From Frankia alni ACN14a (GTDB lineage Bacteria; Actinomycetota; Actinomycetes; Frankiales; Frankiaceae): 64,000 bases of DNA. The stretch spans positions 6,876,962-6,940,961 of the forward strand of contig NC_008278.1 in the NCBI RefSeq assembly GCF_000058485.1. The letters run 5' to 3'. Positions 1-64,000 of the stretch are shown here, piece after piece. Every line of letters begins with the position of its first letter. Position 1 is the stretch's first letter. The notes under the pieces were generated by a model. That model was not told the origin of the DNA and ran no database searches. It saw only the letters and a list, made by a program, of their open reading frames with translations. Both the position numbers and the translations under genes were made by a program.

Positions 1-311
1 CCGGTCCCGGTGGTGACGATCGTCGGCTGGGCGTTGTGACCGTCGGTGGACAGCCGCTCGAACGCCCGGGCCTGGTGGATGTGCGGCCGGAAGTCCCGCG
101 GCAGCCAACCCAGCGGTGAGCGCCAGTTCTCATCCACCGACCGGAACGGCGTGCGCAGCCGCAGGTACGGGCCGCGGAAGATGCCGTGCTCGCGGTCCTC
201 CAGGAACTGCCGCAGCGCCGCCCTGGCCTCGTCATCCGCGAGCGCGAACGTCGTCGTCAGGTATTCGAGGACCCCGGCCCGCGTCTCCCCCGCCAGCAAC
301 GACGGAATCAC
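1..311 (-). CDS. Large DEAD/DEAH-type helicase, N-terminal fragment (runs off window)
   Basis: Only the first 103 codons are present. The GTG start overlaps the methyltransferase stop as GTGA, which indicates translational coupling. The fragment has the layout that precedes the Walker A loop in large SF2 helicases linked to methylase defence systems: a conserved PYLRLRTPFR stretch near residues 47-56, HQARAF near residue 79, then PTIVTTGT at the window edge, where GSGKT would be expected. By position, third after an SNF2 helicase and an N6-adenine methyltransferase, it corresponds to DrmA of class 1 DISARM or to a related DUF1998-type helicase. The missing remainder prevents a firmer call. 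Confidence 0.75.
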   Translation of the reverse strand, partial: MIPSLLAGETRAGVLEYLTTTFALADDEARAALRQFLEDREHGIFRGPYLRLRTPFRSVDENWRSPLGWLPRDFRPHIHQARAFERLSTDGHNAQPTIVTTGT

Positions 312-3300
312 GCGCCGGCCCGCTCGACCGCCCCGCTCGGCGTCCCCGCCAACTTCACCCCACCCGGTGGTTCCGCCAGCTCCGCCCCGGTCTCCGGGTC
401 GAGCCCGAGCCGCCGCGCGAACTCGGCGTAGGCGGCCCGCATCTCCGCCTCCCGATCCGGCTTCCGGAACGGCCCCCGATACCGATCCGCCAACTCCGGC
501 GGCGCATCACAGTCCAACCCACGATCCGCAACCCAGGCATGCAGGATCTTGTAGTCGTCCTTCTGCTGCTTGACCCCCATCGCGTGGTGATCCTTCGCGA
601 TCTTGCGACCCTGGGCGTCGAAGTACATCGCGTACTCGTACTTGCGCAGCACCGCGAACTGCGCCCGGTACATGAGGCACAACTGCTCCGCGGTCAGCCC
701 GAGCATCAGCGCCGCCAACGCGTCGATCTCCACCAGCGCCGCCCGCCGATCAAAGTCGAACCGCAACGGCGTCGCCATCGTCCACTCTCGCTCGGCCACC
801 CCAAGCGCCGGCCGGTCCGTAAACGGCGGCGTCCACCCGTCCTCGGCAAAACCCGTCTCATAAAGTTCTTCCCACAACGGCGCGTAGTCTGCCGTCAGGC
901 AATTCAATCGCAGAGCCCGCGAGGCAAGCCATGGCCTCGCGGGGTGGCCGATCGGTAGCGGAAAGCGATCAACCGTCTCTTTGGCGACTTTGCTCATACC
1001 GCTCACCTTGACGAGATAGTCATACGGCAATGAAGACCATAGACCTGCATTGATCACCGTATTGTGTTTGCTTTCAAGGGCCAGAGAGTGGACAGCGTGA
1101 ACATGAGTCGGCCCTGGCGGAATGATTGCCGCATGAAGCGACCGCTCATTGTCGGCGCTGACCATATTCCGCCAGGCTAGACGCCAAACATCGGTGAAGG
1201 GTCGGCCATCCCAAAGACTTATCGCTTGACGGAAGGTTGCAATGTCACATGCGCGCCGATAGTTCGTGCGGGGTAGAACTTCCCGATCCAGGGCCTCAAA
1301 ATCAAATGGAGAATAGTCTTTGTTGCTTCTACAATTCAAGTTGGGTTGCCGTGCGAGTGGCGTCGCGGAAGTGAAGTGAGGCCCTTGTAGTATTACGCCA
1401 TCCCACGATCCCGGTAGATGGGTGTCCCAAACTATATAGCCATCCTTCTTTGCTTGACCTTCATCCCAGCAAAGAGACCAGTTAAATCCGATGTCCGCAA
1501 GCCGCACTCGTTGTCGTGAGATAGCCTCCAATATTTCCTGATGCTCGGCCACGAGAGGCCGCATGAGTCGGGCCTCGGTCCAAGGTGACCCTGGTGGGTC
1601 AAAAAGTCTTCCCCAGATCTGCAGAGTCTTCTCGTCGACACGAACGATACGCGAAGAGTGAGGTCGAAGGTCCCAGCCGCCTTGCGGAAACTGTATTCCC
1701 GGTATTTCCCCAAAGCCGTCGTGAACTAGAGATTCGTCAAGGATTTCGGGCCGGACAATTCGCGCAATATTTCGGAACTCGACAACTCTTGGTTGACCAT
1801 AGATATTTACTCCAAATGATTCCTTATTGTCCACTTCCGCAAAAAGAAGAAGATTGTTGCCGAATTGCGCGTGGAGGCGGAGGCGCCGATACGCCTCCAT
1901 GCGCAATGTGCCCGCTCGAGGATCCGAGTAATGCCCTTCAGGATGCAATAGACCAGAGATGCCAATCGCACTACTGGAGCGCCAAACTCGCTCAACGAAA
2001 TTCGTATAAAGATTTATCTTAAGACCGGCGAGGACTGGATGGTCAACCGTCGAGCCGACATGCTCCGTTAGGCCCACCCAAGATGTCACATCGTTCAGAT
2101 AGCGGGCCGTGCGGCGCTGCGAGGCTAGCGCTACCTTTCGATGGTCCCGGAAGACGGCGTCCGGAATCCTATCCTCAAGTTTGAAGAAGGGGTCGAACTC
2201 GGCTAGAGCCGTATCGTCTTCCCAGGTGGGGCGGACCCAGGGGGGGTTGCCTACCTGGAGGTCGAAGCCGCCTTGCTTGAAGATGTGGGCGTAGTCGAGT
2301 TCCCAGTGGAAGAAGCCTTCGCGGTCGGCGATCTCGCGGACGATTCCGAGCCAGGGGCGGGCGAGCATCGTCTGGAGCACCGGCTTCATCTGGTGCATGA
2401 TTCGCTCGTTGTCGTCCGCGTCCTGAAGGTCGGCGAAGGACTCGATCTCGCCGAACAGGCCGAGGCGGTCGCCCTGGGCCTTCCGGGCCGCCTTCGGCTC
2501 GGTGCCGAGCAGGTCCTCGAGGGTTGCGATCCATTCGTCGAGGCTCGGCGGCGGTGCGTCCGAGTTCAGCGGCCAGAACCACAGGGCGCACCAGGCGTCC
2601 ATTACCAGGCGCAGCCGCCGATAGGGCCGTTCCGGATCGTTGAGGGCGCTCTCGACCTCCTGGCGGGAGACGGCACCGGCGGTCTCGGGCAGCCGCTCCG
2701 CCTGCCAGACGTCGATGTGCCGGGCGACCTCGCGTTCGCTGATCTCGAGCCGGCGGATCGTCAGCTCCCACAGCCGCTCGACCCGGCGGGCCAGGGCTCG
2801 CAGCCGGCCGAGCTGACCGATGGCCGGCTTCTTCTTGATTTCCTTCGACCACAGCTTCAGGGCGTCGGCGGCGTCCTTGGCGAGTTCCTTGGCCTGCTTG
2901 GTCTCGGCGACCGCCCCCCAGCCGTGCGCCGGCAGCAGGAAATGGTGGATCTCGCCGAACTCGATGTCGCCCTCGGCGAGATGCCGCTCCGTCGGCGGCG
3001 TCTTCAACCAGCTCTGCTTCGCCTTGTTCAGAGCGGTGAAGTCGTAGGTGGCGCGCCGCGCGCCGACGAGGGAGTTGCCGCGCCGCAGGTGCAGGCCGAA
3101 CCACGGGCCCTGCAGACCCGGATGCATCACGTTCAGCCACAGCGAGACCTCGGCGAGCTCGACCGCGGTGCGGTTCAGGTCGACGCCGTAGCAGCGGTGC
3201 AGCGCGAGGTGGGCCTTGACCTTCTGCAGCTCGTCGGCGTACTGGTCCGGCGGGATGGAGGTCTTCAGCTCCTCCTGACGCCGCTCCAGGTACTTACGGG

Positions 3301-5092
3301 CGAGCTGGTTGATCGCCTCGTTGAGGAAGGCACCGCTGCCCAGTGCCGGTTCGCAGATGGTCAGGTCGAGGATTCGCTGCGCCTTCCATTCCTCGTCGTC
3401 GGGCAGCAGCTCGGCCAGGGAGTGCTTCACGACGCAGCGGGTCAGCACCTCGGGGGTGTAGTAGGAGGCGCTGCGCTGGCGGTCGCGGCCGGAGAGCCGG
3501 AAGACGAAGCTGCCCTTTCGGTGCGTGATCTTCCGTCGGTGGCCGGTCACCGGGTCGACCCGCATCACGAGATGCTTCTCGTCGTACTCGCCGGCGCGTT
3601 CCGCCGGGACGAACCAGGAGCCCTTGTCCGGCTCCCCGTCCTTGGCCAGCTCGATCATGTCCCGCTCAGCGAAGAAACCGCTGTAGGACATCAGGCCCTC
3701 GTAGACGGCGCCGAGCTGGTTGATCCCGAGCTGCGCGTAGGAGACGAAGCCGCGGTCGCGGCCCTTGCGTTCCTTGGACAGCAGCAGCAGGGCGAGGATC
3801 TGCTGCAACGCCTCGTTGCGCAGCGGCAGCGTGTCGACGAGGGGTGCGTGCCCGGGGTCGAACAGGTCGGACTTCAGCGGCTCGAAGCGCAGCCCGTCGT
3901 CGGCCCGGTCGTCACCGGCGCCGTTGCGGTAGCGGTGGCCGTTGTTCACCAGGCCGAACAGGAGTTTCAGCGACTCGTGCAGGTGGCGGCCGTCGCGCAT
4001 GGCCGGGGAGGTCAGCTTGACCTGGAGGAGGTCCCGCAGCCGGTCCAGGCCGTAGCCGGCGCCGTACTCCGGCGCGCCGACCGGCAGCACCCCCAGCTCG
4101 GGCCGGGCCTCGGCATACAGCAGGAACAGGATCCGGTAGAGGAAGCGCAGGCTCTGGGCGACCAGTTCCCGCGGCAGCTCCGGGAGGTCCTCCACCGGCA
4201 GGCCCTGGGCGCGCCGCTGGGCGACGACCTCGTTCGCCAGGATCTCGACGGACTCGCGCAGGCCCTCCCGCAGGTCCTTGCTGACGCCGACCGCGTGCTT
4301 CACCGACTCGTCGAGGTAGCCGTCGAGGCGGGAGGCCGGCTCGTCCCCGGCGGGGAGCAGGACGTCCGCCGACCACAGCCCGGCGTGCCAGGCCAGCTCG
4401 CCACTGGCCGTGTCCTGCCGGCGGGCCAGCGCCGTGTCGGCGTCGAAGACCAGGTAGCGGCCCTCACTCCAGCGTGCGGCATCGGTCAGCAGGAGCCACC
4501 CGCCGGCGACGACCATCGCGTACCGCGGCGGGCTCGCCGACAGGAACAGCGTGGAGAGCGCCTCGGTGACCGCGGCGATCTCCTGGACGTTCTCCGCGCT
4601 GCGGATCACCCGTAGGGGCCGCAGCAGCCGTCCAGCGCCGTCGCGGTCGAACAGGTCGTCCTCGCCGGCCGCCGGAAGGGCCTCCAGGATGTGCAGCGCC
4701 TCGCCGCTGTGGCTCTGGGCGCGGACGGTGAGGGGGACGGCCAGTTCCAGGCCGCCGTGCTCGGTCGTCAGCTCCTGGCGCTTCACATCGAAGCCGGCCG
4801 CCGTCAGCAGCAGGTCGTGCAGCGCCCCGGCCGCCTCGACCAGCTCGGCCGCGCCCGCCACCGCCCGCGCCCGCGAGACGCGGGCCTCGGCGTCCTGGCG
4901 CGGTTCGGGGAGCCGACCCTTCGCCTTGGCGAACGGGCCGGACGCGGCAACCAGCCCCCGCAGCGGGCTGGGCTTGCCGTGCGCGTCCCGCTCGGACCAT
5001 TCCTTCGTGAGGGTGCGCAGCTGTCCCGGGAAGACCGAAGCCAGCCAGTGGTCCGACAGGAACTCGCCGACGTTGTGGATCGAGTCGAACAC
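308..5092 (-). CDS. DISARM-like N6-adenine DNA methyltransferase (DrmMI-like)
   Basis: A 1594-residue class I adenine methyltransferase. The SAM-binding motif PALGSGAFLNEA lies near residue 577 and the catalytic NPPW (GNPPWVRP) near residue 948. A long N-terminal region precedes them, as in the giant methylases of DISARM and similar systems. The GTG start is only 4 nt after the helicase stop and the 3' end overlaps the next gene, so the three genes form one operon. Methylation presumably marks host DNA so that the helicases act only on foreign DNA. Bases about 960-2130, coding the region after NPPW where target recognition should sit, are visibly richer in A/T than the GC-rich flanks, suggesting exchange of a recognition domain. 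I am confident of the enzyme class and less so of the exact system. Confidence 0.9.
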   Translation of the reverse strand: MFDSIHNVGEFLSDHWLASVFPGQLRTLTKEWSERDAHGKPSPLRGLVAASGPFAKAKGRLPEPRQDAEARVSRARAVAGAAELVEAAGALHDLLLTAAGFDVKRQELTTEHGGLELAVPLTVRAQSHSGEALHILEALPAAGEDDLFDRDGAGRLLRPLRVIRSAENVQEIAAVTEALSTLFLSASPPRYAMVVAGGWLLLTDAARWSEGRYLVFDADTALARRQDTASGELAWHAGLWSADVLLPAGDEPASRLDGYLDESVKHAVGVSKDLREGLRESVEILANEVVAQRRAQGLPVEDLPELPRELVAQSLRFLYRILFLLYAEARPELGVLPVGAPEYGAGYGLDRLRDLLQVKLTSPAMRDGRHLHESLKLLFGLVNNGHRYRNGAGDDRADDGLRFEPLKSDLFDPGHAPLVDTLPLRNEALQQILALLLLSKERKGRDRGFVSYAQLGINQLGAVYEGLMSYSGFFAERDMIELAKDGEPDKGSWFVPAERAGEYDEKHLVMRVDPVTGHRRKITHRKGSFVFRLSGRDRQRSASYYTPEVLTRCVVKHSLAELLPDDEEWKAQRILDLTICEPALGSGAFLNEAINQLARKYLERRQEELKTSIPPDQYADELQKVKAHLALHRCYGVDLNRTAVELAEVSLWLNVMHPGLQGPWFGLHLRRGNSLVGARRATYDFTALNKAKQSWLKTPPTERHLAEGDIEFGEIHHFLLPAHGWGAVAETKQAKELAKDAADALKLWSKEIKKKPAIGQLGRLRALARRVERLWELTIRRLEISEREVARHIDVWQAERLPETAGAVSRQEVESALNDPERPYRRLRLVMDAWCALWFWPLNSDAPPPSLDEWIATLEDLLGTEPKAARKAQGDRLGLFGEIESFADLQDADDNERIMHQMKPVLQTMLARPWLGIVREIADREGFFHWELDYAHIFKQGGFDLQVGNPPWVRPTWEDDTALAEFDPFFKLEDRIPDAVFRDHRKVALASQRRTARYLNDVTSWVGLTEHVGSTVDHPVLAGLKINLYTNFVERVWRSSSAIGISGLLHPEGHYSDPRAGTLRMEAYRRLRLHAQFGNNLLLFAEVDNKESFGVNIYGQPRVVEFRNIARIVRPEILDESLVHDGFGEIPGIQFPQGGWDLRPHSSRIVRVDEKTLQIWGRLFDPPGSPWTEARLMRPLVAEHQEILEAISRQRVRLADIGFNWSLCWDEGQAKKDGYIVWDTHLPGSWDGVILQGPHFTSATPLARQPNLNCRSNKDYSPFDFEALDREVLPRTNYRRACDIATFRQAISLWDGRPFTDVWRLAWRNMVSADNERSLHAAIIPPGPTHVHAVHSLALESKHNTVINAGLWSSLPYDYLVKVSGMSKVAKETVDRFPLPIGHPARPWLASRALRLNCLTADYAPLWEELYETGFAEDGWTPPFTDRPALGVAEREWTMATPLRFDFDRRAALVEIDALAALMLGLTAEQLCLMYRAQFAVLRKYEYAMYFDAQGRKIAKDHHAMGVKQQKDDYKILHAWVADRGLDCDAPPELADRYRGPFRKPDREAEMRAAYAEFARRLGLDPETGAELAEPPGGVKLAGTPSGAVERAGA

Positions 5093-5096
5093 GGCT

Positions 5097-7922
5097 TCAG
5101 CGCTCCAGGGGGACGATCACGGCGACGACGCGAACCAACGGGTCGCCGCTCGGGGTCAGGGAATCGATCAGGCGCTCGGCCTCGGAACGCTCACCTGCGA
5201 TGCGCTCGCGGGCGAGCCGCTGGCGTCCGGTGGAGGTCAGCTCCAACGTGAGCTGCTCGGCCTGGTCCGCCCACTGGCCGAGACGTGCCTTCTGCTGCGC
5301 GATCCGGTCCGCGATCCGCCCGTCCCGCTCGGCCCGCAGCGCCTCGAGATGCCTCCGTCCGGCGTCCAAAGCGGCGGGTACCAGGGGTTGCAGCTGGGCT
5401 ATCCAGGCTCTCGCCCGACCGGAGTTGGTCGTGCCCGCCCGGATGCCGGCGGCCTCCAGCACGCCGGTCGCGTCGCCCACGACGGGGGCGTCCGGCAGCC
5501 CGGAGACCGCACCCCAGTGCACGATCACCGGCTGGCCGCGCTCGTTGCACCAGACGCCCTGGGTCAGGAACACCGGGGTCTCGACAGTGCCGGCGAGCAC
5601 CGGCGTCTCGTTGCGGCCGAGCTGCGCCAGCGCCCGGTCGGTGACCCATTCCAGCACCGGATGCTGCGGGGCGAGGTACTGCACCTCGGGCCATTCGATC
5701 CGGTCGTCGTCCCGGGCGGCGGCGAGGCTGGCATCGGCGAAGCGGCGGCTGGTCGTCACCTTCAGCCGGGTGGTCACCGCCCGGTCCGCCAGGTAGTCCG
5801 CGGGCAGATCGTCGAGTCGACGCTTGAGGTCCTCCGGTGGCGCGAACGCCAGCAGGCCGGTGTCCGCCTCGTGGCGCAGGTCGTAGACCTGTTCGGGCGG
5901 TCCGTCGGACACCTCGGCGAGCGCCTCGGTGAGGTAAGCAGCGTCCGAGTCGAACAGCGTCCGCTCGGTGACAAGCGGCGGCGGCGCCTCGGCCGCGTGC
6001 GTCCCGCCGAAGGCGAGAAGCTGCTCGAACGGGTCGAGCGCCGCCGGCTCGGGATCCGGGACCACCGTGTCGATGTCCGCCCGGCTGCGCAGCACGTCCC
6101 GGACCCGGTCCTCCTCGATGTCCTCGTCGTGCACCCCGAGCAGGGAGCCGGCATCGCCGAGCACCGTGTACGCGGCGTGTTCCTTCGCCAGCAGCTTGGT
6201 CAGCACCCGGATGTCGCTGAGCACGTCGGGGTTGTCCGAGGCCATCGCCAGCGCTGCGATCCGCGGGGTGCTCAGCTGCATGTACCGGTCGATGCGACCG
6301 TTGCGCTGCTGGATCCTGATCAGACTCCAGGGAAGATCAAAATGGATCAGGTCGTGACACTGGCGGTGCAGGTTGATGCCCTCCGAGGCCAGGTCGCCGG
6401 CGAGCAGCAGCCGCGTCGTGCCGCCGGCCAGGGCGAAGTCCTCGATGGCGTCCTGCAGGAGGTTGTCCGGCACCTTGCTGTGCATGATCGCGACCGCGCT
6501 CGGCGGGATCCCCAGCCGGCCCGGCACCTCGTCCCGCAGCCACTCGAGGGTGTCCACCCGCTCGGAGAACACCACCGCGCGGGTCGGTGAACCGGCCCCG
6601 ACCCCGATCTTGCGCAGGTGGGCGACCAGGGCCGCGAGCTTCGACGAGCCGTCCTCCTCCGCCTTCGCGGCCAGCTCGTCGAGCCGGTCGAGGGCGTCTC
6701 GCTCGCGACTCACCGCCGGGTCGGTCGCGGTGGCGCTGCGCAGCGTGCGCCGGCGGGCGTCGATGCTCGCCCGCAGTGCCGGGGTCGAAGAGAGAAACGC
6801 CTTGAACAGGTTCCAGGGCACCAGCGACCGGCCCGCGCCCGACACGGGCGACCGTCCGCCCTCGGGCCGCAGCCACACCGCGGCCAACTCGTCGAGCACC
6901 GCCTCCTCGGCGGCCGTCGGCGGCACCGCCTGCACGTCTGTCGGCTCGCGCTTCTTCCAGTTGTGCGCGACCTCCAGGCGGACGTCGTCCGAGCCGCGGT
7001 GGCGGTGGACGTAGAGATGCGCGATGTCCTGCTCGGTGTAGGCCGTCGGATCGGCTACGGCTGTCGGGTCCAGCAGGTTGATCAGCTCGGCGAATGACTC
7101 CGGCTTGCCGTTGTGCGGGGTGGCGCTGGCGAGGATCAGCGCGTCGGCCTGCTTCGCGAGCAGGCGGGCGACCTCGTTGTTCTGGGTACCCCGGTTGATC
7201 AGATTGTGGCACTCGTCGATGACGACCACGTCCCAGCGCTGACCGGCCAGGTGATGCTTGTAGCGGTCCGGGTTCTTCAATGTGTCGATCGAGATGATCG
7301 CCCGACGGTAGTAGCTGAACGGGTTGCGCGACGCCGGCAGCTTCTGCCGAACCTGCTGGATACCCGGGGTGTCGAGCCGGACCAGCGGGATCGAGAAGCG
7401 GGTCCACAGCTCCCGCTGGAACTGCTCCAGGATGGCCCGCGGCGTGACGACCAGGATGCGTTCACCCCGGCCGCGCTTGATCAGCTCGGCGAGGATGATG
7501 CCGATCTCCAGCGTCTTGCCGAGCCCGACCGCGTCCGCGACCAGGATGCGTGGACGCAGGTTCGACAGGGCCCGCTCGGCGGGACGCCGCTGGTAGCTCA
7601 GGTCGTCCAGCAGGGCCCGGTGCCCGACCGCGATCCGCGCGTCGTCCAGCGGAAGCGGCGTCCGCCGCAGCAGCGCCTCCAGCCACAGCCGCGAGCGACG
7701 GAAGCCCGGACTGTCGTCCGCGACCAGCTCGGTCTGCGCGGGATCCAGCGGGACGACGTCGTCGATCCCGGTGAAGAAGACCGCCTCGGTCTCCCGCACG
7801 AACTCCGAGACGCCGATCGCCTCGATTCGCTGGCCGTCCGCGGAGGTATCCACGACCGCCTTGACCAGCCATTCCTCGTCACGAACGACGACCTGCGTGC
7901 CCGGCGTGATCAACGACGGCAT
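5097..7922 (-). CDS. SNF2/RapA-type helicase of a DISARM-like defence operon (DrmD-like)
   Basis: A 941-residue superfamily 2 ATPase. Walker A is VGLGKT near residue 128, the DEAH-type box reads DECHN near residue 234, SATPHNG follows as motif III, and motif VI reads QRNGRIDR near residue 540. The last is typical of SNF2/RapA-like translocases. The ATG at 7922 was chosen because a GGGGGG ribosome site stands just upstream and the protein then begins MPSLITPGTQVVV; the open frame continues upstream but with unconvincing content. It is first in the operon, ahead of the large methyltransferase, matching drmD-drmMI of class 1 DISARM. It probably loads on or remodels unmethylated DNA. A stand-alone RapA-like helicase is the alternative, but the context argues against it. 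Confidence 0.88.
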   Translation of the reverse strand: MPSLITPGTQVVVRDEEWLVKAVVDTSADGQRIEAIGVSEFVRETEAVFFTGIDDVVPLDPAQTELVADDSPGFRRSRLWLEALLRRTPLPLDDARIAVGHRALLDDLSYQRRPAERALSNLRPRILVADAVGLGKTLEIGIILAELIKRGRGERILVVTPRAILEQFQRELWTRFSIPLVRLDTPGIQQVRQKLPASRNPFSYYRRAIISIDTLKNPDRYKHHLAGQRWDVVVIDECHNLINRGTQNNEVARLLAKQADALILASATPHNGKPESFAELINLLDPTAVADPTAYTEQDIAHLYVHRHRGSDDVRLEVAHNWKKREPTDVQAVPPTAAEEAVLDELAAVWLRPEGGRSPVSGAGRSLVPWNLFKAFLSSTPALRASIDARRRTLRSATATDPAVSRERDALDRLDELAAKAEEDGSSKLAALVAHLRKIGVGAGSPTRAVVFSERVDTLEWLRDEVPGRLGIPPSAVAIMHSKVPDNLLQDAIEDFALAGGTTRLLLAGDLASEGINLHRQCHDLIHFDLPWSLIRIQQRNGRIDRYMQLSTPRIAALAMASDNPDVLSDIRVLTKLLAKEHAAYTVLGDAGSLLGVHDEDIEEDRVRDVLRSRADIDTVVPDPEPAALDPFEQLLAFGGTHAAEAPPPLVTERTLFDSDAAYLTEALAEVSDGPPEQVYDLRHEADTGLLAFAPPEDLKRRLDDLPADYLADRAVTTRLKVTTSRRFADASLAAARDDDRIEWPEVQYLAPQHPVLEWVTDRALAQLGRNETPVLAGTVETPVFLTQGVWCNERGQPVIVHWGAVSGLPDAPVVGDATGVLEAAGIRAGTTNSGRARAWIAQLQPLVPAALDAGRRHLEALRAERDGRIADRIAQQKARLGQWADQAEQLTLELTSTGRQRLARERIAGERSEAERLIDSLTPSGDPLVRVVAVIVPLER

Positions 7923-8261
7923 CTGCTGCCCCCCGGCTGAGCGACTATCCGCGAGCAACGACCATATTCGCCTGCCTAATCCCTTCTGTACGCGGATCGC
8001 TCCATCCGGTCCGCGCACGAGCCCGAACCCGCGATCCGCGAGACGCCAGGGGTTCCCGCCGCCGCGCGACCCCTCCGGCGGGCATGGCGGCGCCCGCTTG
8101 GGGCCAGCACGCCCGAAAAGATGGCCTGAACTGCGCATTTTTCAAATAGCGGGTGTCAGTAGAGAATTCAGAATCGTTCAAGGCGGGAACGTTTGTTCGA
8201 CCTCGAAATCACGATGCGTCGTGTGGCGCGGCAACGGGCGCTACCCTGTCCAACTTCGACT
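7923..8261. promoter_or_regulatory. Intergenic region carrying the defence-operon promoter
   Basis: About 340 bp separate the SNF2 helicase start from the relaxase 3' end, both on the minus strand. The stretch around 8135-8210 is relatively A/T-rich and is the likeliest site of a minus-strand promoter. I could not fix -35/-10 boxes. No other gene is evident. Confidence 0.4.
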
Positions 8262-8314
8262 AAGCCCAGCTCAAGGCGGGTGAATCGGTGAGTCAGAGCT
8301 CGAAGTGCGTAGCT
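8262..8314. repeat. 53-bp direct repeat, copy 1 (relaxase 3' end)
   Basis: This 53-bp stretch covers the last codons of the relaxase gene and about 30 bp downstream. It recurs in the same orientation at 39525-39577 with two mismatches. Beyond the repeat, similarity to the relaxase continues at the second site in decayed form. The two copies bracket about 31 kb. Confidence 0.85.
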
Positions 8315-11300
8315 GCGCCCGCGTGGCCGGACGGGTCGGTGGGCGGTCCGAGCTCGGCGTGGAGGGTCGCGGCGTCAGCTTGCAGGCCGAGGGCGGCGCC
8401 GAGGAGCCGTGCTCGTCTGCCCTGAGCCCAGTCCGGCTCTGTGGACGCGGGTAGTCCGCCCGCCGCCCGGAGCGTGCGTAGCTCGAAGGCCAGCTCAGCG
8501 TTCGGTCGGCTGGCCAGGTGGTGGATCTCGGCGCGGTCGAGGAGGTGCACGGTGCGCTGCCAGTCGTGGCGGGCTCCGGGCGACGGCGGATCGGCGTAGG
8601 CAGCCGGGTCAACGTCGGCGGTCTCGCAGAGCCGGGCGAGCCGATGGTCGACGATGGCGAGACCGTCGCGGATGGCACCATGGTCGATCGCCGCCAGGGC
8701 CCGGCTGAGGGCGGCGGGGGTCGATCCGGCGTCGAGGAAGGCGTGGATTGCTGCGGTTGCGCGTTCGGCCGCCGGACCACGGATGTCCGGCCGGCCGGTG
8801 GGGTGCAGCGCCGATGCCCATGCCTCGACGAGAGCGGCGGCGAGGTCGTGCTGTTCCTCCCAGCGGTGGCGAACGTCGCCGTCGTGGTCGTCGGGCGGTG
8901 GCGGTCCGGGATCTCCCGGTTCGAGGTGAGCAGCGTGGCGCACCTGGTAGATCGCGAGACTCGCCACGGCGTCGTCCCAGGCCCGGCGGACCGGTCCACC
9001 CGCGGGACGAGGTCCGATGCGTTCGAGCAGGATGGCCGGTGGATCGGCGAGCGACGCGGCGGCCACGGCGGCCTCCGCGGACCGCTCCGCCCGCGCGAGC
9101 ACCACCGGATCGATCTCTTTGCCGTCCCCGTCAAGCGCCCTCGAGGGCCAGTCACCCGCGCTGTTCGCGCCGGGTCTCGCGCCGTTCGCGCCACGATCCA
9201 CCTCCACCGCGCCGCGCCCTGCACTGACCGCGCCGATGATCGGATCGCCATCCGCGCCGAGGAGACCGCTGTTGTGCGCGCCGGGGCGCGACCTGAACGA
9301 CGGGGTCCTGCTGGATTGCCCACCGCCGGTGGCAGGGCGGAGTTGGCGGCGCAGGGCGGTCAGCTCGGCCAGGGTGTACTCACGGCGCAGCTGGGCGACG
9401 GCCGCCGCGGCCGGGTCGAGGGCCTGGACGAGCCGGTCGGTCCGGGAGGCGGCCAGGCGGCCGGCGAGCCGGTCGAGCGGGTCACCGCGGGTGGGTACGA
9501 CGGGCAGCAGATCCTCGGTGTCGCCCGGCGCAGCAAGCTCGTCACTGTCGATGAGGTAGGCGGCCAGGTCGGTGCGGGCGCGCGAAAGCATGACGTACAG
9601 GCCGGGTCGGCTCGTGCGGTCAGTGACGACCGGTCGGGCGGTGGCCATCGTGCTGCCCTGCGCCTTGTGCGCCGTGATCGCGTAGGCGTGCGTCAGCCCG
9701 CCGTCGCGACCGTCGGGGAAGACGTGGGTGAGGTAGTCCCAGCCGATGCTCACGACGCCCTTGCCGGGGAAGTCGACAGTCAGCGTCCGGCCCTCCGGCC
9801 GGTCGTCCGTAGCCGGCCCGGAGTCGATGGCGAGGACCGTCCCGATCGTGCCGGTGCGGATGTAGGCCGACGCCGGTCTGCCGGCGGGGATGAGCGTGTG
9901 GCCGGCCTGGGTGAGGGTGATGACCTCGTCGCCGACGTGGAACCGGCGGCCGGCGACCTCCAGGAACAGGTCCGGGTCGAGCTCACCGGCCTGCATCCGG
10001 CGAAGCTGCGCGGCCCGGTTGAGCCACTCGACCGTCCCGTGATCGCCCGCCATCATCCGCGGCAGATCGACGTGCCGCGAGTGGTCAGCGCCGCGCCGGC
10101 TCCTCCCCGGCGCGTGGTCCGCGCCGGATGCCGCGCCGACTCTGGCGCGGTTCGCGTCGACTCTGGCGCGGTTCGCGCCGGTGGCCGCGCTGCGGACGGT
10201 GCTTCGTTCGTCGTGCCAGTCCTCGACGATGGCGGCGAGCAGGCTCGGCCGGTCGTGGAAGCGGTGGAGCCGGCCGTCGGCGGCCAGCCGCGCCATGGCG
10301 CGGCGCACCTGGTCGGGTGCTCCAGCGCGCAGGCCGGCCAGGGCGGCGCGCACCCCGTTCATGCCCGCTCCGGCCTGGCGATGCACGGTGGTCAGGGTCG
10401 CGACGTCGGGCAGGGTGGCGGCGAGATGGGCGAACCAGCCGCCCGGGCCGATCGCGCCGAGCTGGGCGGGGTCGCCCAGGGCGAGGATGACCGTGCCGGT
10501 GTCGGTCGCGTAGCGCAGGAGGCGCGCGGCATTGCGGGTGGTGACGTGGGTGGCCTCGTCGAGGATGAGCATCGTGCCGGGCGGCCAGATGTCTGCCGGC
10601 CGGTCGGCGTGGTCGAGGAGGGTGAGCCAGCCGGCGACCACCCGACCGTCGATGCCAAGCCGGCCGGTGAGTTCCTCGGTCTGCCGGCCGCCGTGCGCCG
10701 CTCCCAGCACGGTCCGCCCAGCGTCCCGTAGTACGGCGACCAGGAGCCGCATCGCCTCGGTCTTGCCCGAGCCCGCCGGTCCGACGAGCACCCGAACCAG
10801 ATCGGTGGAGGTCAGCAGCGCCCGGACCGCGTCCACCTGCTCAACAGCCAGCACCGCCGGCTCGACGTGCCCCGCGCCGTACTCGCGGCGCGGGTCGAGG
10901 TGCCCCGCCAGGGCGGCTTCCAGCTCGTCCGGTCCGATGAGCCGATGCTCCCGGCCGGCGTAGGCGGTGCGCCCGGCCTCGCAGAGGGCGAGCACGTTGT
11001 CCTCGGCGTCGAGGAGATCGAGCGTGGTGTAGATGGGTTCGGGATCGCGGCGCCGACGGGGGGTGTCCTCGTCGACCATGGCCAGCCGGGCATCGGCGAG
11101 GATGTGGGCGGTGAGCCGGTCGATGTCGGTGGCGTCGAGCCGGTCCACGCCCCAGGCGGCCACAGCCTGGGCAACATCACGGGCGGTGAAGGTCGCGGAC
11201 CGCGCGGTGAGTCCGTCCGGTCCGGTGAGCAGCTCGGCGAGTTCGGCCAGATCGTCGGGGCCGATGGCCGTCGGCCGGTAGTCGGTCCGCGCGCCGGCTG

Positions 11301-12636
11301 CCAGGACGTCCGCCGCCGTCCATCCCGCGGCTTCGAGCCGGGCGTGCTGGGCGGTGCGGATCTCCGCGTCGGCCTGCGCCCGTTTCGGCGCCCGGGTCCC
11401 CCTCTGGACCGCCTCGCGTAGAGCCGGGCCGTCGGTTGCGCCGCTGGCGACCAGCTCGGCGAGTTCCGCGTCGATCTGCGCCCGCCGCGAGGAGAACACC
11501 GCCAGCAGGTCCGCCGGCAGCCCGGCCAGTTCGGCGACTCCGTTCCGGACCGGTCCCCACTGCAGCCCCCGACGGGCCGACAGTTCGTGGCGCAGCACCG
11601 CCGCCGCCACATAGCCGGCGGTCTTCACGTGTGCGTGCAGCAGCTCGCTGTCGACCGTCCGCCACACCATCCGAGGTCGTCCGGCGCCATCTCGCAGCGG
11701 CTCGCCGTCCTCGTCGAGGAGCGGGATGGGAACCGCGTTCGCCAGCACGGTGTGGATGTGCAGATGGGGTTCCTCGGCCCGGGAAATGTCGTGCAGGAAA
11801 GACACCCCGGCCAGGCCCACCCCAGGCCGGTTATGGCCGTCGACCAGCCCGACTCCGGCCTGCCGCTCCAGATAGCCGATCGCCGCATCCACCGCGACAT
11901 TCATCGCCTCGGCGAGGTCACGCCGCAGGTCATCGTCACCGAATGCCCAGAGCAGGCTCACTGATTTCGGCGCCGAGGCGGTCACGTCGAATCCAAGCAC
12001 CACCGTGGGCGGCTCGCGTTCCTCGAGGAAGCGGGCGAGTTCGTCGCGGTGCACCCGCCACCGGCCGGCGGAGTCCTTCGCCGCCGCCAGCCGATCCCGG
12101 TCCGACCCAGCGTCGGTCCCGTCGTCGTCGGCCGCCGGACGGCCCGCCGTGTCCGATGCTCCGGCGTCGACGGTCCCAGCGTCATCGCGGCTGGTCCGCG
12201 CCGCGAGCCGCCGCAGGTAACGTGCGCTGACACCGGCGATCCGGGCAGCCTCCGCCAGCGACAACCACTCGCCGGATCCCCGGCCGCCGTCAAGGCGCCT
12301 GCTGTGAGCGGCGCGGCCGGCCGATCCGGTCGCCGGCACGAGCGGTCTCCCGCTCGTGGCGTGCTGACCAGCGAGCAACCGGGCGAGGCGCTCGCGCGGC
12401 ACAGCGGCTCCCGGCCGCAGGCCGACCAGCGCAGCCGCCGAACCCCGCGCGACCCCGCCCGTGTAGTAGCGCGCCAGGCCGGAACTCTTGGCCGACTGCG
12501 TACCGCCCACCGCGGCGAACCGGGCGGCCTCACCGGGCGTGCCGCCGTGCAGGTAGTCGACGATTCGCCACACCGCGCCCGCCACCGTCGTCCCGGCGGC
12601 GGCGCGCAAACCCAGCACCTTCACCGTGACAATCAC
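8293..12636 (-). CDS. traA: MobF-family conjugative relaxase/helicase (TraA/TrwC-like)
   Basis: A 1447-residue relaxase that would nick and unwind element DNA for transfer. The metal-binding triad HLHIH lies near residues 291-295 in the TrwC relaxase domain. A RecD-like helicase follows, with Walker A GPAGSGKT near 618-625, LILDEATH as Walker B, and the late motif AHKAQGSTM with YVMLSRA. Residues about 120-215 contain an inserted helix-turn-helix segment (LSLAEAARIAGVSARYLRRL), so the relaxase domain is interrupted or extended by a DNA-binding module. The GTG at 12636 is preceded by GGAGG at good spacing and gives a start VIVTVKVLGL, usual for actinomycete homologues. A decayed copy of its 3' end lies at 39556-40175. 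Confidence 0.93.
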   Translation of the reverse strand: MIVTVKVLGLRAAAGTTVAGAVWRIVDYLHGGTPGEAARFAAVGGTQSAKSSGLARYYTGGVARGSAAALVGLRPGAAVPRERLARLLAGQHATSGRPLVPATGSAGRAAHSRRLDGGRGSGEWLSLAEAARIAGVSARYLRRLAARTSRDDAGTVDAGASDTAGRPAADDDGTDAGSDRDRLAAAKDSAGRWRVHRDELARFLEEREPPTVVLGFDVTASAPKSVSLLWAFGDDDLRRDLAEAMNVAVDAAIGYLERQAGVGLVDGHNRPGVGLAGVSFLHDISRAEEPHLHIHTVLANAVPIPLLDEDGEPLRDGAGRPRMVWRTVDSELLHAHVKTAGYVAAAVLRHELSARRGLQWGPVRNGVAELAGLPADLLAVFSSRRAQIDAELAELVASGATDGPALREAVQRGTRAPKRAQADAEIRTAQHARLEAAGWTAADVLAAGARTDYRPTAIGPDDLAELAELLTGPDGLTARSATFTARDVAQAVAAWGVDRLDATDIDRLTAHILADARLAMVDEDTPRRRRDPEPIYTTLDLLDAEDNVLALCEAGRTAYAGREHRLIGPDELEAALAGHLDPRREYGAGHVEPAVLAVEQVDAVRALLTSTDLVRVLVGPAGSGKTEAMRLLVAVLRDAGRTVLGAAHGGRQTEELTGRLGIDGRVVAGWLTLLDHADRPADIWPPGTMLILDEATHVTTRNAARLLRYATDTGTVILALGDPAQLGAIGPGGWFAHLAATLPDVATLTTVHRQAGAGMNGVRAALAGLRAGAPDQVRRAMARLAADGRLHRFHDRPSLLAAIVEDWHDERSTVRSAATGANRARVDANRARVGAASGADHAPGRSRRGADHSRHVDLPRMMAGDHGTVEWLNRAAQLRRMQAGELDPDLFLEVAGRRFHVGDEVITLTQAGHTLIPAGRPASAYIRTGTIGTVLAIDSGPATDDRPEGRTLTVDFPGKGVVSIGWDYLTHVFPDGRDGGLTHAYAITAHKAQGSTMATARPVVTDRTSRPGLYVMLSRARTDLAAYLIDSDELAAPGDTEDLLPVVPTRGDPLDRLAGRLAASRTDRLVQALDPAAAAVAQLRREYTLAELTALRRQLRPATGGGQSSRTPSFRSRPGAHNSGLLGADGDPIIGAVSAGRGAVEVDRGANGARPGANSAGDWPSRALDGDGKEIDPVVLARAERSAEAAVAAASLADPPAILLERIGPRPAGGPVRRAWDDAVASLAIYQVRHAAHLEPGDPGPPPPDDHDGDVRHRWEEQHDLAAALVEAWASALHPTGRPDIRGPAAERATAAIHAFLDAGSTPAALSRALAAIDHGAIRDGLAIVDHRLARLCETADVDPAAYADPPSPGARHDWQRTVHLLDRAEIHHLASRPNAELAFELRTLRAAGGLPASTEPDWAQGRRARLLGAALGLQADAATLHAELGPPTDPSGHAGAATHFEL

Positions 12637-12825
12637 CGGACGCGGCCTCCAACCCAAACCCGGGATGCACCCGACTCCGTTTATCCGCTCAACCAAGAAG
12701 GAAAGCAACGGGCTACTTCCAGGCCACCGGGTATCATTTCCGGCCGGCCCGTCCGTCTCGGTGATTGGAAATTCCGCTGAATGTCGTCGGCTGCTTTTCC
12801 GTCCGGCTCACCAAAGACATGAAGC

Positions 12826-13092
12826 TCACGCACCCTGCGTCGGCTCGACCCCGCCGTCGACAGCCGCCGATCCGTGCGGCCGGGTAGCGGAACCCAGACC
12901 GAGCAAGGCGTGCACGCCGGCGGTGGGCACCACGTACCGCCGGCCCACGCGCAGCACTGGGCAGGGAAACTCGCCCCGCCGAGCGAGCTCGTAGCCCAGA
13001 GTCCGACCCAGGCCCAGCGCACGGCAGGCAGTCGGCACATCGATCGTCGCCGGCAGCGCCAGCACCTCATCCCGCGACATGCTTGATCCCAT
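12826..13092 (-). CDS. Small helix-turn-helix protein, excisionase-like
   Basis: An 88-residue protein with a MerR/AlpA-type helix-turn-helix: VPTACRALGLGRTLGYELAR followed by FPCPVLRVGRRYVVPTAGV, the recognition helix plus wing seen in excisionases and AlpA-like plasmid regulators. The ATG at 13092 follows GGAGGGG by 7 nt, which settles the start over the internal ATG four codons later. It lies upstream of the relaxase on the same strand, 189 nt away, a usual place for a directionality factor or transfer-gene regulator in actinomycete integrative elements. Which of the two it is cannot be told from sequence. Confidence 0.8.
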   Translation of the reverse strand: MGSSMSRDEVLALPATIDVPTACRALGLGRTLGYELARRGEFPCPVLRVGRRYVVPTAGVHALLGLGSATRPHGSAAVDGGVEPTQGA

Positions 13093-13710
13093 GGGGCAAC
13101 CCCTCCGGAGAGCCGGACGTGCCGTCACCTCGCTGGAGTGCCGCGGAGCACGCCAGCGGAAGCGGACACCACCGCTGACCTGGCGGGATCCGTCACGCTC
13201 CAACCCGTCGCCTCGTCGAGACCGCCTTTTCGGTCCCGGATAGCCCCGGCCGGCGGCGCGTCCCGCACATCTGACAGGTCATCGTCGAGGCCATCGCGGA
13301 CGCCATCCGCCCTGCGCAGAGTCTCTCGGTAGCGGGTCCGATCCGTCGTTCCACTCCAAGAAGGCGGCGGCTCGGGATGTCACCGGCGATCAGCGGCTGA
13401 CCAGCCATGGGGAACCTTGTCGGGAAGAACTCCGGGAAGGTCGACCGGAGAGCCGGGAAACGTTCCCCGCACCGCCACGTCGCCGAAAACGGCGTCGGCC
13501 GTGCCCACCGGACAGGTGAGAACGCGGGACGCGCCGCCGGCTCAACCCGCCGTCCGGCACTGCGGCCCAGCCGGTCGGCTTCGGCCGATCCCCGCCGCGG
13601 GGGTCACGACGAGCGTCCTCGATACGCGGCAGAAATTTGGCACGAGCACGTCGCCTGGTTCCGGCGTCCATGAGCTGCCATTCGGCTACGCAGCGAGCCC
13701 AACCTCATCG
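13093..13710. other. Intergenic region without a supported gene
   Basis: About 620 bp between the divergent HTH and coiled-coil genes. Short open frames exist on both strands, but none has a convincing start, motif or codon pattern. Promoters for both flanking genes should lie here. Confidence 0.4.
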
Positions 13711-13750
13711 CTACATAGACGTAGAATCTACGTAGACATAGACTACGTAA
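13711..13750. promoter_or_regulatory. Palindromic operator of the coiled-coil gene
   Basis: The stretch contains a perfect palindrome ACGTAGA-A-TCTACGT at 13719-13733. Related units flank it (TACATAGAC at 13712, TACGTAGAC at 13729, and TACGTA at 13744), with direct spacing of 17 bp between the first two. It is A/T-rich against a GC-rich background and lies 28-67 bp before the GTG of the coiled-coil gene. This is the layout of an autoregulatory site for a KfrA-type protein; that assignment is inference. Confidence 0.6.
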
Positions 13751-13777
13751 GCGATGCACTGTGGGACGGAGGTTGTG

Positions 13778-14797
13778 GTGGAGAAGCAGTCAGAGGACCC
13801 GTGTGTCTGTGGGTGCGGCCAGCCAGCCGGTCAGGGGAGTCGTTACGCCGGGGCCGGGGAGACGGAGCGCATGCGGCATCGGGCCCGCGCCCAATACTCC
13901 CGCCGCCGGGCGAACGCCGACGGCGAACGCGAGGACGGCGCCGCCGAGGACCTGCTTGCGCGCCTCGGGCTGGCCGACGCCCCGGTCATCGGACTCGCGG
14001 AACGGCTTGCCGTCCTGGCCGGGGACGTTGGGGGGCTGGCGGCCCTCGTCGGGCGCCGCGCTGCCGCGCTCGACGAGGACACCGTTCTCCGGCGGATCGA
14101 GGCAGTGACCGCCGAGGCCACCGGTCGCGCCGAAGCCGCCGAGAACCAGGCCCGCCAGGCTCGCGAAACCTTGCGGCACACCGAGGACGAGCTGCGCGCC
14201 GCGCTGCGTGCCCGCGATGAAGCCGACACCGACGCGGCCTCCGCCGCCGAGGCTGCGGAAGCCGCGGAGCACCGCGCCGTCGAGGCGACCAACCGCGCCG
14301 ACGATGCCGACCGCGCGGCCACCGAAGCGCAGGCCGACCGCGACCGTGTCCAGGCCGAGACATCGGGTCGGGTCAGTTCCCTCGAACGCGACCACGCACA
14401 CGCCTTGGCCGAGTTGCGCGCCGAGCACGCCGCGCAACTGCACGACCTGTACCGCGACCACGCGCAGGCCCTCGCTGACCTCCGAGTCGATCACGCAGCC
14501 GTGCTGGCAACGGAACGCCAGGCAGCCGCCGAGGCGCGGGCGGATGCTCGTGGCCGCGCCGAACGGGCCGAAGCCCACGCCGACTCGTTGGCGGCCGACA
14601 ACACCCGCCTGCATACCGAGGTTGATCGGCTCCGGGCCCAGCTCGATACGCTGCGGGCCGAGCAGGCGCGGCCCCAGGATGGCAGCCTCTCCGGCGACGA
14701 CAATGGCGCTCCCGGTGCCCCCAGCAGCGACTCCGTGCCCGATTCCTCAGCTGATGCGCATGCGGCCATCTCTTCACCAGCGCCCCGGGAGGGCTGA
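13778..14797 (+). CDS. Long coiled-coil protein, KfrA-like, element-borne
   Basis: A 339-residue protein. After a short cysteine-rich start (PCVCGCGQP, residues about 8-16, possibly a metal knuckle) and a basic patch, residues about 85-305 form a continuous Ala/Glu/Arg-rich heptad coiled coil. The tail is acidic and disordered. KfrA proteins and other plasmid-encoded alpha-helical proteins that bind their own promoter and aid partition or nucleoid association share this build. The GTG at 13778 is taken as the start because GGAGG lies 5 nt before it. The ATG at 13754 is a longer alternative but has no ribosome site. The palindrome upstream fits autoregulation. Function is inferred from architecture only. 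Confidence 0.7.
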   Translation: MEKQSEDPCVCGCGQPAGQGSRYAGAGETERMRHRARAQYSRRRANADGEREDGAAEDLLARLGLADAPVIGLAERLAVLAGDVGGLAALVGRRAAALDEDTVLRRIEAVTAEATGRAEAAENQARQARETLRHTEDELRAALRARDEADTDAASAAEAAEAAEHRAVEATNRADDADRAATEAQADRDRVQAETSGRVSSLERDHAHALAELRAEHAAQLHDLYRDHAQALADLRVDHAAVLATERQAAAEARADARGRAERAEAHADSLAADNTRLHTEVDRLRAQLDTLRAEQARPQDGSLSGDDNGAPGAPSSDSVPDSSADAHAAISSPAPREG

Positions 14798-14883
14798 CGT
14801 CCAGCACGCGACGGAACGGCATCGTGATCACTCCGACCCGTCGAGCGCCACCGATCGTGTAGATGATTCGTGTAGGCACATGG

Positions 14884-15022
14884 GAAGGTTCCCGCCGCTG
14901 ACGCGGCCGAGAACCTTCAGGGAAGATCGGAAACGCGGGGGCCACGTGGCCCCCGCGTCTGAGCTGGGCCAGCCTCACCGCCCCCGCCTGCTGCTGTGGC
15001 TACTCGACCGGGAGGACTGGGG
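14884..15022. repeat. Stem-loop repeat element, copy 1 (left of the NACHT module)
   Basis: An imperfect repeat of about 135 bp recurs at 19933-20067 in the same orientation; the best block, CCGCCGCTGACGCGGCC plus CCTTCAGGGAAGATCGG, is nearly identical. This copy begins with a nested hairpin at 14884-14918 (outer arms GAAGGTTC/GAACCTTC, inner arms GCCGC/GCGGC). The two copies flank the membrane protein/NACHT gene pair. Confidence 0.7.
14933..14958. terminator. 26-bp perfect palindrome, probable strong hairpin
   Basis: Arms ACGCGGGGGCCAC and GTGGCCCCCGCGT are exact reverse complements with no spacer. It lies 136 bp after the coiled-coil gene stop and inside repeat copy 1. It has no T-tract, but GC hairpins often terminate transcription in actinomycetes. 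In copy 2 only the central GGCCACGTG is kept. Confidence 0.55.
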
Positions 15023-15643
15023 CGGCGCCAAAGCAAGACTGTGATGGATGTCGGACAGATGAATCACTGTCGGACGACACCGGCTTCCCGGGCGCGACCT
15101 CGCGCCTGTCCGGCTGGGAGAGTCCGTCAGTGAACCTCTTCGGCGGCGCCGGTCACCCACCCCGTTGATCGCTGTCAACGGCCACGCGAGCCCCGCCGGT
15201 TACCCTGACAGGAGCGCCGCGAGCGTTCCCGCGGCTTTTGGGCCGAGACTCTCCGGCCGAGGTAGCTGCCCGACCGGCGCCGGGCGATAGAACTTGAACC
15301 CTAACTTGGCGATCCTCCGATCAGCTGATATGGAGAACGTCCAGGTCAGAGAGTTAGTTTTAGTGTTTCCCCGTGGACTCTTGGCGAGCTACACCGGCCT
15401 GTGTTGCCGCCGATATAGCAATCCGATCATGACCCAGACGATCTCTACCGCATCTCGAGACGGCGGCGTTTTTCGAGGCGAACAGTACCACTCGGCGATC
15501 ACCGGACCGCAGGAGACTCTTCAACGGCCAGTGAGGCCTGGTGTTGTTGGCTTCCGCAAGCGTGCGGGAGATCGGTGGGTTCGTGTGAGGGGTTACGATC
15601 GTAGCCGTCAGCGTGTGTGCCTGATAGTTATACGGGGGCGGGA
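15023..15643. other. Intergenic region before the membrane protein/NACHT pair
   Basis: About 620 bp with no supported gene. The part around 15300-15440 is less GC-rich than its surroundings and probably holds the promoter of the downstream pair. The open frame from 15294 lacks recognisable motifs and a ribosome site. Confidence 0.35.
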
Positions 15644-15985
15644 ATGTCACGTCGGCAGGTCGCGGCGGTCGGTGGTGGCATCACATTCGCGATGGCGGGC
15701 GCGGCGGGGGCCGCGGGCGGCCAGCTCGGCGGCCATGCACTGTGGGCGTGGGTGTGCCTGCTAGTCGCCGTGCTCGTCGGTGGCGTGGTCACAGGGTGGG
15801 TGGCGTGGCGGACGACGGATCCGGATCCTGTCCCGCCGCCGGACGATCCTCCGTCTCCGCCGCCGTCAGGTAGCCCGCGCGTCGGGGACGTCCGGATCGG
15901 TGGCGTGTCGGCGTCAGATGGCGGTCAGGTTGCGGGAGTGAACTTCGGGCAAATGATCCAACATCGAGATGGTGCTGGCTCGTGA
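15644..15985 (+). CDS. Small two-helix membrane protein with C-terminal amyloid-type motif
   Basis: A 113-residue protein not recognised as a named family. Residues about 6-28 form a Gly/Ala-rich hydrophobic helix and 33-55 a second one (WAWVCLLVAVLVGGVVTGW). A proline-rich linker covers 59-78. The tail, residues 84-106, reads RIGGVSASDGGQVAGVNFGQ then MIQ, and matches the N-terminus of the next protein at 10 of 23 positions, with nearly all others conservative. The ATG at 15644 follows GGGGCGGGA. Its stop overlaps the NACHT start as GTGA, so the two are co-translated. The layout suggests a membrane effector or anchor recruited by, or recruiting, the NACHT protein through homotypic motif assembly. 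That is inference. Confidence 0.7.
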   Translation: MSRRQVAAVGGGITFAMAGAAGAAGGQLGGHALWAWVCLLVAVLVGGVVTGWVAWRTTDPDPVPPPDDPPSPPPSGSPRVGDVRIGGVSASDGGQVAGVNFGQMIQHRDGAGS

Positions 15986-18900
15986 CGCAGACGCCGCAGC
16001 ATTTCTCGACGGCTTCGGGCGATGACCGGGCGTCGCAGTACGATGCTCAGATCAAGGTAGGTGACCTGTCGGCACCAGGTGGCGGGCAGGCTGTCGGCAT
16101 CAACTACGGCACGGCGGTTCAGCAATATTTCCAGGGGCCATTCCGGTTGTTACGACAGGCCGTGATCGACCTTGATCCGCTACCAGGTGATCTACGGCTC
16201 GTCGATCCCGAGGAGCCGACTAACCCAGTAGGCTTGTTCCGGGGTCGGGAAAAGCTGATCGGGAAGATCGACGCCTTCCTGGCCTTGTGTGTACAGCGGC
16301 GGCGGGGTGGATTCCTATTAGTCGAGGCCGAGGCGGGGATGGGGAAGTCAGCCCTGGCGGCCTATCTGGCATTCACTCGAGCGTGGCCGGCGCATTTCAC
16401 CCGGCTGGCAGAGGGGCGAGATTCGGCGACGGCGCGGCGGAACCTGGCCGCACAGCTCATCGCGCGGTGGAAGCTGACAGATGCGGCGCCGGGCGGGGTT
16501 CTTCCCGAGGGCGCGGGGACTACGGGGTGGTTGCACGGCCGGTTGTGCGACTCGGCCACAGCGCGGGACCGAGACGATCCCGGCGTACCGGTGGTACTGC
16601 TTATCGACGGCTTGGACGAGGCACCGGTCTCGGTGGGTGGTGAGCTCCCGTTGGGGTTGCCGCCGAACTTGCCGGCGGGCACGGTGATCGTGGCGACGAC
16701 CCGACCGAAGTCGATACGGATACCGGCCGGATCCCGGGTGGTGGAACGCATCGATGTGGAAAGTGAGGCGAACCGGACGGATCTACTAGACTATCTGACT
16801 GTGGTGACCGCACGGGATCCGCTGCTCTCCGAGCCACTGAATCGTGCCCAGATGGATTCTCACCGGTTCTGCCGGACCTTGGTGGAGAGGTCCGGCGGAG
16901 TGTGGATCTACGCTCTATCGATCCTCGATCAGATCCGGGACCACGGCCGGTCGCCTAAGGGAGTGGACCGGCTGCCAGCGAGCCTAGCGGGGTATTATGC
17001 AGAAAACGTGCGACGCTGGCAAGATGAACTTGGTGACCATCTGTGGGAAACTGCCGGATTACCGGTACTGACAACGGTCACGGCAATCCGAGAGCCTATG
17101 TCCGTGGCGCGGATCGCCGCATGGGCCGATGTTCCTCCGGCAATGACGCGCACGATCCTTCGAGGAATGTTGAAACCTTTTCTAGCGGTCCGTCGCGGCG
17201 GTGACCCAGACCTGTACGTACCGCGGCATCAAAGCCTCCGAGACTTCTGCGACGGCACGTCCCTGCTCGACAGCGACGACGATGGATTGCGGGAGCTGGC
17301 CTACGATCTGGCTGCAGCGACTCGTGCGGCCCATCGTCGTATCGCCGTGGCGGTGGAACCGTCGGGTCCGGTGGGGCGACGGGACTGGGCTGTCGCGGGC
17401 CGGTACGCCCGGACGTATCTCGCCGAACATGCCGCGCTCGGCGGCCAACTCGACGAGCTCATCACCGACCCGCAGTTCGGACTTTTTGTTGGTGTGGCAT
17501 GCCTGCTGCGTCAGCGCCGGCACCTGACCACAGCCGAGGCCAAGAAGGCACTTGCCGCACTGGAACTGGCAGCCGGCCATAACAACGATGACGCATTGTG
17601 GCTGCGATGGATAGAGGTGTCTGCCCGCAAGATGCGCGCCGACACGTTTGCTGACCGCGCCGCGTCCCTCGTCGACGAGACCTGGCATCCAATCCGGGCC
17701 ATGTGGACAGGTAACAGCCACCGCACCCTCATCGGCCACACCAAAACGGTGCGCGCGGTGACGGCAGTGCCGCTGCGTGACGGCAGGACGCTACTCGCCT
17801 CCGCTGGCGACGACGGATCCATACGGTTGTGGGATCCGATCGAGGGCACCCCCGCGGGCACCCTCACCGGCCACACCGCCAGGGTGTTCGCGCTGGCCGT
17901 GGTACCGCTGCGTGACGGCAGGACGCTGCTCGCCTCCGCTGGCGACGACGGATCCATACGGTTGTGGGATCCGATCGAGGGCACCCCCGCCGGCACCCTC
18001 ACCGGCCACACCGTCGGAGGATTCTCGCTGGCCGTGGTACCGCTGACTGACGGCAGAACACTGCTCGCCTCCGCCGGGGCCGACAAGGCGGTGCGGCTGT
18101 GGGATCCGGTCGCCGGCACCCTTGCCGGCACTCTTACCGGCCACACCGACTGGGTGCGCGCGGTGACAGCAGTGCCGCTACCCGACGGCGGGACGCTGCT
18201 CGCTACCGCCGGGGACGACAGAGCGGTGCGGTTGTGGGATCCGATTGAGGGCACCCCCGCCGGCACCCTCACCGGCCACACCGACTGGGTGAACGCCCTG
18301 ACGGCCGTGCCGCTGCCCGACGGCGGGACGCTGCTCGCCTCCGCCGGGTCCGACGGGTCGGTTCGGCTGTGGGATCCGATCACCGCCACCCTCACCGGCC
18401 ATACCGGCCGGGTGAACGCCCTGGCGGTGGTGCCGCTGCCCGACGACGGGGCGCTGCTCGCCTCCGCAGGTAACGATGGCTCGGTGCGGTTGTGGGATCC
18501 GATCGCCGCCACCGCTGTCGGTACCCTCACCGGCCACACCGCCGGTGTCCGCGCGGTGACAGCAGTGCCGCTACCCGACGGCGGGACGCTGCTCGCTACC
18601 GCCGGGGACGACAGAGCGGTGCGGTTGTGGGATCCGATTGAGGGCACCCCCGCCGGCACCCTCACCGGCCACACCGACTGGGTGAACGCCCTGACGGCCG
18701 TGCCGCTGCCCGACGGCGGGACGCTGCTCGCCTCCGCCGGGTCCGACGGGTCGGTTCGGCTGTGGGATCCGATCACCGCCACCCTCACCGGTACTCTGAG
18801 CAGCCACACCGACTGGGTGCGCACGCTGGCCGCGGTGCCGCTACCTGGCGGCGGGATACTGCTCGCCTCCGCTGGAGCCGAGGGGTCTCTGCGGTTGTGG

Positions 18901-19602
18901 GATCCGACCGAGGGCACTCCTGCCGGTATTCTCACCGGCCACACCGGTTGGGTACGCACGCTGGCCGCGGTGCCGCTACCTGGCGGCGGGACGCTGCTCG
19001 CCTCCGCAGGTAACGATGGCTCGGTGCGGTTGTGGGATCCGATCGCCGCCACCGCTGTCGGTGCCCTCACTGGCCACACGGCCGGGGTGAATGCGTTGAC
19101 CGCAGTACCGCTGCCTGACAGCCGGATACTCCTCGCCTCCGCCGGGGACGACGGATCAGTGCGCTTGTGGAACCCAGTCACCGCCGTCGCAGTCGGTGCC
19201 CTCACCGGCCACACCGAGCCAGTCAACGCGGTGGCAACGCTGGCGCTGCCCGACGGCCGGGTACTGCTCGCTTCCGCCGGATACGACGGGTCGGTGCGGT
19301 TGTGGGATCCGATCGCCGGCACCCTGGCCGGTATCCTCACTGGCCACACGGCCGGGGTGAATGCGTTGACCGCAGTACCGCTGCCTGACAGCCGGATACT
19401 CCTCGCCTCCGCCGGGGACGACGGATCAGTGCGCTTGTGGAACCCAGTCACCGCCGTCGCAGTCGGTGCCCTCACCGGCCACACCGAGCCAGTCAACGCG
19501 GTGGCAACGCTGGCGCTGCCCGACGGCCGGGTACTGCTCGCTTCCGCCGGGGATGATCGAGCGATCATCCTCTGGCAGGCGTTGGCCGGCACTGTCCTAT
19601 GA
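15982..19602 (+). CDS. NACHT-type NTPase with 14 WD40 repeats (NLR-like sensor)
   Basis: A 1206-residue STAND ATPase. Residues 24-50 carry the motif shared with the upstream membrane protein (KVGDLSAPGGGQAVGINYG). The NTPase follows, with Walker A EAGMGKS near 117-123 and Walker B VVLLIDGLDEAP near 205-215, then a helical region. From about residue 575 there are 14 WD40 repeats, each with a GHT motif and an RLWDP-type end, enough for two seven-bladed propellers. Several blades are identical at DNA level, so the sensor region is being homogenised or has expanded recently. One blade (near 18370) is shortened before its GHT. Bacterial NLR-like proteins of this form act in phage defence or self/non-self sensing; this one's trigger is unknown. 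Confidence 0.88.
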   Translation: MTQTPQHFSTASGDDRASQYDAQIKVGDLSAPGGGQAVGINYGTAVQQYFQGPFRLLRQAVIDLDPLPGDLRLVDPEEPTNPVGLFRGREKLIGKIDAFLALCVQRRRGGFLLVEAEAGMGKSALAAYLAFTRAWPAHFTRLAEGRDSATARRNLAAQLIARWKLTDAAPGGVLPEGAGTTGWLHGRLCDSATARDRDDPGVPVVLLIDGLDEAPVSVGGELPLGLPPNLPAGTVIVATTRPKSIRIPAGSRVVERIDVESEANRTDLLDYLTVVTARDPLLSEPLNRAQMDSHRFCRTLVERSGGVWIYALSILDQIRDHGRSPKGVDRLPASLAGYYAENVRRWQDELGDHLWETAGLPVLTTVTAIREPMSVARIAAWADVPPAMTRTILRGMLKPFLAVRRGGDPDLYVPRHQSLRDFCDGTSLLDSDDDGLRELAYDLAAATRAAHRRIAVAVEPSGPVGRRDWAVAGRYARTYLAEHAALGGQLDELITDPQFGLFVGVACLLRQRRHLTTAEAKKALAALELAAGHNNDDALWLRWIEVSARKMRADTFADRAASLVDETWHPIRAMWTGNSHRTLIGHTKTVRAVTAVPLRDGRTLLASAGDDGSIRLWDPIEGTPAGTLTGHTARVFALAVVPLRDGRTLLASAGDDGSIRLWDPIEGTPAGTLTGHTVGGFSLAVVPLTDGRTLLASAGADKAVRLWDPVAGTLAGTLTGHTDWVRAVTAVPLPDGGTLLATAGDDRAVRLWDPIEGTPAGTLTGHTDWVNALTAVPLPDGGTLLASAGSDGSVRLWDPITATLTGHTGRVNALAVVPLPDDGALLASAGNDGSVRLWDPIAATAVGTLTGHTAGVRAVTAVPLPDGGTLLATAGDDRAVRLWDPIEGTPAGTLTGHTDWVNALTAVPLPDGGTLLASAGSDGSVRLWDPITATLTGTLSSHTDWVRTLAAVPLPGGGILLASAGAEGSLRLWDPTEGTPAGILTGHTGWVRTLAAVPLPGGGTLLASAGNDGSVRLWDPIAATAVGALTGHTAGVNALTAVPLPDSRILLASAGDDGSVRLWNPVTAVAVGALTGHTEPVNAVATLALPDGRVLLASAGYDGSVRLWDPIAGTLAGILTGHTAGVNALTAVPLPDSRILLASAGDDGSVRLWNPVTAVAVGALTGHTEPVNAVATLALPDGRVLLASAGDDRAIILWQALAGTVL
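18157..18791 (+). repeat. Identical 242-bp WD40 blocks, 393-bp period
   Basis: Bases 18157-18398 recur without visible change at 18550-18791, inside the NACHT-WD40 gene. The offset of 393 bp keeps the reading frame and corresponds to about three blades. Synonymous positions are also identical, pointing to recent duplication or gene conversion. Confidence 0.85.
19066..19550 (+). repeat. Identical 215-bp WD40 blocks, 270-bp period
   Basis: Bases 19066-19280 recur at 19336-19550 with no visible change. The 270-bp offset equals two blades in frame. Together with the 393-bp duplication it shows the propeller array growing by unequal exchange. Confidence 0.85.
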
Positions 19603-19932
19603 CGGTGACTCGCCCTCGATTCACCTTCGGCGACCTTCACCGAGGGGATCGGAGAGGGGCTCGTGAGGGTATCGACCGCTTGCTGGATCGATCCAAGGTC
19701 AGTCGGCAGCAACATCCATATCGGGGCTCGTAGAACGTTGACACATCGGTTGATCATGGATTTCTTTTGGCGCTGTGGCGGGTGCCGAGGAGCTGACAGG
19801 AGCGTACGTGCGTGTAGACGCAGGGCCGTGCAGAGCTCAGGGATGCGCTTGGCCTTCTCGATCGTCTGCTATTTGTCGGTGCCTGTGGTCTTGCTGAGAA
19901 GGTCGAGATCGCCGCGCGCGACATGGGGGTAA
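19603..19932. other. Intergenic region after the NACHT gene
   Basis: About 330 bp between convergent genes, with no supported gene. No clear terminator hairpin was found apart from the repeat copy that begins at 19933. Confidence 0.35.
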
Positions 19933-20067
19933 TCAGGTTTCCGCCGCTGACGCGGCCAGGAACCTTCAGGGAAGATCGGCAAGTCGATGGCCACGTGATC
20001 CTCGAGGCCGGACTGGGTCAGTCTCGCCGCCCTCGACTCCTGGCTGCTCGGCGGGGAGGCCTGGAGC
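19933..20067. repeat. Stem-loop repeat element, copy 2 (right of the NACHT module)
   Basis: Same orientation as copy 1 at 14884-15022. The block from 19935 to 19979 keeps the GCCGC-TGAC-GCGGC stem and the CCTTCAGGGAAGATCGG tail. The repeat also supplies the last ~30 codons of the minus-strand gene ending at 19966, so that protein's C-terminus probably derives from the element. Confidence 0.7.
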
Positions 20068-21240
20068 ACAGTTCCGCGCGTTGAGGTGGACACCCGGCCT
20101 GGGACTGGCCTCCACGGCGACGAGATGGTCGCGCAGCGGTATCGACGAGTTCAAAGCCTCGGCCGCAGTTCGGGCGGAGCTGAGCAGGGAACGCAGCAGG
20201 GGCTCCGGCAACCTTCCTGCCTCCAGGCCCGAGGAGGTCAGCACGTCGACAAGTGCACTGCCCTGCTCACTGGTCAAGTCCGCCGCCCGCGTGTCTGGAT
20301 GTCGGAGCACGTCGCGGGCGGCGTAGCCGTCTCCGGCTTTGATCACTTCGTCGGCCACCTGAGCGAGGACGCCGTTGGCTGCCGCCCGGTCGGTCGTCCT
20401 GGCGAGCGTGGCGACGGTGAGTCCGAGCTGGGCACGGAAGACCACATAGCCGGGCATCGGTTCCTGTCCGACGAAGTGCTCGATCATCTCGTCGATGTTC
20501 CGGCTGGCCGGAGTCCCGTCGGTGCACATCACGTTCAGGCAGGAGGCGACCTGGAGCTCCCATGGTTGTTCCGGGGTGCTGCCGGCCAGTGCCGTAATCG
20601 CCGCCGCTGGGCGTCCGTTCAGGCAGTGAGCCAGGATCTTCGCCTGCCGACCTTCCATGAGGTGTAGGCCGATCCCTCGGTGAGCGCGCGCATGGGCGAC
20701 GGCGTCGTCCCACCGTCCGGCGAGAGCCAGTGCGCGGATTCCGTCCCCGACGAGATGCAGCCACACCCATTCGCGCAGCTTGTGATGGTCGTGTCGCGTG
20801 CCGGTGAGACCGGTCGACGGCAGGGCGTGGCCGTCGACGACCAGGTCGGTGTGAGACGTGACGGCCCGGTACATCGACGTCAGCAGCCGCAGCGCCCGGT
20901 CGTCGGCGCCGGCGCGGAAGTGGAGCCGGGCGAGGTTGAGGACGGGTTCGAGCATGTACCTGGTCTGGAGCACGGTGAGCGGACGGTCGGCGGAGCGGTA
21001 GATGTTGATGTGCTGCCAGCACAGGTCGCGGGCCAGAGTCGGCATGCCGCAGTCGCTCGCCACCAGCGCGGCTTTGTTCAGGGCGTGCGCCCCTTCGGCC
21101 AGCCCGTCCGCGCCTTCCTGCACCGCGCCCTGTGCGATGTCCGCGATCTCGTTGACGCGATCGGGGAGAGCGGGGCAGGCGGGCCGGGGACGGCCGACGA
21201 GGGGGAAGCGGCGGGAGGCGGCCAGCGTCGCGGGATTCAT
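19966..21240 (-). CDS. Helical-repeat accessory protein of the lanthipeptide cluster
   Basis: A 424-residue soluble protein, largely alpha-helical and Ala/Leu/Arg-rich, resembling the TPR-like C-terminal part of actinomycete regulators but without an N-terminal HTH. I do not recognise a catalytic motif. The ATG lies 2 nt after the stop of the SpaB_C-like gene, so it is the last gene of the lanthipeptide operon and is probably co-expressed. Possible roles are scaffolding or regulation of biosynthesis. The final ~30 residues fall in a repeat element also found at 14.9 kb, so the native stop may have been lost. Confidence 0.6.
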   Translation of the reverse strand: MNPATLAASRRFPLVGRPRPACPALPDRVNEIADIAQGAVQEGADGLAEGAHALNKAALVASDCGMPTLARDLCWQHINIYRSADRPLTVLQTRYMLEPVLNLARLHFRAGADDRALRLLTSMYRAVTSHTDLVVDGHALPSTGLTGTRHDHHKLREWVWLHLVGDGIRALALAGRWDDAVAHARAHRGIGLHLMEGRQAKILAHCLNGRPAAAITALAGSTPEQPWELQVASCLNVMCTDGTPASRNIDEMIEHFVGQEPMPGYVVFRAQLGLTVATLARTTDRAAANGVLAQVADEVIKAGDGYAARDVLRHPDTRAADLTSEQGSALVDVLTSSGLEAGRLPEPLLRSLLSSARTAAEALNSSIPLRDHLVAVEASPRPGVHLNARNCAPGLPAEQPGVEGGETDPVRPRGSRGHRLADLP

Positions 21241-21242
21241 GG

Positions 21243-22220
21243 TCAGCTCCGGGGCAGGAGGGCTGTGGTCGCGGCGCGGGCGAGGATGCCCTGGCTGGCG
21301 GCGGACAGGCCGAACCGGTTCCAGTGAAAGATCAGCACATGGGTCATGATCGCCCGGACCCCACGGTCCAGGCCACCTCGCGCGGCGGCGTCGTCGAGCC
21401 GGCGGCCGGCGGTCTGGAACGCGGCAAGCCAGGGCGCGGCGTGCTCGACCGGCCCACCGGAGGTGAACAGTTCACTGGTGGACAGGTCAGGGATCGACAG
21501 GAGAGCGCGCACGTTCTGCGCCAGGCGTTCGATCCGGGCGGCGTCGGCCTCGGCTGGTGTAGGTCGCAGCCGGGCAACCCGGTCGAAGACGTCGCCGCAC
21601 TCGAACACGTCGAGTCCTGCGGCGCGGAGGAGGCCGCCGAGCAGCAGGATCGACAGTTCGCGACGGCCGAGGCCGGGAGCATCATGGCGCACGTAGTCGA
21701 GCACGCCGCGGGAATCGGCGCAGAACAGGTCGTGGGCGACGTCCATCCCGGCCGTCCCGCCGAAAGCGGCGGTCTCAGGCTCGTACACCGTCGGCCACCA
21801 GCGTGCGACGACCCCGGTGTCGGTCAGCTCGTCGAGCACCCGATCGACGGCGCCGCGGTCCGCACCGGGCAGGCGCAGTCGCCAACAGGGATACTTGCGC
21901 AGGAACCACCATCCCTCGATCTCGCCGCCGGCCTGGAGTCGGTCCAGCCGCGGCCCGAGCCCGGTAGCACCGACCGCCTCGGCAGCCGACCAGTCGGGAA
22001 ACTGGACACACACCTGGTAGCAGGCGTGCTCGGCGGATCGTTCCAGCGCTGCGAGCCCGGCGGCCTGGAAGACCTCGACGGCTTCGTCAAGGTCAATCGG
22101 GTCCAGAGCGCTGTTGGCCGCGGTGACCTCCAGATCGGCGCCCGCGAGCACCGCGAGGACACCGGCGGCGAGGCCGTACGGGGACGTGACGATCAGGTGA
22201 TCAGCAGGCATGCGTCCCAT
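21243..22220 (-). CDS. Stand-alone SpaB_C-like (thiopeptide-type) biosynthesis protein
   Basis: A 325-residue protein of the family labelled thiopeptide-type bacteriocin biosynthesis protein, related to the elimination domain of LanB. Diagnostic stretches are WWFLRKYPCWRLRL near residue 80, RWWPTVYEPETAAFGG near 118, and the conserved DLFCADSRGVL that follows. In split dehydratases this domain removes glutamate from glutamylated Ser/Thr. Here a full-length LanB with its own copy is also present, so this one may act on a second step or as a partner. The start overlaps the end of lanC by 28 nt; the internal ATG at 22211 is an equal candidate. Confidence 0.82.
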   Translation of the reverse strand: MGRMPADHLIVTSPYGLAAGVLAVLAGADLEVTAANSALDPIDLDEAVEVFQAAGLAALERSAEHACYQVCVQFPDWSAAEAVGATGLGPRLDRLQAGGEIEGWWFLRKYPCWRLRLPGADRGAVDRVLDELTDTGVVARWWPTVYEPETAAFGGTAGMDVAHDLFCADSRGVLDYVRHDAPGLGRRELSILLLGGLLRAAGLDVFECGDVFDRVARLRPTPAEADAARIERLAQNVRALLSIPDLSTSELFTSGGPVEHAAPWLAAFQTAGRRLDDAAARGGLDRGVRAIMTHVLIFHWNRFGLSAASQGILARAATTALLPRS

Positions 22221-23377
22221 CCCGTACGTGGCGGCCCGGTGTGCCGGGCGGTTTCCAGCGCCAGGGCCACCCCTGCGCTTCCGGTCAGCAACCCGCCCTT
22301 GTCGTCCTGATCCCCGAACGGACCTGCGTGCTGGGCCAGCCGGGCGGCCAGCGCGGGAAGCCGGCGGCCGAGGGCGGGGGTCTGCGCGTCGCGGGCGGCC
22401 CGGTAGGCGGTCTGGTAGATCCCGGCCATGCCGTGGCACAGGCCCGGCTCGGTGATCCGATCGAGCTGGATGTCGGTCAGGCTCGCGGCCAGGGCATCCT
22501 CTGCCGCTTCGACGCGTCGGGGGTCGCCAGTGGCGATCGCGGCGAGCTGCTGGGCGCGGGCGATGCCGGCCGTCCCGTAACACCACGACCCTCGGTCGGG
22601 ACGAGGCTGGGCGGGACGGCCGGTCCCCAGCTCCTCCCGGGTGATCCACTGCGGCCACCACGGCCCGTCCGCGCCGTCTTGGCGCCATCGGTCGAACCAG
22701 CCGGTCAGAACGGCGATCGCCTCGGGTTGGCCGTCGACCAGGCAGCCGCGGGCGGCGGCGAGAGCGAGGAAGGCGAGCAGCCCGGCCGCGCCGTGCGCCA
22801 TACCGAAGTTCGCGTGGCCGCCGGGAGTCGGCAGGATCTCATCCGGGTCGTGCGCGACCCACCATCCCGGCAGCTCGATGCTGTCCTGGCGGTGTGGCCT
22901 GGTCAGGCTGATCACGTACCGCAGGATCTCGGCGAGGACGTCGCTACCGGGACTACACCGCAACAGCAGCGCACCGATCCCCGTCAGCCCATAGAAGACG
23001 TCGAACTCGGCGAACGTGGCAGCCTCACCGCGCTCGATCCTGCCGGCCGCGGTCGCCAGACGCCGACGGGCCAGGGATAGCACGTGCTCGATCAGCGCCT
23101 CGGAGGCCGCGCGGTATCGCGGATGTTGATCGGAGACGGTGTGCAGCAGGAAGGCGAGGGCGGGCGCCCCGTAATACAGGCCGGTGTGCTCGGCGGCATC
23201 GACCGGCCCGGCCACCGCCCGCCGGATCGTCGTCCGAGCCGTCTCCCAGTCCCCGGAGCCGGCCAGGGCCCGCTCGACCTGCAGCAGCGCTGTCCCCACC
23301 GCGCCCCGGGCCAGGGATTGCCTGGTCGCCTCGGCAGCGGTGAGCGTCACCAGGCCGGTGCCCTCGGCGGGGTTCAC
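22193..23377 (-). CDS. lanC: Lanthionine synthetase C-like cyclase
   Basis: A 394-residue LanC-type cyclase that adds Cys thiols to dehydrated residues to form (methyl)lanthionine rings. The zinc-site motifs are visible in order: FGMAHGAAG, WCYGTAG (first Cys ligand) and LCHGMAGI (Cys-His ligands), spaced as in the alpha/alpha toroid family. GTG at 23377 overlaps the LanB stop as GTGA, implying coupling. An unrelated open extension of this frame covers part of lanB and was not used. Confidence 0.92.
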   Translation of the reverse strand: MNPAEGTGLVTLTAAEATRQSLARGAVGTALLQVERALAGSGDWETARTTIRRAVAGPVDAAEHTGLYYGAPALAFLLHTVSDQHPRYRAASEALIEHVLSLARRRLATAAGRIERGEAATFAEFDVFYGLTGIGALLLRCSPGSDVLAEILRYVISLTRPHRQDSIELPGWWVAHDPDEILPTPGGHANFGMAHGAAGLLAFLALAAARGCLVDGQPEAIAVLTGWFDRWRQDGADGPWWPQWITREELGTGRPAQPRPDRGSWCYGTAGIARAQQLAAIATGDPRRVEAAEDALAASLTDIQLDRITEPGLCHGMAGIYQTAYRAARDAQTPALGRRLPALAARLAQHAGPFGDQDDKGGLLTGSAGVALALETARHTGPPRTGWDACLLIT

Positions 23378-26300
23378 CGGGCACCAGCCCGAGCAAGGCG
23401 GCGCAGCGCGGCGGCGCGGGCGAGTCGGCCGGTCTCCCGCTCGTGCGTCGGATCGACGCCGATGGCGCGTACGTGGTGCTCGTGCAGCAGGGTGCGAAGC
23501 ACGGCTGCCGGATCGCGCTGCTCGGCGAGGGCGCGATGGTAGGCGGTCAGCGCGGTGTCCCTGGCGGCCCAGGCCGCCGCGACCGCATCCCCGCCCGGCA
23601 GGGTGCGAATGGCTCGATATCGTCCGTCGGCCTCGGCCAGGCCAAGCGCGTGGTCGCGCAGCGTCCGGTCCAGCGGCCCGTGTTCCTGACGCAGGCAGGC
23701 GACGAGCGCCCGACATCCGGATTCCGGTTCGGGGGCGAAGGCAGCGGCCAGGTGCGCCATCGACGCCGCGGCCAGCGCCTGCGCGGGAACCCCGGAGGCC
23801 TGCGCCGTCGCGATCTGCGCGATGGCGGCTGCGGTGTCGGTGGCGAACACGCGCTCGGCCGCAGCGAGCGCCGGGCCGTCGCCGTAACGGGCGGGATGCT
23901 GCGGGTGGGAGGCGAGGGTGAGCTGGCAGGGGAGCCCGCGCGCTTCCAGCTCGGACGCGAAGGCGGCCACCTTCGCGGCGGCCGGTCCGTACTGTTCGGG
24001 GCTGCCCAGGTGCAGGAACACGGCGAGATGCTGATCGGACTCGGGAAGGATCAGGTTGCGGTGCCGACGCACCCACCAGAACCGGACCAGACCATCGAGG
24101 TCGTCGAGGAACCTGGGCAGGTGAGCGGTGAGGATCTCGTCGAACCGCGCGGGGTTGCCCACCACCTGCGCGTGCAGCACCGCGGAGTCACCTGGTCGAA
24201 GGACGGCGCCTGGCGCTGCGGTCGCTGGTAGCGGCCGGGCGGGCGAGGTGATCGCGGTCAGTGGGATCAGCAGCTCTGCCGGGCGCCCGATCCATCCCTC
24301 GCAGCCGGCCGGACCGGCTTCCTGTAGCTCGACTCGCCCGGCTCGCTCCGCCTGAGCCCGTAACAGGGCCCGGTCCAGCTCCTGATCGAGGTCGAGGGGC
24401 AGGCGCAGCTCACCGTGGCACAGCACGATCCGGGCCGGCACCCGCCACCGTTGTCGCCAGGAACCCAGAGCATCCTGCGCGCCGCCGCCGGCCGGAGGGC
24501 CGGGCAGGTCCGCGGCGGTGAGAATCCAGCGGGCGGCGGCCAGCACCGTACGCCGGTACCGGATACGCGGCACGTAGGGCAGGACGCGGGCCGCGCCAAG
24601 GTCGAACCCTCCGAACCGCGCGCTGCGCGCATCGGCGACCTCGGCGAGGAACCGGGCCAGCGGTGGGCTCTGCACAACCGTGTCCAGAGCATGGGGAACC
24701 CGCGGGATCACCCGCCGACCGGTGGAGCGCTGAACCAGGTACATCTGGTCGGCATCGGCCGTTACAGCCAGGTCGTCGACCTCGATCACCCTGACATCAG
24801 GGTGGGTGGATTCAGGATGCTCCGACAGCGAGACGACGTCCGGGAGCAGCGGCGCGACGCGCACCACGTTCTCGTTGTGCGGCCGACGTGGCGGGAAGGA
24901 CATCTGCACCGCCACCGCCCCGTCCGGCGCTCCCGCCTCGGGTTCCGCGGTGAACGTGGCGGCCAGCCGGGCGCGGTCGGCGTCGTCGAGCAGGTGGGCG
25001 AACCGTCCGGCCATGCTGGTGGGGGCGCGCGGCGCGGCGGTGACGCGCAGCTGGAAATCGCCGCGGTCGATCGCCTCGGTCGAGACGGCGTGCACCTCGA
25101 CCCCGAGTTCGATCCGCTGTGGCGGGACGATGTCGGCGTGCTCCCCGATGGTCAACGCCTCGATGTCTGCGTCGGTCAGCTCGATCTCCTCGGCCCCGTC
25201 CACGGTGGCCTGCTGGATCAACGCCAACAGGGCGGCGTCGCGCTCGGTCAGCATCCGCCAGGCGGGCCTGGCCCGGGGCGCACCGAGATAGCCGGTGGGA
25301 TATCCGAGCCCGGAGTCGGCGACCATCTCCCGGACCGGCACCAGCGCGCCGGGACCGTAACGGGCGCGGAACCGGGCGTGGTAGTCCAGCCAGGCCGCCG
25401 AGCCGAACGGCTGCGTCGTCACCCGCAGCAGCACGCTGGCCGCGAGCGCAGCCTCGGTCAACACCCGCTCGGGGACAGCGATCCGCGCGTCGAGCCGCAC
25501 GTCGGCGGCCAGCGCGTGCCCGGCGACGGGGACGAGCGCGGTCATCTGCCCGATGACCGCGTTCCGGATCTTCGCCGCCTGCTCCAGGTTGGAGGTGCTG
25601 TTGTGGCAAGCCAGCTGCGCGCTGATGTCGTCGAGTTCGTGCAGCAGCGCGCCGAGGTCGGCCAGGTCCTCTCCCCCGGCCGAACGTAACGCGCAGATCA
25701 GATAGGCCAAGGCGTCGACGGCCGTCATCGGTGGCCACAGGCTCGTGATCAGGAAGCCCCCGTCGACCAGACCGTCCAGCACCATGCGGATCTTGCCTGG
25801 GGAGGCGGACGGGAACCTGGTGGTCATCCGGGCGGCGAGGGCGTCGAGCCGGATCGGCGAGCCGGCCGCAGCCAGCGCGACCTGGACGGGCCGGGTGAGC
25901 CGTACCGACGACTCCCGCAGCGGCCCCGGAGATGATGCGCCCACCTCGGCCCGGCTGTGCACGATGACCCGGCCATCCCGCACGGTCCGGGTGTTGTCGG
26001 CCACCACCGTCAGCCGGGGGCGCAGCTCCGGGCGTCGTTCGAGCTGGTCGATCAGCGTCGTGACCCATTCCGCGTCCGCCCGCACCACCGCCCGGTGCCC
26101 CGCCCCCACCTCGGCCATCGCGGGGCCGAGGGCGGCGGCGCCGACCCCGGCGAACAGGCCGAACGGGGTCGCGCGCCGCTGCCACCGCAGCAGATAGGAC
26201 GCCACCGAGACGATGGCGCGACGCATCTCCTTCGCCGTGTGGGGCCTGGCGCCCTCGTCGAGGAGCTGGTCGATACGCGCGGCGAGAGCCGTGCTGGCCA

Positions 26301-26481
26301 GCTGTAGCGCCTCGCGTACCTCCGGGCGCACCCAGATCTTCGCCAACCATGCCCGGCCTTCCTGCTCGACCGCGGCAGGGTCGGACAGGTTCAGCCAGGT
26401 CGGCAGCTCGAGGTCGCCGGGGTCCGTGGTCGCACGAACCAGGACGGCGCCGGTGTGCTGGAAGCGCAGGGACACGGTCAT
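23374..26481 (-). CDS. lanB: Class I lanthipeptide dehydratase, full length
   Basis: A 1035-residue LanB. The N-terminal glutamylation domain is recognised by SYLLRWQRRATPFGLFAGVG near residue 105, and the C-terminal SpaB_C elimination domain starts near 755 (WWVRRHRNLILPESDQHLAVFLHL). The enzyme uses glutamyl-tRNA to activate Ser/Thr and eliminates glutamate to give dehydroalanine/dehydrobutyrine. ATG 26481 is chosen over an in-frame GTG seven codons upstream because homologues begin near MTVSLRFQ. A GC hairpin separates it from the precursor gene, which would lower its expression relative to the peptide. Confidence 0.93.
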   Translation of the reverse strand: MTVSLRFQHTGAVLVRATTDPGDLELPTWLNLSDPAAVEQEGRAWLAKIWVRPEVREALQLASTALAARIDQLLDEGARPHTAKEMRRAIVSVASYLLRWQRRATPFGLFAGVGAAALGPAMAEVGAGHRAVVRADAEWVTTLIDQLERRPELRPRLTVVADNTRTVRDGRVIVHSRAEVGASSPGPLRESSVRLTRPVQVALAAAGSPIRLDALAARMTTRFPSASPGKIRMVLDGLVDGGFLITSLWPPMTAVDALAYLICALRSAGGEDLADLGALLHELDDISAQLACHNSTSNLEQAAKIRNAVIGQMTALVPVAGHALAADVRLDARIAVPERVLTEAALAASVLLRVTTQPFGSAAWLDYHARFRARYGPGALVPVREMVADSGLGYPTGYLGAPRARPAWRMLTERDAALLALIQQATVDGAEEIELTDADIEALTIGEHADIVPPQRIELGVEVHAVSTEAIDRGDFQLRVTAAPRAPTSMAGRFAHLLDDADRARLAATFTAEPEAGAPDGAVAVQMSFPPRRPHNENVVRVAPLLPDVVSLSEHPESTHPDVRVIEVDDLAVTADADQMYLVQRSTGRRVIPRVPHALDTVVQSPPLARFLAEVADARSARFGGFDLGAARVLPYVPRIRYRRTVLAAARWILTAADLPGPPAGGGAQDALGSWRQRWRVPARIVLCHGELRLPLDLDQELDRALLRAQAERAGRVELQEAGPAGCEGWIGRPAELLIPLTAITSPARPLPATAAPGAVLRPGDSAVLHAQVVGNPARFDEILTAHLPRFLDDLDGLVRFWWVRRHRNLILPESDQHLAVFLHLGSPEQYGPAAAKVAAFASELEARGLPCQLTLASHPQHPARYGDGPALAAAERVFATDTAAAIAQIATAQASGVPAQALAAASMAHLAAAFAPEPESGCRALVACLRQEHGPLDRTLRDHALGLAEADGRYRAIRTLPGGDAVAAAWAARDTALTAYHRALAEQRDPAAVLRTLLHEHHVRAIGVDPTHERETGRLARAAALRRLARAGAR

Positions 26482-26511
26482 GGCGATCCCATCTCGTCGC
26501 ACCGGACCGCA

Positions 26512-26551
26512 GCCGCCGCCGGCGCCGGCGCCCAGCGACTCAGGCGGCGGC
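26512..26551 (-). terminator. GC hairpin between precursor and lanB (partial terminator)
   Basis: Arms GCCGCCGCC (26512-26520) and GGCGGCGGC (26543-26551) are exact complements. The hairpin starts 9 nt after the precursor stop codon. Such attenuators let the structural gene be transcribed more than the enzyme genes; the role is inferred from position. Confidence 0.55.
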
Positions 26552-26559
26552 GCGCCGCG

Positions 26560-26751
26560 TCAGGACGGGTCGTTGGACGCGGTGCTGCAGGCGCTGGTGC
26601 TGCAGCTGCTGCCGCAGCCATCGCTCGTGTCACACATCATGATCACGAGTCGCGTGGTGGACTCCACCACGCGCATGTCGAGCTCGAACTCCGCGTCGTC
26701 GATCGCGGAGTCCGTGGACTCGGGGCGATCGACCGCAAGCACTGGCGACAT
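26560..26751 (-). CDS. FxLD-family lanthipeptide precursor
   Basis: A 63-residue precursor. The leader holds the family signature FELD at residues 22-25, followed by MRVVES. The core, about residues 31-63, has four Cys (40, 46, 50, 55) and many Ser/Thr: TTRLVIMMCDTSDGCGSSC then STSACSTASNDPS. It can supply up to four thioether rings. Asp44-Gly45 is a succinimide-prone pair and a natural target for the adjacent PIMT-like methyltransferase. GAGGAG precedes the ATG. No dedicated exporter or leader protease is seen nearby. Confidence 0.93.
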   Translation of the reverse strand: MSPVLAVDRPESTDSAIDDAEFELDMRVVESTTRLVIMMCDTSDGCGSSCSTSACSTASNDPS

Positions 26752-26809
26752 TGAGGCGACTCCTCACGTTGCTGGGGTTGGGGTGGTGCTTCCTGGCCTG
26801 CGGTGATGG

Positions 26810-28057
26810 TCAGCGGGCGGTCGGCCAGGAGATCGTGACCAGGCCGTGGGTCTTCTCCAACGCCGCCGTGCCCTCGCCGATCGGGGTGCGGTCGGCGCCG
26901 GTCGGCCAGTAGGCGAAGGTGGGGGCCGGGCCGCTTCGGGCCCAGCGGTCCCAGGCCTGGATCTGTTCGACCATGGCGGTGGCGGCGGTCTCGCCGCGTG
27001 CCCCATAGGCGCGCGCGCCGAACTCGACTCCGGCGCCTTCCAGGGCCGGGCGCACCGCCAGGTAGGCGAAGGAGTCATCGCGCACGACCCCGAAGGGGAA
27101 CCAGCTCCGGCGTTCCGCGGCCAGATCAGTTCCCTCATCCACCGCCAGCTTGCAGAATCCGCGCAGGAAGCTGGCGAACCACAGGTGCAGGTCGGCGAAC
27201 GAGACGCCATGCCTGATCGTGACCCCGGACCACCTCTCGTCGCGCTCGGTCGCCAGGACTCCGTCCAGCAGACTCATGTCCTGCGGCACGTCGCCGTCGA
27301 ATCGCAGCTTGACGTTGCGGCCCTGCGCGTCGGGAAGCAGGAAGACCCGCTCGTCATGTGCGCCCGATCCCTGCATCGGGACGAACCCGCACACCTGCGC
27401 CGAGGTGCTCACCAGATGGTCACCCTCGCGGCGGAAGCCGATCGAGCGAGTGATTCCGTTCATCCGCAGCGGAACGACGATCCTGCCGTCCTCGGACAAC
27501 TGCGCAAGCCAGGTCGGCGCGATGTCCCACGCTCCGACCGTCACAAGAATTGCGTCGACCCTCTCGTCGAGGTCGGGCACGCCGTCCTCGGCGTCGGCCC
27601 GCACAACCGTGACCCGGCCGCCGTACCCGGTCGCCTCCAGCAGAGCGCTGGCCCGGTCGGTCACCTCCGAGTCGATGTCCACGCTGACCACGCGGCCACT
27701 CGGACCGACGACCTCGGCCAGGAGAGCGGCATTGAAGCCACCGCCGCCGATCTCCAGCACGCTCATGCCGGGCCCGAGCCCGGCCTGCTCGATCATCTGG
27801 GCCTGGATGAACGGAGCGCTGACCGAGGAGATGATCACGCCGTCCTGGTCGCGTTTGACCGCCACCGAGTCGTCGGCGTTGTAGGAGACCTCCAGCGGCG
27901 TGCCCTCGGGGACGAACAGGTGCCGCGGCACCGTGCGGAAGGCCCGCTCGACGACGGGCGAGGTAATCACGCCGTCCGCGCGAAGCTTGTCCGTCAGGGC
28001 ATTACGGATCTCCGTCGCCCGGTCGCGACCGGTGGACGTGTCAACCATCTGAGTCAT
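26810..28057 (-). CDS. PIMT-like O-methyltransferase, FxLD system
   Basis: A 415-residue protein. The N-terminal half is a protein-L-isoaspartate methyltransferase fold, with RHLFVPEG near residue 49 and SAM motif VLEIGGGGFNAALL near 101 followed by VVSVDID. The C-terminal extension (to 415) is typical of FxLD-cluster enzymes. Related lanthipeptide enzymes methylate a core Asp, which closes to a succinimide and opens to isoaspartate. It stands 58 bp upstream of the precursor in the same direction and so heads the operon. Confidence 0.9.
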   Translation of the reverse strand: MTQMVDTSTGRDRATEIRNALTDKLRADGVITSPVVERAFRTVPRHLFVPEGTPLEVSYNADDSVAVKRDQDGVIISSVSAPFIQAQMIEQAGLGPGMSVLEIGGGGFNAALLAEVVGPSGRVVSVDIDSEVTDRASALLEATGYGGRVTVVRADAEDGVPDLDERVDAILVTVGAWDIAPTWLAQLSEDGRIVVPLRMNGITRSIGFRREGDHLVSTSAQVCGFVPMQGSGAHDERVFLLPDAQGRNVKLRFDGDVPQDMSLLDGVLATERDERWSGVTIRHGVSFADLHLWFASFLRGFCKLAVDEGTDLAAERRSWFPFGVVRDDSFAYLAVRPALEGAGVEFGARAYGARGETAATAMVEQIQAWDRWARSGPAPTFAYWPTGADRTPIGEGTAALEKTHGLVTISWPTAR

Positions 28058-28151
28058 CCAGCTGCTCTCTGCCAGTCGGTGGTGAGGATCGGCCAGTCGT
28101 GGTGCGGATCGCCTGCCTCCGTCGCCAGGGACAGCGACTATTCAATATTGG

Positions 28152-28160
28152 AGTGAATAT
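28152..28160 (-). promoter_or_regulatory. ATATTCACT box upstream of the lanthipeptide operon
   Basis: On the minus strand ATATTCACT stands about 95 bp before the methyltransferase ATG, within a small inverted repeat ATTCA/TGAAT. The same nonamer occurs at 29871-29879 before the regulator module. It is a candidate shared binding site for the adjacent XRE regulator. Confidence 0.35.
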
Positions 28161-28199
28161 CAGGCAGCATGCCACAGCCTGGCAGCCCGGGGAAGGAGG

Positions 28200-29033
28200 T
28201 TACGGCTGAAAGTCGCGGGCGATGGTGCCCAGCCGGGCCCGCGCCGACTCGCCGAACTCGGCGGCGTTCGCCATCACCTCGAACAGCTGCAGGTAGGTGG
28301 CGATGTCGCGGGGGTCGGTGACCGCGACGGTGGCGTGCTCCAGGCCGATGGTGACCAGGCGTTCGTCGAAGATCTCGTACCCGTGCAGCGGGATGTCGCC
28401 GGGACGGGCGGTCAGCGGGATCACGCCGATCCGGACGTTGCTCAGGGTCGACAGCGAGGCGATGTGAGCGGCCTGGGCGGCCATGACGTCGTCCGGGCAG
28501 AACCGCCAGCGCAGAGCCGCCTCGGTCAGGATGAAGGTGAACTGCTTGCCCGGCGCGTGCAGCGCCTGCTGACGCTGCTGGCGGGCGGCGACCGTCCGAG
28601 CCAGTTCCGCGCCGGTCAGCGCAAGCGTGAACACCCGCCGCATGTACTCGGCGGTCTGCAGCAGGCCGGAGATCCCGCCCGGGGTGAAGTACCGCAGGAC
28701 GGTCGCGTCCGCCTCGACCTCGCCGATCTCGGCCTGCTTGCGGGCGGCGCCGCGATGCAGAATCGTCCGGTTGCTTTCCAGCGTGGCATGCAGGCGGGCG
28801 GCCAGGGCGAGCAGCGCGGAGCGTTCCTGCCCGTTGGCCCGGTAGAGGTCGAGCAGGATCTCGACATCGTGTTCGGACGGCAGCAGCCGGCCGTTCTCCA
28901 ACTTCGAGATCTTGGGCTGGGACATGCCGGTGCTCGCCGCCGCCTGCACGCCCGTCAGCCCGGTCGCCCGACGGAGCTCACGCAGGCGGGCAGCGAGGGT
29001 CTCGCGGTCGGCGACGTAGCGTTCCGGGTCCAT
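28200..29033 (-). CDS. XRE-family regulator with DUF5753
   Basis: A 277-residue regulator. The Cro/C1 helix-turn-helix occupies residues about 13-65 (GVQAAASTGMSQPKISKLENG), and a DUF5753 ligand-binding-like domain follows from about 105 (YFTPGGISGLLQTAEYMRRVF). It lies upstream of the lanthipeptide operon on the same strand, downstream of a DUF6879 gene. It is the natural candidate for cluster control, but regulators of this type are abundant in actinomycetes. Confidence 0.88.
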   Translation of the reverse strand: MDPERYVADRETLAARLRELRRATGLTGVQAAASTGMSQPKISKLENGRLLPSEHDVEILLDLYRANGQERSALLALAARLHATLESNRTILHRGAARKQAEIGEVEADATVLRYFTPGGISGLLQTAEYMRRVFTLALTGAELARTVAARQQRQQALHAPGKQFTFILTEAALRWRFCPDDVMAAQAAHIASLSTLSNVRIGVIPLTARPGDIPLHGYEIFDERLVTIGLEHATVAVTDPRDIATYLQLFEVMANAAEFGESARARLGTIARDFQP

Positions 29034-29062
29034 TCAGCCGCGGTTCCTCGGATCTGTGACCG

Positions 29063-29626
29063 TCACGCAGGCCAATCCTGCCAGTTCCGCCGCCAGTACT
29101 GCGGATGCCCGGCCCAGTAGGCGGGGAAGGGGACCGCCGCCGCCAAGGCCGCGTCCCGGAACGAGACGTGTGCGGCTGCGGCGATCGGATCGTCGAGGAG
29201 CTCACCGCCGACGAAGTTGCCCGCCGCGTCGTAGTGCATCCGCAGGACGAGCCGCTCGTCGAACATCCACCAGTCGTAGTCGGGCAGGGCCGGCGGGTCG
29301 GGAGTCTCCGCCAGGTCGAGCACGAAGGTGCGCTGCCCGGCCCGCTCGGTCGCCGGGTAGGACCACTCGCATTCCCAGCGCTCGTAGGCGCTCAGCGGAC
29401 CCTGCAGCACCCGCACCTTGCGGAACCTCAGCCCGCCGGCGACCCGGTCATGGATCTCCGCCAGCCACGCCGTCGGCTCGCTGGCCTGGTCGTAAGGCTC
29501 ACCAGCCAGGTAGGCGTGTAGCCGTGGCTGCTCGACCGTCGTGCTGTACGTGTGGTGGCCCTCCAGCCGGAACCACTCCGACCGCGCGTCGTTGAACAGC
29601 GGGTCGAGCTCGGACTCACTCAACAC
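29063..29626 (-). CDS. DUF6879-family protein
   Basis: A 187-residue protein of the DUF6879 type, marked by RLEGHHTYSTTVEQPRL near residue 20, VRVLQGPLSAYERWECEW near 73 and a DYDWWMFDERLVLRMHYD stretch. Function is unknown. The family nearly always accompanies XRE/DUF5753 regulators, as here. The GTG start overlaps the previous gene by 11 nt, so the two are co-translated. Confidence 0.82.
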   Translation of the reverse strand: MLSESELDPLFNDARSEWFRLEGHHTYSTTVEQPRLHAYLAGEPYDQASEPTAWLAEIHDRVAGGLRFRKVRVLQGPLSAYERWECEWSYPATERAGQRTFVLDLAETPDPPALPDYDWWMFDERLVLRMHYDAAGNFVGGELLDDPIAAAAHVSFRDAALAAAVPFPAYWAGHPQYWRRNWQDWPA

Positions 29627-29822
29627 GCCCGAGCACCTCGGCTACCAGCTCGGCCGGGATCTCCACCACCGACTCGCCCGAGGGAAGCGCGCCGAGCTGC
29701 CCCAGCGCTTCCTCGTCGGTGACGTTCCAGCCCTGGACGATCACGGTGCCGCGATCGGTCCGGTACAGGGTGGGGCAGGTCTTGACGTCGTTGCAGGTGC
29801 CGCGGACACGGTCGATCTTCAC
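29616..29822 (-). CDS. Small conserved protein of the XRE/DUF6879 module
   Basis: A 68-residue protein (VKIDRVRGTCNDVKTCPTLY...) with two Cys near residues 10 and 16 and a C-terminal PAELVAEVLGRVE. Small proteins of this pattern sit upstream of DUF6879 genes in actinomycetes; their role is not known. GGAGAT precedes the GTG start at the usual distance. It is the first gene of the module and has a recognisable promoter. Confidence 0.78.
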   Translation of the reverse strand: MKIDRVRGTCNDVKTCPTLYRTDRGTVIVQGWNVTDEEALGQLGALPSGESVVEIPAELVAEVLGRVE

Positions 29823-29855
29823 AGGATCTCCTTCGGGAGCCGGGCCGACTCCAGA

Positions 29856-29884
29856 ATCATGCACGACCAAAGTGAATATGCCAA
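29856..29884 (-). promoter_or_regulatory. Vegetative-type promoter of the regulator module
   Basis: Minus-strand TTGGCA (29884-29879) and CATGAT (29861-29856) are separated by exactly 17 bp and lie 34 bp upstream of the GTG at 29822. The ATATTCACT box falls in the spacer, where a bound repressor would block polymerase. Confidence 0.5.
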
Positions 29885-30129
29885 GCGGCCCAGGTATAGA
29901 CTGCGCCAGGCCGGGGTGGCTCTCGGTCGATCGGTCTACCTCGGCGAGGGGCCGGACCGCCCAGCCGACCGGGACCCGGGACTGGAGCAGAGCAACGTCG
30001 CCGCGCCGAGCACGGATACCGCAAAGAGCCGAAGGGATGGATACCGACGGCGAAGGAGGTCGCCTTTCGTTCTCACCACGGTGGCGCGGTCCCGCCGCCG
30101 CGGTCAGCCCGCTACAGGTTGAACTCCCG

Positions 30130-30324
30130 CTACAGGTTGAACTCGCCGTCGCGGGCACCAGCCAGGAAGGCGGCCCACTCGCTCGGGGTGAAGACGAGTA
30201 CCGGGCCGTCGGGGTCCTTCGAGTCACGGACGGCCACGACGTCCGCGACACGGGCGATCTCCACGCAGTTGGTCTGGGTGGCACTGTGGCTCGACTTGCG
30301 CCACTCGGCTCCGGAGAGGTCCAC
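30130..30324 (-). CDS. DUF397 protein
   Basis: A 64-residue DUF397 protein with the hallmark order WRKSSHS (residues 8-14), NCVEIA, VAVRDSKDPDGPVL and FTPSEWAAFL. DUF397 proteins pair with XRE/DUF5753 regulators and probably modulate them. GGAGGTGA precedes the GTG by a normal distance and overlaps the stop of the regulator gene, 6 bp away. Confidence 0.92.
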   Translation of the reverse strand: MDLSGAEWRKSSHSATQTNCVEIARVADVVAVRDSKDPDGPVLVFTPSEWAAFLAGARDGEFNL

Positions 30325-30330
30325 CGCGGC

Positions 30331-31179
30331 TCACCTCCGTTCGTAGCCGTCGGCCGCGGACGTCAGGAACTCCGCGGACCTGATGGGGTCGAGTGCTTGT
30401 CCTGCCAGCGTATCGGCGGCTTGTAGGAAGGGCCGGACGTCGGCGGGTTCGTCGACGAAGAGGCTGGATCGCAGGTGCTCGAGGTGGACGATGCTCGGCG
30501 CCTTGTCGAAGTCGAAGGCGACATAGGAGCCGTGCACGCCGAGGTGCGCGCCGACCCCGAACGGGATGACCTGCACGGTGATCGAGGGGCGACGACCGGC
30601 GGCGATGAGTTGGCGGAGTTGGCTGGCCATGACGTCCGCGCTGCTCACGGGCCTGCGGATCACCGCCTCGTCGAGGAGCACGTGCAGTTCGGGTGGGTCG
30701 GATCGGCTGAGCACGGTCTGTCGGCCGAGGCGGGTGACCACGCGGGCTTCGACCTCGTGCGCAGCGACCCCGCCGTCGACCATGACCGCACGGGCGTAGT
30801 CGGCCGTCTGAAGCAGGCCCGGAACCAGCAGCATCGAGACATCCACGATCCGCCTGGCCTGCGACTCGAATCCGATCAAAGCGGGGAGCTGGCTCGGTAG
30901 TCCGGGCAGGCCGGTCTCCCACCAGCCGGGGCGGTCAACTTCGCGGGCGAGGGACAGCAGCCGCTCGCGCTCTGGGCCCGTGACCTTGTAGACGACGAGA
31001 AGCGCGGCCACATCCTCGGCGCTGATGCCCCGCAGGCCGTTCTCCAGTCGGCTCAGGGTGCTCGGGGACCAGCCAAGCTGCGCGGCGACGGAGCGGCTGG
31101 TGAGTCCATGACCTGCCCGCAGGTCCCGCAACTCGGCGCCGAGGCCACGAGCACGCGCGGACGGTGGTCGCCGGGGCAT
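30331..31179 (-). CDS. XRE-family regulator with DUF5753 (partner of DUF397)
   Basis: A 282-residue regulator with an N-terminal helix-turn-helix (SRSVAAQLGWSPSTLSRLEN, near residues 27-46) and DUF5753 from about 95 (VPGLLQTADYARAVMVDGGV). The ATG at 31179 was chosen because GGGGAG precedes it by 5 nt and the protein then starts MPRRPPSARARG; the frame remains open 222 bp further upstream without support. It is divergent from the ATPase gene across a region with an 11-bp inverted repeat. Confidence 0.9.
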   Translation of the reverse strand: MPRRPPSARARGLGAELRDLRAGHGLTSRSVAAQLGWSPSTLSRLENGLRGISAEDVAALLVVYKVTGPERERLLSLAREVDRPGWWETGLPGLPSQLPALIGFESQARRIVDVSMLLVPGLLQTADYARAVMVDGGVAAHEVEARVVTRLGRQTVLSRSDPPELHVLLDEAVIRRPVSSADVMASQLRQLIAAGRRPSITVQVIPFGVGAHLGVHGSYVAFDFDKAPSIVHLEHLRSSLFVDEPADVRPFLQAADTLAGQALDPIRSAEFLTSAADGYERR

Positions 31180-31264
31180 CACCACTCCCCTTTCGATCAT
31201 GATCTCGGTCAGATCGGACGCTACACGGGCCAGGCCCGCGGGACCTTTTCGACCCTTGCGCGCC

Positions 31265-31293
31265 GTTGCAGCAACGTTCATAGTTGCTGCAAC
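31265..31293. promoter_or_regulatory. 11-bp perfect inverted repeat, divergent operator
   Basis: Arms GTTGCAGCAAC and GTTGCTGCAAC are exact reverse complements around a 7-bp spacer. It lies between the divergent XRE regulator (start 31179) and the ATPase gene (start 31546), a common position for an autoregulatory site. Confidence 0.6.
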
Positions 31294-31545
31294 ATCCGCA
31301 TCGTAGCGAGTCGATCGCCTCATGGGGTCGCGCGCGGCACCGGAGGCATCCGGTCGGGAAGGGACGGGGTGAAGATCCTTGGAGACGAACTCATCCACCA
31401 CCTGGAGAGCCGGCGAGGTCAGCCAGTCCCCGCCACCAGATCCTGCGGCCGCCGGGTTGCCGCGTGTTCACCAGCGTTGCGTGTACGTCCGAGTGCTGTG
31501 GGACGACCAGCAGGGTTCCGCTGCGGACCTCGGCCGGGCTGCCGC

Positions 31546-32292
31546 ATGACGCCGACCGGGTCCGCGCACATCCGCCTCTTCCATTTTCCGGTGTCCGACA
31601 CGGCCGCTCGGGCCGCCCGCAGCCGTGCCCGAGAGACGATTGAGAGCTGGCACATCGACCCCGAGACCACGGACAATGCGGTCCTGCTCGTCTCCGAGTT
31701 GATCACCAATGCGGTCAGAGCGTCGACGACCGTCGCCGCGTCGCTCGACCCGTCAGAGGTGCCGAGGCAGGAGAGGGCCATGGCGTCCGTCTCGCTGCGG
31801 ATCAGCAGGATGGGCTCACGGCTCCTCCTCGAGGTCTGGGACCGCGACGTCCGCCCTCCGGCGTTGCAGGATCAGACGCCTACCGCCGAAAGCGGCCGTG
31901 GGCTGTTTCTGGTCGACGCGTTGAGCGCACAGTGGTCCTGGTACCGGCCCGTGACCGGTGGAAAGGTCGTCTGGGTCGAGCTGCGGACCGCGCCTTCCCC
32001 AACACCCCACGAACAGTTCGTGCAGGCGGACCCCGGGCCGCCGGAATCACTGGCGAGGCGCACGCGGACCGCTGTGCCGGACGCGCCGTTTCCAGTGACC
32101 TTCATCGACGATCCGATGCTGCTGAGACGGGCCGTCGAGGGACTACGCAAACTCGATGATCGGCAACGTGTCCATGTCGGCGGTCTGCCGATCAGACCGA
32201 ACCGTCGTGACGATCCCGGATGCGATCATGAAGGGCTCGGTGTCTCGGTGATCTCCTCGTCAGGTTCGAGGCGGGCGGTGCCACTCGGATGA
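31546..32292 (+). CDS. Anti-sigma-type ATP-binding protein (HATPase_c_2)
   Basis: A 248-residue protein whose first ~150 residues form a Bergerat ATPase like the RsbW/SpoIIAB anti-sigma kinases: N box LLVSELITNAVRAS near residue 46 and G box GRGLFLVDALSAQW near 113. The remaining ~100 residues are unrelated and poorly conserved in appearance. Such single-domain ATPases bind sigma factors or anti-anti-sigma partners in actinomycetes. The ATG has only a weak ribosome site. The stop overlaps the next gene by 4 nt. Confidence 0.85.
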   Translation: MTPTGSAHIRLFHFPVSDTAARAARSRARETIESWHIDPETTDNAVLLVSELITNAVRASTTVAASLDPSEVPRQERAMASVSLRISRMGSRLLLEVWDRDVRPPALQDQTPTAESGRGLFLVDALSAQWSWYRPVTGGKVVWVELRTAPSPTPHEQFVQADPGPPESLARRTRTAVPDAPFPVTFIDDPMLLRRAVEGLRKLDDRQRVHVGGLPIRPNRRDDPGCDHEGLGVSVISSSGSRRAVPLG

Positions 32293-32774
32293 GCACGCCA
32301 CGACCGCGGCTGCGAATGACCGCGCATGCCTTACTGATCGACTCGTCGGGGCGGGTGCTGCTCATCCGCACCGAGACGGGGACGTGGGCGTTGCCGTCGA
32401 CTGTCCTGACATTCGAGGTGCAGCCCTATCGGCAAACCGTCGCGTTTGTTCGCCAGGTCCTCGGGATCGAGGTGGCCGAGCGCGACCTTCTCCTCGCCCA
32501 CATCAGCGCCCACCGGTCCGTCACTGGTCTGGCCGGTCTCGGCCTCGTCATCAGCGTCGGACACTGGATCGGCCAGCCTGTGCCCACCCGCGCCAGCGTC
32601 ACTGACACACCGACCCGGCAGCCGACCAGGCAATGGTGCTCGCCGGGACAGCCACCGGCGCCGCTGGCCGCCTGGGACGCGGCCGTCCTCCCCGCGCTGC
32701 TGACCAACACCCCCTATGCCGAGATCGGTTGGAACCCCTGTCCGACTCCGGACTCTGCCCGAGCCCCCTCATGA
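32289..32774 (+). CDS. NUDIX-like protein with a degenerate catalytic box
   Basis: A 161-residue protein that begins like a NUDIX hydrolase (AHALLIDSSGRVLLIRTETGTWALP, shown by the strand pattern and the WALP turn). Where the box GX5EX7REUXEEXGU should follow, it has STVLTFEVQPYRQTVAFVRQ, lacking the metal-binding Glu residues. It is therefore probably inactive as a pyrophosphohydrolase and may bind a ligand. It is coupled to the ATPase gene through ATGA. Confidence 0.65.
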   Translation: MSTPRPRLRMTAHALLIDSSGRVLLIRTETGTWALPSTVLTFEVQPYRQTVAFVRQVLGIEVAERDLLLAHISAHRSVTGLAGLGLVISVGHWIGQPVPTRASVTDTPTRQPTRQWCSPGQPPAPLAAWDAAVLPALLTNTPYAEIGWNPCPTPDSARAPS

Positions 32775-32853
32775 AGCCGATGAACGCCCTCACGGACCGA
32801 GTCGGTCCTGCAGGTGCCTGGCCAGCGGAACCCTGGACGACAGGAGCACGGGT

Positions 32854-33228
32854 ATGACGGCCGACGACCAGTCACTGGGCCGCCCCGGCCTCATCGCACC
32901 GACGACGCCGGCCCGGATCGTGGTCGGGCAGGACCTCGCGGGAATGTTGGAGGCGTTCGTCTCCCGGCTGGCACCCCGCCTCTTCGCCCTCGTCGAGATC
33001 ACCCCCGAGCGACGTAAAGATCCGGTCGTCGCCTGGGGACTCCAGTTCGACGACCAGGTCCACGTCGTTTCCTGCGACGGGCAACTCCGCGGGTCGTTCT
33101 CCTCCCCTGACCGCGCCCTGTGGCTGTTCTCCTACCGGGGAACGGAAGTTCGCCTGGTGTGGTGCACCCCGGCCGACCGCCGTCATCACCACCCGCCACG
33201 GCGACGCACCATCCGACGTTCCCGCTGA
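32854..33228 (+). CDS. Hypothetical protein downstream of the NUDIX-like gene
   Basis: A 124-residue protein, not recognised. The central part (residues 25-105) has a regular amphipathic strand/helix pattern, and the last 20 residues are strongly basic (RRHHHPPRRR). CAGGAG lies 9 nt before the ATG. It is the third gene in the same direction after the ATPase and NUDIX-like genes, 79 nt apart, and probably belongs to that transcript. Confidence 0.6.
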   Translation: MTADDQSLGRPGLIAPTTPARIVVGQDLAGMLEAFVSRLAPRLFALVEITPERRKDPVVAWGLQFDDQVHVVSCDGQLRGSFSSPDRALWLFSYRGTEVRLVWCTPADRRHHHPPRRRTIRRSR

Positions 33229-33381
33229 CCGTGTCCGGGATGGCCCCCGAGCTGTTGACCAGCACAAGGAACATTCTGGGGACCATCGCCCGGACGAGAC
33301 GACCGGAACCGCCTCGCCAGCCTCGACCTGCTCGGCAACCACCGGGACCGGCCCCGGCCGGACACCCGGACGTGGGTCGCG

Positions 33382-34722
33382 CTACGCGGTACTCCGGCCG
33401 CGGATGCGATCAAGCGCGTTGAGGGCCGTCTCGTCGGCGGTCGGCAGGGTGTGCAGGTAGCGCTGGGTGGTGGCGATCGAGCCGTGGCCGAGGCGCTCCT
33501 TCACGACTTGGAGGTCCGCTCCGCCGGCGAGGAGCCAGGAAGCGTGCGCGTGCCGGAGATCGTGAACGCGGACGCGTCGGCCGATCCCGGCCGCCTCGAC
33601 CGCCGGATGCCAGACCTGCTTGCGGAACCAGTCGCCGGGGATGTGACCGTCGGTGTCGCGGCGGCGCCGCTTGCGTGGGTTGTCCTTGCCTGCTGCCCGT
33701 CGCTTCGCTCGATAGGCCGCGTATGCACCCTTGCAGGGCTGGCATCGGCAGGGGGCCATCGAATACGCGGTGATCGTGCCGTGCCGGTACTGCCTGCCCT
33801 TCGCGTTCGGCTCGGTCAGGGCAGGCTCGTCCGGCTCCGTCGGCAGCCCGATCTGGACCGCGGGCAGGTCCTGGTCCGGCATGGGGAACAGCAGGTCGTC
33901 TGTTCCGAGTCCCGTCGACTGGATGTACGTCTGGAGCTTGTCGACCACCTGCCGGCTGATCTTGAAGCGGCGGTACTTCTTGTTCTTCGGGTACTCCTGC
34001 ACGAGGAACCGGCCGCCGGTCGGGTGATCCTTCGGGCTCAGCTCCACCACGGCCCGGCTAACGGTGACGATTCCGGTGGTGAGGTTGAGGTCCCGGGGAC
34101 GCAGCTCCGTCAGCTCGCCCCAGCGCATCCCACTCTCGATGTCGACCTCGACGAGGAGTTGGAGGACCGCGTCGCTCAGCTTTCCGTAGATCAGGTCGAA
34201 CTGCTCGGGAGTGATGATCTGTAGCGGCTTCTTCGGAACTTCGGGGATCTTCACGCCACGGCATGCGTGCAGGAACGTCATCTGATCGTTCAGCGCGGTG
34301 GTGAAGATCGCGCTGAGAATCGTCATGTTCTTGTCGATCACGTTCGGGCCAAGACCCCGGTTGCTCTGGTCGGTCACCCACTCGCGGACGTCCGCCGGCA
34401 TAATCTCGGCCATCCGCATCCCGGTGAACCAGGGCAGGATGTGCGCGTCGAGGTTGTACCGGTAGGTCTCGCGGGTGCGCGGCTCCATCACATGGTTGGG
34501 AAACCAGGTCTCCTGGACGTACTCACCGAACGTCCGCCGGCCACGCCGCGGGTCGCCGACCCGGCCCTCGCGCTGCTTGACCTCCGCCTGCTGCCAGGCC
34601 CGGTCCGCGTCCCGCTTCCCGGTGAACGTCCCTGCCGACCGCACCCGGCCACGCAGATCCAGGTAGCACGCCGTGTACCGAGGCTTGCCGTCCTTACCAA
34701 TCCGCTTCTTCGCGTAGCCCAT
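33382..34722 (-). CDS. int: Tyrosine recombinase/integrase of the mobile element
   Basis: A 446-residue phage-type integrase. The N-terminal Arm-binding part begins MGYAKKRIGKDGKPRYTACY, a SAM-like core-binding domain follows (TFGEYVQETWFPNH), and the catalytic domain shows the Arg in GMRWGEL, the box HDLRHAHASWLL, LGHGSIATT and the nucleophilic Tyr in QRYLH. A Cys/basic insertion (CRCQPCKGAYAAYR) near residue 335 interrupts the catalytic domain; this is seen in many actinomycete integrases. ATG 34722 is preferred, with 34746 as an alternative. It lies next to a tRNA 3'-end sequence, as expected for a site-specific integrative element. Confidence 0.93.
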   Translation of the reverse strand: MGYAKKRIGKDGKPRYTACYLDLRGRVRSAGTFTGKRDADRAWQQAEVKQREGRVGDPRRGRRTFGEYVQETWFPNHVMEPRTRETYRYNLDAHILPWFTGMRMAEIMPADVREWVTDQSNRGLGPNVIDKNMTILSAIFTTALNDQMTFLHACRGVKIPEVPKKPLQIITPEQFDLIYGKLSDAVLQLLVEVDIESGMRWGELTELRPRDLNLTTGIVTVSRAVVELSPKDHPTGGRFLVQEYPKNKKYRRFKISRQVVDKLQTYIQSTGLGTDDLLFPMPDQDLPAVQIGLPTEPDEPALTEPNAKGRQYRHGTITAYSMAPCRCQPCKGAYAAYRAKRRAAGKDNPRKRRRRDTDGHIPGDWFRKQVWHPAVEAAGIGRRVRVHDLRHAHASWLLAGGADLQVVKERLGHGSIATTQRYLHTLPTADETALNALDRIRGRSTA

Positions 34723-34890
34723 CCCGACCACCGTCCCACTGATCATCCGTCCGTGATTTGTCCGTGGACGCGGACGAACCCGCCGGTAACATCCGACAGG
34801 AGGCGACACGAAAAGTACCGTCTGACCAGCAGTTTATGGCTTGCCCGAGATCGATTGAACAGGCGTACTTGGACGCAAATGCTCCCTCGC

Positions 34891-34929
34891 ACGGAGGAGG
34901 CCAGGGGTTCGAGTCCCCTCACCTCCACC
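34891..34929 (+). other. tRNA 3'-end-like attachment site
   Basis: The sequence contains AGGGGTTCGAGTCCCCT, a perfect T-arm (5-bp stem and TTCGAGT loop), followed by CACCTCC-A-CC, an acceptor strand with discriminator. No matching 5' half (expected GGAGGTG start, D and anticodon arms) lies upstream, so this is a 3' fragment. With the integrase starting 170 bp away it fits an att core left by insertion into a tRNA or tmRNA gene. The orientation implies that the intact gene is to the left, outside the window. Confidence 0.7.
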
Positions 34930-35028
34930 CCGCAGCGTGACGAACCGCCTGACCTGCAGAAACAGGTTGGTTCGCACGTTGTGGACGTGCTCGTGCCCGC
35001 CGAAACTGCAGGTCGGCGGGCCGGGCAG

Positions 35029-35058
35029 GTGGTTCGAGTCTCCTTTGGCTCTGGAGCA
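35029..35058 (+). other. Second, weaker tRNA 3'-end-like sequence
   Basis: GGTGGTTCGAGTCTCC and the following CTTTGGCTC resemble another T-arm and acceptor strand, but the stem is imperfect. It may be the remnant of a second attachment site in tandem, or chance. Confidence 0.3.
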
Positions 35059-35100
35059 GTCGAGTCCTGTCGGTAGCCACCGCTGCTGGGACTGGGTCAG

Positions 35101-35520
35101 CATGCGGTCGTTCGCGGCCTTTGATCCGGGCTGGAGACCGCTGGAGCCGGACACACCACCCGCGCCCCGCGTCTCCCTCGTCCACGAAGGCCGGTACCAG
35201 CAGGCGCTGGCCGACTACGCCGCCAGGTCGACGAATGGCACCGGCGTGCCGGTGGCACGGCTTCCGATCCGGTGACCGTCGAGCGGGCCAGGCTCGTCAC
35301 GTGCCCGAAGTGCGGCGCCCCCGCATCAAGCCCGTGCACGGACGCTGCGAAGCCCCGGAAGGCGAATCTATCCGTGCTCGCGTTGCAACGTTCGCAAGAA
35401 CATCAAGCTTGTCCCTCGCCATGCGAACCAGCGGCCGTGGCCAAGCAGCACAACAAGCCGGCTGCCACGCCTCTGTCTGGACAGGGTGTGGCAGCCGGCT
35501 TGACGACCATCCACCGTGCG
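35101..35520 (+). pseudogene. Remnant small genes incl. Cys zinc-knuckle fragment
   Basis: Two adjoining open frames look like fragments. The first encodes about 57 residues ending VARLPIR (35101-35274). The second starts GTG at 35272 and contains CPKCGAPASSPCTDAAKPRKAN, a CxxC zinc-knuckle pattern common in short actinomycete proteins, after which the frame loses coherence. They lie next to the attachment site and may be debris from element insertion. Low confidence that either is expressed. Confidence 0.3.
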
Positions 35521-35525
35521 GCTCG

Positions 35526-36791
35526 TCAGCCGCCCAAGGACGTAGACAGCGTGGTCAACACCTGCTTCTCGGTCGCGGGGTCAGGGTGGGATGCCCGCAG
35601 TGCGCTCAGGACGTCGTCGATCCGACCGTCGAGGAACGTCCAGGCATTGCCGTCCATGGGCTTGAGCTTGGACTGATCGTCGTCCCAGGCCGTCTCGAGA
35701 TCCTTGATCCGAGCCGTGGCACCGCTCTGGTCGCCCGAGTCCAACCTGGTGAGCGTGTCGTCGACGATCGTCTTGAAGCTGGCGACGTCGGCCTTTGGGA
35801 AGTTGGCGACTGCCTGAGCGGGCGTGAGCTGGATGTTGTTGGAGGCCGATCCGCCGCCCTCCTCCGCGGCGAGCGGAGACGTGTGCGGGATCTGCGAGGT
35901 GTGGTGGAGCAGGAGCCCGGCCGCGACCGCAGCCACGACGTAGAGGCCGAGGGCGAGTGGCTCTCGGCTGGGACCTGAGCCGTGGACGCGGGTGTCCGGG
36001 GCCTCCGACTCGGGGATGACGTCCGCCTTCGACCAGGTGAGGTAGAGGACGGTGGCCCCGATGGCGACAAGGAAGATCACACTGGTGAGAGCGGTGCCGA
36101 GGCCCAGTCCCTGCTCGGACTTCGGGGTCGCGAACCAGTCGCCGATGTTGGCGCCCAGCGGCCGGGTGAGGATATAGGCCAACCAGAAGGCGAGCACCGG
36201 CTGCCCGCCGAGCCGCCAGGCGACGACGACGGTGGCGATGAGGGCGGCCGGGAGCAGGACCGACTTGCCAGGGCCCCAGCCGCTGAGCTCGAGGGTCCAG
36301 TCGCCGGCCGCCGTACCGAGTGCGAAGGTCACCAGGACCGCGAGCCAGTAGAACGCCTCGCGGGGCGTCGAGGCGATGCTGTGGATCGACAGGGTGCGCT
36401 CGCGCGCGTACCAGATGCCGAAGACGATCGCCAGGAGGACAGCGAAGACCGTGGTGCTCACCTTCAGCGGAACGCCCCGGCTATCCGTGAGGATGTCGGT
36501 GTAGAGCGTGCCGGTGATACTCACGACCACGACGGTGAGCCAGTAGGCCAACGGCACGTATCGGCGGAGTCGCATCTGCACGTAGAGCACCGCGGCCAGG
36601 ACGGCGGTGAAGATGAGCGCCGTGTTGGTGAGGCCGACGCCGAGCGTCGTGTTGATCCAGTCGGCGAAGCTCTCGCCGACGGTCGTACAAAGGATCTTGA
36701 TTACCCAGAACCAGATCGTGATCTCGGGAACCTTGTTCAGCATCTCGCGCGCCCGGGAGGATGGTGGGCCCAGGGGCAGTTCGGTAGTCAT
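35526..36791 (-). CDS. COG4705-type polytopic membrane protein
   Basis: A 421-residue integral membrane protein with about ten predicted helices in a repeated pattern: motif NKVPEITIWFWVIKILCTTVGESFAD near the start, and again FWLAYILTRPLGANIGDWFA near residue 210, typical of the COG4705 repeat family. A soluble, charged C-terminal domain of about 110 residues follows the last helix near 300, which is an extension beyond the usual family core. The function is unknown; these genes often accompany two-component systems, and one is divergent here. Start 36791 is chosen over 36821 on homology-like grounds only. Confidence 0.8.
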   Translation of the reverse strand: MTTELPLGPPSSRAREMLNKVPEITIWFWVIKILCTTVGESFADWINTTLGVGLTNTALIFTAVLAAVLYVQMRLRRYVPLAYWLTVVVVSITGTLYTDILTDSRGVPLKVSTTVFAVLLAIVFGIWYARERTLSIHSIASTPREAFYWLAVLVTFALGTAAGDWTLELSGWGPGKSVLLPAALIATVVVAWRLGGQPVLAFWLAYILTRPLGANIGDWFATPKSEQGLGLGTALTSVIFLVAIGATVLYLTWSKADVIPESEAPDTRVHGSGPSREPLALGLYVVAAVAAGLLLHHTSQIPHTSPLAAEEGGGSASNNIQLTPAQAVANFPKADVASFKTIVDDTLTRLDSGDQSGATARIKDLETAWDDDQSKLKPMDGNAWTFLDGRIDDVLSALRASHPDPATEKQVLTTLSTSLGG

Positions 36792-36821
36792 GTCCGGCAG
36801 CATCGCGAAGGGATCCTGCAA

Positions 36822-37481
36822 TCAACCTGTGCGAATGTCGGCCCGGGTTCGTGGGTCAGGGTGGCGATGACGGCACTCGCAGCCGCAGGCGTGGCCGCCA
36901 GGCTCGCCGATGAGTTCGAGGTGCCCGCGTTTTTCTCGGCCAGGCATCGGCTGATCGCAAGGCGCTGCTGCTGGACGGCCCGCGACGCTGGCGACGAGGC
37001 AAGAACCCTCCCACCTCATCGTGAGGGCCCGGCTCGGCCGCTGGCAGCGGCCGGGGAGGTCCCTCATGGGCGGACCTCCCGAGCTGGGTGAGCTAGTGTG
37101 CTGGGAGAAGTGGAAGGAACATCTCGGCGAGGACGTCCCGGACGTCGCCGCGGGCCTGCAACCATCCTGAACAAACCTCCGTCCGAGATGCGGCTCCCGC
37201 TGGCCGATGACCCCATCAGACGATCAGTGCGTGCGCTCCGGGGCTGCGGCTACTGGGCTCACGCCACGGACAGATCGTGAGCCCGACGTTCAGCTACGCA
37301 GGTCTCGCGTGTGGGGCTCTCTACCGGGCCGAGGCTCGCACCCTGTACCGACCTTCAGCCCGCCCGACGCCGCCGTAGCGCGGCACATCTCCGCCTGGCG
37401 CTCGCCGTCAAGGTTGCGTGCAGGTTCTGCTTGTCACCATGCGGGGACATGAAGGGTCGCGCAGTACTGACGGAGGAAGCG
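36822..37481. promoter_or_regulatory. Divergent intergenic region with two stem-loops
   Basis: About 660 bp between the COG4705 gene and the response regulator, both transcribed outwards. It contains two hairpins back to back: CGGCCGCT/AGCGGCCG at 37035-37053 and GGGAGGTCC/GGACCTCCC at 37054-37080. No gene is supported. The hairpins are either a terminator of a lost gene or an RNA leader structure. Confidence 0.4.
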
Positions 37482-38156
37482 ATGATCGCGATCGGGGTAT
37501 GCGAGGACCAGGAATCCATCCGGACCATCCTTGTCCGGGGGCTGCGCCAGGCTGGCTACGAGGTGGTCGTCGCCCATGATGGCCGTGAGGCGCTCCGCCA
37601 GTTCAGTCCGGACAACAACATCAGCGTGATCATAATGGACATCGGCCTGCCGGACGCTGACGGCCGAGATGTCGTCCAGGCGCTTAAGTCAGCCGGGCAG
37701 CACGCTCCCGTCCTCTTCCTGACTGCGCTCGATGCGACGCACGACCATCTTGCTGGTTTCGCCGCTGGCGCGGACGACTACGTCACCAAGCCGTTCGACC
37801 TCAAGGTGCTTCTGGCACGCCTCGAGGTTCTGGCGCGCCGTGGACCTGCCGGCGGCATCAGCGCCGACGGGCTTGTTCTCGACCCAATCACGCACTCGGC
37901 CCGGACCGCGGCGGGACAAGTGCGCCTCAGCCCCACGGAGTTTCGCATGCTGGCGGCGATCATCGCTCGGCCGCACGAGGTGGTGCGCAGAAGGAGCGTC
38001 ATCGCCGCGGCATGGCCCGACGGAGCGATCATCAGCGACAATACCGTCGACTCCTTCATCCACCGCCTGCGGACCAAACTCGAGTCGATCGACTCACCGA
38101 CTGGAATCGAGACGGTTCGAGCAGTCGGATTCACGATGACGCGGATGGATGGCTAG
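37482..38156 (+). CDS. OmpR-family response regulator
   Basis: A 224-residue regulator. The receiver domain (residues 1-115) has the acidic pocket ED, phospho-acceptor Asp in VIIMDIGLPDADG and Lys in YVTKPFD. A winged-helix DNA-binding domain covers about 130-222 (LSPTEFRMLAAIIARPHEVV, NTVDSFIHRLRTKL). GGAGGAAGC precedes the ATG at 37482. It overlaps the histidine kinase gene by 8 nt. Confidence 0.94.
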   Translation: MIAIGVCEDQESIRTILVRGLRQAGYEVVVAHDGREALRQFSPDNNISVIIMDIGLPDADGRDVVQALKSAGQHAPVLFLTALDATHDHLAGFAAGADDYVTKPFDLKVLLARLEVLARRGPAGGISADGLVLDPITHSARTAAGQVRLSPTEFRMLAAIIARPHEVVRRRSVIAAAWPDGAIISDNTVDSFIHRLRTKLESIDSPTGIETVRAVGFTMTRMDG

Positions 38157-39546
38157 GCGAACGGTGGCGAACTGGGCTTCACGGGTTGTGACCTGGTGGC
38201 GGGAGTGGCGCGACCGACTCAGTCTGCGGGCACAGCTCGTCACGATCACGGCCGTCCTCGCCAGCGCCATCGCCGCCGGTCTGGTGATCGTCGTCCAGAT
38301 CTCCCTCGCAGGCGCCGCGAGCAGCACCACGGAGCGGATACTGAACGATCACGCCAGGGCCCTGGTGACCGGCATCAGTGCGGCATCGCCCGACGGCGTC
38401 CTGAACGTGCCGCGGTCCCAGCTCGACCCGGGCGTCGCGGTCTACGACAAGTCGGGGTCACAGGTCGCCGGAACCGTTCCGCCCTCGATGCAGGAGGAGT
38501 TCAAAGGACTGTCCGTAGCTACCAAAAAGCGCATTGTCGAAGGCGGTGACCGCTTCGCCATCATGGCCCTGCCATTCATGACCTCTCCAAAGCTACAGGG
38601 GGTGGTGATCATCACCGAGCCCTTAGCTCCATACGAGCGGAACGAACAGGTAGCGATGGTGGTCTCTATCATCGCTGGTGCGCTGCTCGTCCTCATGGCC
38701 GCCGGCTCGGCGGCGTGGATCAGCAAGCGGGTGCTGAGCCCGGTGGCGCAGATGGCGCGTACAGCCGACGAGTGGAGCGAGCACGACCTCGAGCGCCGGT
38801 TTGCACTCGGAGCCCCGACCAACGAGATCCGAGCTCTCGGCAACACCCTAGACGGGCTGCTGGACAAGGCGGTCACTGTCATCAGGGCCGAGCAGCGTCT
38901 CACTTCGGAGCTCGCCCACGAGCTTCGGACGCCGTTGACCACCATCCACGGAGCCGCGTACCTGCTTGCGCTGCGAACCGATCTGGACGACCAAGCGCGC
39001 GAGGACGTCGCGCTCATCAAGAACTCCAGCGCGTCGATGTCCAACACGATCAGTGTGCTGCTGGACCTTGCGCGCCGCCACAGCCAGGCGCTTCACAGCG
39101 ACCGTACGCAGCTAGACGACCTGGCGGTCGAGCTCGAGGGCCTGCCTATGCCCGGCGGCCACCTGAACGTCGACCTGTCCCCGGCACTTTCGATCAACGT
39201 TCCCGCGGCACTCGCAATCCGCGCGGTCTCTCCGATCCTGAACAACGCACTCCAGGTCTCAGACCGCGCCTGGGTCAGTGCGCGGGCCGACGGCCGAAGC
39301 GTGGCTCTGCTCGTGGCCGACAGCGGCCCCGGGGTGCCAGACCAGTGGGTGGAGACGTTGTTCGAACCTGGCTGGAGCGGGAACGGGGGCTCTGGCCTCG
39401 GCCTCTCGCTTGCGAGGCGTGTGGCGCGCAGCGGCGGAGGCGACGTCTCGCTCGTCGAGCAGCGCAACCAGCATGGCGGCGCCACGTTCGCCGTCACGTT
39501 TCCGGGCGGCCGCGCCGCCCGAACAAGCCCAGCCCGAGGCGGGTGA
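38149..39546 (+). CDS. Sensor histidine kinase
   Basis: A 465-residue membrane kinase. TM1 is near 27-55 and TM2 near 168-190, flanking an extracytoplasmic sensor domain. A HAMP linker follows, then the H box SELAHELRTPLTT near 250 and the G boxes ADSGPGVPDQW and GSGLGLSLARRVA. It pairs with the overlapping response regulator. The last ~8 residues and the stop codon come from the 53-bp repeat that also ends the relaxase gene, so the native C-terminus was replaced when that sequence arrived. All catalytic boxes remain intact. Confidence 0.92.
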   Translation: MARRTVANWASRVVTWWREWRDRLSLRAQLVTITAVLASAIAAGLVIVVQISLAGAASSTTERILNDHARALVTGISAASPDGVLNVPRSQLDPGVAVYDKSGSQVAGTVPPSMQEEFKGLSVATKKRIVEGGDRFAIMALPFMTSPKLQGVVIITEPLAPYERNEQVAMVVSIIAGALLVLMAAGSAAWISKRVLSPVAQMARTADEWSEHDLERRFALGAPTNEIRALGNTLDGLLDKAVTVIRAEQRLTSELAHELRTPLTTIHGAAYLLALRTDLDDQAREDVALIKNSSASMSNTISVLLDLARRHSQALHSDRTQLDDLAVELEGLPMPGGHLNVDLSPALSINVPAALAIRAVSPILNNALQVSDRAWVSARADGRSVALLVADSGPGVPDQWVETLFEPGWSGNGGSGLGLSLARRVARSGGGDVSLVEQRNQHGGATFAVTFPGGRAARTSPARGG

Positions 39547-39577
39547 ATCGGTGAGTCAGAGCTCGAAGTGCGTAGCT
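39525..39577. repeat. 53-bp direct repeat, copy 2
   Basis: Same orientation as 8262-8314, with two mismatches. It forms the 3' end of the histidine kinase on one strand and the 3' end of the relaxase remnant on the other. Confidence 0.85.
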
Positions 39578-40175
39578 CGCCGAGGAGGGCCGAGTCCGGC
39601 CCGGTAGGTGCTCTGGCAGTCCAACCGCAGCCCGGAGCGTGCGCAGCTCCAATGCCAGATCAGCGTTCGGTCGGCCGGCCAGGTGGTGGATATCGGCGCG
39701 GTCAAAGGAGGTGCCTGGTGCGCTGTCAGTCGTGGCGGGCTCCGGGCGGCGGATCGGGTAGGCGACCGGATCGACGCCAGCGGTCTCGCAGAGCCGAGTG
39801 AGCCAGTGGTCGACAATGGCGAGACCGTCGCGGATCGCACCACGGTCGATCGCAGCCAGGGTCGGGTTGAGGGCAGCGGGGAGCGATCCGGCGTCGAGGA
39901 AGGCGTGGATCGCCGCGGTCGCGCGGTCGGCCGGCCGGACCACGGATGTCCGGCCGGCCGTGCGCTCCGGGGCGCGACATGAACGATGGGGTCCTGCTGG
40001 ATTGCCCAGCGCCGGTGGCAGGGCGGAGTTGGCGGCGCAGGGCGGTCAGCTCGGCCAGGGTTGTACTCACGGCGCAGCCGGACGACGGCCGCGTCCGGGG
40101 CGAGGGCCTGGACGAGCCGGTCAGTCCGGGAGGCGGCCAAGTGGCCGGCCAGCCGGTCGAGCGGGTCACCGCGGG
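39556..40175 (-). pseudogene. Decayed copy of the relaxase C-terminal region
   Basis: This segment matches 8293-9491 of the MobF relaxase gene, with an internal deletion of about 475 bp (equivalent to ~8800-9275) and a smaller one near its 3' end, plus frameshifts. Recognisable pieces include LRRQLRPATG-, TDRLVQAL- and FDRAxIHHLAGRPNA-like strings in different frames. Similarity stops abruptly at 40175. It is a remnant of an earlier element or of a duplication. Confidence 0.85.
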
Positions 40176-40544
40176 ATCATCTTGACAGGCAGGGCAGCGG
40201 GAAAGCCGGTCCCTGCCACTGTGCCGCTGCCGGACCTCGGCAGTTTGCGACATCCATCACCGCATCTCGGCAGCAATCCGAAACTCGGCCAGAGGGTACA
40301 CATGGGCGGCGGTGGCGGGCACCCGTCGCGCGTCAGACCGAACGCATCAGACTCCAAGCCCAAAATACTGGCCGGGGTTACCCCCTTCATCGATCCCGTA
40401 CACGTCGGATGGCTACGTCCTGTCGGACTACGACCAAGACCACCGGGTAAACCAGGCTAGGTCGTGCCGAGGATACACACCGAGCTGTGCCCGGTGTTCG
40501 CTGTAAGAACGCATGTGTCCGGAATGTCGAGAAGGGAACAGCCC
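40176..40544. other. Intergenic region before the aldehyde dehydrogenase
   Basis: About 370 bp without a supported gene. It marks the return to chromosomal sequence after the relaxase remnant and should contain the promoter of the next gene. Confidence 0.35.
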
Positions 40545-41969
40545 ATGCCTACGTCTACCGCCGTCCGGCATAGTCCAATCGCCAGCATCAACCCATATAA
40601 CAACGAAATACTTCGCGAATTCCCTCCCATGGGCGAGCAGGACGTCGACCGCGCGATCCGAGAGGCACATCAGGCATTCCAGTCCTGGCGCGGTACCAGC
40701 GTTGACGATCGGGCCGCGCTGGTCGGTCGAGCCGCGCAGCTGGTGCGTGATCGCTCCGAGCACCTGGCCCGCCTGGTGACCCTTGAGATGGGCAAGCTCA
40801 TCCGGCACAGCCGCGCCGAGATTGACCTTTCCGCGCGGATTCTGCAGTACTACGCCGACAAGGCCCCCGTGCTGCTCGCCGACGAGCCGCTGGATTTCAG
40901 AGACGGTTCGGCCACTGTCATCAATGATCCACTGGGGGTGATCCTTGGCGTCCAGCCCTGGAACTTCCCGGTTTACCAGACCGTCCGGTTCGCGGCGCCC
41001 AACCTGGTGTTGGGGAACACCATTCTACTCAAGCCCGCAAGCAATACGCCACAGTCGGCGCTGGCCGTGGAGCAGCTGTTCGCCGACGCGGGCGCACCGC
41101 GAGGCGTGTACACCAACCTCCTGATTCCCGGCCGCGAGGTCTACCGGGTGATTGAGTCTGATGTCGTTCGGGGCGCATCGCTGACCGGAAGCGACCGGGC
41201 CGGCGTCAGCGTCGGTGAGACCGCCGGCCGAAACGTGAAGAAGAGCGTCCTCGAGCTGGGCGGCAGCGACCCGTTCATCGTGCTCGACGACAACAACCTC
41301 GACCGCACCGTCGAAGCGGCCCTGATCGGCCGCCTGCACAACATGGGGCAAAGCTGTGTGAGCGCCAAGCGGGTGATCGTGATATCCGAGGTATTCGACC
41401 GGTTCGTGACCGCGCTGGCCGAACGGATGCTCGAACTGGTTCCGGGCGACCCCGTTGACGAGGCCACCACACTGGCACCGGTGTGCTCCGAGCCGGCCGC
41501 CCAGACGCTGGTGGACCAGGTCCGCGACGCGCTGGACAAGGGAGCGACCGCGGTCGTCGGCGGCGGGCACGTCGACCACCCCGGAGCGTTCGTGCAACCG
41601 ACGGTCCTCGTCGGCGTGACGCCGAAGATGCGCGCCTATCACGAAGAGCTGTTCGGGCCGATCGCAGTCGTCTATCGGGTACAGGACGATGACCAGGCGG
41701 TCTCCTTGGCGAACGACTCGCCTTACGGTCTCGGCGGTGCGGTGTTCAGCAGCGACATCTCCCGGGCGCGTGCAGTCGCCAGCCGGATCGAGAGCGGGAT
41801 GGTGTGGATTAACCATCCGACGTCATCCGAGCCGGAACTGCCCTTCGGCGGCATCAAGCGGTCCGGCTACGGCCGGGAGCTGTCCCACCTCGGCATCAAG
41901 GAGTTCGCCAACCGGAAGCTGATCGTGACGATGGGGACGGACGCGCCGATCACCGACGCTCTGGGCTGA
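40545..41969 (+). CDS. NAD(P)-dependent aldehyde dehydrogenase (succinate-semialdehyde type)
   Basis: A 474-residue ALDH. Visible motifs are the PWNFP cofactor loop (GVQPWNFPVYQ), the general-base Glu in LELGGSDPF, the catalytic Cys in NMGQSCVSAKR and the late motif EELFGPIAVV. The pattern is closest to the succinate-semialdehyde dehydrogenase group, oxidising a short aldehyde to its acid. The ATG at 40545 follows AAGGGA and gives MPTSTAVRHSP. It stands alone, with no obvious pathway partners, between the relaxase remnant and an LLM oxidoreductase. Confidence 0.9.
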   Translation: MPTSTAVRHSPIASINPYNNEILREFPPMGEQDVDRAIREAHQAFQSWRGTSVDDRAALVGRAAQLVRDRSEHLARLVTLEMGKLIRHSRAEIDLSARILQYYADKAPVLLADEPLDFRDGSATVINDPLGVILGVQPWNFPVYQTVRFAAPNLVLGNTILLKPASNTPQSALAVEQLFADAGAPRGVYTNLLIPGREVYRVIESDVVRGASLTGSDRAGVSVGETAGRNVKKSVLELGGSDPFIVLDDNNLDRTVEAALIGRLHNMGQSCVSAKRVIVISEVFDRFVTALAERMLELVPGDPVDEATTLAPVCSEPAAQTLVDQVRDALDKGATAVVGGGHVDHPGAFVQPTVLVGVTPKMRAYHEELFGPIAVVYRVQDDDQAVSLANDSPYGLGGAVFSSDISRARAVASRIESGMVWINHPTSSEPELPFGGIKRSGYGRELSHLGIKEFANRKLIVTMGTDAPITDALG

Positions 41970-42035
41970 TGCCCGCTCGGGCGGTGTGCCCCTGCTCACT
42001 GCGGCGCCCATGTCCCTTGCGCCTGACGCGGGTTG

Positions 42036-42905
42036 TCAGGACAGCAGACCCAGGCCCTCCGCGAGGGCACGCCACTGTGCCGTAGGCAGCGGCGCGTCTG
42101 CCTGTGCGGTGAGTACCTGGATGGCGACGTGGTCGGCACCCGCGTTGTGATGCTGCTCGATCCGGCCGCGGATCGTAGCGACGCTCCCCCACGCAACCAG
42201 GCTGTCGACCAGGTGGTCGCTGCCCGAGCCGACGAAGTCGTCCTCGACAAATCCGAGCCTGAGCAGGTTTTCCGTGTAGTTCGGCAGTGCTAGGGAGACG
42301 GCGAGCGCGCGGCGGGCGATCGTCCGCGCCTGGGTCGCGTCGGTCGTGAGGACGACCTTCTGTTCCGGCGCGAGCAGCGGGCCGAGGCCGAGAATGTCGC
42401 GGGCCCGCCAGGTGTGCTCCGGGGTCACCAGGTACGGGTGCGCTCCGGCGGTGCGCTCGCCGGCGAGCCTGAGCATCCGCGGTCCCAGCGCGGCGAGCAG
42501 CCGCGCATCCCGCGGGACCCGCGACTGCGGGAGGTCCAACCGGTCGAGATAGCTTTCCACGGCCCGGAAGGGATGCCAGTAGCGCTCGCCGACGAAGGCC
42601 GCGTGGCCGGCGCCGACACCGATCAGCAACCGGTCAGGGTGGGACTTCGACACGCGGGCATAGCTGTCCGCCACCACCTTCGCCGGTTCGGTCCAGACGT
42701 TGAGGATGCCGGTTGCCGCGACCAGCCGGCGGCTGGCATCCAGCAGAGCCTCCGGAAGCTCGAGGCTCGCCGTCGCGCCGCCGAGCCAGATTGCGCCGTA
42801 TCCGAGTTCGTCGAGTTCGGCGACAGCGTCCGCCCTTGCCTGCCGGTCGTCCGGCCATCGCGCGATGGAGGTCCAGACACCGAACTTGCCGACGTTTACC
42901 GGCAC
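42036..42905 (-). CDS. LLM-class flavin/F420-dependent oxidoreductase
   Basis: A 289-residue luciferase-like monooxygenase. The first strand GVWTSIARWP, the ELGYGAIWLGG turn and RLLIGVGAGHAAF belong to the TIM-barrel LLM family, in particular the F420-dependent class common in actinomycetes. The GTG start follows GAGGGGGAAATC. The substrate cannot be told. It is convergent with the aldehyde dehydrogenase. Confidence 0.85.
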   Translation of the reverse strand: MPVNVGKFGVWTSIARWPDDRQARADAVAELDELGYGAIWLGGATASLELPEALLDASRRLVAATGILNVWTEPAKVVADSYARVSKSHPDRLLIGVGAGHAAFVGERYWHPFRAVESYLDRLDLPQSRVPRDARLLAALGPRMLRLAGERTAGAHPYLVTPEHTWRARDILGLGPLLAPEQKVVLTTDATQARTIARRALAVSLALPNYTENLLRLGFVEDDFVGSGSDHLVDSLVAWGSVATIRGRIEQHHNAGADHVAIQVLTAQADAPLPTAQWRALAEGLGLLS

Positions 42906-43332
42906 GATTTCCCCCTCGCCGAAAGAGCCGGCGGGATCACCGCCTGATCACCGCCTCCACCGTCAGGAGCGGTGGGCGTGATCCTCGCCGACCTCGACAT
43001 CCTTCTGGCTTCTGGCCAAGATCGGCGGATCGCCACCCAGCGGACGGTTCGTGGGGTCAGGGTTGGTGGCAGGCCGAATCCTGCGGGGCATGGTTGGGGA
43101 CGAACCGTCCCAGTAGCCAGGGTGAAACCGCCGCCCGGGTTGCGCAACAGGTGGATGTTCCTGAGCCAGGGCCGCGGCGGGAGTGTGGTTTCCCCCGCAC
43201 CTCCGGCGGTGCCCTGCTGGACGGCCAGGGCCGCGGCCGAGCTGACTGTCCGGGCCGGCCTGTGTTCGCCGACGCCGGACGGGGCACACCCGCAGGGGAA
43301 GCATCCGACCACCCACTGTGAAGGGGAGAATC
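42906..43332. other. Intergenic region, divergent promoters expected
   Basis: About 430 bp with overlapping short frames but no convincing gene. It separates the LLM gene (minus) from a small plus-strand gene. Confidence 0.35.
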
Positions 43333-43506
43333 ATGGCTGCCGCCACAAACACCCTCGAGGACGAACGTCAGTTGCTGGTCGGCTGCATCGAGGACGCCTT
43401 CGAGGCGATCCGGCTGCTACCGGGGCTGGACGCAAACGGCCCCGCTCTGGTCTGGCTCGCCGACCATCTCCTGGACGCCCGCCGCCAGACCGCCAAGGAA
43501 AGTTAG
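43333..43506 (+). CDS. Small hypothetical protein
   Basis: A 57-residue acidic, helical protein (MAAATNTLEDERQLLVGCIEDAF...), not recognised. AAGGGGAG lies 4 nt before the ATG, the best evidence that it is translated. Its stop codon overlaps the stop of a small gene on the other strand. Confidence 0.55.
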   Translation: MAAATNTLEDERQLLVGCIEDAFEAIRLLPGLDANGPALVWLADHLLDARRQTAKES

Positions 43507-43646
43507 ACGGTCAGCAGGCGGGCGCCGGGTAGTGATCCCTGATGGCACTCAGCGACAACCTCGCCGACTACCGAGCGCGGCGTGACGAGCGCCGCGGCCC
43601 CGAACCGTTCTCTCGCCAGGGCCAGGAAGAGCCAGCCCAGGCACAT
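43503..43646 (-). CDS. Very small hypothetical protein
   Basis: A 47-residue frame starting MCLGWLFLALARERF. A perfect GGAGGTGA lies 5 nt before the ATG, and the N-terminus is hydrophobic for about 10 residues. It is not recognised and too short for a functional call. The ribosome site is the only strong argument. Confidence 0.4.
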   Translation of the reverse strand: MCLGWLFLALARERFGAAALVTPRSVVGEVVAECHQGSLPGARLLTV

Positions 43647-43836
43647 CGAGGTCACCTCCACCGGCGGAGGTGGACGCCGCTGACGTGCCGCAGGAGGCCC
43701 GATCCGCGCTTTCTCGGAAACCGGCCCGCGGCAGTCCGGGTCTGCCGTGTCCACCGGCGCGGGATTGGGCGGCGGTGCCGCGAAGCGCCGCGACACGCCG
43801 CGACGTCGTATCGGCCGCCCGGGGGAGGTCCTCACC

Positions 43837-44631
43837 GTGGAGATGCAGATGGATTACGACCAGTTCATTGCGAACCTGGAGCGAATAGCCGGCCTTGACC
43901 CGGACGCGGCCGTACAGGCGGCGCGCGCGACCTTGGAGACGCTCGCCGAGCGGCTGTCCAAGGAAGAGGCTCGCGATCTGGTGAATGACCTGCCGCCGGA
44001 ACTGGGTCCGATGCTCTTCACGGACAGCCCGGCCGAGCGGTTCGATGTCGACGAGTTTCTCCGCCGGGTATCAGAGCGGGAACGGGTGGATATCGCGGCC
44101 GCCCGGCGGCACTCCGAAGCGGTGTTCACCATGCTGGCCCGGACGATCAGTGCCAAACGGTTGGCCCACCTGATGGCCCAGCTGCCCAAGGACTTCACCC
44201 CACTTCTCCCGGTCGGCCCGGATACCGAGGTTCTGTCGATGGAGACGTTCCTTGACCGGGTGAGCAGGCGCGCCGGCCTCGACTCGGCCGCATCCCGCCG
44301 GGCGACGGAGGCCGTGCTCGAGACGCTGGTCGAACGCGTCGCCGAGGGGTCCGTCGACCACATGAGCGTGCGGCTGCCCGCCGACCTGCGTCTCGTGCTT
44401 AAACGCGCGAAGGCGGCCAGCCCCGGTCCGGCGAGCCGCATGCCGGTGGACGAATTCCTCCGCCGGGTCGCGGAACGAGCAAAGATCCCGACGTACCTGG
44501 CGCCCGTCCAGGCCCGTGCGGTCTTCCACACCCTCCGCGAGGCCCTCGGCGACAAGGAGTTCTTCGACCTGGTGGTCCAACTGTCCGGTGACTATGAATG
44601 GCTGTGGATCCGGCGACGGTCCGCCGCCTAG
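43837..44631 (+). CDS. DUF2267 protein with repeated domains
   Basis: A 264-residue protein made of two DUF2267 units: MDYDQFIANLERIAGLDPDAA near residue 3, EEARDLVNDLPPELGPMLF near 45, then SMETFLDRVSRRAGLD and VDHMSVRLPADLRLVL, with a third partial start (PVDEFLRRVAERAKI) near 205. Each unit is an all-helical domain with alternating R/L/P patterns. The function is unknown, though these proteins are often found in stress-associated actinomycete operons. GTG 43837 follows GGGGGAGG by 8 nt. Confidence 0.85.
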   Translation: MEMQMDYDQFIANLERIAGLDPDAAVQAARATLETLAERLSKEEARDLVNDLPPELGPMLFTDSPAERFDVDEFLRRVSERERVDIAAARRHSEAVFTMLARTISAKRLAHLMAQLPKDFTPLLPVGPDTEVLSMETFLDRVSRRAGLDSAASRRATEAVLETLVERVAEGSVDHMSVRLPADLRLVLKRAKAASPGPASRMPVDEFLRRVAERAKIPTYLAPVQARAVFHTLREALGDKEFFDLVVQLSGDYEWLWIRRRSAA

Positions 44632-44701
44632 TGTCCCGTGATCCAGATTCCTCTACTGGCTGACGCAACATTGGGCGGAACTGCCGGAGAGAAGAACGCC
44701 A

Positions 44702-45283
44702 ATGAGTACTTTCCGACTGGATACGACGCTGGTCGACAGGTTGGTTGACGGCAGCCTGGACCCGCCGGGAGAGGCGGCCCTCGCGGAGCAGGTGGCAAAC
44801 ATCCTGCCATTCCACTGGGCGCTTCCCCACCCGATCGAGGCCGCGTTGTCGAGGATCATCGTTCACCTCGGTGGGCAACGCGCCCTGCTGGCATGGCTGG
44901 ACCGTTACCCCGGTCGGCCACGGCTGGTAGCCCGGCTGAATGTGCTCATGGGGCTCCTCGAACGCCTCAGCGACGAACCGGCCATCGTGACCGCATTGCA
45001 GGAGCTGCGAACACAAACGCCCTACCCGCCGGGCCTGTCCGGCTACCTCCCGCCGAGCACCGACGAAGCGACGCTCGCCAGTCTCGCTGGCCAGATTGAA
45101 TCGCTCCTGGCGGCTGACCGCGCGGACGAAGCGGTACGGCTTTCTCTCGCCGTCATAGCCATGCTTCAGCAGGCTGCCCCGCAGATCGGGACACTCGACC
45201 TGGGCGGACGCGACATCGCCGATCTTCTGGAGCAGGTTCGGCAGGATATCGTCGCGGTCGGCCCTGCCCGGCAGCCACGATGA
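44702..45283 (+). CDS. Hypothetical helical protein downstream of the DUF2267 gene
   Basis: A 193-residue, Leu/Ala-rich helical protein, not recognised. It begins MSTFRLDTTLVDRLVDG, and a short stretch near residues 33-50 (ILPFHWALPHPIEAALSRII) could be a conserved core. CGGAGAG precedes the ATG. It is 70 nt after the DUF2267 gene in the same direction and probably co-transcribed with it. Confidence 0.6.
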   Translation: MSTFRLDTTLVDRLVDGSLDPPGEAALAEQVANILPFHWALPHPIEAALSRIIVHLGGQRALLAWLDRYPGRPRLVARLNVLMGLLERLSDEPAIVTALQELRTQTPYPPGLSGYLPPSTDEATLASLAGQIESLLAADRADEAVRLSLAVIAMLQQAAPQIGTLDLGGRDIADLLEQVRQDIVAVGPARQPR

Positions 45284-45304
45284 ACGACGACACCTACAAC
45301 CAGA

Positions 45305-45598
45305 CTACTTGTCGGCGAGCTCGCCCAGGAACCCGGTGGGCACTTGGCCGAGAAGCTCGGTGACGCGGGTAATCTTCGGATCCCGGAAGTAGGAGCCGAG
45401 TACGGCTTCGCCCTCGCTCCGGGTGTTCCAGCGAGTGACGATGACAACGTGGCCGGGGTCCGCCAGGTCGCGGATGACGTCGTACCCGGTGCAGCCCGTG
45501 GTTGCTGGCATGTCAGCCCCGATGGCAAGCGCGAGGTCCATGCCCTCCTCCGCAGACTCGGGCGAGAAGCGCATGTCGAACACCGATGAAATGGTCAT
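45305..45598 (-). CDS. Antibiotic biosynthesis monooxygenase (ABM)-fold protein
   Basis: A 97-residue protein of the dimeric alpha/beta-barrel ABM type: FDMRFSPESAEEGMDLALAI, then TGCTGYDVIRDLADPGHVVI and VTRWNTRSEGEAVLGSYF, the usual strand-helix-strand order with the W near residue 57. Members include quinone-forming monooxygenases and detoxification proteins. It lies directly downstream of a TetR gene, and two operator copies occupy the 62-bp gap, so it is probably repressed by TetR. Confidence 0.82.
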   Translation of the reverse strand: MTISSVFDMRFSPESAEEGMDLALAIGADMPATTGCTGYDVIRDLADPGHVVIVTRWNTRSEGEAVLGSYFRDPKITRVTELLGQVPTGFLGELADK

Positions 45599-45614
45599 GA
45601 ACCGACTCCGGGGA

Positions 45615-45632
45615 CTAGTACGACCATACTAG
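45615..45632. promoter_or_regulatory. TetR operator copy 1
   Basis: The sequence CTAGTACGACCATACTAG is an 18-bp near-palindrome with TAGTA/TACTA arms. Two more copies follow the pattern CTMGKAYGACCRTMCTAG, at 45643-45660 and 46237-46254, flanking the tetR gene. Confidence 0.7.
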
Positions 45633-45642
45633 AAGACCATAA

Positions 45643-45660
45643 CTAGGATGACCGTACTAG
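45643..45660. promoter_or_regulatory. TetR operator copy 2
   Basis: CTAGGATGACCGTACTAG, immediately after the tetR stop codon and before the ABM gene. Its position suggests control of a promoter for the downstream gene. Confidence 0.7.
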
Positions 45661-46224
45661 TCAAGGTTGTTCGGCGAGGGCTCGCAGCAGGGCCGACGCG
45701 CTCTGCTCGAAGACAGCGACCGTGCCGGCGGCGCGGGCCAGGACGAGGCTCCCCTCCAGGAACGTGACCATCAACTGCGCGGTCGCGCTGGCTTGCGATG
45801 AGGCGACTCCGACGTGGCAGAGTCGCGCTTCGAGGACGTCGATCCATGATCGGAACGCCGTATCCGCCGCAGCGCTCAGTGCGGGCTGGTCCGGTGACGC
45901 TTCTACCGTCACAGCAGCCACCGCGCAGCCCGTACCACCTGCCGCCTTCGCCACGACGGGGCCGATGAGCTCGATGAAGCTGCGCAACACGGCGTCCGGA
46001 TCGTCCCCGCCGATGCTCTCGAACTCGGCCCGGACTCGGCGACCCGTCCATGCGACGGCTTGCTCGGCGAGGTCGTTCTTGCCTCCTGGGAAGTGGTGAT
46101 AGATCGCCCCGCGAGCCGCGCCGCTCGCGGCGAGGACGTCGGTGAACGATGTCGCAGCCAGTCCCCGCTGGCGCAACGACAACGCCGCCGACTCCGTCAT
46201 GCGTTGCTTGGTGTCGCGAGGCAT
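45661..46224 (-). CDS. TetR-family repressor
   Basis: A 187-residue regulator with an N-terminal HTH (SFTDVLAASGAARGAIYHHF, near residues 27-46, ending in the typical YHHF-GGK) and a ligand-binding C-terminal domain of the LmrA/YxaF type. The ATG at 46224 follows GGAGGTGCTG. Operator copies lie on both sides of the gene, which indicates autoregulation and control of the ABM gene. Confidence 0.92.
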   Translation of the reverse strand: MPRDTKQRMTESAALSLRQRGLAATSFTDVLAASGAARGAIYHHFPGGKNDLAEQAVAWTGRRVRAEFESIGGDDPDAVLRSFIELIGPVVAKAAGGTGCAVAAVTVEASPDQPALSAAADTAFRSWIDVLEARLCHVGVASSQASATAQLMVTFLEGSLVLARAAGTVAVFEQSASALLRALAEQP

Positions 46225-46236
46225 CAGCACCTCCAA

Positions 46237-46254
46237 CTCGTACGACCGTCCTAG
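46237..46254. promoter_or_regulatory. TetR operator copy 3 (autoregulatory)
   Basis: CTCGTACGACCGTCCTAG begins 13 bp before the tetR start codon on the coding strand's upstream side, so binding would block tetR transcription or initiation. Confidence 0.65.
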
Positions 46255-46513
46255 AGTAGTCGGCCGCCTGGCCGCCAGCGACGGTGCCTCTCGGGTGCGT
46301 GCGGTGGTGGTCGAGGCGGACCGCGCGGCGGCGGTGAGCAGCGCCATGGTCACTGCGGTCCCGCTGCGGCTCGACGACCTGGCCGGGGTTGCGGAGGCAA
46401 CGTGAACGGTCCGCGTCGGGGTGGCCCTCCGTCCCACCGTCCCCTCCCGCTCCGCCGTACTCAGCCGATCCGACTCGCAGGCACGCAGGATGGCGCGCGT
46501 CTTCCCCAGCCAG

Positions 46514-47728
46514 CTAGTCGATCACGGCCTGGTACACGAGGTTCTTGAAAACCCGTTGGTAGTGCCTGGCCCGCCAGTATTTCTGGGTCATGAACAGCCC
46601 GATCAGATCCTCGGCCGGGTCGACGAAGAAGCTGGTCGACCCGCGTCCGAGCCACCAGTAATCGCCCGCGGAGCCGAGGACTTCGGAGAGTCCCGACTGC
46701 TTGCGCACCGCCACGCCCAAGCCGAACGTGTACCCGTCGCGCGGCATGTAGTCGGGCCCGGTGCCATACAGCGAACCGAGGTGGTCGGAGGTCATCAGCT
46801 CGACCGACTTCCGGCTGAGCACCCGCTGGCCGTCCAGTTCACCCATTCCCAACAACATCCTGGTGAACCGGAGATAGTCCCGGACGGTCGAGAAAGAGCC
46901 GCTGCCGCCGGAGATGAAGGTTGGACGCGAGGTGAGGTCGCGCATCACCGTGTCCGCGGCGAAAGGCTCGGCCGGCTGCACCATCAGGTGAGCACGCTCC
47001 GGTGGGACGAAGAACCCGGTGTCGGCCATGCCGAGTGGGGTGAACACGCGATCCGCGAGCAGAGCGTCCAGCGGCTGGCCGCTGGCCACCTCCAGGAGGC
47101 GCCCCACGACATCGCCGGATCGACCATATTCCCAATGGGATCCCGGCTGCATGGCCAAGGGCAGCTTGCTGAACGAGGTGACGAGGTCCTGTGTGGACGT
47201 GGAATAAGCGACGTCGGTGTGATCGAACGCCCTGATACCGGCCTTCTCGTACAGCTTCAGGATCCAGGGGGTTCCGAAATACCCGCCAACGATGCCGGAC
47301 GTGTGCCGCAGCAGATCGATAACAGTGATCTGCCGCTCCGCGTCCACGAGGCGGTGTCCACCGTCCGACGTGGATTCGCCGACCGGCAGGTCGGCCAGTT
47401 CGGGCAGAAACCGCCCGACGGGATCGCCGAGGTCGAGGAGCCCCTCCTCGTGCAGGGACATGGCGGCCACGCTCGTGAGCGGCTTGGTCATCGAGTAGAT
47501 GCGGAAGATCGCGTCCAGCGGCATCGGGGCGCCGGTTGGCGGCGTCACGGTCCCGGCCTGCGCGGTGTACGCGACATGACCCCGGCGGTACACGAGCGCT
47601 ACCGCGCCGGGCAGCCGGCCGTCGTCCACATGCGACGACAGCATCCGGTCGATCCTGGCGAGCCTGCCGGACGACAGACCGACCTCTTCCGGTATGGCGC
47701 GGGCACCGAGATCTGTTTCTGGTTCCAC
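46514..47728 (-). CDS. Class C beta-lactamase-type serine hydrolase
   Basis: A 404-residue serine hydrolase of the beta-lactamase/esterase EstB group. The nucleophile motif SMTK (in IYSMTKPLTSVAAM) lies near residue 80; the second motif reads EYGRSGDVVG, with Tyr but not the usual Asn, and a late WWLGRGSTSFFVDP stretch replaces KTG. No signal peptide is seen, so it is probably cytoplasmic, an esterase or peptidase rather than a resistance enzyme. GTG 47728 follows GAGGAA and was preferred to the longer frame upstream. Confidence 0.85.
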   Translation of the reverse strand: MEPETDLGARAIPEEVGLSSGRLARIDRMLSSHVDDGRLPGAVALVYRRGHVAYTAQAGTVTPPTGAPMPLDAIFRIYSMTKPLTSVAAMSLHEEGLLDLGDPVGRFLPELADLPVGESTSDGGHRLVDAERQITVIDLLRHTSGIVGGYFGTPWILKLYEKAGIRAFDHTDVAYSTSTQDLVTSFSKLPLAMQPGSHWEYGRSGDVVGRLLEVASGQPLDALLADRVFTPLGMADTGFFVPPERAHLMVQPAEPFAADTVMRDLTSRPTFISGGSGSFSTVRDYLRFTRMLLGMGELDGQRVLSRKSVELMTSDHLGSLYGTGPDYMPRDGYTFGLGVAVRKQSGLSEVLGSAGDYWWLGRGSTSFFVDPAEDLIGLFMTQKYWRARHYQRVFKNLVYQAVID

Positions 47729-48026
47729 CGGTTTCCTCTTCGTTGGAGAGCAGATCCCGAGGGGCTGGCAAGCTCTCGCGACGGCCGATCGAATAGGTTC
47801 GATGCCGCGTTTCGTTGCTTGCAAGACTACGCCCGCGCGGCCGCCTTGCGCTGCCGATGTATGGGCGATCGAGGAGATCTCGATCGAGCGATAGGAGATG
47901 CGGGCGGCACCCGAGCCTACCCATTGACATGTCGCCACGATCCGGTTAGATCATCACCACACGGATTCTTGGTCACGCCGCAGGTGCGTGGCCGATCACG
48001 CGTGAATCGGCGGTGGAGGGGGCACG
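47729..48026. promoter_or_regulatory. Divergent promoter region at the start of the phosphonate cluster
   Basis: About 300 bp between the hydrolase (minus) and the panC paralogue (plus). The main promoter of the nine-gene phosphonate operon should be here; no boxes or operators could be fixed by eye. Confidence 0.4.
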
Positions 48027-48911
48027 TTGCTAAGGGTCCTGCACACGATCGAGGATGTGCGTGAGCAAACGCGCGAGTGGCGCGCCGCCGGTTCCTCCAT
48101 CGGCTGCGTCATGACCATGGGCGCTCTCCACGAAGGGCACCTGAGCCTTGTCGACGCCGCGAGGAGAGAATGCGACAAGGTGGTTCTGACCTTGTTCGTC
48201 AATCCGATTCAGTTCGGACCTTCCGAGGACTTCGACCGCTATCCCAGGACCGAGGAAGCGGATTTCCGTGCCTTGCGCGACCGGGAATGTGACGCGGTCT
48301 TCGCGCCGGCCACCGAGACAATCTTCCCTTTGGGTGAGCGGCGCATCGACCAGGTGCGCACCAAGGTCGTCGTGCGCGGGTTGACCGATGTGCTGTGCGG
48401 CCCGCGGCGCCCGGGGCACTTCGACGGGGTCACCACCGAGGTCCTCAAGATGTTGCACATTGTCGACTGCGATCGGACCTACTGGGGTGAGAAGGACTAC
48501 CAGCAGTACGCCGTCATCCGGGCGATGGTGGAGGATCAGGGCCTCCCGGTGAAGGTCGTGCCCTGCCCGACTATGCGCGACGTCGACGGCCTGGCGTTGA
48601 GCAGCCGCAACACGTATCTGGACTCCGGCCAGCGGGCGATCGCCCCGCGGCTGTACGCGGCGTTGCGGCGCGGCGCGCGTCGGATCGCCGAGCAGGGCAT
48701 CGACGTCATCGGCGAGACCACGAAACAGATCGCGGAGACCCTGCTGGCGCACGGGTTCGACCTGGTCGAGTACGTCGAGGTGTACACCGGTTCGCTCGGG
48801 CCGGCCGTCGCGGGCACACCAGTGGAGGAGCTGCGCGTCTTCGGGGCGGTGCGCCTGGGTGGCGCACGCCTGCTCGACAACGCCGCCGTCGCCGACGAGG
48901 TCGGCGGATGA
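48027..48911 (+). CDS. panC: Pantothenate synthetase (PanC) paralogue in the phosphonate operon
   Basis: A 294-residue PanC-fold ligase. All family motifs are present: TMGALHEGHLSLV near residues 30-42 (HIGH-type), VNPIQFGPSEDFDRYPR near 58, RPGHFDGVTTEVLKML near 128, GEKDYQQ near 154 and SSRNTYL near 192. PanC activates pantoate as an adenylate and joins it to beta-alanine. The start is TTG behind GGAGGGGG. Its stop overlaps the next gene, and the whole operon is phosphonate biosynthesis, so it is unlikely to be merely the housekeeping enzyme. A phosphonate analogue of beta-alanine could be the amine acceptor, or the gene could be a spare copy giving self-protection. Confidence 0.92.
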   Translation: MLRVLHTIEDVREQTREWRAAGSSIGCVMTMGALHEGHLSLVDAARRECDKVVLTLFVNPIQFGPSEDFDRYPRTEEADFRALRDRECDAVFAPATETIFPLGERRIDQVRTKVVVRGLTDVLCGPRRPGHFDGVTTEVLKMLHIVDCDRTYWGEKDYQQYAVIRAMVEDQGLPVKVVPCPTMRDVDGLALSSRNTYLDSGQRAIAPRLYAALRRGARRIAEQGIDVIGETTKQIAETLLAHGFDLVEYVEVYTGSLGPAVAGTPVEELRVFGAVRLGGARLLDNAAVADEVGG

Positions 48912-50317
48912 GCGCGGAATGGGGTCTGTTCTCCGGTGGCCGGTGGTCGCCCGGCGTGGGCGTCGCGGAGGTGCGCAACCCGTACACCGACGAGGTGGTG
49001 GGGACGGTGGTGCGCGCGAGCCCGGAGCAGGCGCTCGAGGCGGCGCGCGGGCTTGCCGGAGTCAGGTCCGAGCTCACCGCCTACGACCGAAGCAACATCC
49101 TCACCGCGACAGCGGAACTTCTCCACCGGGAACGGGACGACTTCGCGAGCACGATCTCCCAGGAGTCCGGTCTCGCGATCATGGACGCCCGGCGCGAGGT
49201 GGACCGCGCCGCCACGCAGCTCCGGTACTGCGCGGAGGAGGGCAAGCGCATCACCGGCGAGGCGATCCGAACCGACGTCACCAGCGCTCGGCAGCGACGC
49301 CTCGCGATCACGACCCGGGAGCCGATCGGCGTCGTGTGCGCTGTCACGCCGTTCAACCGACCGCTCAACCAGGTCGTCACCAAGGTCGCCCCCGCGATAG
49401 CCGCCAACAACAGGGTGGTCGTCAAACCGTCGGAGAAGACCCCGCTGAGCGCGATCCGCCTCGTCGACGCGCTCCTGCGATCCGGCCTGCCACCCGACCT
49501 GATCGCGTTGGTGTGCGGCGAACCCGGCGAGCTCGTGGACGCGCTCATTCATTCCGGACACATCGACATGTTGACGTTCACCGGCAGCACCAGAGTGGGC
49601 CGGCTGCTCGCCGCGTCAGCCGGGATGATCAGGCAGACCTACGAGCTCGGGGACAGTGGCGCGCTGGTCATCATGGCGGATGCGGACATTCCCGCGGCCG
49701 TTGCGGCGGCCACCGCGGGCGCATTCGCCACCTCCGGGCAGTCGTGCCGCGGTGTCAAACGCATCATCGCGCACGAGGACGTCGCCGACGAGTTCGTCAG
49801 GGAACTCGCCGCCGCTGCGTCGGCCCTGGTGGTCGGCGATCCGGGGGACCCTGCGACCGACATCGGCACGCTGATAGACCGGCACGCCGCCAGCGAGGTG
49901 GAGGCCCGCGTGGCTCGTGCCGTGGCCGCGGGCGCGCGGGTGTTGTGCGGGGCCCGACGGGTGGGCGCCCAGTACTGGCCGACCGTCCTCGACCACGTGC
50001 CACGGGACGCGGATCTGGTGCGCCTCGAGACCTTCGGCCCGACGGCGCCGGTGATCAGGGTGAAGGACTTCCCCGAAGCGGTGGAGGTCGTCAACGACTC
50101 TCGGTACGGCCTCCAGGCAGGCATCTTCACCAACAACCTGGAGCACGCGCGCCGAGCCGCCGAGCTTTTCGACGTGGGCGCGGTCGTGGTGAACGGAGGA
50201 CCGCAGTTCGAGTCGCCCAACATCCCGTTCGGCGGGGTGAAGGACAGCGGTATCGGTCGCGAGGGTGCGAGATACGCGATCGAGGAGATGACCAGGGTCA
50301 AGACCCTCGTCATCTAG
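48908..50317 (+). CDS. Aldehyde dehydrogenase of the phosphonate cluster
   Basis: A 469-residue ALDH in the branch that includes phosphonoacetaldehyde dehydrogenases (PhnY) and PhpJ of the phosphinothricin pathway. Motifs are TPFNRPLNQ in place of PWNFP, general-base Glu in YELGDSGAL (GD rather than GG) and catalytic Cys in SGQSCRGVKR. It probably oxidises a phosphonoaldehyde such as phosphonoformaldehyde or phosphonoacetaldehyde to the acid. It is coupled to panC by an ATGA overlap. Substrate is inferred from neighbours. Confidence 0.88.
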   Translation: MSAEWGLFSGGRWSPGVGVAEVRNPYTDEVVGTVVRASPEQALEAARGLAGVRSELTAYDRSNILTATAELLHRERDDFASTISQESGLAIMDARREVDRAATQLRYCAEEGKRITGEAIRTDVTSARQRRLAITTREPIGVVCAVTPFNRPLNQVVTKVAPAIAANNRVVVKPSEKTPLSAIRLVDALLRSGLPPDLIALVCGEPGELVDALIHSGHIDMLTFTGSTRVGRLLAASAGMIRQTYELGDSGALVIMADADIPAAVAAATAGAFATSGQSCRGVKRIIAHEDVADEFVRELAAAASALVVGDPGDPATDIGTLIDRHAASEVEARVARAVAAGARVLCGARRVGAQYWPTVLDHVPRDADLVRLETFGPTAPVIRVKDFPEAVEVVNDSRYGLQAGIFTNNLEHARRAAELFDVGAVVVNGGPQFESPNIPFGGVKDSGIGREGARYAIEEMTRVKTLVI

Positions 50318-50385
50318 TACTTCTACCTGATCGGAAAGCGTCGCGAACCCGAGAACACGGTGTGTTTTCGAACCGAGGAGGACAG

Positions 50386-50460
50386 GTGACCGTTCTCACC
50401 GCCGGCCGTGCCACCGCCGACCGGCGTGGCCGCCCACGGGAGGACCTCCGTGATCGCTGA
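50386..50460 (+). CDS. Short 24-residue open frame, possible leader peptide
   Basis: GTG at 50386 has one of the best ribosome sites in the cluster (GAGGAGGACAG). The frame encodes VTVLTAGRATADRRGRPRED plus four residues and ends inside the start of the methyltransferase gene, overlapping by 11 nt. It could couple translation of the methyltransferase or be a start-site artefact. No family is recognised. Confidence 0.35.
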   Translation: MTVLTAGRATADRRGRPREDLRDR

Positions 50461-51223
50461 CCACGAGATCACCAACTCGAAGGCGGGCGCCTGGGACCGG
50501 CTGGGTAGCGCGTACTGGAACCGCAACTACGACGGCGGTCCGAACCCCGCAGCGTGTGCCCAGTACCTCGAAGGTCTCGCCGCTGGTGAGCGGGTGCTTC
50601 TGGTGGGCGCCAGCACCGTTGCACTCGCCCGTGCGGTGCTCGACGCCGGCGCGGAGCTGGTGGTCGCGGACTTCTCCGCGGTGATGCTTGCCGAGCTGGA
50701 GAACCTGATCCCGGGAAGGGCCGAGTTCGTTCGGGTCGACGTGACCCGCGCCGACTCACGGTTCGACGGTGCGTTCGATCTCGTGATAGCTGATCGACTT
50801 GTCAACCGGTTCGTCCGCGCCGAGCTCCGCAGCGCCCTGCGGACCCTGTCCGCCGCGGTGCGCCCCGGCGGGAAGATGCGGCTGAGCTACCGGTTGGGGC
50901 TGTACGAGCGGGACGAAGCGGTGCTCTCCGAAGCCGCTCGACGCGGCGTGCTGTCCACCGTTTTCGACGAGGCGGAGTTCGACGTCGACTACAGCGCCGC
51001 AGCGGAATGGCTCGGCACGGTGTTGCCACCGCACGGCGACATCCCGACGCACGCCCTGGTCGACTTCTACGTGGCCAGGGGACGAGAACACCGGATCAGA
51101 ACAGGCGAACTCGACGAGCTCGCCGCCCAGGATGTGCCGCGCGGCCTCCGTTACGAGACCGCGCACCTGCCGGTGCCCGGCCAGGGCGACGACTTCCTCC
51201 TCCAACTCACCCGCCTGGCATGA
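50450..51223 (+). CDS. Class I SAM-dependent methyltransferase-like protein
   Basis: A 257-residue protein with a Rossmann methyltransferase core: motif I is VLLVGASTVALARAVLDAG near residue 45 (GAST instead of GxGxG, a weak SAM loop), then ELVVADFSAVMLAE, FDLVIADRLVNRF and VRPGGKMRLSYR. The N-terminus KAGAWDRLGSAYWNRNY resembles small-molecule methyltransferases. It may O- or N-methylate the phosphonate product. GGGAGGACCTCC precedes the GTG; the stop overlaps the exporter gene as ATGA. Confidence 0.75.
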   Translation: MIADHEITNSKAGAWDRLGSAYWNRNYDGGPNPAACAQYLEGLAAGERVLLVGASTVALARAVLDAGAELVVADFSAVMLAELENLIPGRAEFVRVDVTRADSRFDGAFDLVIADRLVNRFVRAELRSALRTLSAAVRPGGKMRLSYRLGLYERDEAVLSEAARRGVLSTVFDEAEFDVDYSAAAEWLGTVLPPHGDIPTHALVDFYVARGREHRIRTGELDELAAQDVPRGLRYETAHLPVPGQGDDFLLQLTRLA

Positions 51224-52503
51224 CCGCCGACACCGGGTCGCGCGACTTCCGCGTCCTGTGGCGCGGTGAGTCGATCAGCCTGGTCGGCGACCGGGTGGCC
51301 ACGTTCGCCGTGCCGACCATCGCGATCCTGACCCTGCACGCGACGACGTTCGAGGTCGGGCTGTTGACGATGGCCACGTACATCGCATATCCGGTCTCCG
51401 GTATCGGTGCGGGGCTGCTCGTCGATCGTTTCACCCGCCGGCGGATGATGGTGGTGGCCGGTGCCGCGCGGCTCGTGCTGTTCATGAGTATTCCGGTCGC
51501 GCAACGGTTCGGTGTGCTCACGATCGAGCAGCTACTCCTGGTCGTCGCGGTGAGCGGCGGTTTCACCCTGCTGTACGACGTGGCGTTGCAGGGGTATCTG
51601 CCCATTCTGCTGCCTGGCCACGAGCTACTGCGAGGCAACGCCGCGGTCGAGACCTCGCGGAGCACCTCGCAGGTTATCGGACCCGCACTCGGCGGCGCGC
51701 TGTCGAGCGCATTCGGGGCGACCTATGCGGTGGCTCTGAACGCGACGTCCTTCCTCGGCTCCATTCTCAGCGTGATGTCCGTGCGGACGGACGAACCACC
51801 GCCCGAGCCGCGCTCACCGGGGGACACCGTGGTCGGCAGGCTCCGGGAGGGATTCGCGTTCGTGTTGACCCACGACCTGCTGCGACCTCTCACGCTCTGT
51901 GCCGCGGTGCGAAACCTGGGCATCACGGTGACCAAGACGGTGATCTTCCTGTACGCCTACCGGGCGCTCCACCTCTCCGTCCACACCACGGGAGTGATCC
52001 TGGCAACCGGAGCGGTCACGTCGGTGCTGGGCGCATCGGTCGCGGGACGCGCCGTGCGGAGATTCGGTTACGGCCGGACGCTGCTGTTCACGGTCTCCGA
52101 AGGGGTGATGTGGCTGATGGCGCCGCTGGCCCTGCTCGGTCACCCGGCCGCGGTCCTGGGGGTGATCGTCACGTTCGCCTCGCCCTGGTTGCCGATCTGG
52201 AACAGCCAGGTCGCCGTCGCGCGCCAGGTGCTGGCACCTGCCCGGCTACAAAGCCGCGTGCTCGCTTCGATACGGACGATCGGTTGGGGAACCCTGCCGC
52301 TGGGATCGCTGCTGGGCGGAGTGCTCGCCGTCGTCTTCGTCGGCGCGTTCGGTGAACGGGCCGGACTCGCCCTCACGATTGTTGTGGGTGGCCTTATCGC
52401 GACGAGTGCGGGCAGTTGGCTGCTCGCACCGGCCGTACGGAACTCGCGGCAGGTTCCTCGGGCGCATTGGCTCGCCAACCGGCCGGCCGTTGAAGTTTCT
52501 TGA
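51220..52503 (+). CDS. MFS transporter, probable product exporter
   Basis: A 427-residue major facilitator protein with 12 predicted membrane helices. The loop 2-3 motif is LLVDRFTRRRMMVVAG, a form of the MFS GXXXDRXGRR signature, and the family resembles the Enterobactin/MFS_3 exporters of biosynthetic clusters. It sits in the operon between the methyltransferase and the dioxygenase with overlaps on both sides, so export and self-resistance are the likely roles. Confidence 0.88.
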   Translation: MTADTGSRDFRVLWRGESISLVGDRVATFAVPTIAILTLHATTFEVGLLTMATYIAYPVSGIGAGLLVDRFTRRRMMVVAGAARLVLFMSIPVAQRFGVLTIEQLLLVVAVSGGFTLLYDVALQGYLPILLPGHELLRGNAAVETSRSTSQVIGPALGGALSSAFGATYAVALNATSFLGSILSVMSVRTDEPPPEPRSPGDTVVGRLREGFAFVLTHDLLRPLTLCAAVRNLGITVTKTVIFLYAYRALHLSVHTTGVILATGAVTSVLGASVAGRAVRRFGYGRTLLFTVSEGVMWLMAPLALLGHPAAVLGVIVTFASPWLPIWNSQVAVARQVLAPARLQSRVLASIRTIGWGTLPLGSLLGGVLAVVFVGAFGERAGLALTIVVGGLIATSAGSWLLAPAVRNSRQVPRAHWLANRPAVEVS

Positions 52504-52520
52504 CGAGGGAGCGGCGAGAA

Positions 52521-53894
52521 TTGCTGTTGGATACGTTCAGGATCGTTCACTGGATGAACGCCAGGAAGATCACCAGTCAGGAGCTTGCGGTTCGGCTGGA
52601 AATCGGCGAAGAGGAGTTCGGTCAGCTACTCGCCAAGGATGAGTTCGACGTGGCGGACGATTTCGCCGAGTTGCTGGTCAGGCAGCTCGGGATCGAACTT
52701 CCGCAAATATCCGTGGGTACCGGAAAGAACGTCGTGGTGCTCCGCACGGCGGCCGAGATGCGAGCGACCTGCCGGGCCGTGCGGCGTGACGGGATCCATT
52801 TCTACAACTACTACACGATGGCGGCGCCGGCCGGAAGGGTGGCACCGGTCATCCTCGACATACTGTGTCCCGCCGACCGGCTGCCCGCGTTGAACAACGG
52901 TCACCTCGAGCCGGCGATCACGGTGAACCTGGGCCCGGGTGACATCAACGGTCGCTGGGGAACCGAGCTCACGGCGGCGACGTGGCGACGGATGCGCGCG
53001 GGGACTTCAGCCGTGCCGTGGGTGGCCGGCGATTCCTATGTGGAGCCCTCCTTCTGCCCGCACACGTACTCCCTCGCGACGGACGTGCCCGCTCGGATCA
53101 TCTCCTACACCGGAAGGTCCGGGCTCCAGGCGTTGGTGGAGGAGACGAACTCCTGGGCCGACCACGCCTTCGAGGCGATGGTCGAGTCGGTGTCCGACGG
53201 CTCGCCCGCCGCGATCCTGCGCAGCGTGCTGGCCCGTCGTGGTCACGACCTGACCAGCCTGGCCAGGCAGACCGGTATCCCGCAGGAGCGTCTCGCCGAC
53301 ACCGCGGACCTGACGCTCGACGAGGTGCGCGCGGTGGCCAGGGTGCTCGCGACGGACTACCGGATCCTGCTCCCCGCGATGCGCGAACACGACCAGGTCG
53401 GCAAGACGTTCCGGTCGGTGGAGAGCAGTGTCGCGAGCATCCGCCCGTTTCGCAGCTACGAGGTCGCCTCCCTCGCCGCCGCACCGCACCTGCCCGACCT
53501 GACCGGGCTGTACATGCACGTTGACAACGGCACGCCGAAGCCGGTGCTCGATCTCTGCGACTTCGCGGAGGCCCACTACCTCGTGCTGGACGGTGAGATC
53601 ACGCTCTGGTGGCGGCAGGAAAGCGGGCGTCGGCAGGAAAGCGGGCGTCAGCAGGAAAGCGATGGGATCGGCTCCGCTCGGCTGACCGGGGACGGCAGCG
53701 CATGGGTGTCGCCGTTCGTCGCGCACGGCTGGTCCGGCTCCGGATCGGTGGTGAAGCTGGGCAGCGGAAAACATCTGTCCTATGTGGACTACCTCGAGCT
53801 GTCCAACACGTTTCAGGCGCAGCGGGTGCTGCGCCGAGGACGTCGCGATCGGCTCGGCTGGGGCTACGACGGCCAGAAGGGGGCACCGGGCTGA
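52521..53894 (+). CDS. phpD: 2-hydroxyethylphosphonate dioxygenase (HEPD)
   Basis: A 457-residue non-haem iron cupin closely resembling PhpD. It starts ...FRIVHWMNARK, and Lys16, His128 (NNGHLEP), Glu175 and His181 (SYVEPSFCPHTY) occupy the positions of HEPD Lys16, His129, Glu176 and His182. The Glu ligand favours HEPD over methylphosphonate synthase, which uses Gln. HEPD splits 2-hydroxyethylphosphonate into hydroxymethylphosphonate and formate. The C-terminal cupin contains a tandem RQESGR-RQESGR-QQESDG insertion encoded by an 18-bp repeat. TTG 52521, after GGGAG, aligns best with PhpD; a TTG at 52500 overlaps the MFS stop. Confidence 0.92.
   Translation: MLLDTFRIVHWMNARKITSQELAVRLEIGEEEFGQLLAKDEFDVADDFAELLVRQLGIELPQISVGTGKNVVVLRTAAEMRATCRAVRRDGIHFYNYYTMAAPAGRVAPVILDILCPADRLPALNNGHLEPAITVNLGPGDINGRWGTELTAATWRRMRAGTSAVPWVAGDSYVEPSFCPHTYSLATDVPARIISYTGRSGLQALVEETNSWADHAFEAMVESVSDGSPAAILRSVLARRGHDLTSLARQTGIPQERLADTADLTLDEVRAVARVLATDYRILLPAMREHDQVGKTFRSVESSVASIRPFRSYEVASLAAAPHLPDLTGLYMHVDNGTPKPVLDLCDFAEAHYLVLDGEITLWWRQESGRRQESGRQQESDGIGSARLTGDGSAWVSPFVAHGWSGSGSVVKLGSGKHLSYVDYLELSNTFQAQRVLRRGRRDRLGWGYDGQKGAPG
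53613..53666 (+). repeat. 18-bp tandem repeat inside the HEPD gene
   Basis: CGGCAGGAAAGCGGGCGT occurs at 53613-53630 and 53631-53648 exactly, followed by a degenerate third unit to 53666. In frame, each unit encodes RQESGR. The insertion lies in a loop of the C-terminal cupin and would be tolerated. Confidence 0.85.
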
Positions 53895-54907
53895 TGCGGG
53901 TGGTGTACACCGATCCGGCGTGGGCCGTCAACGGGCTCGGTGAGCTCGATCCGTCGCTGGCGACGATCGAGCGCGAGACCTACGGGGAGGATGTCGAGCT
54001 CGGCCTCGGCGTCCGTCGGGACGGCCGGTTCCTCCTCGACGGTGCGGAGTTCGACAGCCACGTCGCTGGTGCGGACGCGCTGGTGGTCTACCGTGCCCTG
54101 GTTACCCCGCGACTGCTGGACGCGGTGGGTCCGTCCTGCCGGGTCGTCGCACGTCAGGGGGTGGGGCTGGACAACCTCAACGCCGAGTTGCTGCGTGCGC
54201 AGGGGCTGTGGGGCTTCCACGTCCCCGACTACTGCGGCGACGAGGTCAGCACACACACCCTGGCCCTGGCACTCGCCCTCGAACGCGGCGTCTGTGTGCA
54301 GGACGGGCTGGTGCGCAACCGCTCGTGGAACATCCACGCCGGCCGGATTCCCCGGCGTACCGCCGGGTTGACCGCGGGCATCGTGGGTTTCGGCAGGATC
54401 GGCCGTGCCACCAGCCGCAAGCTGCACCCCTTCTACGGGCGCGTCGTCGCCTACGACCCCTATGTTCCGGCGGACCTGATGGCCAGCCACGGCGTGTCAC
54501 CCTGCACGTCACCGGTCGAGCTCTTCGCCGTGTCGGACGTCATCGTGCTCCACCCGGAGCTGACCGCCGAAACCGAACGTCTGGTCGACCGGACCGTGCT
54601 CCGGTCGTGCACGCCCGGTGCGTTGCTCGTGAACACCGCCCGCGGCGGTCTCGTCGACCTCCCCGCGGTGCTGGACGCCCTTCGCGACGGACGCCTCGGC
54701 GGGTTTGCCTCGGACGTCTTCTCGCCGGAGGACCCCAACGACGACGAGATCGGTCGCGAGTTGTTGCGCAGGCCCGACGTCATAGTCACCGCTCATCGGG
54801 CGTTCCTGTCCGCCGAGTCGGAGGTCAGCCTGCGGCAGCGGGTCGCCGCCGGAGTGCGGCACGTGCTGCGAGAGGGGCAACCTCCGCCCTCAGGCCGGGT
54901 CGCGTGA
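53894..54907 (+). CDS. D-2-hydroxyacid dehydrogenase (PhpE-like)
   Basis: A 337-residue NAD-dependent dehydrogenase of the phosphoglycerate dehydrogenase family. The Rossmann loop reads GIVGFGRIGRATSRKL near residue 155; substrate-binding RQGVGLDN lies near 90, and the catalytic pair is Arg in NTARGGLVD and His in TAHRAFLS. In the phosphinothricin pathway the PhpE relative oxidises hydroxymethylphosphonate, and following HEPD directly the same role is likely here. The start overlaps the HEPD stop by one base. Confidence 0.85.
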   Translation: MRVVYTDPAWAVNGLGELDPSLATIERETYGEDVELGLGVRRDGRFLLDGAEFDSHVAGADALVVYRALVTPRLLDAVGPSCRVVARQGVGLDNLNAELLRAQGLWGFHVPDYCGDEVSTHTLALALALERGVCVQDGLVRNRSWNIHAGRIPRRTAGLTAGIVGFGRIGRATSRKLHPFYGRVVAYDPYVPADLMASHGVSPCTSPVELFAVSDVIVLHPELTAETERLVDRTVLRSCTPGALLVNTARGGLVDLPAVLDALRDGRLGGFASDVFSPEDPNDDEIGRELLRRPDVIVTAHRAFLSAESEVSLRQRVAAGVRHVLREGQPPPSGRVA

Positions 54908-54920
54908 GCCTGCTGTGCCC

Positions 54921-54971
54921 GATGTGAGACGTGGCCCGATGTGAGACGTGGCCCGATGTGGAGGACATGAG
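54921..54971 (+). promoter_or_regulatory. 17-bp tandem repeat upstream of pepM
   Basis: GATGTGAGACGTGGCCC occurs twice in tandem (54921-54937 and 54938-54954), followed by GATGTG and the GGAGGACATGAG ribosome site of pepM. It fills the only sizeable gap inside the operon and may have arisen by slippage or serve as a binding site. Confidence 0.5.
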
Positions 54972-55832
54972 ATGCGGAGAATCACCAACAGGACCTTCCG
55001 GGAGGTGCTGGCGGAGGGTCAGGCCGTGCGCGCCGCGGGGGTTCACGACGCGCTGGGAGCGATGCTTGCCGAGCAGGCGGGCTTCGCCGCAGTCTGGGCG
55101 TCCAGTCTGGGAATCTCCGCGGCGCGTTGTCTACCCGACGCGAGCCTGCTCACCATGACCGACTACCTCCAGGCCGCGGTACAGATGCAGCGTCGGGTGG
55201 GAATCCCGGTCGTCGCCGACTGCGACACCGGTTTCGGCAACAACCTCAATATCGCCTATCTGGTGCACGAGTACGAAGCGGCGGGAATCAGCGCGGTCTG
55301 CATCGAGGACAAGCACTATCCGAAGATGAACAGCTTCGCCCCCGGCAATCACGACCTGCTCGAAACCACCGCCTTCGCGCGGAAGATCTCCATCGCGAAA
55401 CGGGTCCAGAGCGGCGACGACTTCTTCGTCATCGCCCGCACCGAAGCCCTGATCAGTGGACTCAGCGTCGACGAAGCGCTGAACCGCAGCTACGCGTACG
55501 CCGAAGCCGGCGCGGACGCGCTGCTGGTCCACTCCAAGCACCGGACCAGCGCCGAGGTGCAGGCGTTCCTCGAGCAGTGGGACGGACGCAAGCCGGTCGT
55601 GCTGGTGCCGACCACGTACCCCGGGTGGCACTTCGACGACGCGGTCAAGGCGGGTGCATCCGTGATTATCTACGCCAACCAGGGACTTCGGGCGACGATC
55701 GACGCGCTGCGGGCCACCTTCCACGCGATCATCACGCACGGGAGTTCGGCCGACCTCGAGGCCGACCTGGCGTCATTGAACGACGTGTTCGAGCTTCAGC
55801 GGCTGCGGCAGTGGCAGGAGCTGGAGCGGTGA
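54972..55832 (+). CDS. pepM: Phosphoenolpyruvate mutase
   Basis: A 286-residue PEP mutase, the enzyme that makes the C-P bond by converting PEP to phosphonopyruvate. The diagnostic motif EDKHYPKMNS (EDKxxxxxNS) is near residue 105 and separates it from isocitrate lyase-type relatives. Metal-binding DCDTGFGN lies near 79 and RTEAL near 150. ATG 54972 follows GGAGGACATGAG. Its presence defines the locus as phosphonate biosynthesis rather than degradation. Confidence 0.97.
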   Translation: MRRITNRTFREVLAEGQAVRAAGVHDALGAMLAEQAGFAAVWASSLGISAARCLPDASLLTMTDYLQAAVQMQRRVGIPVVADCDTGFGNNLNIAYLVHEYEAAGISAVCIEDKHYPKMNSFAPGNHDLLETTAFARKISIAKRVQSGDDFFVIARTEALISGLSVDEALNRSYAYAEAGADALLVHSKHRTSAEVQAFLEQWDGRKPVVLVPTTYPGWHFDDAVKAGASVIIYANQGLRATIDALRATFHAIITHGSSADLEADLASLNDVFELQRLRQWQELER

Positions 55833-56986
55833 TCGACGCCGACCGGTTCTGTTCACGGTTGATCGCGCATGGCTTCAGCTCCGCCACCGGTGTGCCGTGC
55901 TCGTATTTCGCCGGTCCGATCGAGTGGCTGTCGCGCGACAAACGGTACGTGCCCGCGGCGAACGAGGGCGCTGCTCTGGCCATCGCCGCGGGTGCGGCCC
56001 TCGCGGGCTCGCGCACCGCGGTCTTCGCACAGAACTCCGGGCTGGGCAACCTGATCAACCCACTCGCCTCGTTGCAGATGACCTATGACATTCCGGTGCT
56101 CGCGTTCGTGAGCCTGCGAGGCTGGCCCGACCCGTCGCAGGACGAACCACAGCACGCCGTCATGGGGCAGGCCACGGCACGGCTGCTCGACGCGCTGGGC
56201 GCGGCCAGGTGGTTGTTGACCGCCGCGGCGAGTGACCTCGACGGCATCCTCGACGAGGCGGAGCGTGAACTGGCCCGCGGACGTCCGGCGTTCGTCCTGG
56301 TCGAGAAGGGAGCCATCGCCGGGGTCGTCGAGGGCGGAGAAGGTGGAGAGGGTGGAGCGGGCGGAGCGGGCGACCTTCCCCCGCTGTGCACCCGGGCCCA
56401 GGTACTCCGTGCGATCCTGCCCGACCTGGGTGACCTGCCGATCATTTCCACGACCGGCTACACCTCGCGCGAGCTGTTCGCGCTTGGCGACGCGGACAAC
56501 CATTTCTACATGCAGGGCTCCATGGGGCACGCGGCGGCGATCGGCCTGGGGCTCTCCCACACGTTGTCCGACGCGCAGCCGGTGGTCGTCCTGGACGGCG
56601 ACGGGGCGGCGTTGATGCACCTGGGCACGATGTCGACCATCGGTTTCACCGCCCCCGCCAACATGGTGCACGTCCTGTTCGACAACGGCTCCTACGAGTC
56701 CACCGGCTCGCAGGCGACCACCTCGCCGATGACCGACTTCACCCAGATCGGGCTGGCCTGCGGGTACCGCCAGGCGCGCGAGTGCTCGGAGCTCGGGGAG
56801 GTGCAGTCCGCACTGCGCCTGATGCTGTCCACTCCTGGACCGCACCTGCTGGTGGTGCGCGTGGCGTCCGGTCGCGGGACCGCTCCTCCCCGGGCGACCT
56901 CCGCGATGAGCGCACCGGAGATGCACCGGCGCTTTCGTTCCTGGGTATCCAGCCATGCGGAGAAACCGTGCAGCCGCCGGACGTGA
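55829..56986 (+). CDS. ppd: Phosphonopyruvate decarboxylase
   Basis: A 385-residue TPP-dependent decarboxylase that pulls the PEP mutase equilibrium forward by making phosphonoacetaldehyde. The N-terminal domain has TGVPCSYFAGPI and NEGAALAIAAG (catalytic Glu), followed by FAQNSGLGN. The TPP-binding motif is LDGDGAALMHLGTMSTIG followed by FDNGSYESTGSQ. A Gly/Glu-rich linker (EGGEGGEGGAGGAG) near residue 170 joins the domains and is longer than usual. GTGA overlap with pepM. Confidence 0.95.
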   Translation: MIDADRFCSRLIAHGFSSATGVPCSYFAGPIEWLSRDKRYVPAANEGAALAIAAGAALAGSRTAVFAQNSGLGNLINPLASLQMTYDIPVLAFVSLRGWPDPSQDEPQHAVMGQATARLLDALGAARWLLTAAASDLDGILDEAERELARGRPAFVLVEKGAIAGVVEGGEGGEGGAGGAGDLPPLCTRAQVLRAILPDLGDLPIISTTGYTSRELFALGDADNHFYMQGSMGHAAAIGLGLSHTLSDAQPVVVLDGDGAALMHLGTMSTIGFTAPANMVHVLFDNGSYESTGSQATTSPMTDFTQIGLACGYRQARECSELGEVQSALRLMLSTPGPHLLVVRVASGRGTAPPRATSAMSAPEMHRRFRSWVSSHAEKPCSRRT

Positions 56987-58080
56987 TCAGCGCGGCCGGC
57001 TGCGTGTCGGTGCTACCGCGGTTGGTGGGTGCGGGCAGGCGCGTGCTGGTGGTGGCCAGCGCCCGCGCGTTTCGAGCGGCCGGGGTCGAGGAGTTGCTGG
57101 CGGTCAGCGAGGTTGCGTTGTTCTCCGGCTTCACCCCCAACCCCCGCCTGGGCGATGTGGTCGCTGGGTGTCGGTTGCGGGACCGCTGGCGGCCGGAGGT
57201 GATCGTCGGCGTCGGCGGCGGCAGCGCACTCGACGTGGCGAAGTTGGTCCGCCTGCTGCCCGCCGACGTCGAGCACGCTCGCGGGTCGCTGCACGCGACG
57301 CGGTACGAGCCACCCGCGCAGCGAAGGCCGCTCGTGCTCGTGCCGACGACCGCCGGCCCGGGCAGCGAGGTCACCCGATTCGCGACGGTCTTCGATGACG
57401 ACACCAAGCTGTCGCTGGACCATCCGTCGGTGCTGGCCGACGTCGCCGTCATCGATCCCGACCTGGCGGCGTCCTGCCCACCGAGCCTCGTCGGAAGTTG
57501 TGGCTTCGACGCGCTGTGCCACGCCGTCGAGTCGTGGTGGAGCAAGCGGTCGACCCCGCATTCCCGCGAGTTCGCGAGCGAGGCGCTGACCGCCCTCGTC
57601 CCCTTGTTGCGGCGACCGGTGTCCGAGCCGGACGCCGCGCAGCGGAGCACGTTGGCGGCCGCGGCGCTCGCTGCGGGCCGAGCCATAGACATCACGAGGA
57701 CGACGGCGGCGCACGCCTTCGCGTACCGGTTGACCACGCAGTACGACGTGCCGCATGGCGTGGCCTGCCTGCTGAACCTACGGTGGCTGCTGCGCCACCA
57801 CCTGGCGATGGCCGAGCGGCCCGGCGTCGAGACGCGGGTCATCGAGCAGCTCGCGGCCATCGTCGAGGTGCTCGGCCTCGGGGACACGGAGCCGGCGGAC
57901 TACTTCACCGACTACCTCACCGGATTCGGCTGGTCGCCGCGGCTGAGGGACTACGGGATCAGCCGCGAGGCGCTTCCGTCCATCGTGGACGCGGGGCTGG
58001 GGTCCCGGGCCAGGGTGGAGAACAACCCGATCGAGCTGGACCGCCATGAGGTGCTGCATGAGCTTTCTGCGATCTTCTGA
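56968..58080 (+). CDS. phpC: Phosphonoacetaldehyde reductase (iron-dependent alcohol dehydrogenase)
   Basis: A 370-residue group III (iron-type) alcohol dehydrogenase. The NAD loop is VGVGGGSALDVAKLV near residue 75, and the metal ligands are Asp and His in GFDALCHAVES and two His in TTAAHAFAYRL and DVPHGVACLL. With PepM and Ppd it matches PhpC/FomC, reducing phosphonoacetaldehyde to 2-hydroxyethylphosphonate, the HEPD substrate. GTG 56968 follows GCGGAGAAACC and overlaps ppd by 19 nt. Confidence 0.93.
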   Translation: MQPPDVISAAGCVSVLPRLVGAGRRVLVVASARAFRAAGVEELLAVSEVALFSGFTPNPRLGDVVAGCRLRDRWRPEVIVGVGGGSALDVAKLVRLLPADVEHARGSLHATRYEPPAQRRPLVLVPTTAGPGSEVTRFATVFDDDTKLSLDHPSVLADVAVIDPDLAASCPPSLVGSCGFDALCHAVESWWSKRSTPHSREFASEALTALVPLLRRPVSEPDAAQRSTLAAAALAAGRAIDITRTTAAHAFAYRLTTQYDVPHGVACLLNLRWLLRHHLAMAERPGVETRVIEQLAAIVEVLGLGDTEPADYFTDYLTGFGWSPRLRDYGISREALPSIVDAGLGSRARVENNPIELDRHEVLHELSAIF

Positions 58081-58134
58081 GCGCGGATCCACGACCTGAG
58101 CACCCGCCGGACGGTTCTCGCATCGTCGTTTGGG

Positions 58135-59139
58135 TCAGCCGCCCGAGGCCCGGGTAGGCACATAACCCAGTCGCTTGTCCACGACGTTACGGAGGGGATT
58201 TCCGGACAGCCAGCACCGGTAATTGTCGACGAACAACTCGGCGAGCGCGGGCAAAGAGCCGACGAAGTCGCCCGACATGTGCGGCGACACCAGCACAGCG
58301 GGCATCGTCCACAGCGGTGAGGAGGTGGGAAGGGGTTCGGTGTCGAAGACGTCCAGCGCCGCGCCCGCGATGACACCGTCACGCAGGGCCGCAACCAGGT
58401 CCTCGGTAACCACGAGCGCCCCCCGACCGACGTTGATCAAACGGGCGGACGGCTTCATCGCGGCGAACGTCGAGGCGTTGAACATGCCCTCGGTCCGCTC
58501 GGTCAACGGACTCGCCGCGACCACGAAATCCGCGTGCGGCAGCCGCCGCGTCAACTGGTCGAAGCCGCGTACCACGCCGAAGTCCGGATCGTGGTCGCGA
58601 CGGGTGCGCCCGATACCCTCGACGCGCATGCCCACCGAACGCAGTGTCCGTGCAACCGCGCGACCAATGGGCCCCGTGCCCGCGATCACCACGGCACTCC
58701 CGTCGATCCGCTCGGTCTCCCTGTGCTGCCATCGGCGTTCCCGCTGCGCCGCGAACGTGCCGGCGAAATCCTTGGCGAAGGTGAGCACGAGCCCGAGCAC
58801 ATACTCGGCGATGGGGCCTTCGAAGACACCCCGTGAATTCGTCAGCACCACGTCGCTGTCTCGCAACGCGGGGAAGAGCACGGCGTCCACGCCGGCGCCG
58901 GCGACGTGCACCCATTGCAGCGCGTCCGCGGCGAGCCAGGCCGCCTCGACCCCGGTACACCGGAAGTCCCACACGAAGAGCGCGTCCGCTCCGCGGAGGT
59001 CCTCGGGAAGTCTTTCGGCCGTGGTGTAACGGACCTCGGCGCCGGACTCGACCATCTCCATGCCGGGTGGGCGTCGGCCAGCACACAACACCGCGACCAC
59101 CGGACACCCCGCCCGACCACGCCTCGTGGCAGTGTTCAC
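58135..59139 (-). CDS. Second D-2-hydroxyacid dehydrogenase of the phosphonate cluster
   Basis: A 334-residue dehydrogenase, distinct from the PhpE-like one. The Rossmann loop is IAGTGPIGRAVARTLRSVGM near residue 150, catalytic Arg is in NVGRGALVV, and His in SPHMSGDF. The substrate motif VHVAGAGVDAVLF lies near 77. It follows the aminotransferase with a GTGA overlap on the strand opposite the main operon and ends 54 bp from phpC. It probably reduces or oxidises a phosphono- or 2-oxo acid intermediate. Confidence 0.85.
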   Translation of the reverse strand: MNTATRRGRAGCPVVAVLCAGRRPPGMEMVESGAEVRYTTAERLPEDLRGADALFVWDFRCTGVEAAWLAADALQWVHVAGAGVDAVLFPALRDSDVVLTNSRGVFEGPIAEYVLGLVLTFAKDFAGTFAAQRERRWQHRETERIDGSAVVIAGTGPIGRAVARTLRSVGMRVEGIGRTRRDHDPDFGVVRGFDQLTRRLPHADFVVAASPLTERTEGMFNASTFAAMKPSARLINVGRGALVVTEDLVAALRDGVIAGAALDVFDTEPLPTSSPLWTMPAVLVSPHMSGDFVGSLPALAELFVDNYRCWLSGNPLRNVVDKRLGYVPTRASGG

Positions 59140-60356
59140 GTTCCACCGGCGCGGCCACCGGCGGCCGACCAGACCAGCTCTATGCCCTCGACCAGTTGCG
59201 CGTCAGGAATGGTCAACGGGGGCGCCATGCGGATGCGTTCACCGTGCCGGCCCCCGCTGAACACGAGCGCGCCGCTGGCGAACGCTCGGCGTACCAGTTC
59301 CCGGCTGACGACCGCGGTCGGCTCGAAGGACAGCGCGGGGCCGGTCGCGTACACCGCGCGCGCCAGGCCGGCCGCCTGAAGCCGGTCGGCGAGTTCCTCC
59401 AGCCGGGCGCCGACGGCCGCGCCCATGCCCGCCACATCGTTGCCGTCGATGTAGCGGGTCACCTCATGCGCGGCCGCGGTGCCCAGGGTGCCGGTCTGGA
59501 AGGTGTGCGCCAGATACACCGGATCCGCTCCCGCCTCCAGAAAGCGCTTGTACACCACGGCCGACAGCGGGTACATGCCGTTGGTGAGCGACTTGCTGAA
59601 CAGGACGATGTCCGGGTCCAGGCCCCACGCCGCGGACGGGCTGAAGACGCCGTGCCGGTAGAACCCGCACTGGATCTCGTCGGCCACGGTGACCACGCCC
59701 GCCGACGCTGCCGAGGCGGTCACCTCGTGCAGCCACTCGCGGTCGAGAGGCACGTACCCGTTGGCGCCCTGCACCGGCTCGTAGATCATGCACGAGACGC
59801 CGTCCCAGTCCCGTGGCACGGTGCCGGGAGTCAGGTGGATCACTTCGGGCGCGAGCAGGTCGACGAAGCCGGTGTCGTGCAACGAGAACCGCCGCTGCAC
59901 GCTGGTGAGTGCTGCCGCGTCGACACCGAGGCCGTGGAACGCACCGTCGATCGACATCACCCGGCCCGGACGGGTGCGGCGGGCCAGGGCCAGCGCGGCC
60001 GCCACCGCGAAGCTGCCACCCACCTGGTACAGGACGCGCCGGCTGTGCGGTTCGGGCAGCCGGGCACACAACCACCGCGCCACCCCGTCCGCCTCCGGGC
60101 CGTAGAACAGACCCGTGAGGTCGGACGATCGGGCCAGTGCCCGCTCGATCGCCGGGTTGCGGTGGCCGAAGTTGACAGCGGCATAGGCCGACATGAAGTC
60201 GGTGCACCGGTGCGGTCTGCCTGCCTCGTCGATCAGGTCCAGGGTGGCGTTGTCGGCGTGGACCAGGATGTACCGCTGGTCGAGCACGCCCGCCTCGTCC
60301 AGCCGGCTCTGAAATAGCCGGTCCTCGGTACGCGGGGCCGAGTCGGCGATAGTCAC
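59136..60356 (-). CDS. Class III PLP-dependent aminotransferase
   Basis: A 406-residue aminotransferase of the ornithine/acetylornithine type. The PLP lysine is in LFSKSLTNGMYPLSA, cofactor-binding Asp in VADEIQCGFYR, and the GGSFAVAAALALAR glycine loop lies near residue 110. GGAGCTGCG precedes the GTG. In this setting it could aminate phosphonoacetaldehyde to 2-aminoethylphosphonate, or phosphonoformaldehyde to aminomethylphosphonate; class III enzymes favour terminal amino groups, which fits either. Confidence 0.9.
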   Translation of the reverse strand: MTIADSAPRTEDRLFQSRLDEAGVLDQRYILVHADNATLDLIDEAGRPHRCTDFMSAYAAVNFGHRNPAIERALARSSDLTGLFYGPEADGVARWLCARLPEPHSRRVLYQVGGSFAVAAALALARRTRPGRVMSIDGAFHGLGVDAAALTSVQRRFSLHDTGFVDLLAPEVIHLTPGTVPRDWDGVSCMIYEPVQGANGYVPLDREWLHEVTASAASAGVVTVADEIQCGFYRHGVFSPSAAWGLDPDIVLFSKSLTNGMYPLSAVVYKRFLEAGADPVYLAHTFQTGTLGTAAAHEVTRYIDGNDVAGMGAAVGARLEELADRLQAAGLARAVYATGPALSFEPTAVVSRELVRRAFASGALVFSGGRHGERIRMAPPLTIPDAQLVEGIELVWSAAGGRAGGT

Positions 60357-60634
60357 CGCAGCTCCTTCAGAACAGCCGCATCCGATCGAAGACCGTACGA
60401 AGCCGATGCGGTGGCTGCGTAGAGGCGATCCACTTCGAGTGTCCGTGGCGCGATACCACAACCGGCATGCCAGCCACACCTGGCACGGCTCCTGGAGAGC
60501 GTCTCCATCGCAATGGCACGCTCCGGCGGCGGCCCAACCAGCTCCCTTCCGAGCTTCCCTCGCAGGCCTTTGTCGAGCTACTATGATTCGTCTGACCGGC
60601 CACCACAACCCTGACGTCGAACCACAATCGGTCC
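60357..60634. promoter_or_regulatory. Upstream region of the aminotransferase operon
   Basis: About 280 bp, moderately A/T-richer near 60575-60660. It should hold the minus-strand promoter. No gene is seen. Confidence 0.35.
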
Positions 60635-61124
60635 ATGCCCGTAAATTATCGCGAAAGCGCGAAGCCCCACGAGGGCGTCTTTGATAGGTTTGTCGGAACA
60701 GTCCAGAGCAGAATCGAGGATCTGTTCGTCCCGGTCAAGGATGCGCTCACAGGCTGATCCACGGCGTCGACCAGGCCCCGTTCCGCGGCGGCGTGCTCCC
60801 CGTGATCCCGACCCCGTCGTGGCACCCGGCCTACCGGGCGGACGCCGAGGGACCGATCTTCTCCACCATCTTCTTCAGCACGGTCGGCAACTACCCACTC
60901 GTCGTGGGCGTGGAGTGGGACGCCGCCCGCAGGGTGTGGTCGGCGATCTTCCTGAAGAACACGGGCAAGGGCATGGCCGGACCGAACCGGGATGAGGAGT
61001 ACCCCGGCCTGGCGTGGCCTGAGTACTCCTCCCCCACCGGTCGAACGAGTCCGGCGATAACCGGTCGCGATGGGCCGATTGAGATCCGAATAGCGGGTTG
61101 TCGCGGCCGGGTGAAGACCCAATA
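60635..61124 (+). pseudogene. Unrecognised, possibly frameshifted gene
   Basis: A 40-residue frame (60635-60757, MPVNYRESAKPHEGVFDRFV...) is followed at once, in a different frame, by a coding-like stretch LIHGVDQAPFRGGVLPVIPT and FSTVGNYPLVVGVEWDAAR to about 61040. The two would make one protein of about 150 residues if a frameshift near 60750 were removed. I recognise no family. Confidence 0.3.
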
Positions 61125-61169
61125 GTGGGACCGGAAGGTCTGGCCAGGAGAAGCTCGGAAGGAGCGCAA

Positions 61170-61982
61170 ATGCCGACCGCCACCTCTGAGGACGCCCACA
61201 GTTTCGAAGTTTTTCAACATTACGAGCGCCTTCAGTGGAAGGTTTCCGAACTCGGTTTGGAAAACGTCCGCCGCGACCTGGTTGACCCCGCCTACATCTC
61301 GCTCGTCAAGGGTGTCGTCATGGGCGAGGCAACCTCGCTGCCCGGGCTGCACGGATTCCTCAGCGAGTTCGACGACGACTACGACTGCTCGGCCTTCGTG
61401 GCCGTCTGGGCCTACCAGGAGCTCCAGCACCACTACGCGTTCCGGGCCTGGCTGAAGGCGGTCGACGTACACATCGACCAGGCCAGGATCGAGGCGTTGC
61501 GCGAGCCGTACGAGCGTGGCATCACGCCGAGCGCCACCCTGGCCACGAACGTGATCTCCGAGATCATCGTCAACACCGCGTACCGGGCTCTGTCCGCCTG
61601 GGTGCGTGAGCCCGTCCTGTCCGACCTGTTCCTGCGGGCGAGCCGCGACGAGGCCGGCCACGCCCGCGAATTCCTGTACTACCTGAAGCGGCGGCTCGAG
61701 CAGCACCCCGAGGAACTCACCTCGGTCCTGGAACGCATCCATTTCTATGCGACGAGCTCGCGGCTCAACCACCCGGTCGGGGTCTACAAGCATCAGCTCG
61801 TCGAGGAGATGCGGGGCTACGAGACCGTCGACGACGTGATCGACGTCTTCCTGCGGTTCTCGCCGCCGGACGCGCAGGACCGGCTCCAGGCCAAGCTGCG
61901 CCGCGCGCTCGGCAGCGCGCTCGGCCGGGACCTGACCCGGAACTCCGACATCCGACAGGCCCTCGCCGACTCCATGGCGTGA
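61170..61982 (+). CDS. Ferritin-like diiron oxygenase/desaturase
   Basis: A 270-residue all-helical protein with a full diiron ligand set: Glu in VVMGEATS near residue 60, ExxH in YQELQHH near 95, Glu in VISEIIVNTAYRA near 130 and DExxH in SRDEAGHAREF near 170. This matches acyl-ACP desaturase-type ferritin-like enzymes. An acyl carrier protein follows 105 bp downstream, so the substrate is probably ACP-bound. GGAAGGAG precedes the ATG. Whether the pair belongs to the phosphonate pathway is open. Confidence 0.78.
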   Translation: MPTATSEDAHSFEVFQHYERLQWKVSELGLENVRRDLVDPAYISLVKGVVMGEATSLPGLHGFLSEFDDDYDCSAFVAVWAYQELQHHYAFRAWLKAVDVHIDQARIEALREPYERGITPSATLATNVISEIIVNTAYRALSAWVREPVLSDLFLRASRDEAGHAREFLYYLKRRLEQHPEELTSVLERIHFYATSSRLNHPVGVYKHQLVEEMRGYETVDDVIDVFLRFSPPDAQDRLQAKLRRALGSALGRDLTRNSDIRQALADSMA

Positions 61983-62087
61983 CACCCCGGGCTTCGCCGG
62001 CCCGCCGGCCCGCCGGCCGGCGGGGCCGGGGCACGCCCGTCGTCTCATCCGCATCGAACCGCCGATCGCACGATCCGAGGAGTCCCG

Positions 62088-62348
62088 ATGTCGTCATCCC
62101 ACGCCGAGATCGTCAACACGGTGACCGAGATCGTCGCCGGCGCGCTCCGCCTGCCCGCCGAGACCCTCGCCGCGGACCTCAACCTGCGGACGGTCGAGGG
62201 CACGGACTCGGTGAAGGTCCTGCTCGCGATCGCCCGGATCGAGCGCGAGTACAGCATCGAGATCGAGGACGAGGACGTCTTCACCCTGACCACGATCAAC
62301 GACGTCGTCCGCATCGTGCAGGCGCAGCTCACCGAGACGACGGTCTGA
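62088..62348 (+). CDS. Acyl carrier protein
   Basis: An 86-residue carrier protein with the phosphopantetheine serine in GTDSVKVLLAI near residue 44 and the usual four-helix acidic pattern. It accompanies the diiron enzyme and is probably its carrier. CGAGGAG precedes the ATG. No condensing enzymes are nearby, so it is a dedicated rather than a fatty acid synthase ACP. Confidence 0.9.
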   Translation: MSSSHAEIVNTVTEIVAGALRLPAETLAADLNLRTVEGTDSVKVLLAIARIEREYSIEIEDEDVFTLTTINDVVRIVQAQLTETTV

Positions 62349-62385
62349 CGCCGAACCCGCCTCCCTGCCAGCCGGCCGCTTTCCC

Positions 62386-62934
62386 TCAGGTGCCGAGGGC
62401 GTCGAGGACCTCTGCGGCGGGGAGGGCGGCGAGCGCCGCCCCGGGCAGCCACAGTTTGGATCGGCGCAGGCCGGAGCCGACGACGACCCGGGGATGCTCC
62501 GCGACCGCGCGGTCGATCAGCAGCGGCCAGTCGGCGGGCAGCCCGACCGGGGTGATGCCGCCGTGCTCCATCCCGGTGCGGGAGACGGCCGTGTCCATCG
62601 GCGCGAACGACACCTTGCGGGCGGCCAGCCGGCGCCGGACCAGCCCGTTCACGTCCGCCCTTGTCGTCGCGAGGACGACGCACGCCGCGAGCGTGGTCTC
62701 GGCTCCGCGCCGGGCCGCGACGATCACACAGTTCGCCGAGTCGGCCGGCTCGACCCCGTAGCGCGCGCAGAACGCGGCCGTGTCGGCCACCTCTGGGTCG
62801 ATCTGGGCCACCTCGACCCGCTCGACGGGCGGCGCGGACCCCGCGTCCGGCCAGGCCGCCAGCGCCGCCGCGGTCGCCGCCGCGAGCAGGTCCGGTCGGT
62901 GCAGGGCCGGCACCGGCTGGAGAACCTCGGTCAT
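62386..62934 (-). CDS. YbaK/EbsC-type aminoacyl-tRNA deacylase
   Basis: A 182-residue editing-domain protein. Diagnostic segments are ANCVIVAARRG near residue 78, KVSFAPMDTAVSRTGMEHGGITPVG (conserved Lys and GGITPVG loop, near 118) and VVVGSGLRRSKLWLPG. Family members hydrolyse mischarged tRNAs such as Cys- or Ala-tRNAPro. It is convergent with the ACP gene. ATG 62934 gives MTEVLQPVP; a longer frame starts at 62973. Confidence 0.85.
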   Translation of the reverse strand: MTEVLQPVPALHRPDLLAAATAAALAAWPDAGSAPPVERVEVAQIDPEVADTAAFCARYGVEPADSANCVIVAARRGAETTLAACVVLATTRADVNGLVRRRLAARKVSFAPMDTAVSRTGMEHGGITPVGLPADWPLLIDRAVAEHPRVVVGSGLRRSKLWLPGAALAALPAAEVLDALGT

Positions 62935-63057
62935 GCCAGCGAGCGTACGGCGCCGCCGCGGACCTCGATCCATCGACTCGTTAGCGCCGACGCGCCCCCG
63001 CGTGTGGTCCGCGGCGGCCGGTCGGAGGCGGTCCGGCGGAGGCCGCCGGGCGGCACG

Positions 63058-63738
63058 TCAGGACGCGTCGTCGTAGCCCTCGCGGAGGGCGAACCGGGTC
63101 AGCTCCACCCGGTTGCGGAGCTGGAGCTTCCCCAGCACGTTGTGCACATGGTTCTGCACGGTGCGATGCGAGACGCCGAGACGCGCCGCCGCGTCCCGGG
63201 CTGACAGGCCCTTCGCGATCAGGCGCAGCACCTCGATCTCCCGCGCCGTGAGCCGGGGGGTCGACGGCGTCGCGGTCACGTCGCGCGCCGCCCGCGACAT
63301 CTCCCCCAGCACGAGCGCGGCGAGCCCCGCGCTGAAGACGGGGACACCGGCGGCCGTGCGACGCACGGCGTCGACGAGCTCCTCGGGCCGCGCCGACTTG
63401 ACGACGTATCCCGACGCCCCGGCCTGCACCGCCGCGAGGACATCGCCCTGCTCGCCGGAGGCCGAGACGATCAGGACCGCGCCGCCGAACCCGCCGGCCG
63501 CCCCCGGACCGCGCAGGCCCCGGATCACCTCGACGCCCGAGCCGTCCGGGAGCATCAGATCGACAACGACGAGGTCGGGCCGGGTCGCGGCGACCACCCG
63601 CAGCGCCTGCGCCACCGAGCCGGCCGTGCCGACCACCGCGAACCCCGCCTGGTCCAGATCCCGACTCAACGCCTCCCGCCACAGGGGATGGTCGTCGACG
63701 ACCACCACCCTCGCCGGTGGCCTGTCATCGTGGGACAC
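63058..63738 (-). CDS. NarL/LuxR-family response regulator
   Basis: A 226-residue regulator. The receiver has DD near residue 15, phospho-Asp in LVVVDLMLPDGSG and Lys in GYVVKSARPEE. A LuxR helix-turn-helix ends the protein (LTAREIEVLRLIAKGLSARD, VSHRTVQNHVHNVLGKL). The GTG start overlaps the kinase gene stop by 14 nt, making a two-component pair. Confidence 0.94.
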   Translation of the reverse strand: MSHDDRPPARVVVVDDHPLWREALSRDLDQAGFAVVGTAGSVAQALRVVAATRPDLVVVDLMLPDGSGVEVIRGLRGPGAAGGFGGAVLIVSASGEQGDVLAAVQAGASGYVVKSARPEELVDAVRRTAAGVPVFSAGLAALVLGEMSRAARDVTATPSTPRLTAREIEVLRLIAKGLSARDAAARLGVSHRTVQNHVHNVLGKLQLRNRVELTRFALREGYDDAS

Positions 63739-64000
63739 GCAGCTCGACCTCCGTCCCCGCGCCGGGCCGGCTCGTCACGGTCACCGTGCCACCCAGCTCC
63801 CGCACGCGCCCCCGCACCGAGACCGCGAGCCCCAGCCGCCCCTCGGCGGCGGCCTGCTCCGGCCGCCCGGCCGCCATCCCCACCCCGTCGTCCCGGACGG
63901 TCACGACGACCCGGTCGCCGTCGTCCTCCACGAGCACCCAGGCCGACGCCCCGGGGCCGGCATGGCGGGCCACGTTGTCCACCGTGGCCTCGACCGCGGC
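63725..64000 (-). CDS. Sensor histidine kinase, C-terminal fragment
   Basis: The ATPase part of a NarX/DesK-type kinase runs off the window edge. Visible are the N box (AAVEATVDNVARHA), G1 box VRDDGVGM and G2 region GRLGLAVSVRGRVRELGGTV, ending GAGTEVELRVPR. It is the partner of the overlapping LuxR-type regulator. Confidence 0.92.
   Translation of the reverse strand, partial: AAVEATVDNVARHAGPGASAWVLVEDDGDRVVVTVRDDGVGMAAGRPEQAAAEGRLGLAVSVRGRVRELGGTVTVTSRPGAGTEVELRVPR

Follow-up and report, generated by a model that had tools for sequence, protein, structure and literature searches.

The locus considered here raises the question of whether a small membrane protein and a large receptor-like NTPase, encoded by overlapping genes, are coupled through a short motif carried by both. 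The window, a stretch of 64,000 nucleotides, belongs to a genome of 7,497,934 bases in one contig, whose nearest named relatives are Frankia. The effector gene occupies positions 15644..15985 of the plus strand and encodes 113 amino acids. The NLR gene follows on the same strand at 15982..19602, starts with GTG and encodes a 1206-residue STAND NTPase with 14 WD40 repeats. Both genes lie where a sequence-only reading of the window had located two overlapping genes of 113 and 1206 residues. The overlap measures 4 nt, GTGA, and the same overlap is found in Frankia QA3 and at the related locus L105.

The head of the NLR, residues 1-49 including the motif, is unstructured in the AlphaFold model (pLDDT below 50). 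The STAND core is modelled confidently, and residues 50-575 are predicted to adopt an Apaf-1-like fold. The NLR profile retrieved nothing from PDB sequences at E <= 0.01, so a fold comparison was needed; the best PDB structural matches of the core are Apaf-1 structures, with CED-4 and NLRC4 among the next ones. The NTPase core carries a Walker A motif, EAEAGMGKS, and a Walker B motif, LLIDGLDE (residues 116-214, a nominal span between both motifs; 16327..16623, plus strand), the latter containing a NACHT-like DGLDE. The WD40 repeats extend over residues 582-1206 (17725..19599, plus strand); they are mostly 45 residues long, in some pairs they are 96-98% identical, and their variation is concentrated at repeat positions 7, 8 and 29. 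A STAND-type P-loop NTPase followed by a repeat sensor, the arrangement that defines a STAND/NLR protein, is thus present in the form of the Walker motifs, the Apaf-1-like fold and the 14 WD40 repeats. The earlier label of NACHT-WD40 protein agrees with the WD40 repeats, the Walker motifs and the predicted fold. In Pfam, NACHT (PF05729) matches below its gathering cut-off, at E 0.003 and 17.7 bits against 26.7. Pfam AAA_16 matches at E 1.7e-6, below its curated cut-off. Among the PADLOC defence families, the sole match of the pair is HEAT-ARM_XIII, located inside the WD40 repeats.

The effector reading frame runs from an ATG at 15644 to a stop at 15985 and is immediately preceded by a ribosome-site-like stretch, GGGGGCGGG. 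An in-frame GTG at 15617 would yield a product of 122 aa, yet the Frankia QA3 relative likewise begins MSRRRV. In the protein, a membrane hairpin of two helices (residues 3-57) is joined by a Pro-rich linker to the C-terminal motif; the hairpin domain corresponds to residues 1-59 (15644..15820, plus strand). The AlphaFold2 model, although of low confidence (mean pLDDT 59), agrees with the earlier description of a two-helix membrane protein: it places helices at residues 3-26 and 32-57 and leaves the tail unstructured. Helix 2 has a clear transmembrane character (Kyte-Doolittle 2.37), and helix 1 is rich in Gly and Ala and borderline hydrophobic (Kyte-Doolittle 1.54). Similar helix hydrophobicity is seen in the hairpin relatives, with the exception of L095, in which helix 1 is stronger. 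The sequence-only reading did not recognise the effector type, and indeed no library model matches the protein above its own cut-off; the best match, the mycobacterial membrane protein PspM (NF047839), is far sub-threshold at 19.5 bits against an NCBIfam cut-off of 80. A search for plasmid carriage of the effector gave no match.

Residues 83-106 of the effector (VRIGGVSASDGGQVAGVNFGQMIQ; 15890..15961, plus strand) align without gaps to residues 24-47 of the NLR (IKVGDLSAPGGGQAVGINYGTAVQ; 16051..16122, plus strand), which lie within its predicted disordered head. The alignment covers 24 residues, 10 of them identical (G, S, A, G, G, Q, G, N, G, Q), and its BLOSUM62 score of 67 was reached in none of 5000 shuffles of the tail and head (best 50). 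A motif HMM whose input excluded both the window and Frankia QA3 was run over the six frames of the 64 kb; it recovers the NLR site at E 4e-10 and the effector site at E 1e-7, and the next match has E 2.7. In the whole genome, a motif profile that included both sites matches at these two sites only. The gapless match proposed previously between residues 84-106 and 25-47 is therefore real and, within this genome, specific to the pair. At the DNA level the two copies are 62% identical, with differences distributed over all codon positions, so a recent duplication is not the origin of the match. Comparison of the motif with solved structures produced chance matches only (best E 0.04, glucose oxidase), and in the window proteins no Pfam RHIM match appears up to E 1; the motif spacing is GxN, not GxxN.

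Relatives of the NLR were collected irrespective of the motif, and their neighbouring genes were then read. Frankia QA3 retains the membrane effector, with MGDVRVGDIVAPGGQAAGINYGQLIQ against VMVGDVSAPGGGQGIGVNYGTALHQ. A TIR-domain gene (Pfam TIR_2 E 6e-33) precedes the orthologous NLR in Parafrankia colletiae, Frankia canadensis and others; the TIR effectors carry the same motif at their end (IQIGNVTAPGGQAIGVNYGQIIQ), and the NLR start reads VTAPNGQAIGINYGQVLQ. Gene order differs in a Sphaerisporangium genome, with the membrane effector encoded downstream of the NLR, and the motifs are still matched (TIGSVTASEGGTAVGVNYG / DVGSVTASDRGVAVGVNYG). Frankia canadensis and genome G020 possess a hairpin with a different motif, and the same one is found on the NLR (LGPGAVASGRDMEIGG / LGPGAIGAGRDLTIGG; VGPGAMAAGRDLTIGGDL / LGPGAIGAGGNIVVHGDL). 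At loci L021-L023, related NLRs (GSIAVGGDAINSIFVTGG) are paired with a small helical protein ending in GSVAIGRDATGSTITTGG. Two pseudo-repeats of the motif occur in relatives L092 and L093. No partner gene of the orthologous NLRs L015 and L016 was seen in the DNA read.

With the hairpin domain as sole query, a search identified seven confident loci, namely the window and six outside this genome at E <= 1e-5; two of these, L105 and L095, lie outside the NLR-derived set. Weak matches above E 1e-4 were excluded, several of them being unrelated membrane or spurious ORFs. All seven confident loci have a neighbouring gene with a motif matching the hairpin tail, and four motif classes are represented among them: GQAxGxNYG, which is the class of the window pair, GPGAxxAGRD, the RHIM-like GVQFGxHNxQ, and one more. 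At L105 the hairpin tail bears the RHIM-like ARGVQFGEHNRQVNYF (GVQFGEHNRQ), and the overlapping next gene encodes an AAA_16/WD40 receptor with the matching start ARGVQSGGSHNQQENYF (GVQSGGSHNQQ). For G403, a weak hairpin relative at E 5e-4, no significant motif match was obtained with the neighbouring TPR/DnaJ_C gene.

Pairing of tails with heads was assessed in a 15 x 15 matrix. Scores amount to 50-96 inside the block of class A, which includes the window hairpin and the Sphaerisporangium NLR, and are mostly 17-40 across classes; an NLR of F. canadensis represents class B. The true pairing sums to 1023, a value attained by none of 100,000 random pairings (highest 857), same-class related pairs not being independent in these statistics. 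For the hairpin effectors alone, the true sum of 482 is reached by 8 of 100,000 random pairings (best random 501), a consequence of interchangeable same-class pairs; when each class is represented by a single pair, the true sum is equalled 16 times in 100,000 random pairings and never surpassed. The partners at L095 and L105 were recognised by the motif match itself, but both are nevertheless adjacent genes. One pair, G403, fails the test. The sequence-only reading had named homologous pairs with motifs that do not co-vary as the observation that would speak against it; the motifs were found to match within pairs and not between classes.

Comparison of the window with Frankia QA3 indicates where the proteins are constrained. 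The NLR head before the motif retains 13% identity, with dN/dS about 1, and the NLR motif retains 69% identity with dN/dS 0.13, a rough value from few codons. The hairpin shows a roughly estimated dN/dS of 0.12, and the effector motif, again with few codons and a rough estimate, is under weaker constraint at 0.53. The NLR and effector motifs are a co-evolving pair. The motif also behaves as an exchangeable plug: this receptor family is found combined with TIR effectors bearing the same motif, and the same hairpin is combined with other receptors and motifs. The joint exchange of the motif in both genes of the relatives suggests that it is very probably the plug through which the sensor recruits a membrane-attacking partner.

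The organisation of the pair recalls bacterial amyloid signalling systems (BASS), published as ten families, BASS1-10; the NLR/Bell pairs reported by Dyrka et al. (2020, J Mol Biol) are described in PMC7889193. As far as that description goes, BASS effectors are mainly Bell domains, each a small helical bundle with a hydrophobic helix, and less frequently CHAT or TIR. The likeness is one of layout as outlined there: genes that adjoin or overlap, and a motif of about 25 residues that is N-terminal in the NLR and C-terminal in the effector. It also extends to the actinobacterial hosts and to TIR proteins as alternative partners, in the case of the window at orthologous loci. What characterises BASS, the same short motif at both of these termini, conserved as a pair, is found here. 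The two-helix hairpin of about 59 residues differs from the helical bundle in the Bell description given in the same source. The two genes likely encode an NLR signalosome of the kind known from bacterial amyloid signalling. Judged from the sequences, it would work like published BASS pairs, and its new part would be the minimal two-helix effector, which no library names as a family.

Parallels with eukaryotic systems are also apparent. In fungal HET-S/NWD2 and HELLP/PP, as proposed for this locus, an NLR with a WD40-type sensor relays a motif fold to a membrane-targeting executor next door, and the two motif pseudo-repeats of HET-s have their counterpart in L092 and L093; the window pair, however, is bacterial, lacks a HeLo/HELL domain and has a motif without sequence homology. 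The RHIM necrosome (RIPK1/RIPK3/MLKL) similarly uses a homotypic motif relay to a membrane-disrupting executor, and the hairpin relative at L105 carries a RHIM-like motif matched by its NLR, whereas the window motif departs from the RHIM signature and has no Pfam RHIM match. The Apaf-1 apoptosome, the best structural match of the window NLR, combines a STAND core with a double WD40 propeller as well, but in the window NLR an unstructured motif replaces the CARD, and the partner is a membrane protein rather than a caspase. The fungal HNWD receptors (HET-D, HET-E, HET-R) share a NACHT-type NTPase and highly similar WD40 units varying at few positions; these units are strongly conserved internally and undergo concerted evolution (PMC12881547). 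The HNWD effector, a HET/TIR-like domain, is fused to the receptor, in contrast to the separate effector gene of the window.

What is known of BASS and of the fungal NLR signalosomes suggests, by analogy, a mechanism that would involve amyloid, membrane damage, a trigger sensed by the propellers and phage defence. The WD40 propellers would detect a trigger, probably an invader or a damage product, and the STAND NTPase, given its fold, would oligomerise as Apaf-1 does. The flexible N-terminal motifs, clustered in this way, would nucleate a beta-rich homotypic assembly, which would template the matching motif in the tail of the membrane protein, presumably as amyloid. Clustered hairpins might then breach the cell membrane and kill or arrest the cell, and the colony would be protected through the death or arrest of the infected cell.

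Other explanations of the pair differ in how well they accommodate these observations. Glycine, serine and alanine are abundant in both motif regions, and a match arising from chance, Gly-rich composition or recent duplication might be suspected. Such an origin is exceedingly improbable: composition-preserving shuffles do not attain the observed score, the leave-out HMM finds the two sites only, random pairings fall short of the true one, pairs with matching motifs are found repeatedly in different genera and motif classes, and the divergence of the two DNA copies is spread over the codon positions. The motif might instead be a homotypic docking element of another kind, such as a short beta-strand or solenoid contact, that recruits the partner stoichiometrically to an activated NLR ring, with neither amyloid nor prion-like templating involved. 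All pairing and exchange results would fit such docking equally well, and the motif repeats are short and Gly-rich without being strongly rich in Gln and Asn. We nevertheless consider it unlikely, as the motif, with 20-30 disordered residues that are N-terminal in the receptor and C-terminal in the effector and with pseudo-repeats in L092 and L093, has the layout of amyloid signalling motifs of other families for which fibril formation was demonstrated (PMC7885112, PMC9815663).

The role of the membrane protein is likewise open to a different interpretation, under which it is an anchor or regulator keeping the NLR at the membrane and another protein kills. A hairpin of only 59 residues with no known toxic domain or family match, the nearest being the far sub-threshold PspM, would agree with such a role. 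Before orthologous NLRs, however, the same place is occupied by a TIR protein, a typical effector, and in the loci read a hairpin and a TIR domain never occur together in one pair before the same NLR, which makes an anchor quite improbable. Amyloid-type signalling to a membrane executor remains the preferred reading of the pair.

The surroundings of the pair are compatible with a role in defence. On the other strand, the window encodes a type IIG restriction-methylase at 308-5092, a DrmD-like SNF2 helicase at 5097-8138 and a small HTH_17 protein. The product of another gene on that strand, at 8293-12708, is a MobF relaxase, an assignment that superseded a RecD-like reading. With these neighbours, the locus is probably the cargo of a mobile element.

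The chances appear evenly balanced that the hairpin of about 59 residues represents a general, previously undescribed class of actinobacterial immune executors, connected to various NLRs through amyloid-type motifs that are freely exchanged, one of them RHIM-like, and once through a 100-residue adaptor at L095. If so, a very small membrane executor would join the known bacterial NLR effectors, and the logic of the wiring would be clear, with effector domain, motif and receptor recombining freely while motif partners remain matched. The RHIM-like motif on the L105 hairpin would bear on the possible bacterial roots of necroptosis-type motifs. Since the 113-residue effector and the 25-residue motif are easily synthesised, the proposed amyloid templating by bacterial NLRs would be directly testable with this pair.

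Locus L095 has a composition of its own. It encodes an 836-aa STAND ATPase (AAA_16/nSTAND) that starts with SVHVGGHADGPVVAGDYN, and the next gene specifies a protein of 100 aa that starts with SITIGGNASGPVVAGNHN and ends with RQRNEAADHGTVFAVTHGDMHVH; the hairpin effector of the locus ends with RQHNVARDSGRVFAAQDGDVVIR. From its termini, the 100-aa protein looks like an adaptor with the motif of the receptor at one end and that of the effector at the other. No further full-length match to it was found in 299 related genomes. The second motif of the adaptor is found again in other tail/head pairs, for example at L110.

A row of three genes in a related locus of genome G363 (L095, 2107-5301) encodes a STAND ATPase, a 100-aa protein and a hairpin effector. 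The head of the ATPase carries one motif (motif 1) and the tail of the hairpin effector another (motif 2); the 100-aa protein bears both, sharing its head motif with the ATPase and its tail motif with the effector. The gene trio may constitute an adaptor relay. The C-terminal end of a cyclase-like protein at the same locus (106-918, minus strand) is likewise motif 2.

At L105 (5335-7554, genome G528) the hairpin effector carries the RHIM-like GVQFGEHNRQ in its tail, and its gene is overlapped by that of an AAA_16/WD40 receptor with GVQSGGSHNQQ in the head, a motif pair possibly related to the bacterial amyloid signalling family BASS3. The hairpin effectors of L092 (3515-3910) and L093 (3041-3481) contain the motif as two pseudo-repeats, for example GRGGVFSGQDLKILGG and GPGAVASGRDMEIGG, a feature resembling the HET-s prion domain. 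The sole exception observed to motif matching between hairpin and neighbour is a weak hairpin relative (E 5e-4) in genome G403 (L106, 1769-5791): the adjoining TPR/DnaJ_C protein has no significant motif match.

GQAxGxNYG-type motifs, the class of the window pair, lie centrally in the TIR proteins of L089 (6939-8105) and L091 (4358-6043), with further sequence C-terminal of the motif; an EAD1-STAND gene is positioned upstream of the L089 TIR gene in divergent orientation. Among the orthologous NLRs, that of L015 has an additional N-terminal domain and retains the motif, that of L017/L034 is fused to a TIR domain and displays a decayed motif, and that of L016 carries a different motif, NTVSGQDFGPVVQARDIHFHG, with no partner gene found nearby. 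In Frankia QA3 (L009, about 8151), the WD40 region of the NLR continues in a different frame past residue 717, which is a frameshift or sequencing error.

In the window, the effector/NLR pair adjoins a minus-strand group (308-13203) comprising a type IIG restriction-methylase, a DrmD-like helicase, a MobF relaxase and an HTH_17 gene, probably a mobile element carrying defence cargo. The window also contains a minus-strand FxLD lanthipeptide cluster (21243-28057), with the precursor at 26560-26751 (TIGR04363) and the FxLD methyltransferase at 26810-28057 (TIGR04364); its dehydratase is encoded at 23374-26502 and a thiopeptide-type protein at 21243-22688.

Follow-up and report, generated by a model that had tools for sequence, protein, structure and literature searches.

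The sequence analyzed here, referred to as the window, is a stretch of 64,000 nucleotides of Frankia alni ACN14a (contig NC_008278.1, positions 6,876,962 to 6,940,961), and all coordinates below are positions within it. A set of genes lying together on the minus strand (19966-29033) is listed below in the order of transcription, i.e., regulator, methyltransferase, precursor, LanB, LanC, stand-alone lyase and TPR-like protein, with motifs and domains placed under the gene to which they belong.

28200-29033, minus strand: HTH_31/DUF5753 transcriptional regulator, directly upstream and a putative cluster member (PF13560 67.5 bits, PF19054 126.2 bits)
26810-28057, minus strand: FxLD-system PIMT-like O-methyltransferase of the LanSA type (TIGR04364 560.7 bits, cut-off 320; PF01135 114.9 bits)
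26560-26751, minus strand: FxLD precursor peptide of 63 aa with Cys40, Cys46, Cys50 and Cys55 (sequence; TIGR04363 52.6 bits, cut-off 30)
26677-26688, minus strand: leader motif FELD, residues 22-25 of the precursor (read off the sequence)
26614-26628, minus strand: core motif TSDGC with Asp44-Gly45, residues 42-46 of the precursor (read off the sequence)
23374-26502, minus strand: LanB, 1042 aa (PF04738 727.5 bits and PF14028 73.4 bits)
23377-24282, minus strand: C-terminal lyase domain of LanB with a changed active site (residue alignment and model)
24010-24030, minus strand: strand HLAVFLH within the lyase domain of LanB; intact relatives read HLRLR-x-R/A there (alignment)
22193-23377, minus strand: LanC cyclase with motifs CYGTAG, LCHGMAG and AHGAAG (PF05147 135.8 bits)
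21243-22211, minus strand: putative stand-alone syn-type glutamyl lyase, SpaB_C-like (TIGR03891/PF14028), 322 aa (TIGR03891 198.9 bits, cut-off 48.45; residue signature)
19966-21240, minus strand: conserved TPR-like protein (weak TPR match, E 0.01)

Given overlaps of 4 bp (LanB/LanC) and 19 bp (LanC/stand-alone lyase) and a gap of 2 bp ahead of the TPR-like gene, these genes are read as one operon. The stretch from position 20000, where an earlier sequence-only reading of this DNA had begun, is the TPR-like gene. That reading had named an FxLD lanthipeptide cluster, and each of its named parts was indeed found on the minus strand. The precursor carries both FELD and TSDGC, the latter fitting the published TxDGC motif (PMC10787088), and LanB, LanC and the FxLD methyltransferase adjoin it, as in FxLD/PIMT clusters. 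The Asp44-Gly45 pair and the four Cys that it had pointed out can be read directly from the precursor, and its view of Asp-Gly as the target of the PIMT-like enzyme agrees with published work on OlvA and with the TxDGC motif (PMC7268733, PMC10787088, PMC13001092). It had also seen no exporter or protease gene, and a Pfam scan of 19 further ORFs of the window likewise revealed no transporter and no peptidase. Given that the scores lie far above the curated cut-offs and that relatives show the same gene order, chance or mis-annotation was ruled out. As judged from its genes, the locus is a PIMT-modified class I lanthipeptide cluster (‘lanthimiditide’) of the FxLD type. Clusters of this type, with their additional lyase and PIMT partner, have already been described in print (PMC7268733, PMC10787088; Walker 2020; Sarksian 2022), and as a cluster type the locus is nothing out of the ordinary. 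The sequence-only reading had called products of this class little characterized; this holds only in part, since OlvA and CoiA1 have been worked out in E. coli, although according to PMC9486935 reports of a native product were lacking for these clusters.

Among the 35 genomes of the family, an FxLD precursor above the family cut-off was found in 27 and a relative of the stand-alone lyase at E 1e-10 or better in 25. The regions compared comprised 57 around family precursors together with the second cluster in the genome of the window, 80 loci of named genomes picked by the stand-alone protein, and 32 regions obtained by scanning the class for precursors; all were read with the same scripts, and gene order was alike in most of them. 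For the stand-alone protein the nearest named locus was that of Frankia tisae (98%), followed by Saccharothrix (81%) and other Pseudonocardiaceae, with other Frankia copies at 71-72%. A LanB match was obtained in 163 loci, from which 132 rows were used for a tree; the 31 left out were 9 same-contig copies, the rest being fragments, contig-end cases, outliers and length failures. Since the 80 loci had been picked by the stand-alone lyase, they are uninformative on whether its presence goes with the state of LanB, and this association was counted in 78 loci not picked by the lyase, after 7 of 85 (L066, L068, L086, L087, L088, L195 and L216) were dropped as undeterminable.

Alignment of the stand-alone protein to NisB placed Arg111 and Arg113 at Arg784 and Arg786, Glu146 at Glu823, Ala149 at Arg826, Ile294 at His961, and Lys106 at a NisB Tyr. 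It thus shows Lys at the anti-lyase Tyr, Ala at Arg826, no His at His961, and both Arg residues for the gamma-carboxylate. The same signature has been published for SptBb and CoiSA(ED), where the Lys matters for glutamate removal (PMC9011353, PMC9486935) and in CoiSA(ED) is required (PMC9011353). Lys106 was present in 146/148 relatives of the stand-alone lyase, as was Arg113 (146/148). By the state of the neighboring LanB, Lys106 was found beside altered LanBs in 89/89, beside intact ones in 47/48 and beside lyase-less ones in 7/7, and all 89 lyases beside altered LanBs carry R111/R113. In a thiopeptide control, where eliminase candidates were taken as the ORF directly after the glutamylation protein, 8/8 kept the canonical set with Lys for Arg826. 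A composite site built from LanB and the stand-alone lyase was considered, as the residues missing from one are retained in the other, and rejected, because lyases beside intact LanBs also lack R826 and H961, which is the known syn type. The suggestion in the sequence-only reading that the SpaB_C-like protein might be a second eliminase is borne out by the signature shared with SptBb and CoiSA(ED); judged by its residues, the protein is a second eliminase of the published syn-glutamyl-lyase type, a type also found as extra stand-alone proteins alongside a full-length dehydratase (PMC9486935). The (E)-Dhb product has been demonstrated by NMR for SptBb only (PMC9890492), and by analogy (E)-Dhb and D-allo-L-methyllanthionine are the likely outcome here.

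The LanB of the window retains all eight glutamylation residues checked against NisB (R14, Y80, R83, R87, T89, D121, D299 and R464). Its lyase domain has Ala827 and Phe829 at the positions of NisB Arg784 and Arg786, His869 at that of Glu823 and His814 at that of the active-site Tyr; Arg872 (NisB Arg826), His1007 (NisB His961) and the Arg at NisB Arg966 are kept. Relative to a canonical anti-lyase, it has therefore lost the Arg pair, Glu823 and the Tyr and has retained Arg826, His961 and the fold. Arg784 and Arg786 hold the gamma-carboxylate of glutamate and are critical in NisB (PMC9486935), and in NisB R786A glutamylated NisA piles up (PMC4979651). One profile alignment gave a shifted register with an Arg at R786, which was rejected since H, L, P and YG all stay in place when the alignment is left ungapped. 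The next position on the same side of the strand is Arg in 53/73 members of the clade described below and His in the LanB of the window. The model of the LanB lyase domain (pLDDT 88.7) matched MibB with Z 26.6 (rmsd 4.5, 294 aligned) and NisB with Z 23.8 (rmsd 2.7, 241 aligned); the domain is thus predicted to be still well folded and would be remodelled, not a ruin. The sequence-only reading had counted two elimination domains in the cluster, and both are present but they are not equivalent, since that of LanB lacks the glutamate-binding Arg pair and Glu823.

The change is not a peculiarity of the window. A tree of 132 LanB N-domains (FastTree) placed the window in a clade of 73 rows with support 100, all 73 of which carry the change and whose named members span at least 10 actinobacterial families. 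R784/R786 occur as R-R in 53/53 intact LanB rows, which all have Glu823 as well, and in 0/73 clade rows. Within the clade the R784 and R786 columns are among the more variable of the domain (70th and 86th percentile), Glu823 has become Q or H in 65/73, and His stands at the Tyr position in 57/73. R826 and H961, which form the anti-lyase catalytic pair, are each kept in 66/73 and lie at the 15th and 13th variability percentile, which argues that the site is still under selection. Because both gamma-carboxylate Arg residues and Glu823 are lost, we infer that the LanB lyase is impaired in glutamate removal. Against this stand published results in which CoiSA(ED) variants with Ala in this Arg pair still supported dehydration, and lyases have been described as accepting other leaving groups (PMC9486935, PMC9890492).

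The presence of the stand-alone lyase was then set against the state of LanB in the 78-locus sample. In loci with a stand-alone lyase the LanB lyase domain was intact in 41, altered in 17 and absent in 6; in loci without one it was intact in 13 and absent in 1. Members of the window clade in this sample had a syn-lyase next door in 16/16, and the one remaining altered locus, L100, reflects an independent change outside that clade. The exception to the pattern is L215, the single locus without either type of lyase, which has no LanC within reach. A Fisher test, which ignores relatedness, gave p 0.052 for the association, and the 132-row tree requires no more than two transitions to ‘altered’ and two to ‘absent’; the pattern is thus consistent and falls short of demonstrating statistically that LanB can lose its site only where a syn-lyase is present. 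A scan based on LanB in 393 genomes, overlapping the earlier set, is in agreement: of the 30 loci retrieved from it, the best 15 were altered and the other 15 intact, and the 15 altered loci lie in regions already seen with a stand-alone lyase. Six loci (L062, L064, L201, L202, L204 and L208) combine a syn-lyase and LanC with a LanB devoid of any lyase domain, which suggests that the syn-lyase can serve as the sole lyase.

Together, these data are best explained by a ‘hidden split LanB’ within a full-length protein, in which LanB glutamylates, the syn-lyase performs most or all of the elimination, and LanC and the methyltransferase follow; we rate this explanation at somewhat better than even. 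In this pathway LanB would transfer glutamate from Glu-tRNA to Ser/Thr of the core, and the stand-alone lyase, with its Lys in place of the usual His/Arg pair, would mainly or solely remove it to give (E)-Dhb, a chemistry carried over from published relatives. LanC would then form the thioether rings, and with closure on (E)-Dhb the Thr-derived rings should be D-allo-L-methyllanthionine; a uniform stereochemistry of this kind would follow from an impaired LanB lyase. In coi, a LanB with a dead lyase together with CoiSA(ED) still gave three dehydrations, and cyclization was incomplete (PMC9486935), so that adaptation to (E)-Dhb in each ring would be expected of LanC in the window clade. The methyltransferase would finally methylate Asp44 within the predicted T42-C46 ring, leading through an aspartimide to isoaspartate, again as in published relatives, and this step is placed last because OlvSA works only after LanB and LanC (PMC13001092). 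The main doubt concerns the retained Arg826 and His961, for the LanB lyase may be partly working or may act on another group. More broadly, and tentatively enough that we would expect it to fail sooner than hold, the clade could represent a third kind of lyase site, neither anti nor syn, with the Arg pair gone, His for Tyr, Gln or His for Glu823, and Arg826 and His961 kept; such a site would no longer remove glutamate or would act on another group, and every member would depend on a separate syn-lyase and make all its Thr-derived rings D-allo-L.

Three alternatives were weighed. Two working lyases might share the task as in coi, LanB anti-eliminating at some Ser/Thr and the stand-alone lyase acting elsewhere, with mixed stereochemistry as the result. 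The conservation of R826 and H961 (66/73 each) and the predicted well-folded LanB domain speak for it, as does the coi product, in which DL-, LL- and D-allo-L-MeLan occur together and whose complete cyclization depends on both lyases (PMC9486935). However, R784, R786 and E823 are retained by CoiB and the remaining intact LanBs (53/53), whereas the window clade has lost them in 73/73 with no fixed substitute at R784/R786, and we consider shared elimination rather unlikely. The LanB lyase could instead have been retooled to remove another acyl group or perform another step on the core, glutamate removal being left to the syn-lyase. The new site is partly fixed, with His at the Tyr (57/73), Gln or His at E823 (65/73) and R826, H961 and R966 kept, and these altered-clade LanBs have also acquired fixed W107, T26 and R539; but the R784/R786 positions are unconstrained, as if released and not rebuilt into another defined pocket, and all checked glutamylation residues are unchanged, so that retooling appears improbable. 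That the stand-alone protein is instead a tailoring enzyme, for instance a [4+2] cyclase, is very unlikely, although another modification has been named as a possibility (Walker 2020, PMC7268733) and its AlphaFold model (pLDDT 91.9) shares the fold of the pyridine synthases PbtD, TsrL and TbtD (Z 16.1-17.3, rmsd 3.8-4.1, 239-253 aligned). The model matches LanB lyase domains somewhat better (Z 19.9-20.6), the protein has the same Lys and Arg pair as the syn-lyases examined experimentally, and where LanB lacks a lyase domain it provides the sole domain of this type in the cluster.

Among the nearest studied systems is coi of Streptomyces coelicolor A3(2) (CoiA1/CoiB/CoiC/CoiSA), which likewise has a PIMT-type methyltransferase, a LanB, a LanC, a similar core, an extra syn-lyase with the same residue signature and one additional protein (PMC9486935, PMC9011353). 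In coi, however, methyltransferase and syn-lyase are parts of one fusion protein and the CoiB lyase is canonical, whereas in Frankia the lyase stands alone with an N-terminal helical extension and LanB lacks R784, R786 and E823. The TPR-like protein may be the counterpart of CoiH, and a relative of it was found in 82/128 loci with a stand-alone lyase vs. 1/21 without, a count in which three further lyase-bearing LanB states were pooled and five loci ended too early to judge. The olv cluster of Streptomyces olivaceus (OlvA/OlvB/OlvC/OlvSA) is similar in its conserved Asp in the first ring, its LanB and LanC (PMC13001092, PMC9486935) and a PIMT-like enzyme acting post-cyclization, the timing presumed here too; as described, it differs in having no second lyase. 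The split LanB of SapT (SptBa/SptBb) also uses a separate syn-lyase protein for glutamate elimination (PMC9011353, PMC9890492), but SptBa has no lyase domain where the LanB of the window keeps a folded, altered one in its model, and the SapT descriptions consulted name no PIMT. Class I families I 1-4 of Walker 2020 (PMC7268733) are likewise actinobacterial and resemble the present cluster in combining a full-length LanB with an additional elimination-domain protein, and in having PF01135 methyltransferases together with an Asp conserved in the core, but the portion consulted gives no residue-level reading of LanB. Precursors of the altered clade, located by a simple motif rule that did not find one in every locus, mostly have a Cys ahead of TxDGC and a DP tail; an extra Cys also occurs in some precursors outside the clade, and core peptide differences were set aside as a functional clue because nothing firm emerged.

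What appears to be new here is the altered LanB clade; in the passages of published work consulted we found no report of this clade or of LanBs without the R784/R786 pair, and a published survey predicted full-length LanBs all to be anti-elimination catalysts (PMC9486935). If the clade is lyase-impaired, then deducing stereochemistry from the presence of a full-length LanB would mislead in a considerable fraction of PIMT-associated clusters, and the clusters concerned would offer a clean supply of lanthipeptides carrying D-allo-L-MeLan alone. With the catalytic pair kept and the substrate-holding pair released, the clade would also serve as a naturally occurring test of the requirements of a glutamyl lyase.

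The conserved gene encoding the TPR-like protein (19966-21240, minus strand) co-occurs, together with its relatives, with the stand-alone syn-lyase: a relative was present in 82 of the 128 loci having such a lyase versus 1 of the 21 lacking one. In the one relative compared, homology to the TPR-like protein stops near 20140, leaving the end of the ORF (19966-20139, approximately the last 58 codons) unmatched. The gene for a WD40-repeat protein at 15982-19602 is made up of 135-nt units, and the two copies of a 108-bp direct repeat (14886-14993 and 19935-20042, 80% alike) stand on either side of it.

The same genome carries a second FxLD cluster, in the locus designated L013:
9282-16667 of L013 (about 2,947-2,955 kb in the genome), second FxLD cluster

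This cluster contains two FxLD methyltransferases and a LanB whose lyase site is intact, and a stand-alone syn-lyase is also present. In a further compared locus, L215, a LanB-like protein without a lyase domain adjoins an FxLD-type precursor (the pair at 209-2848 of that locus), and neither LanC nor a stand-alone lyase was found near them.

The FxLD cluster in the window is flanked by methylase, helicase and relaxase genes (308-12708) and, on the other side, by an integrase gene:
308-5092, Eco57I-type methylase
5097-8138, SNF2-type helicase
8293-12708, TrwC-type relaxase
33382-34809, tyrosine integrase

Sequence from the relaxase gene's 3′ terminus (8257-8771) recurs in part, in direct orientation, at 39520-39933; the copies lie approximately 31.2 kb apart, with blocks 86-93% alike. 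The 64-kb window contains no tRNA gene. Given the flanking relaxase, helicase, methylase and integrase genes, the cluster looks as if it were placed inside an integrative element.
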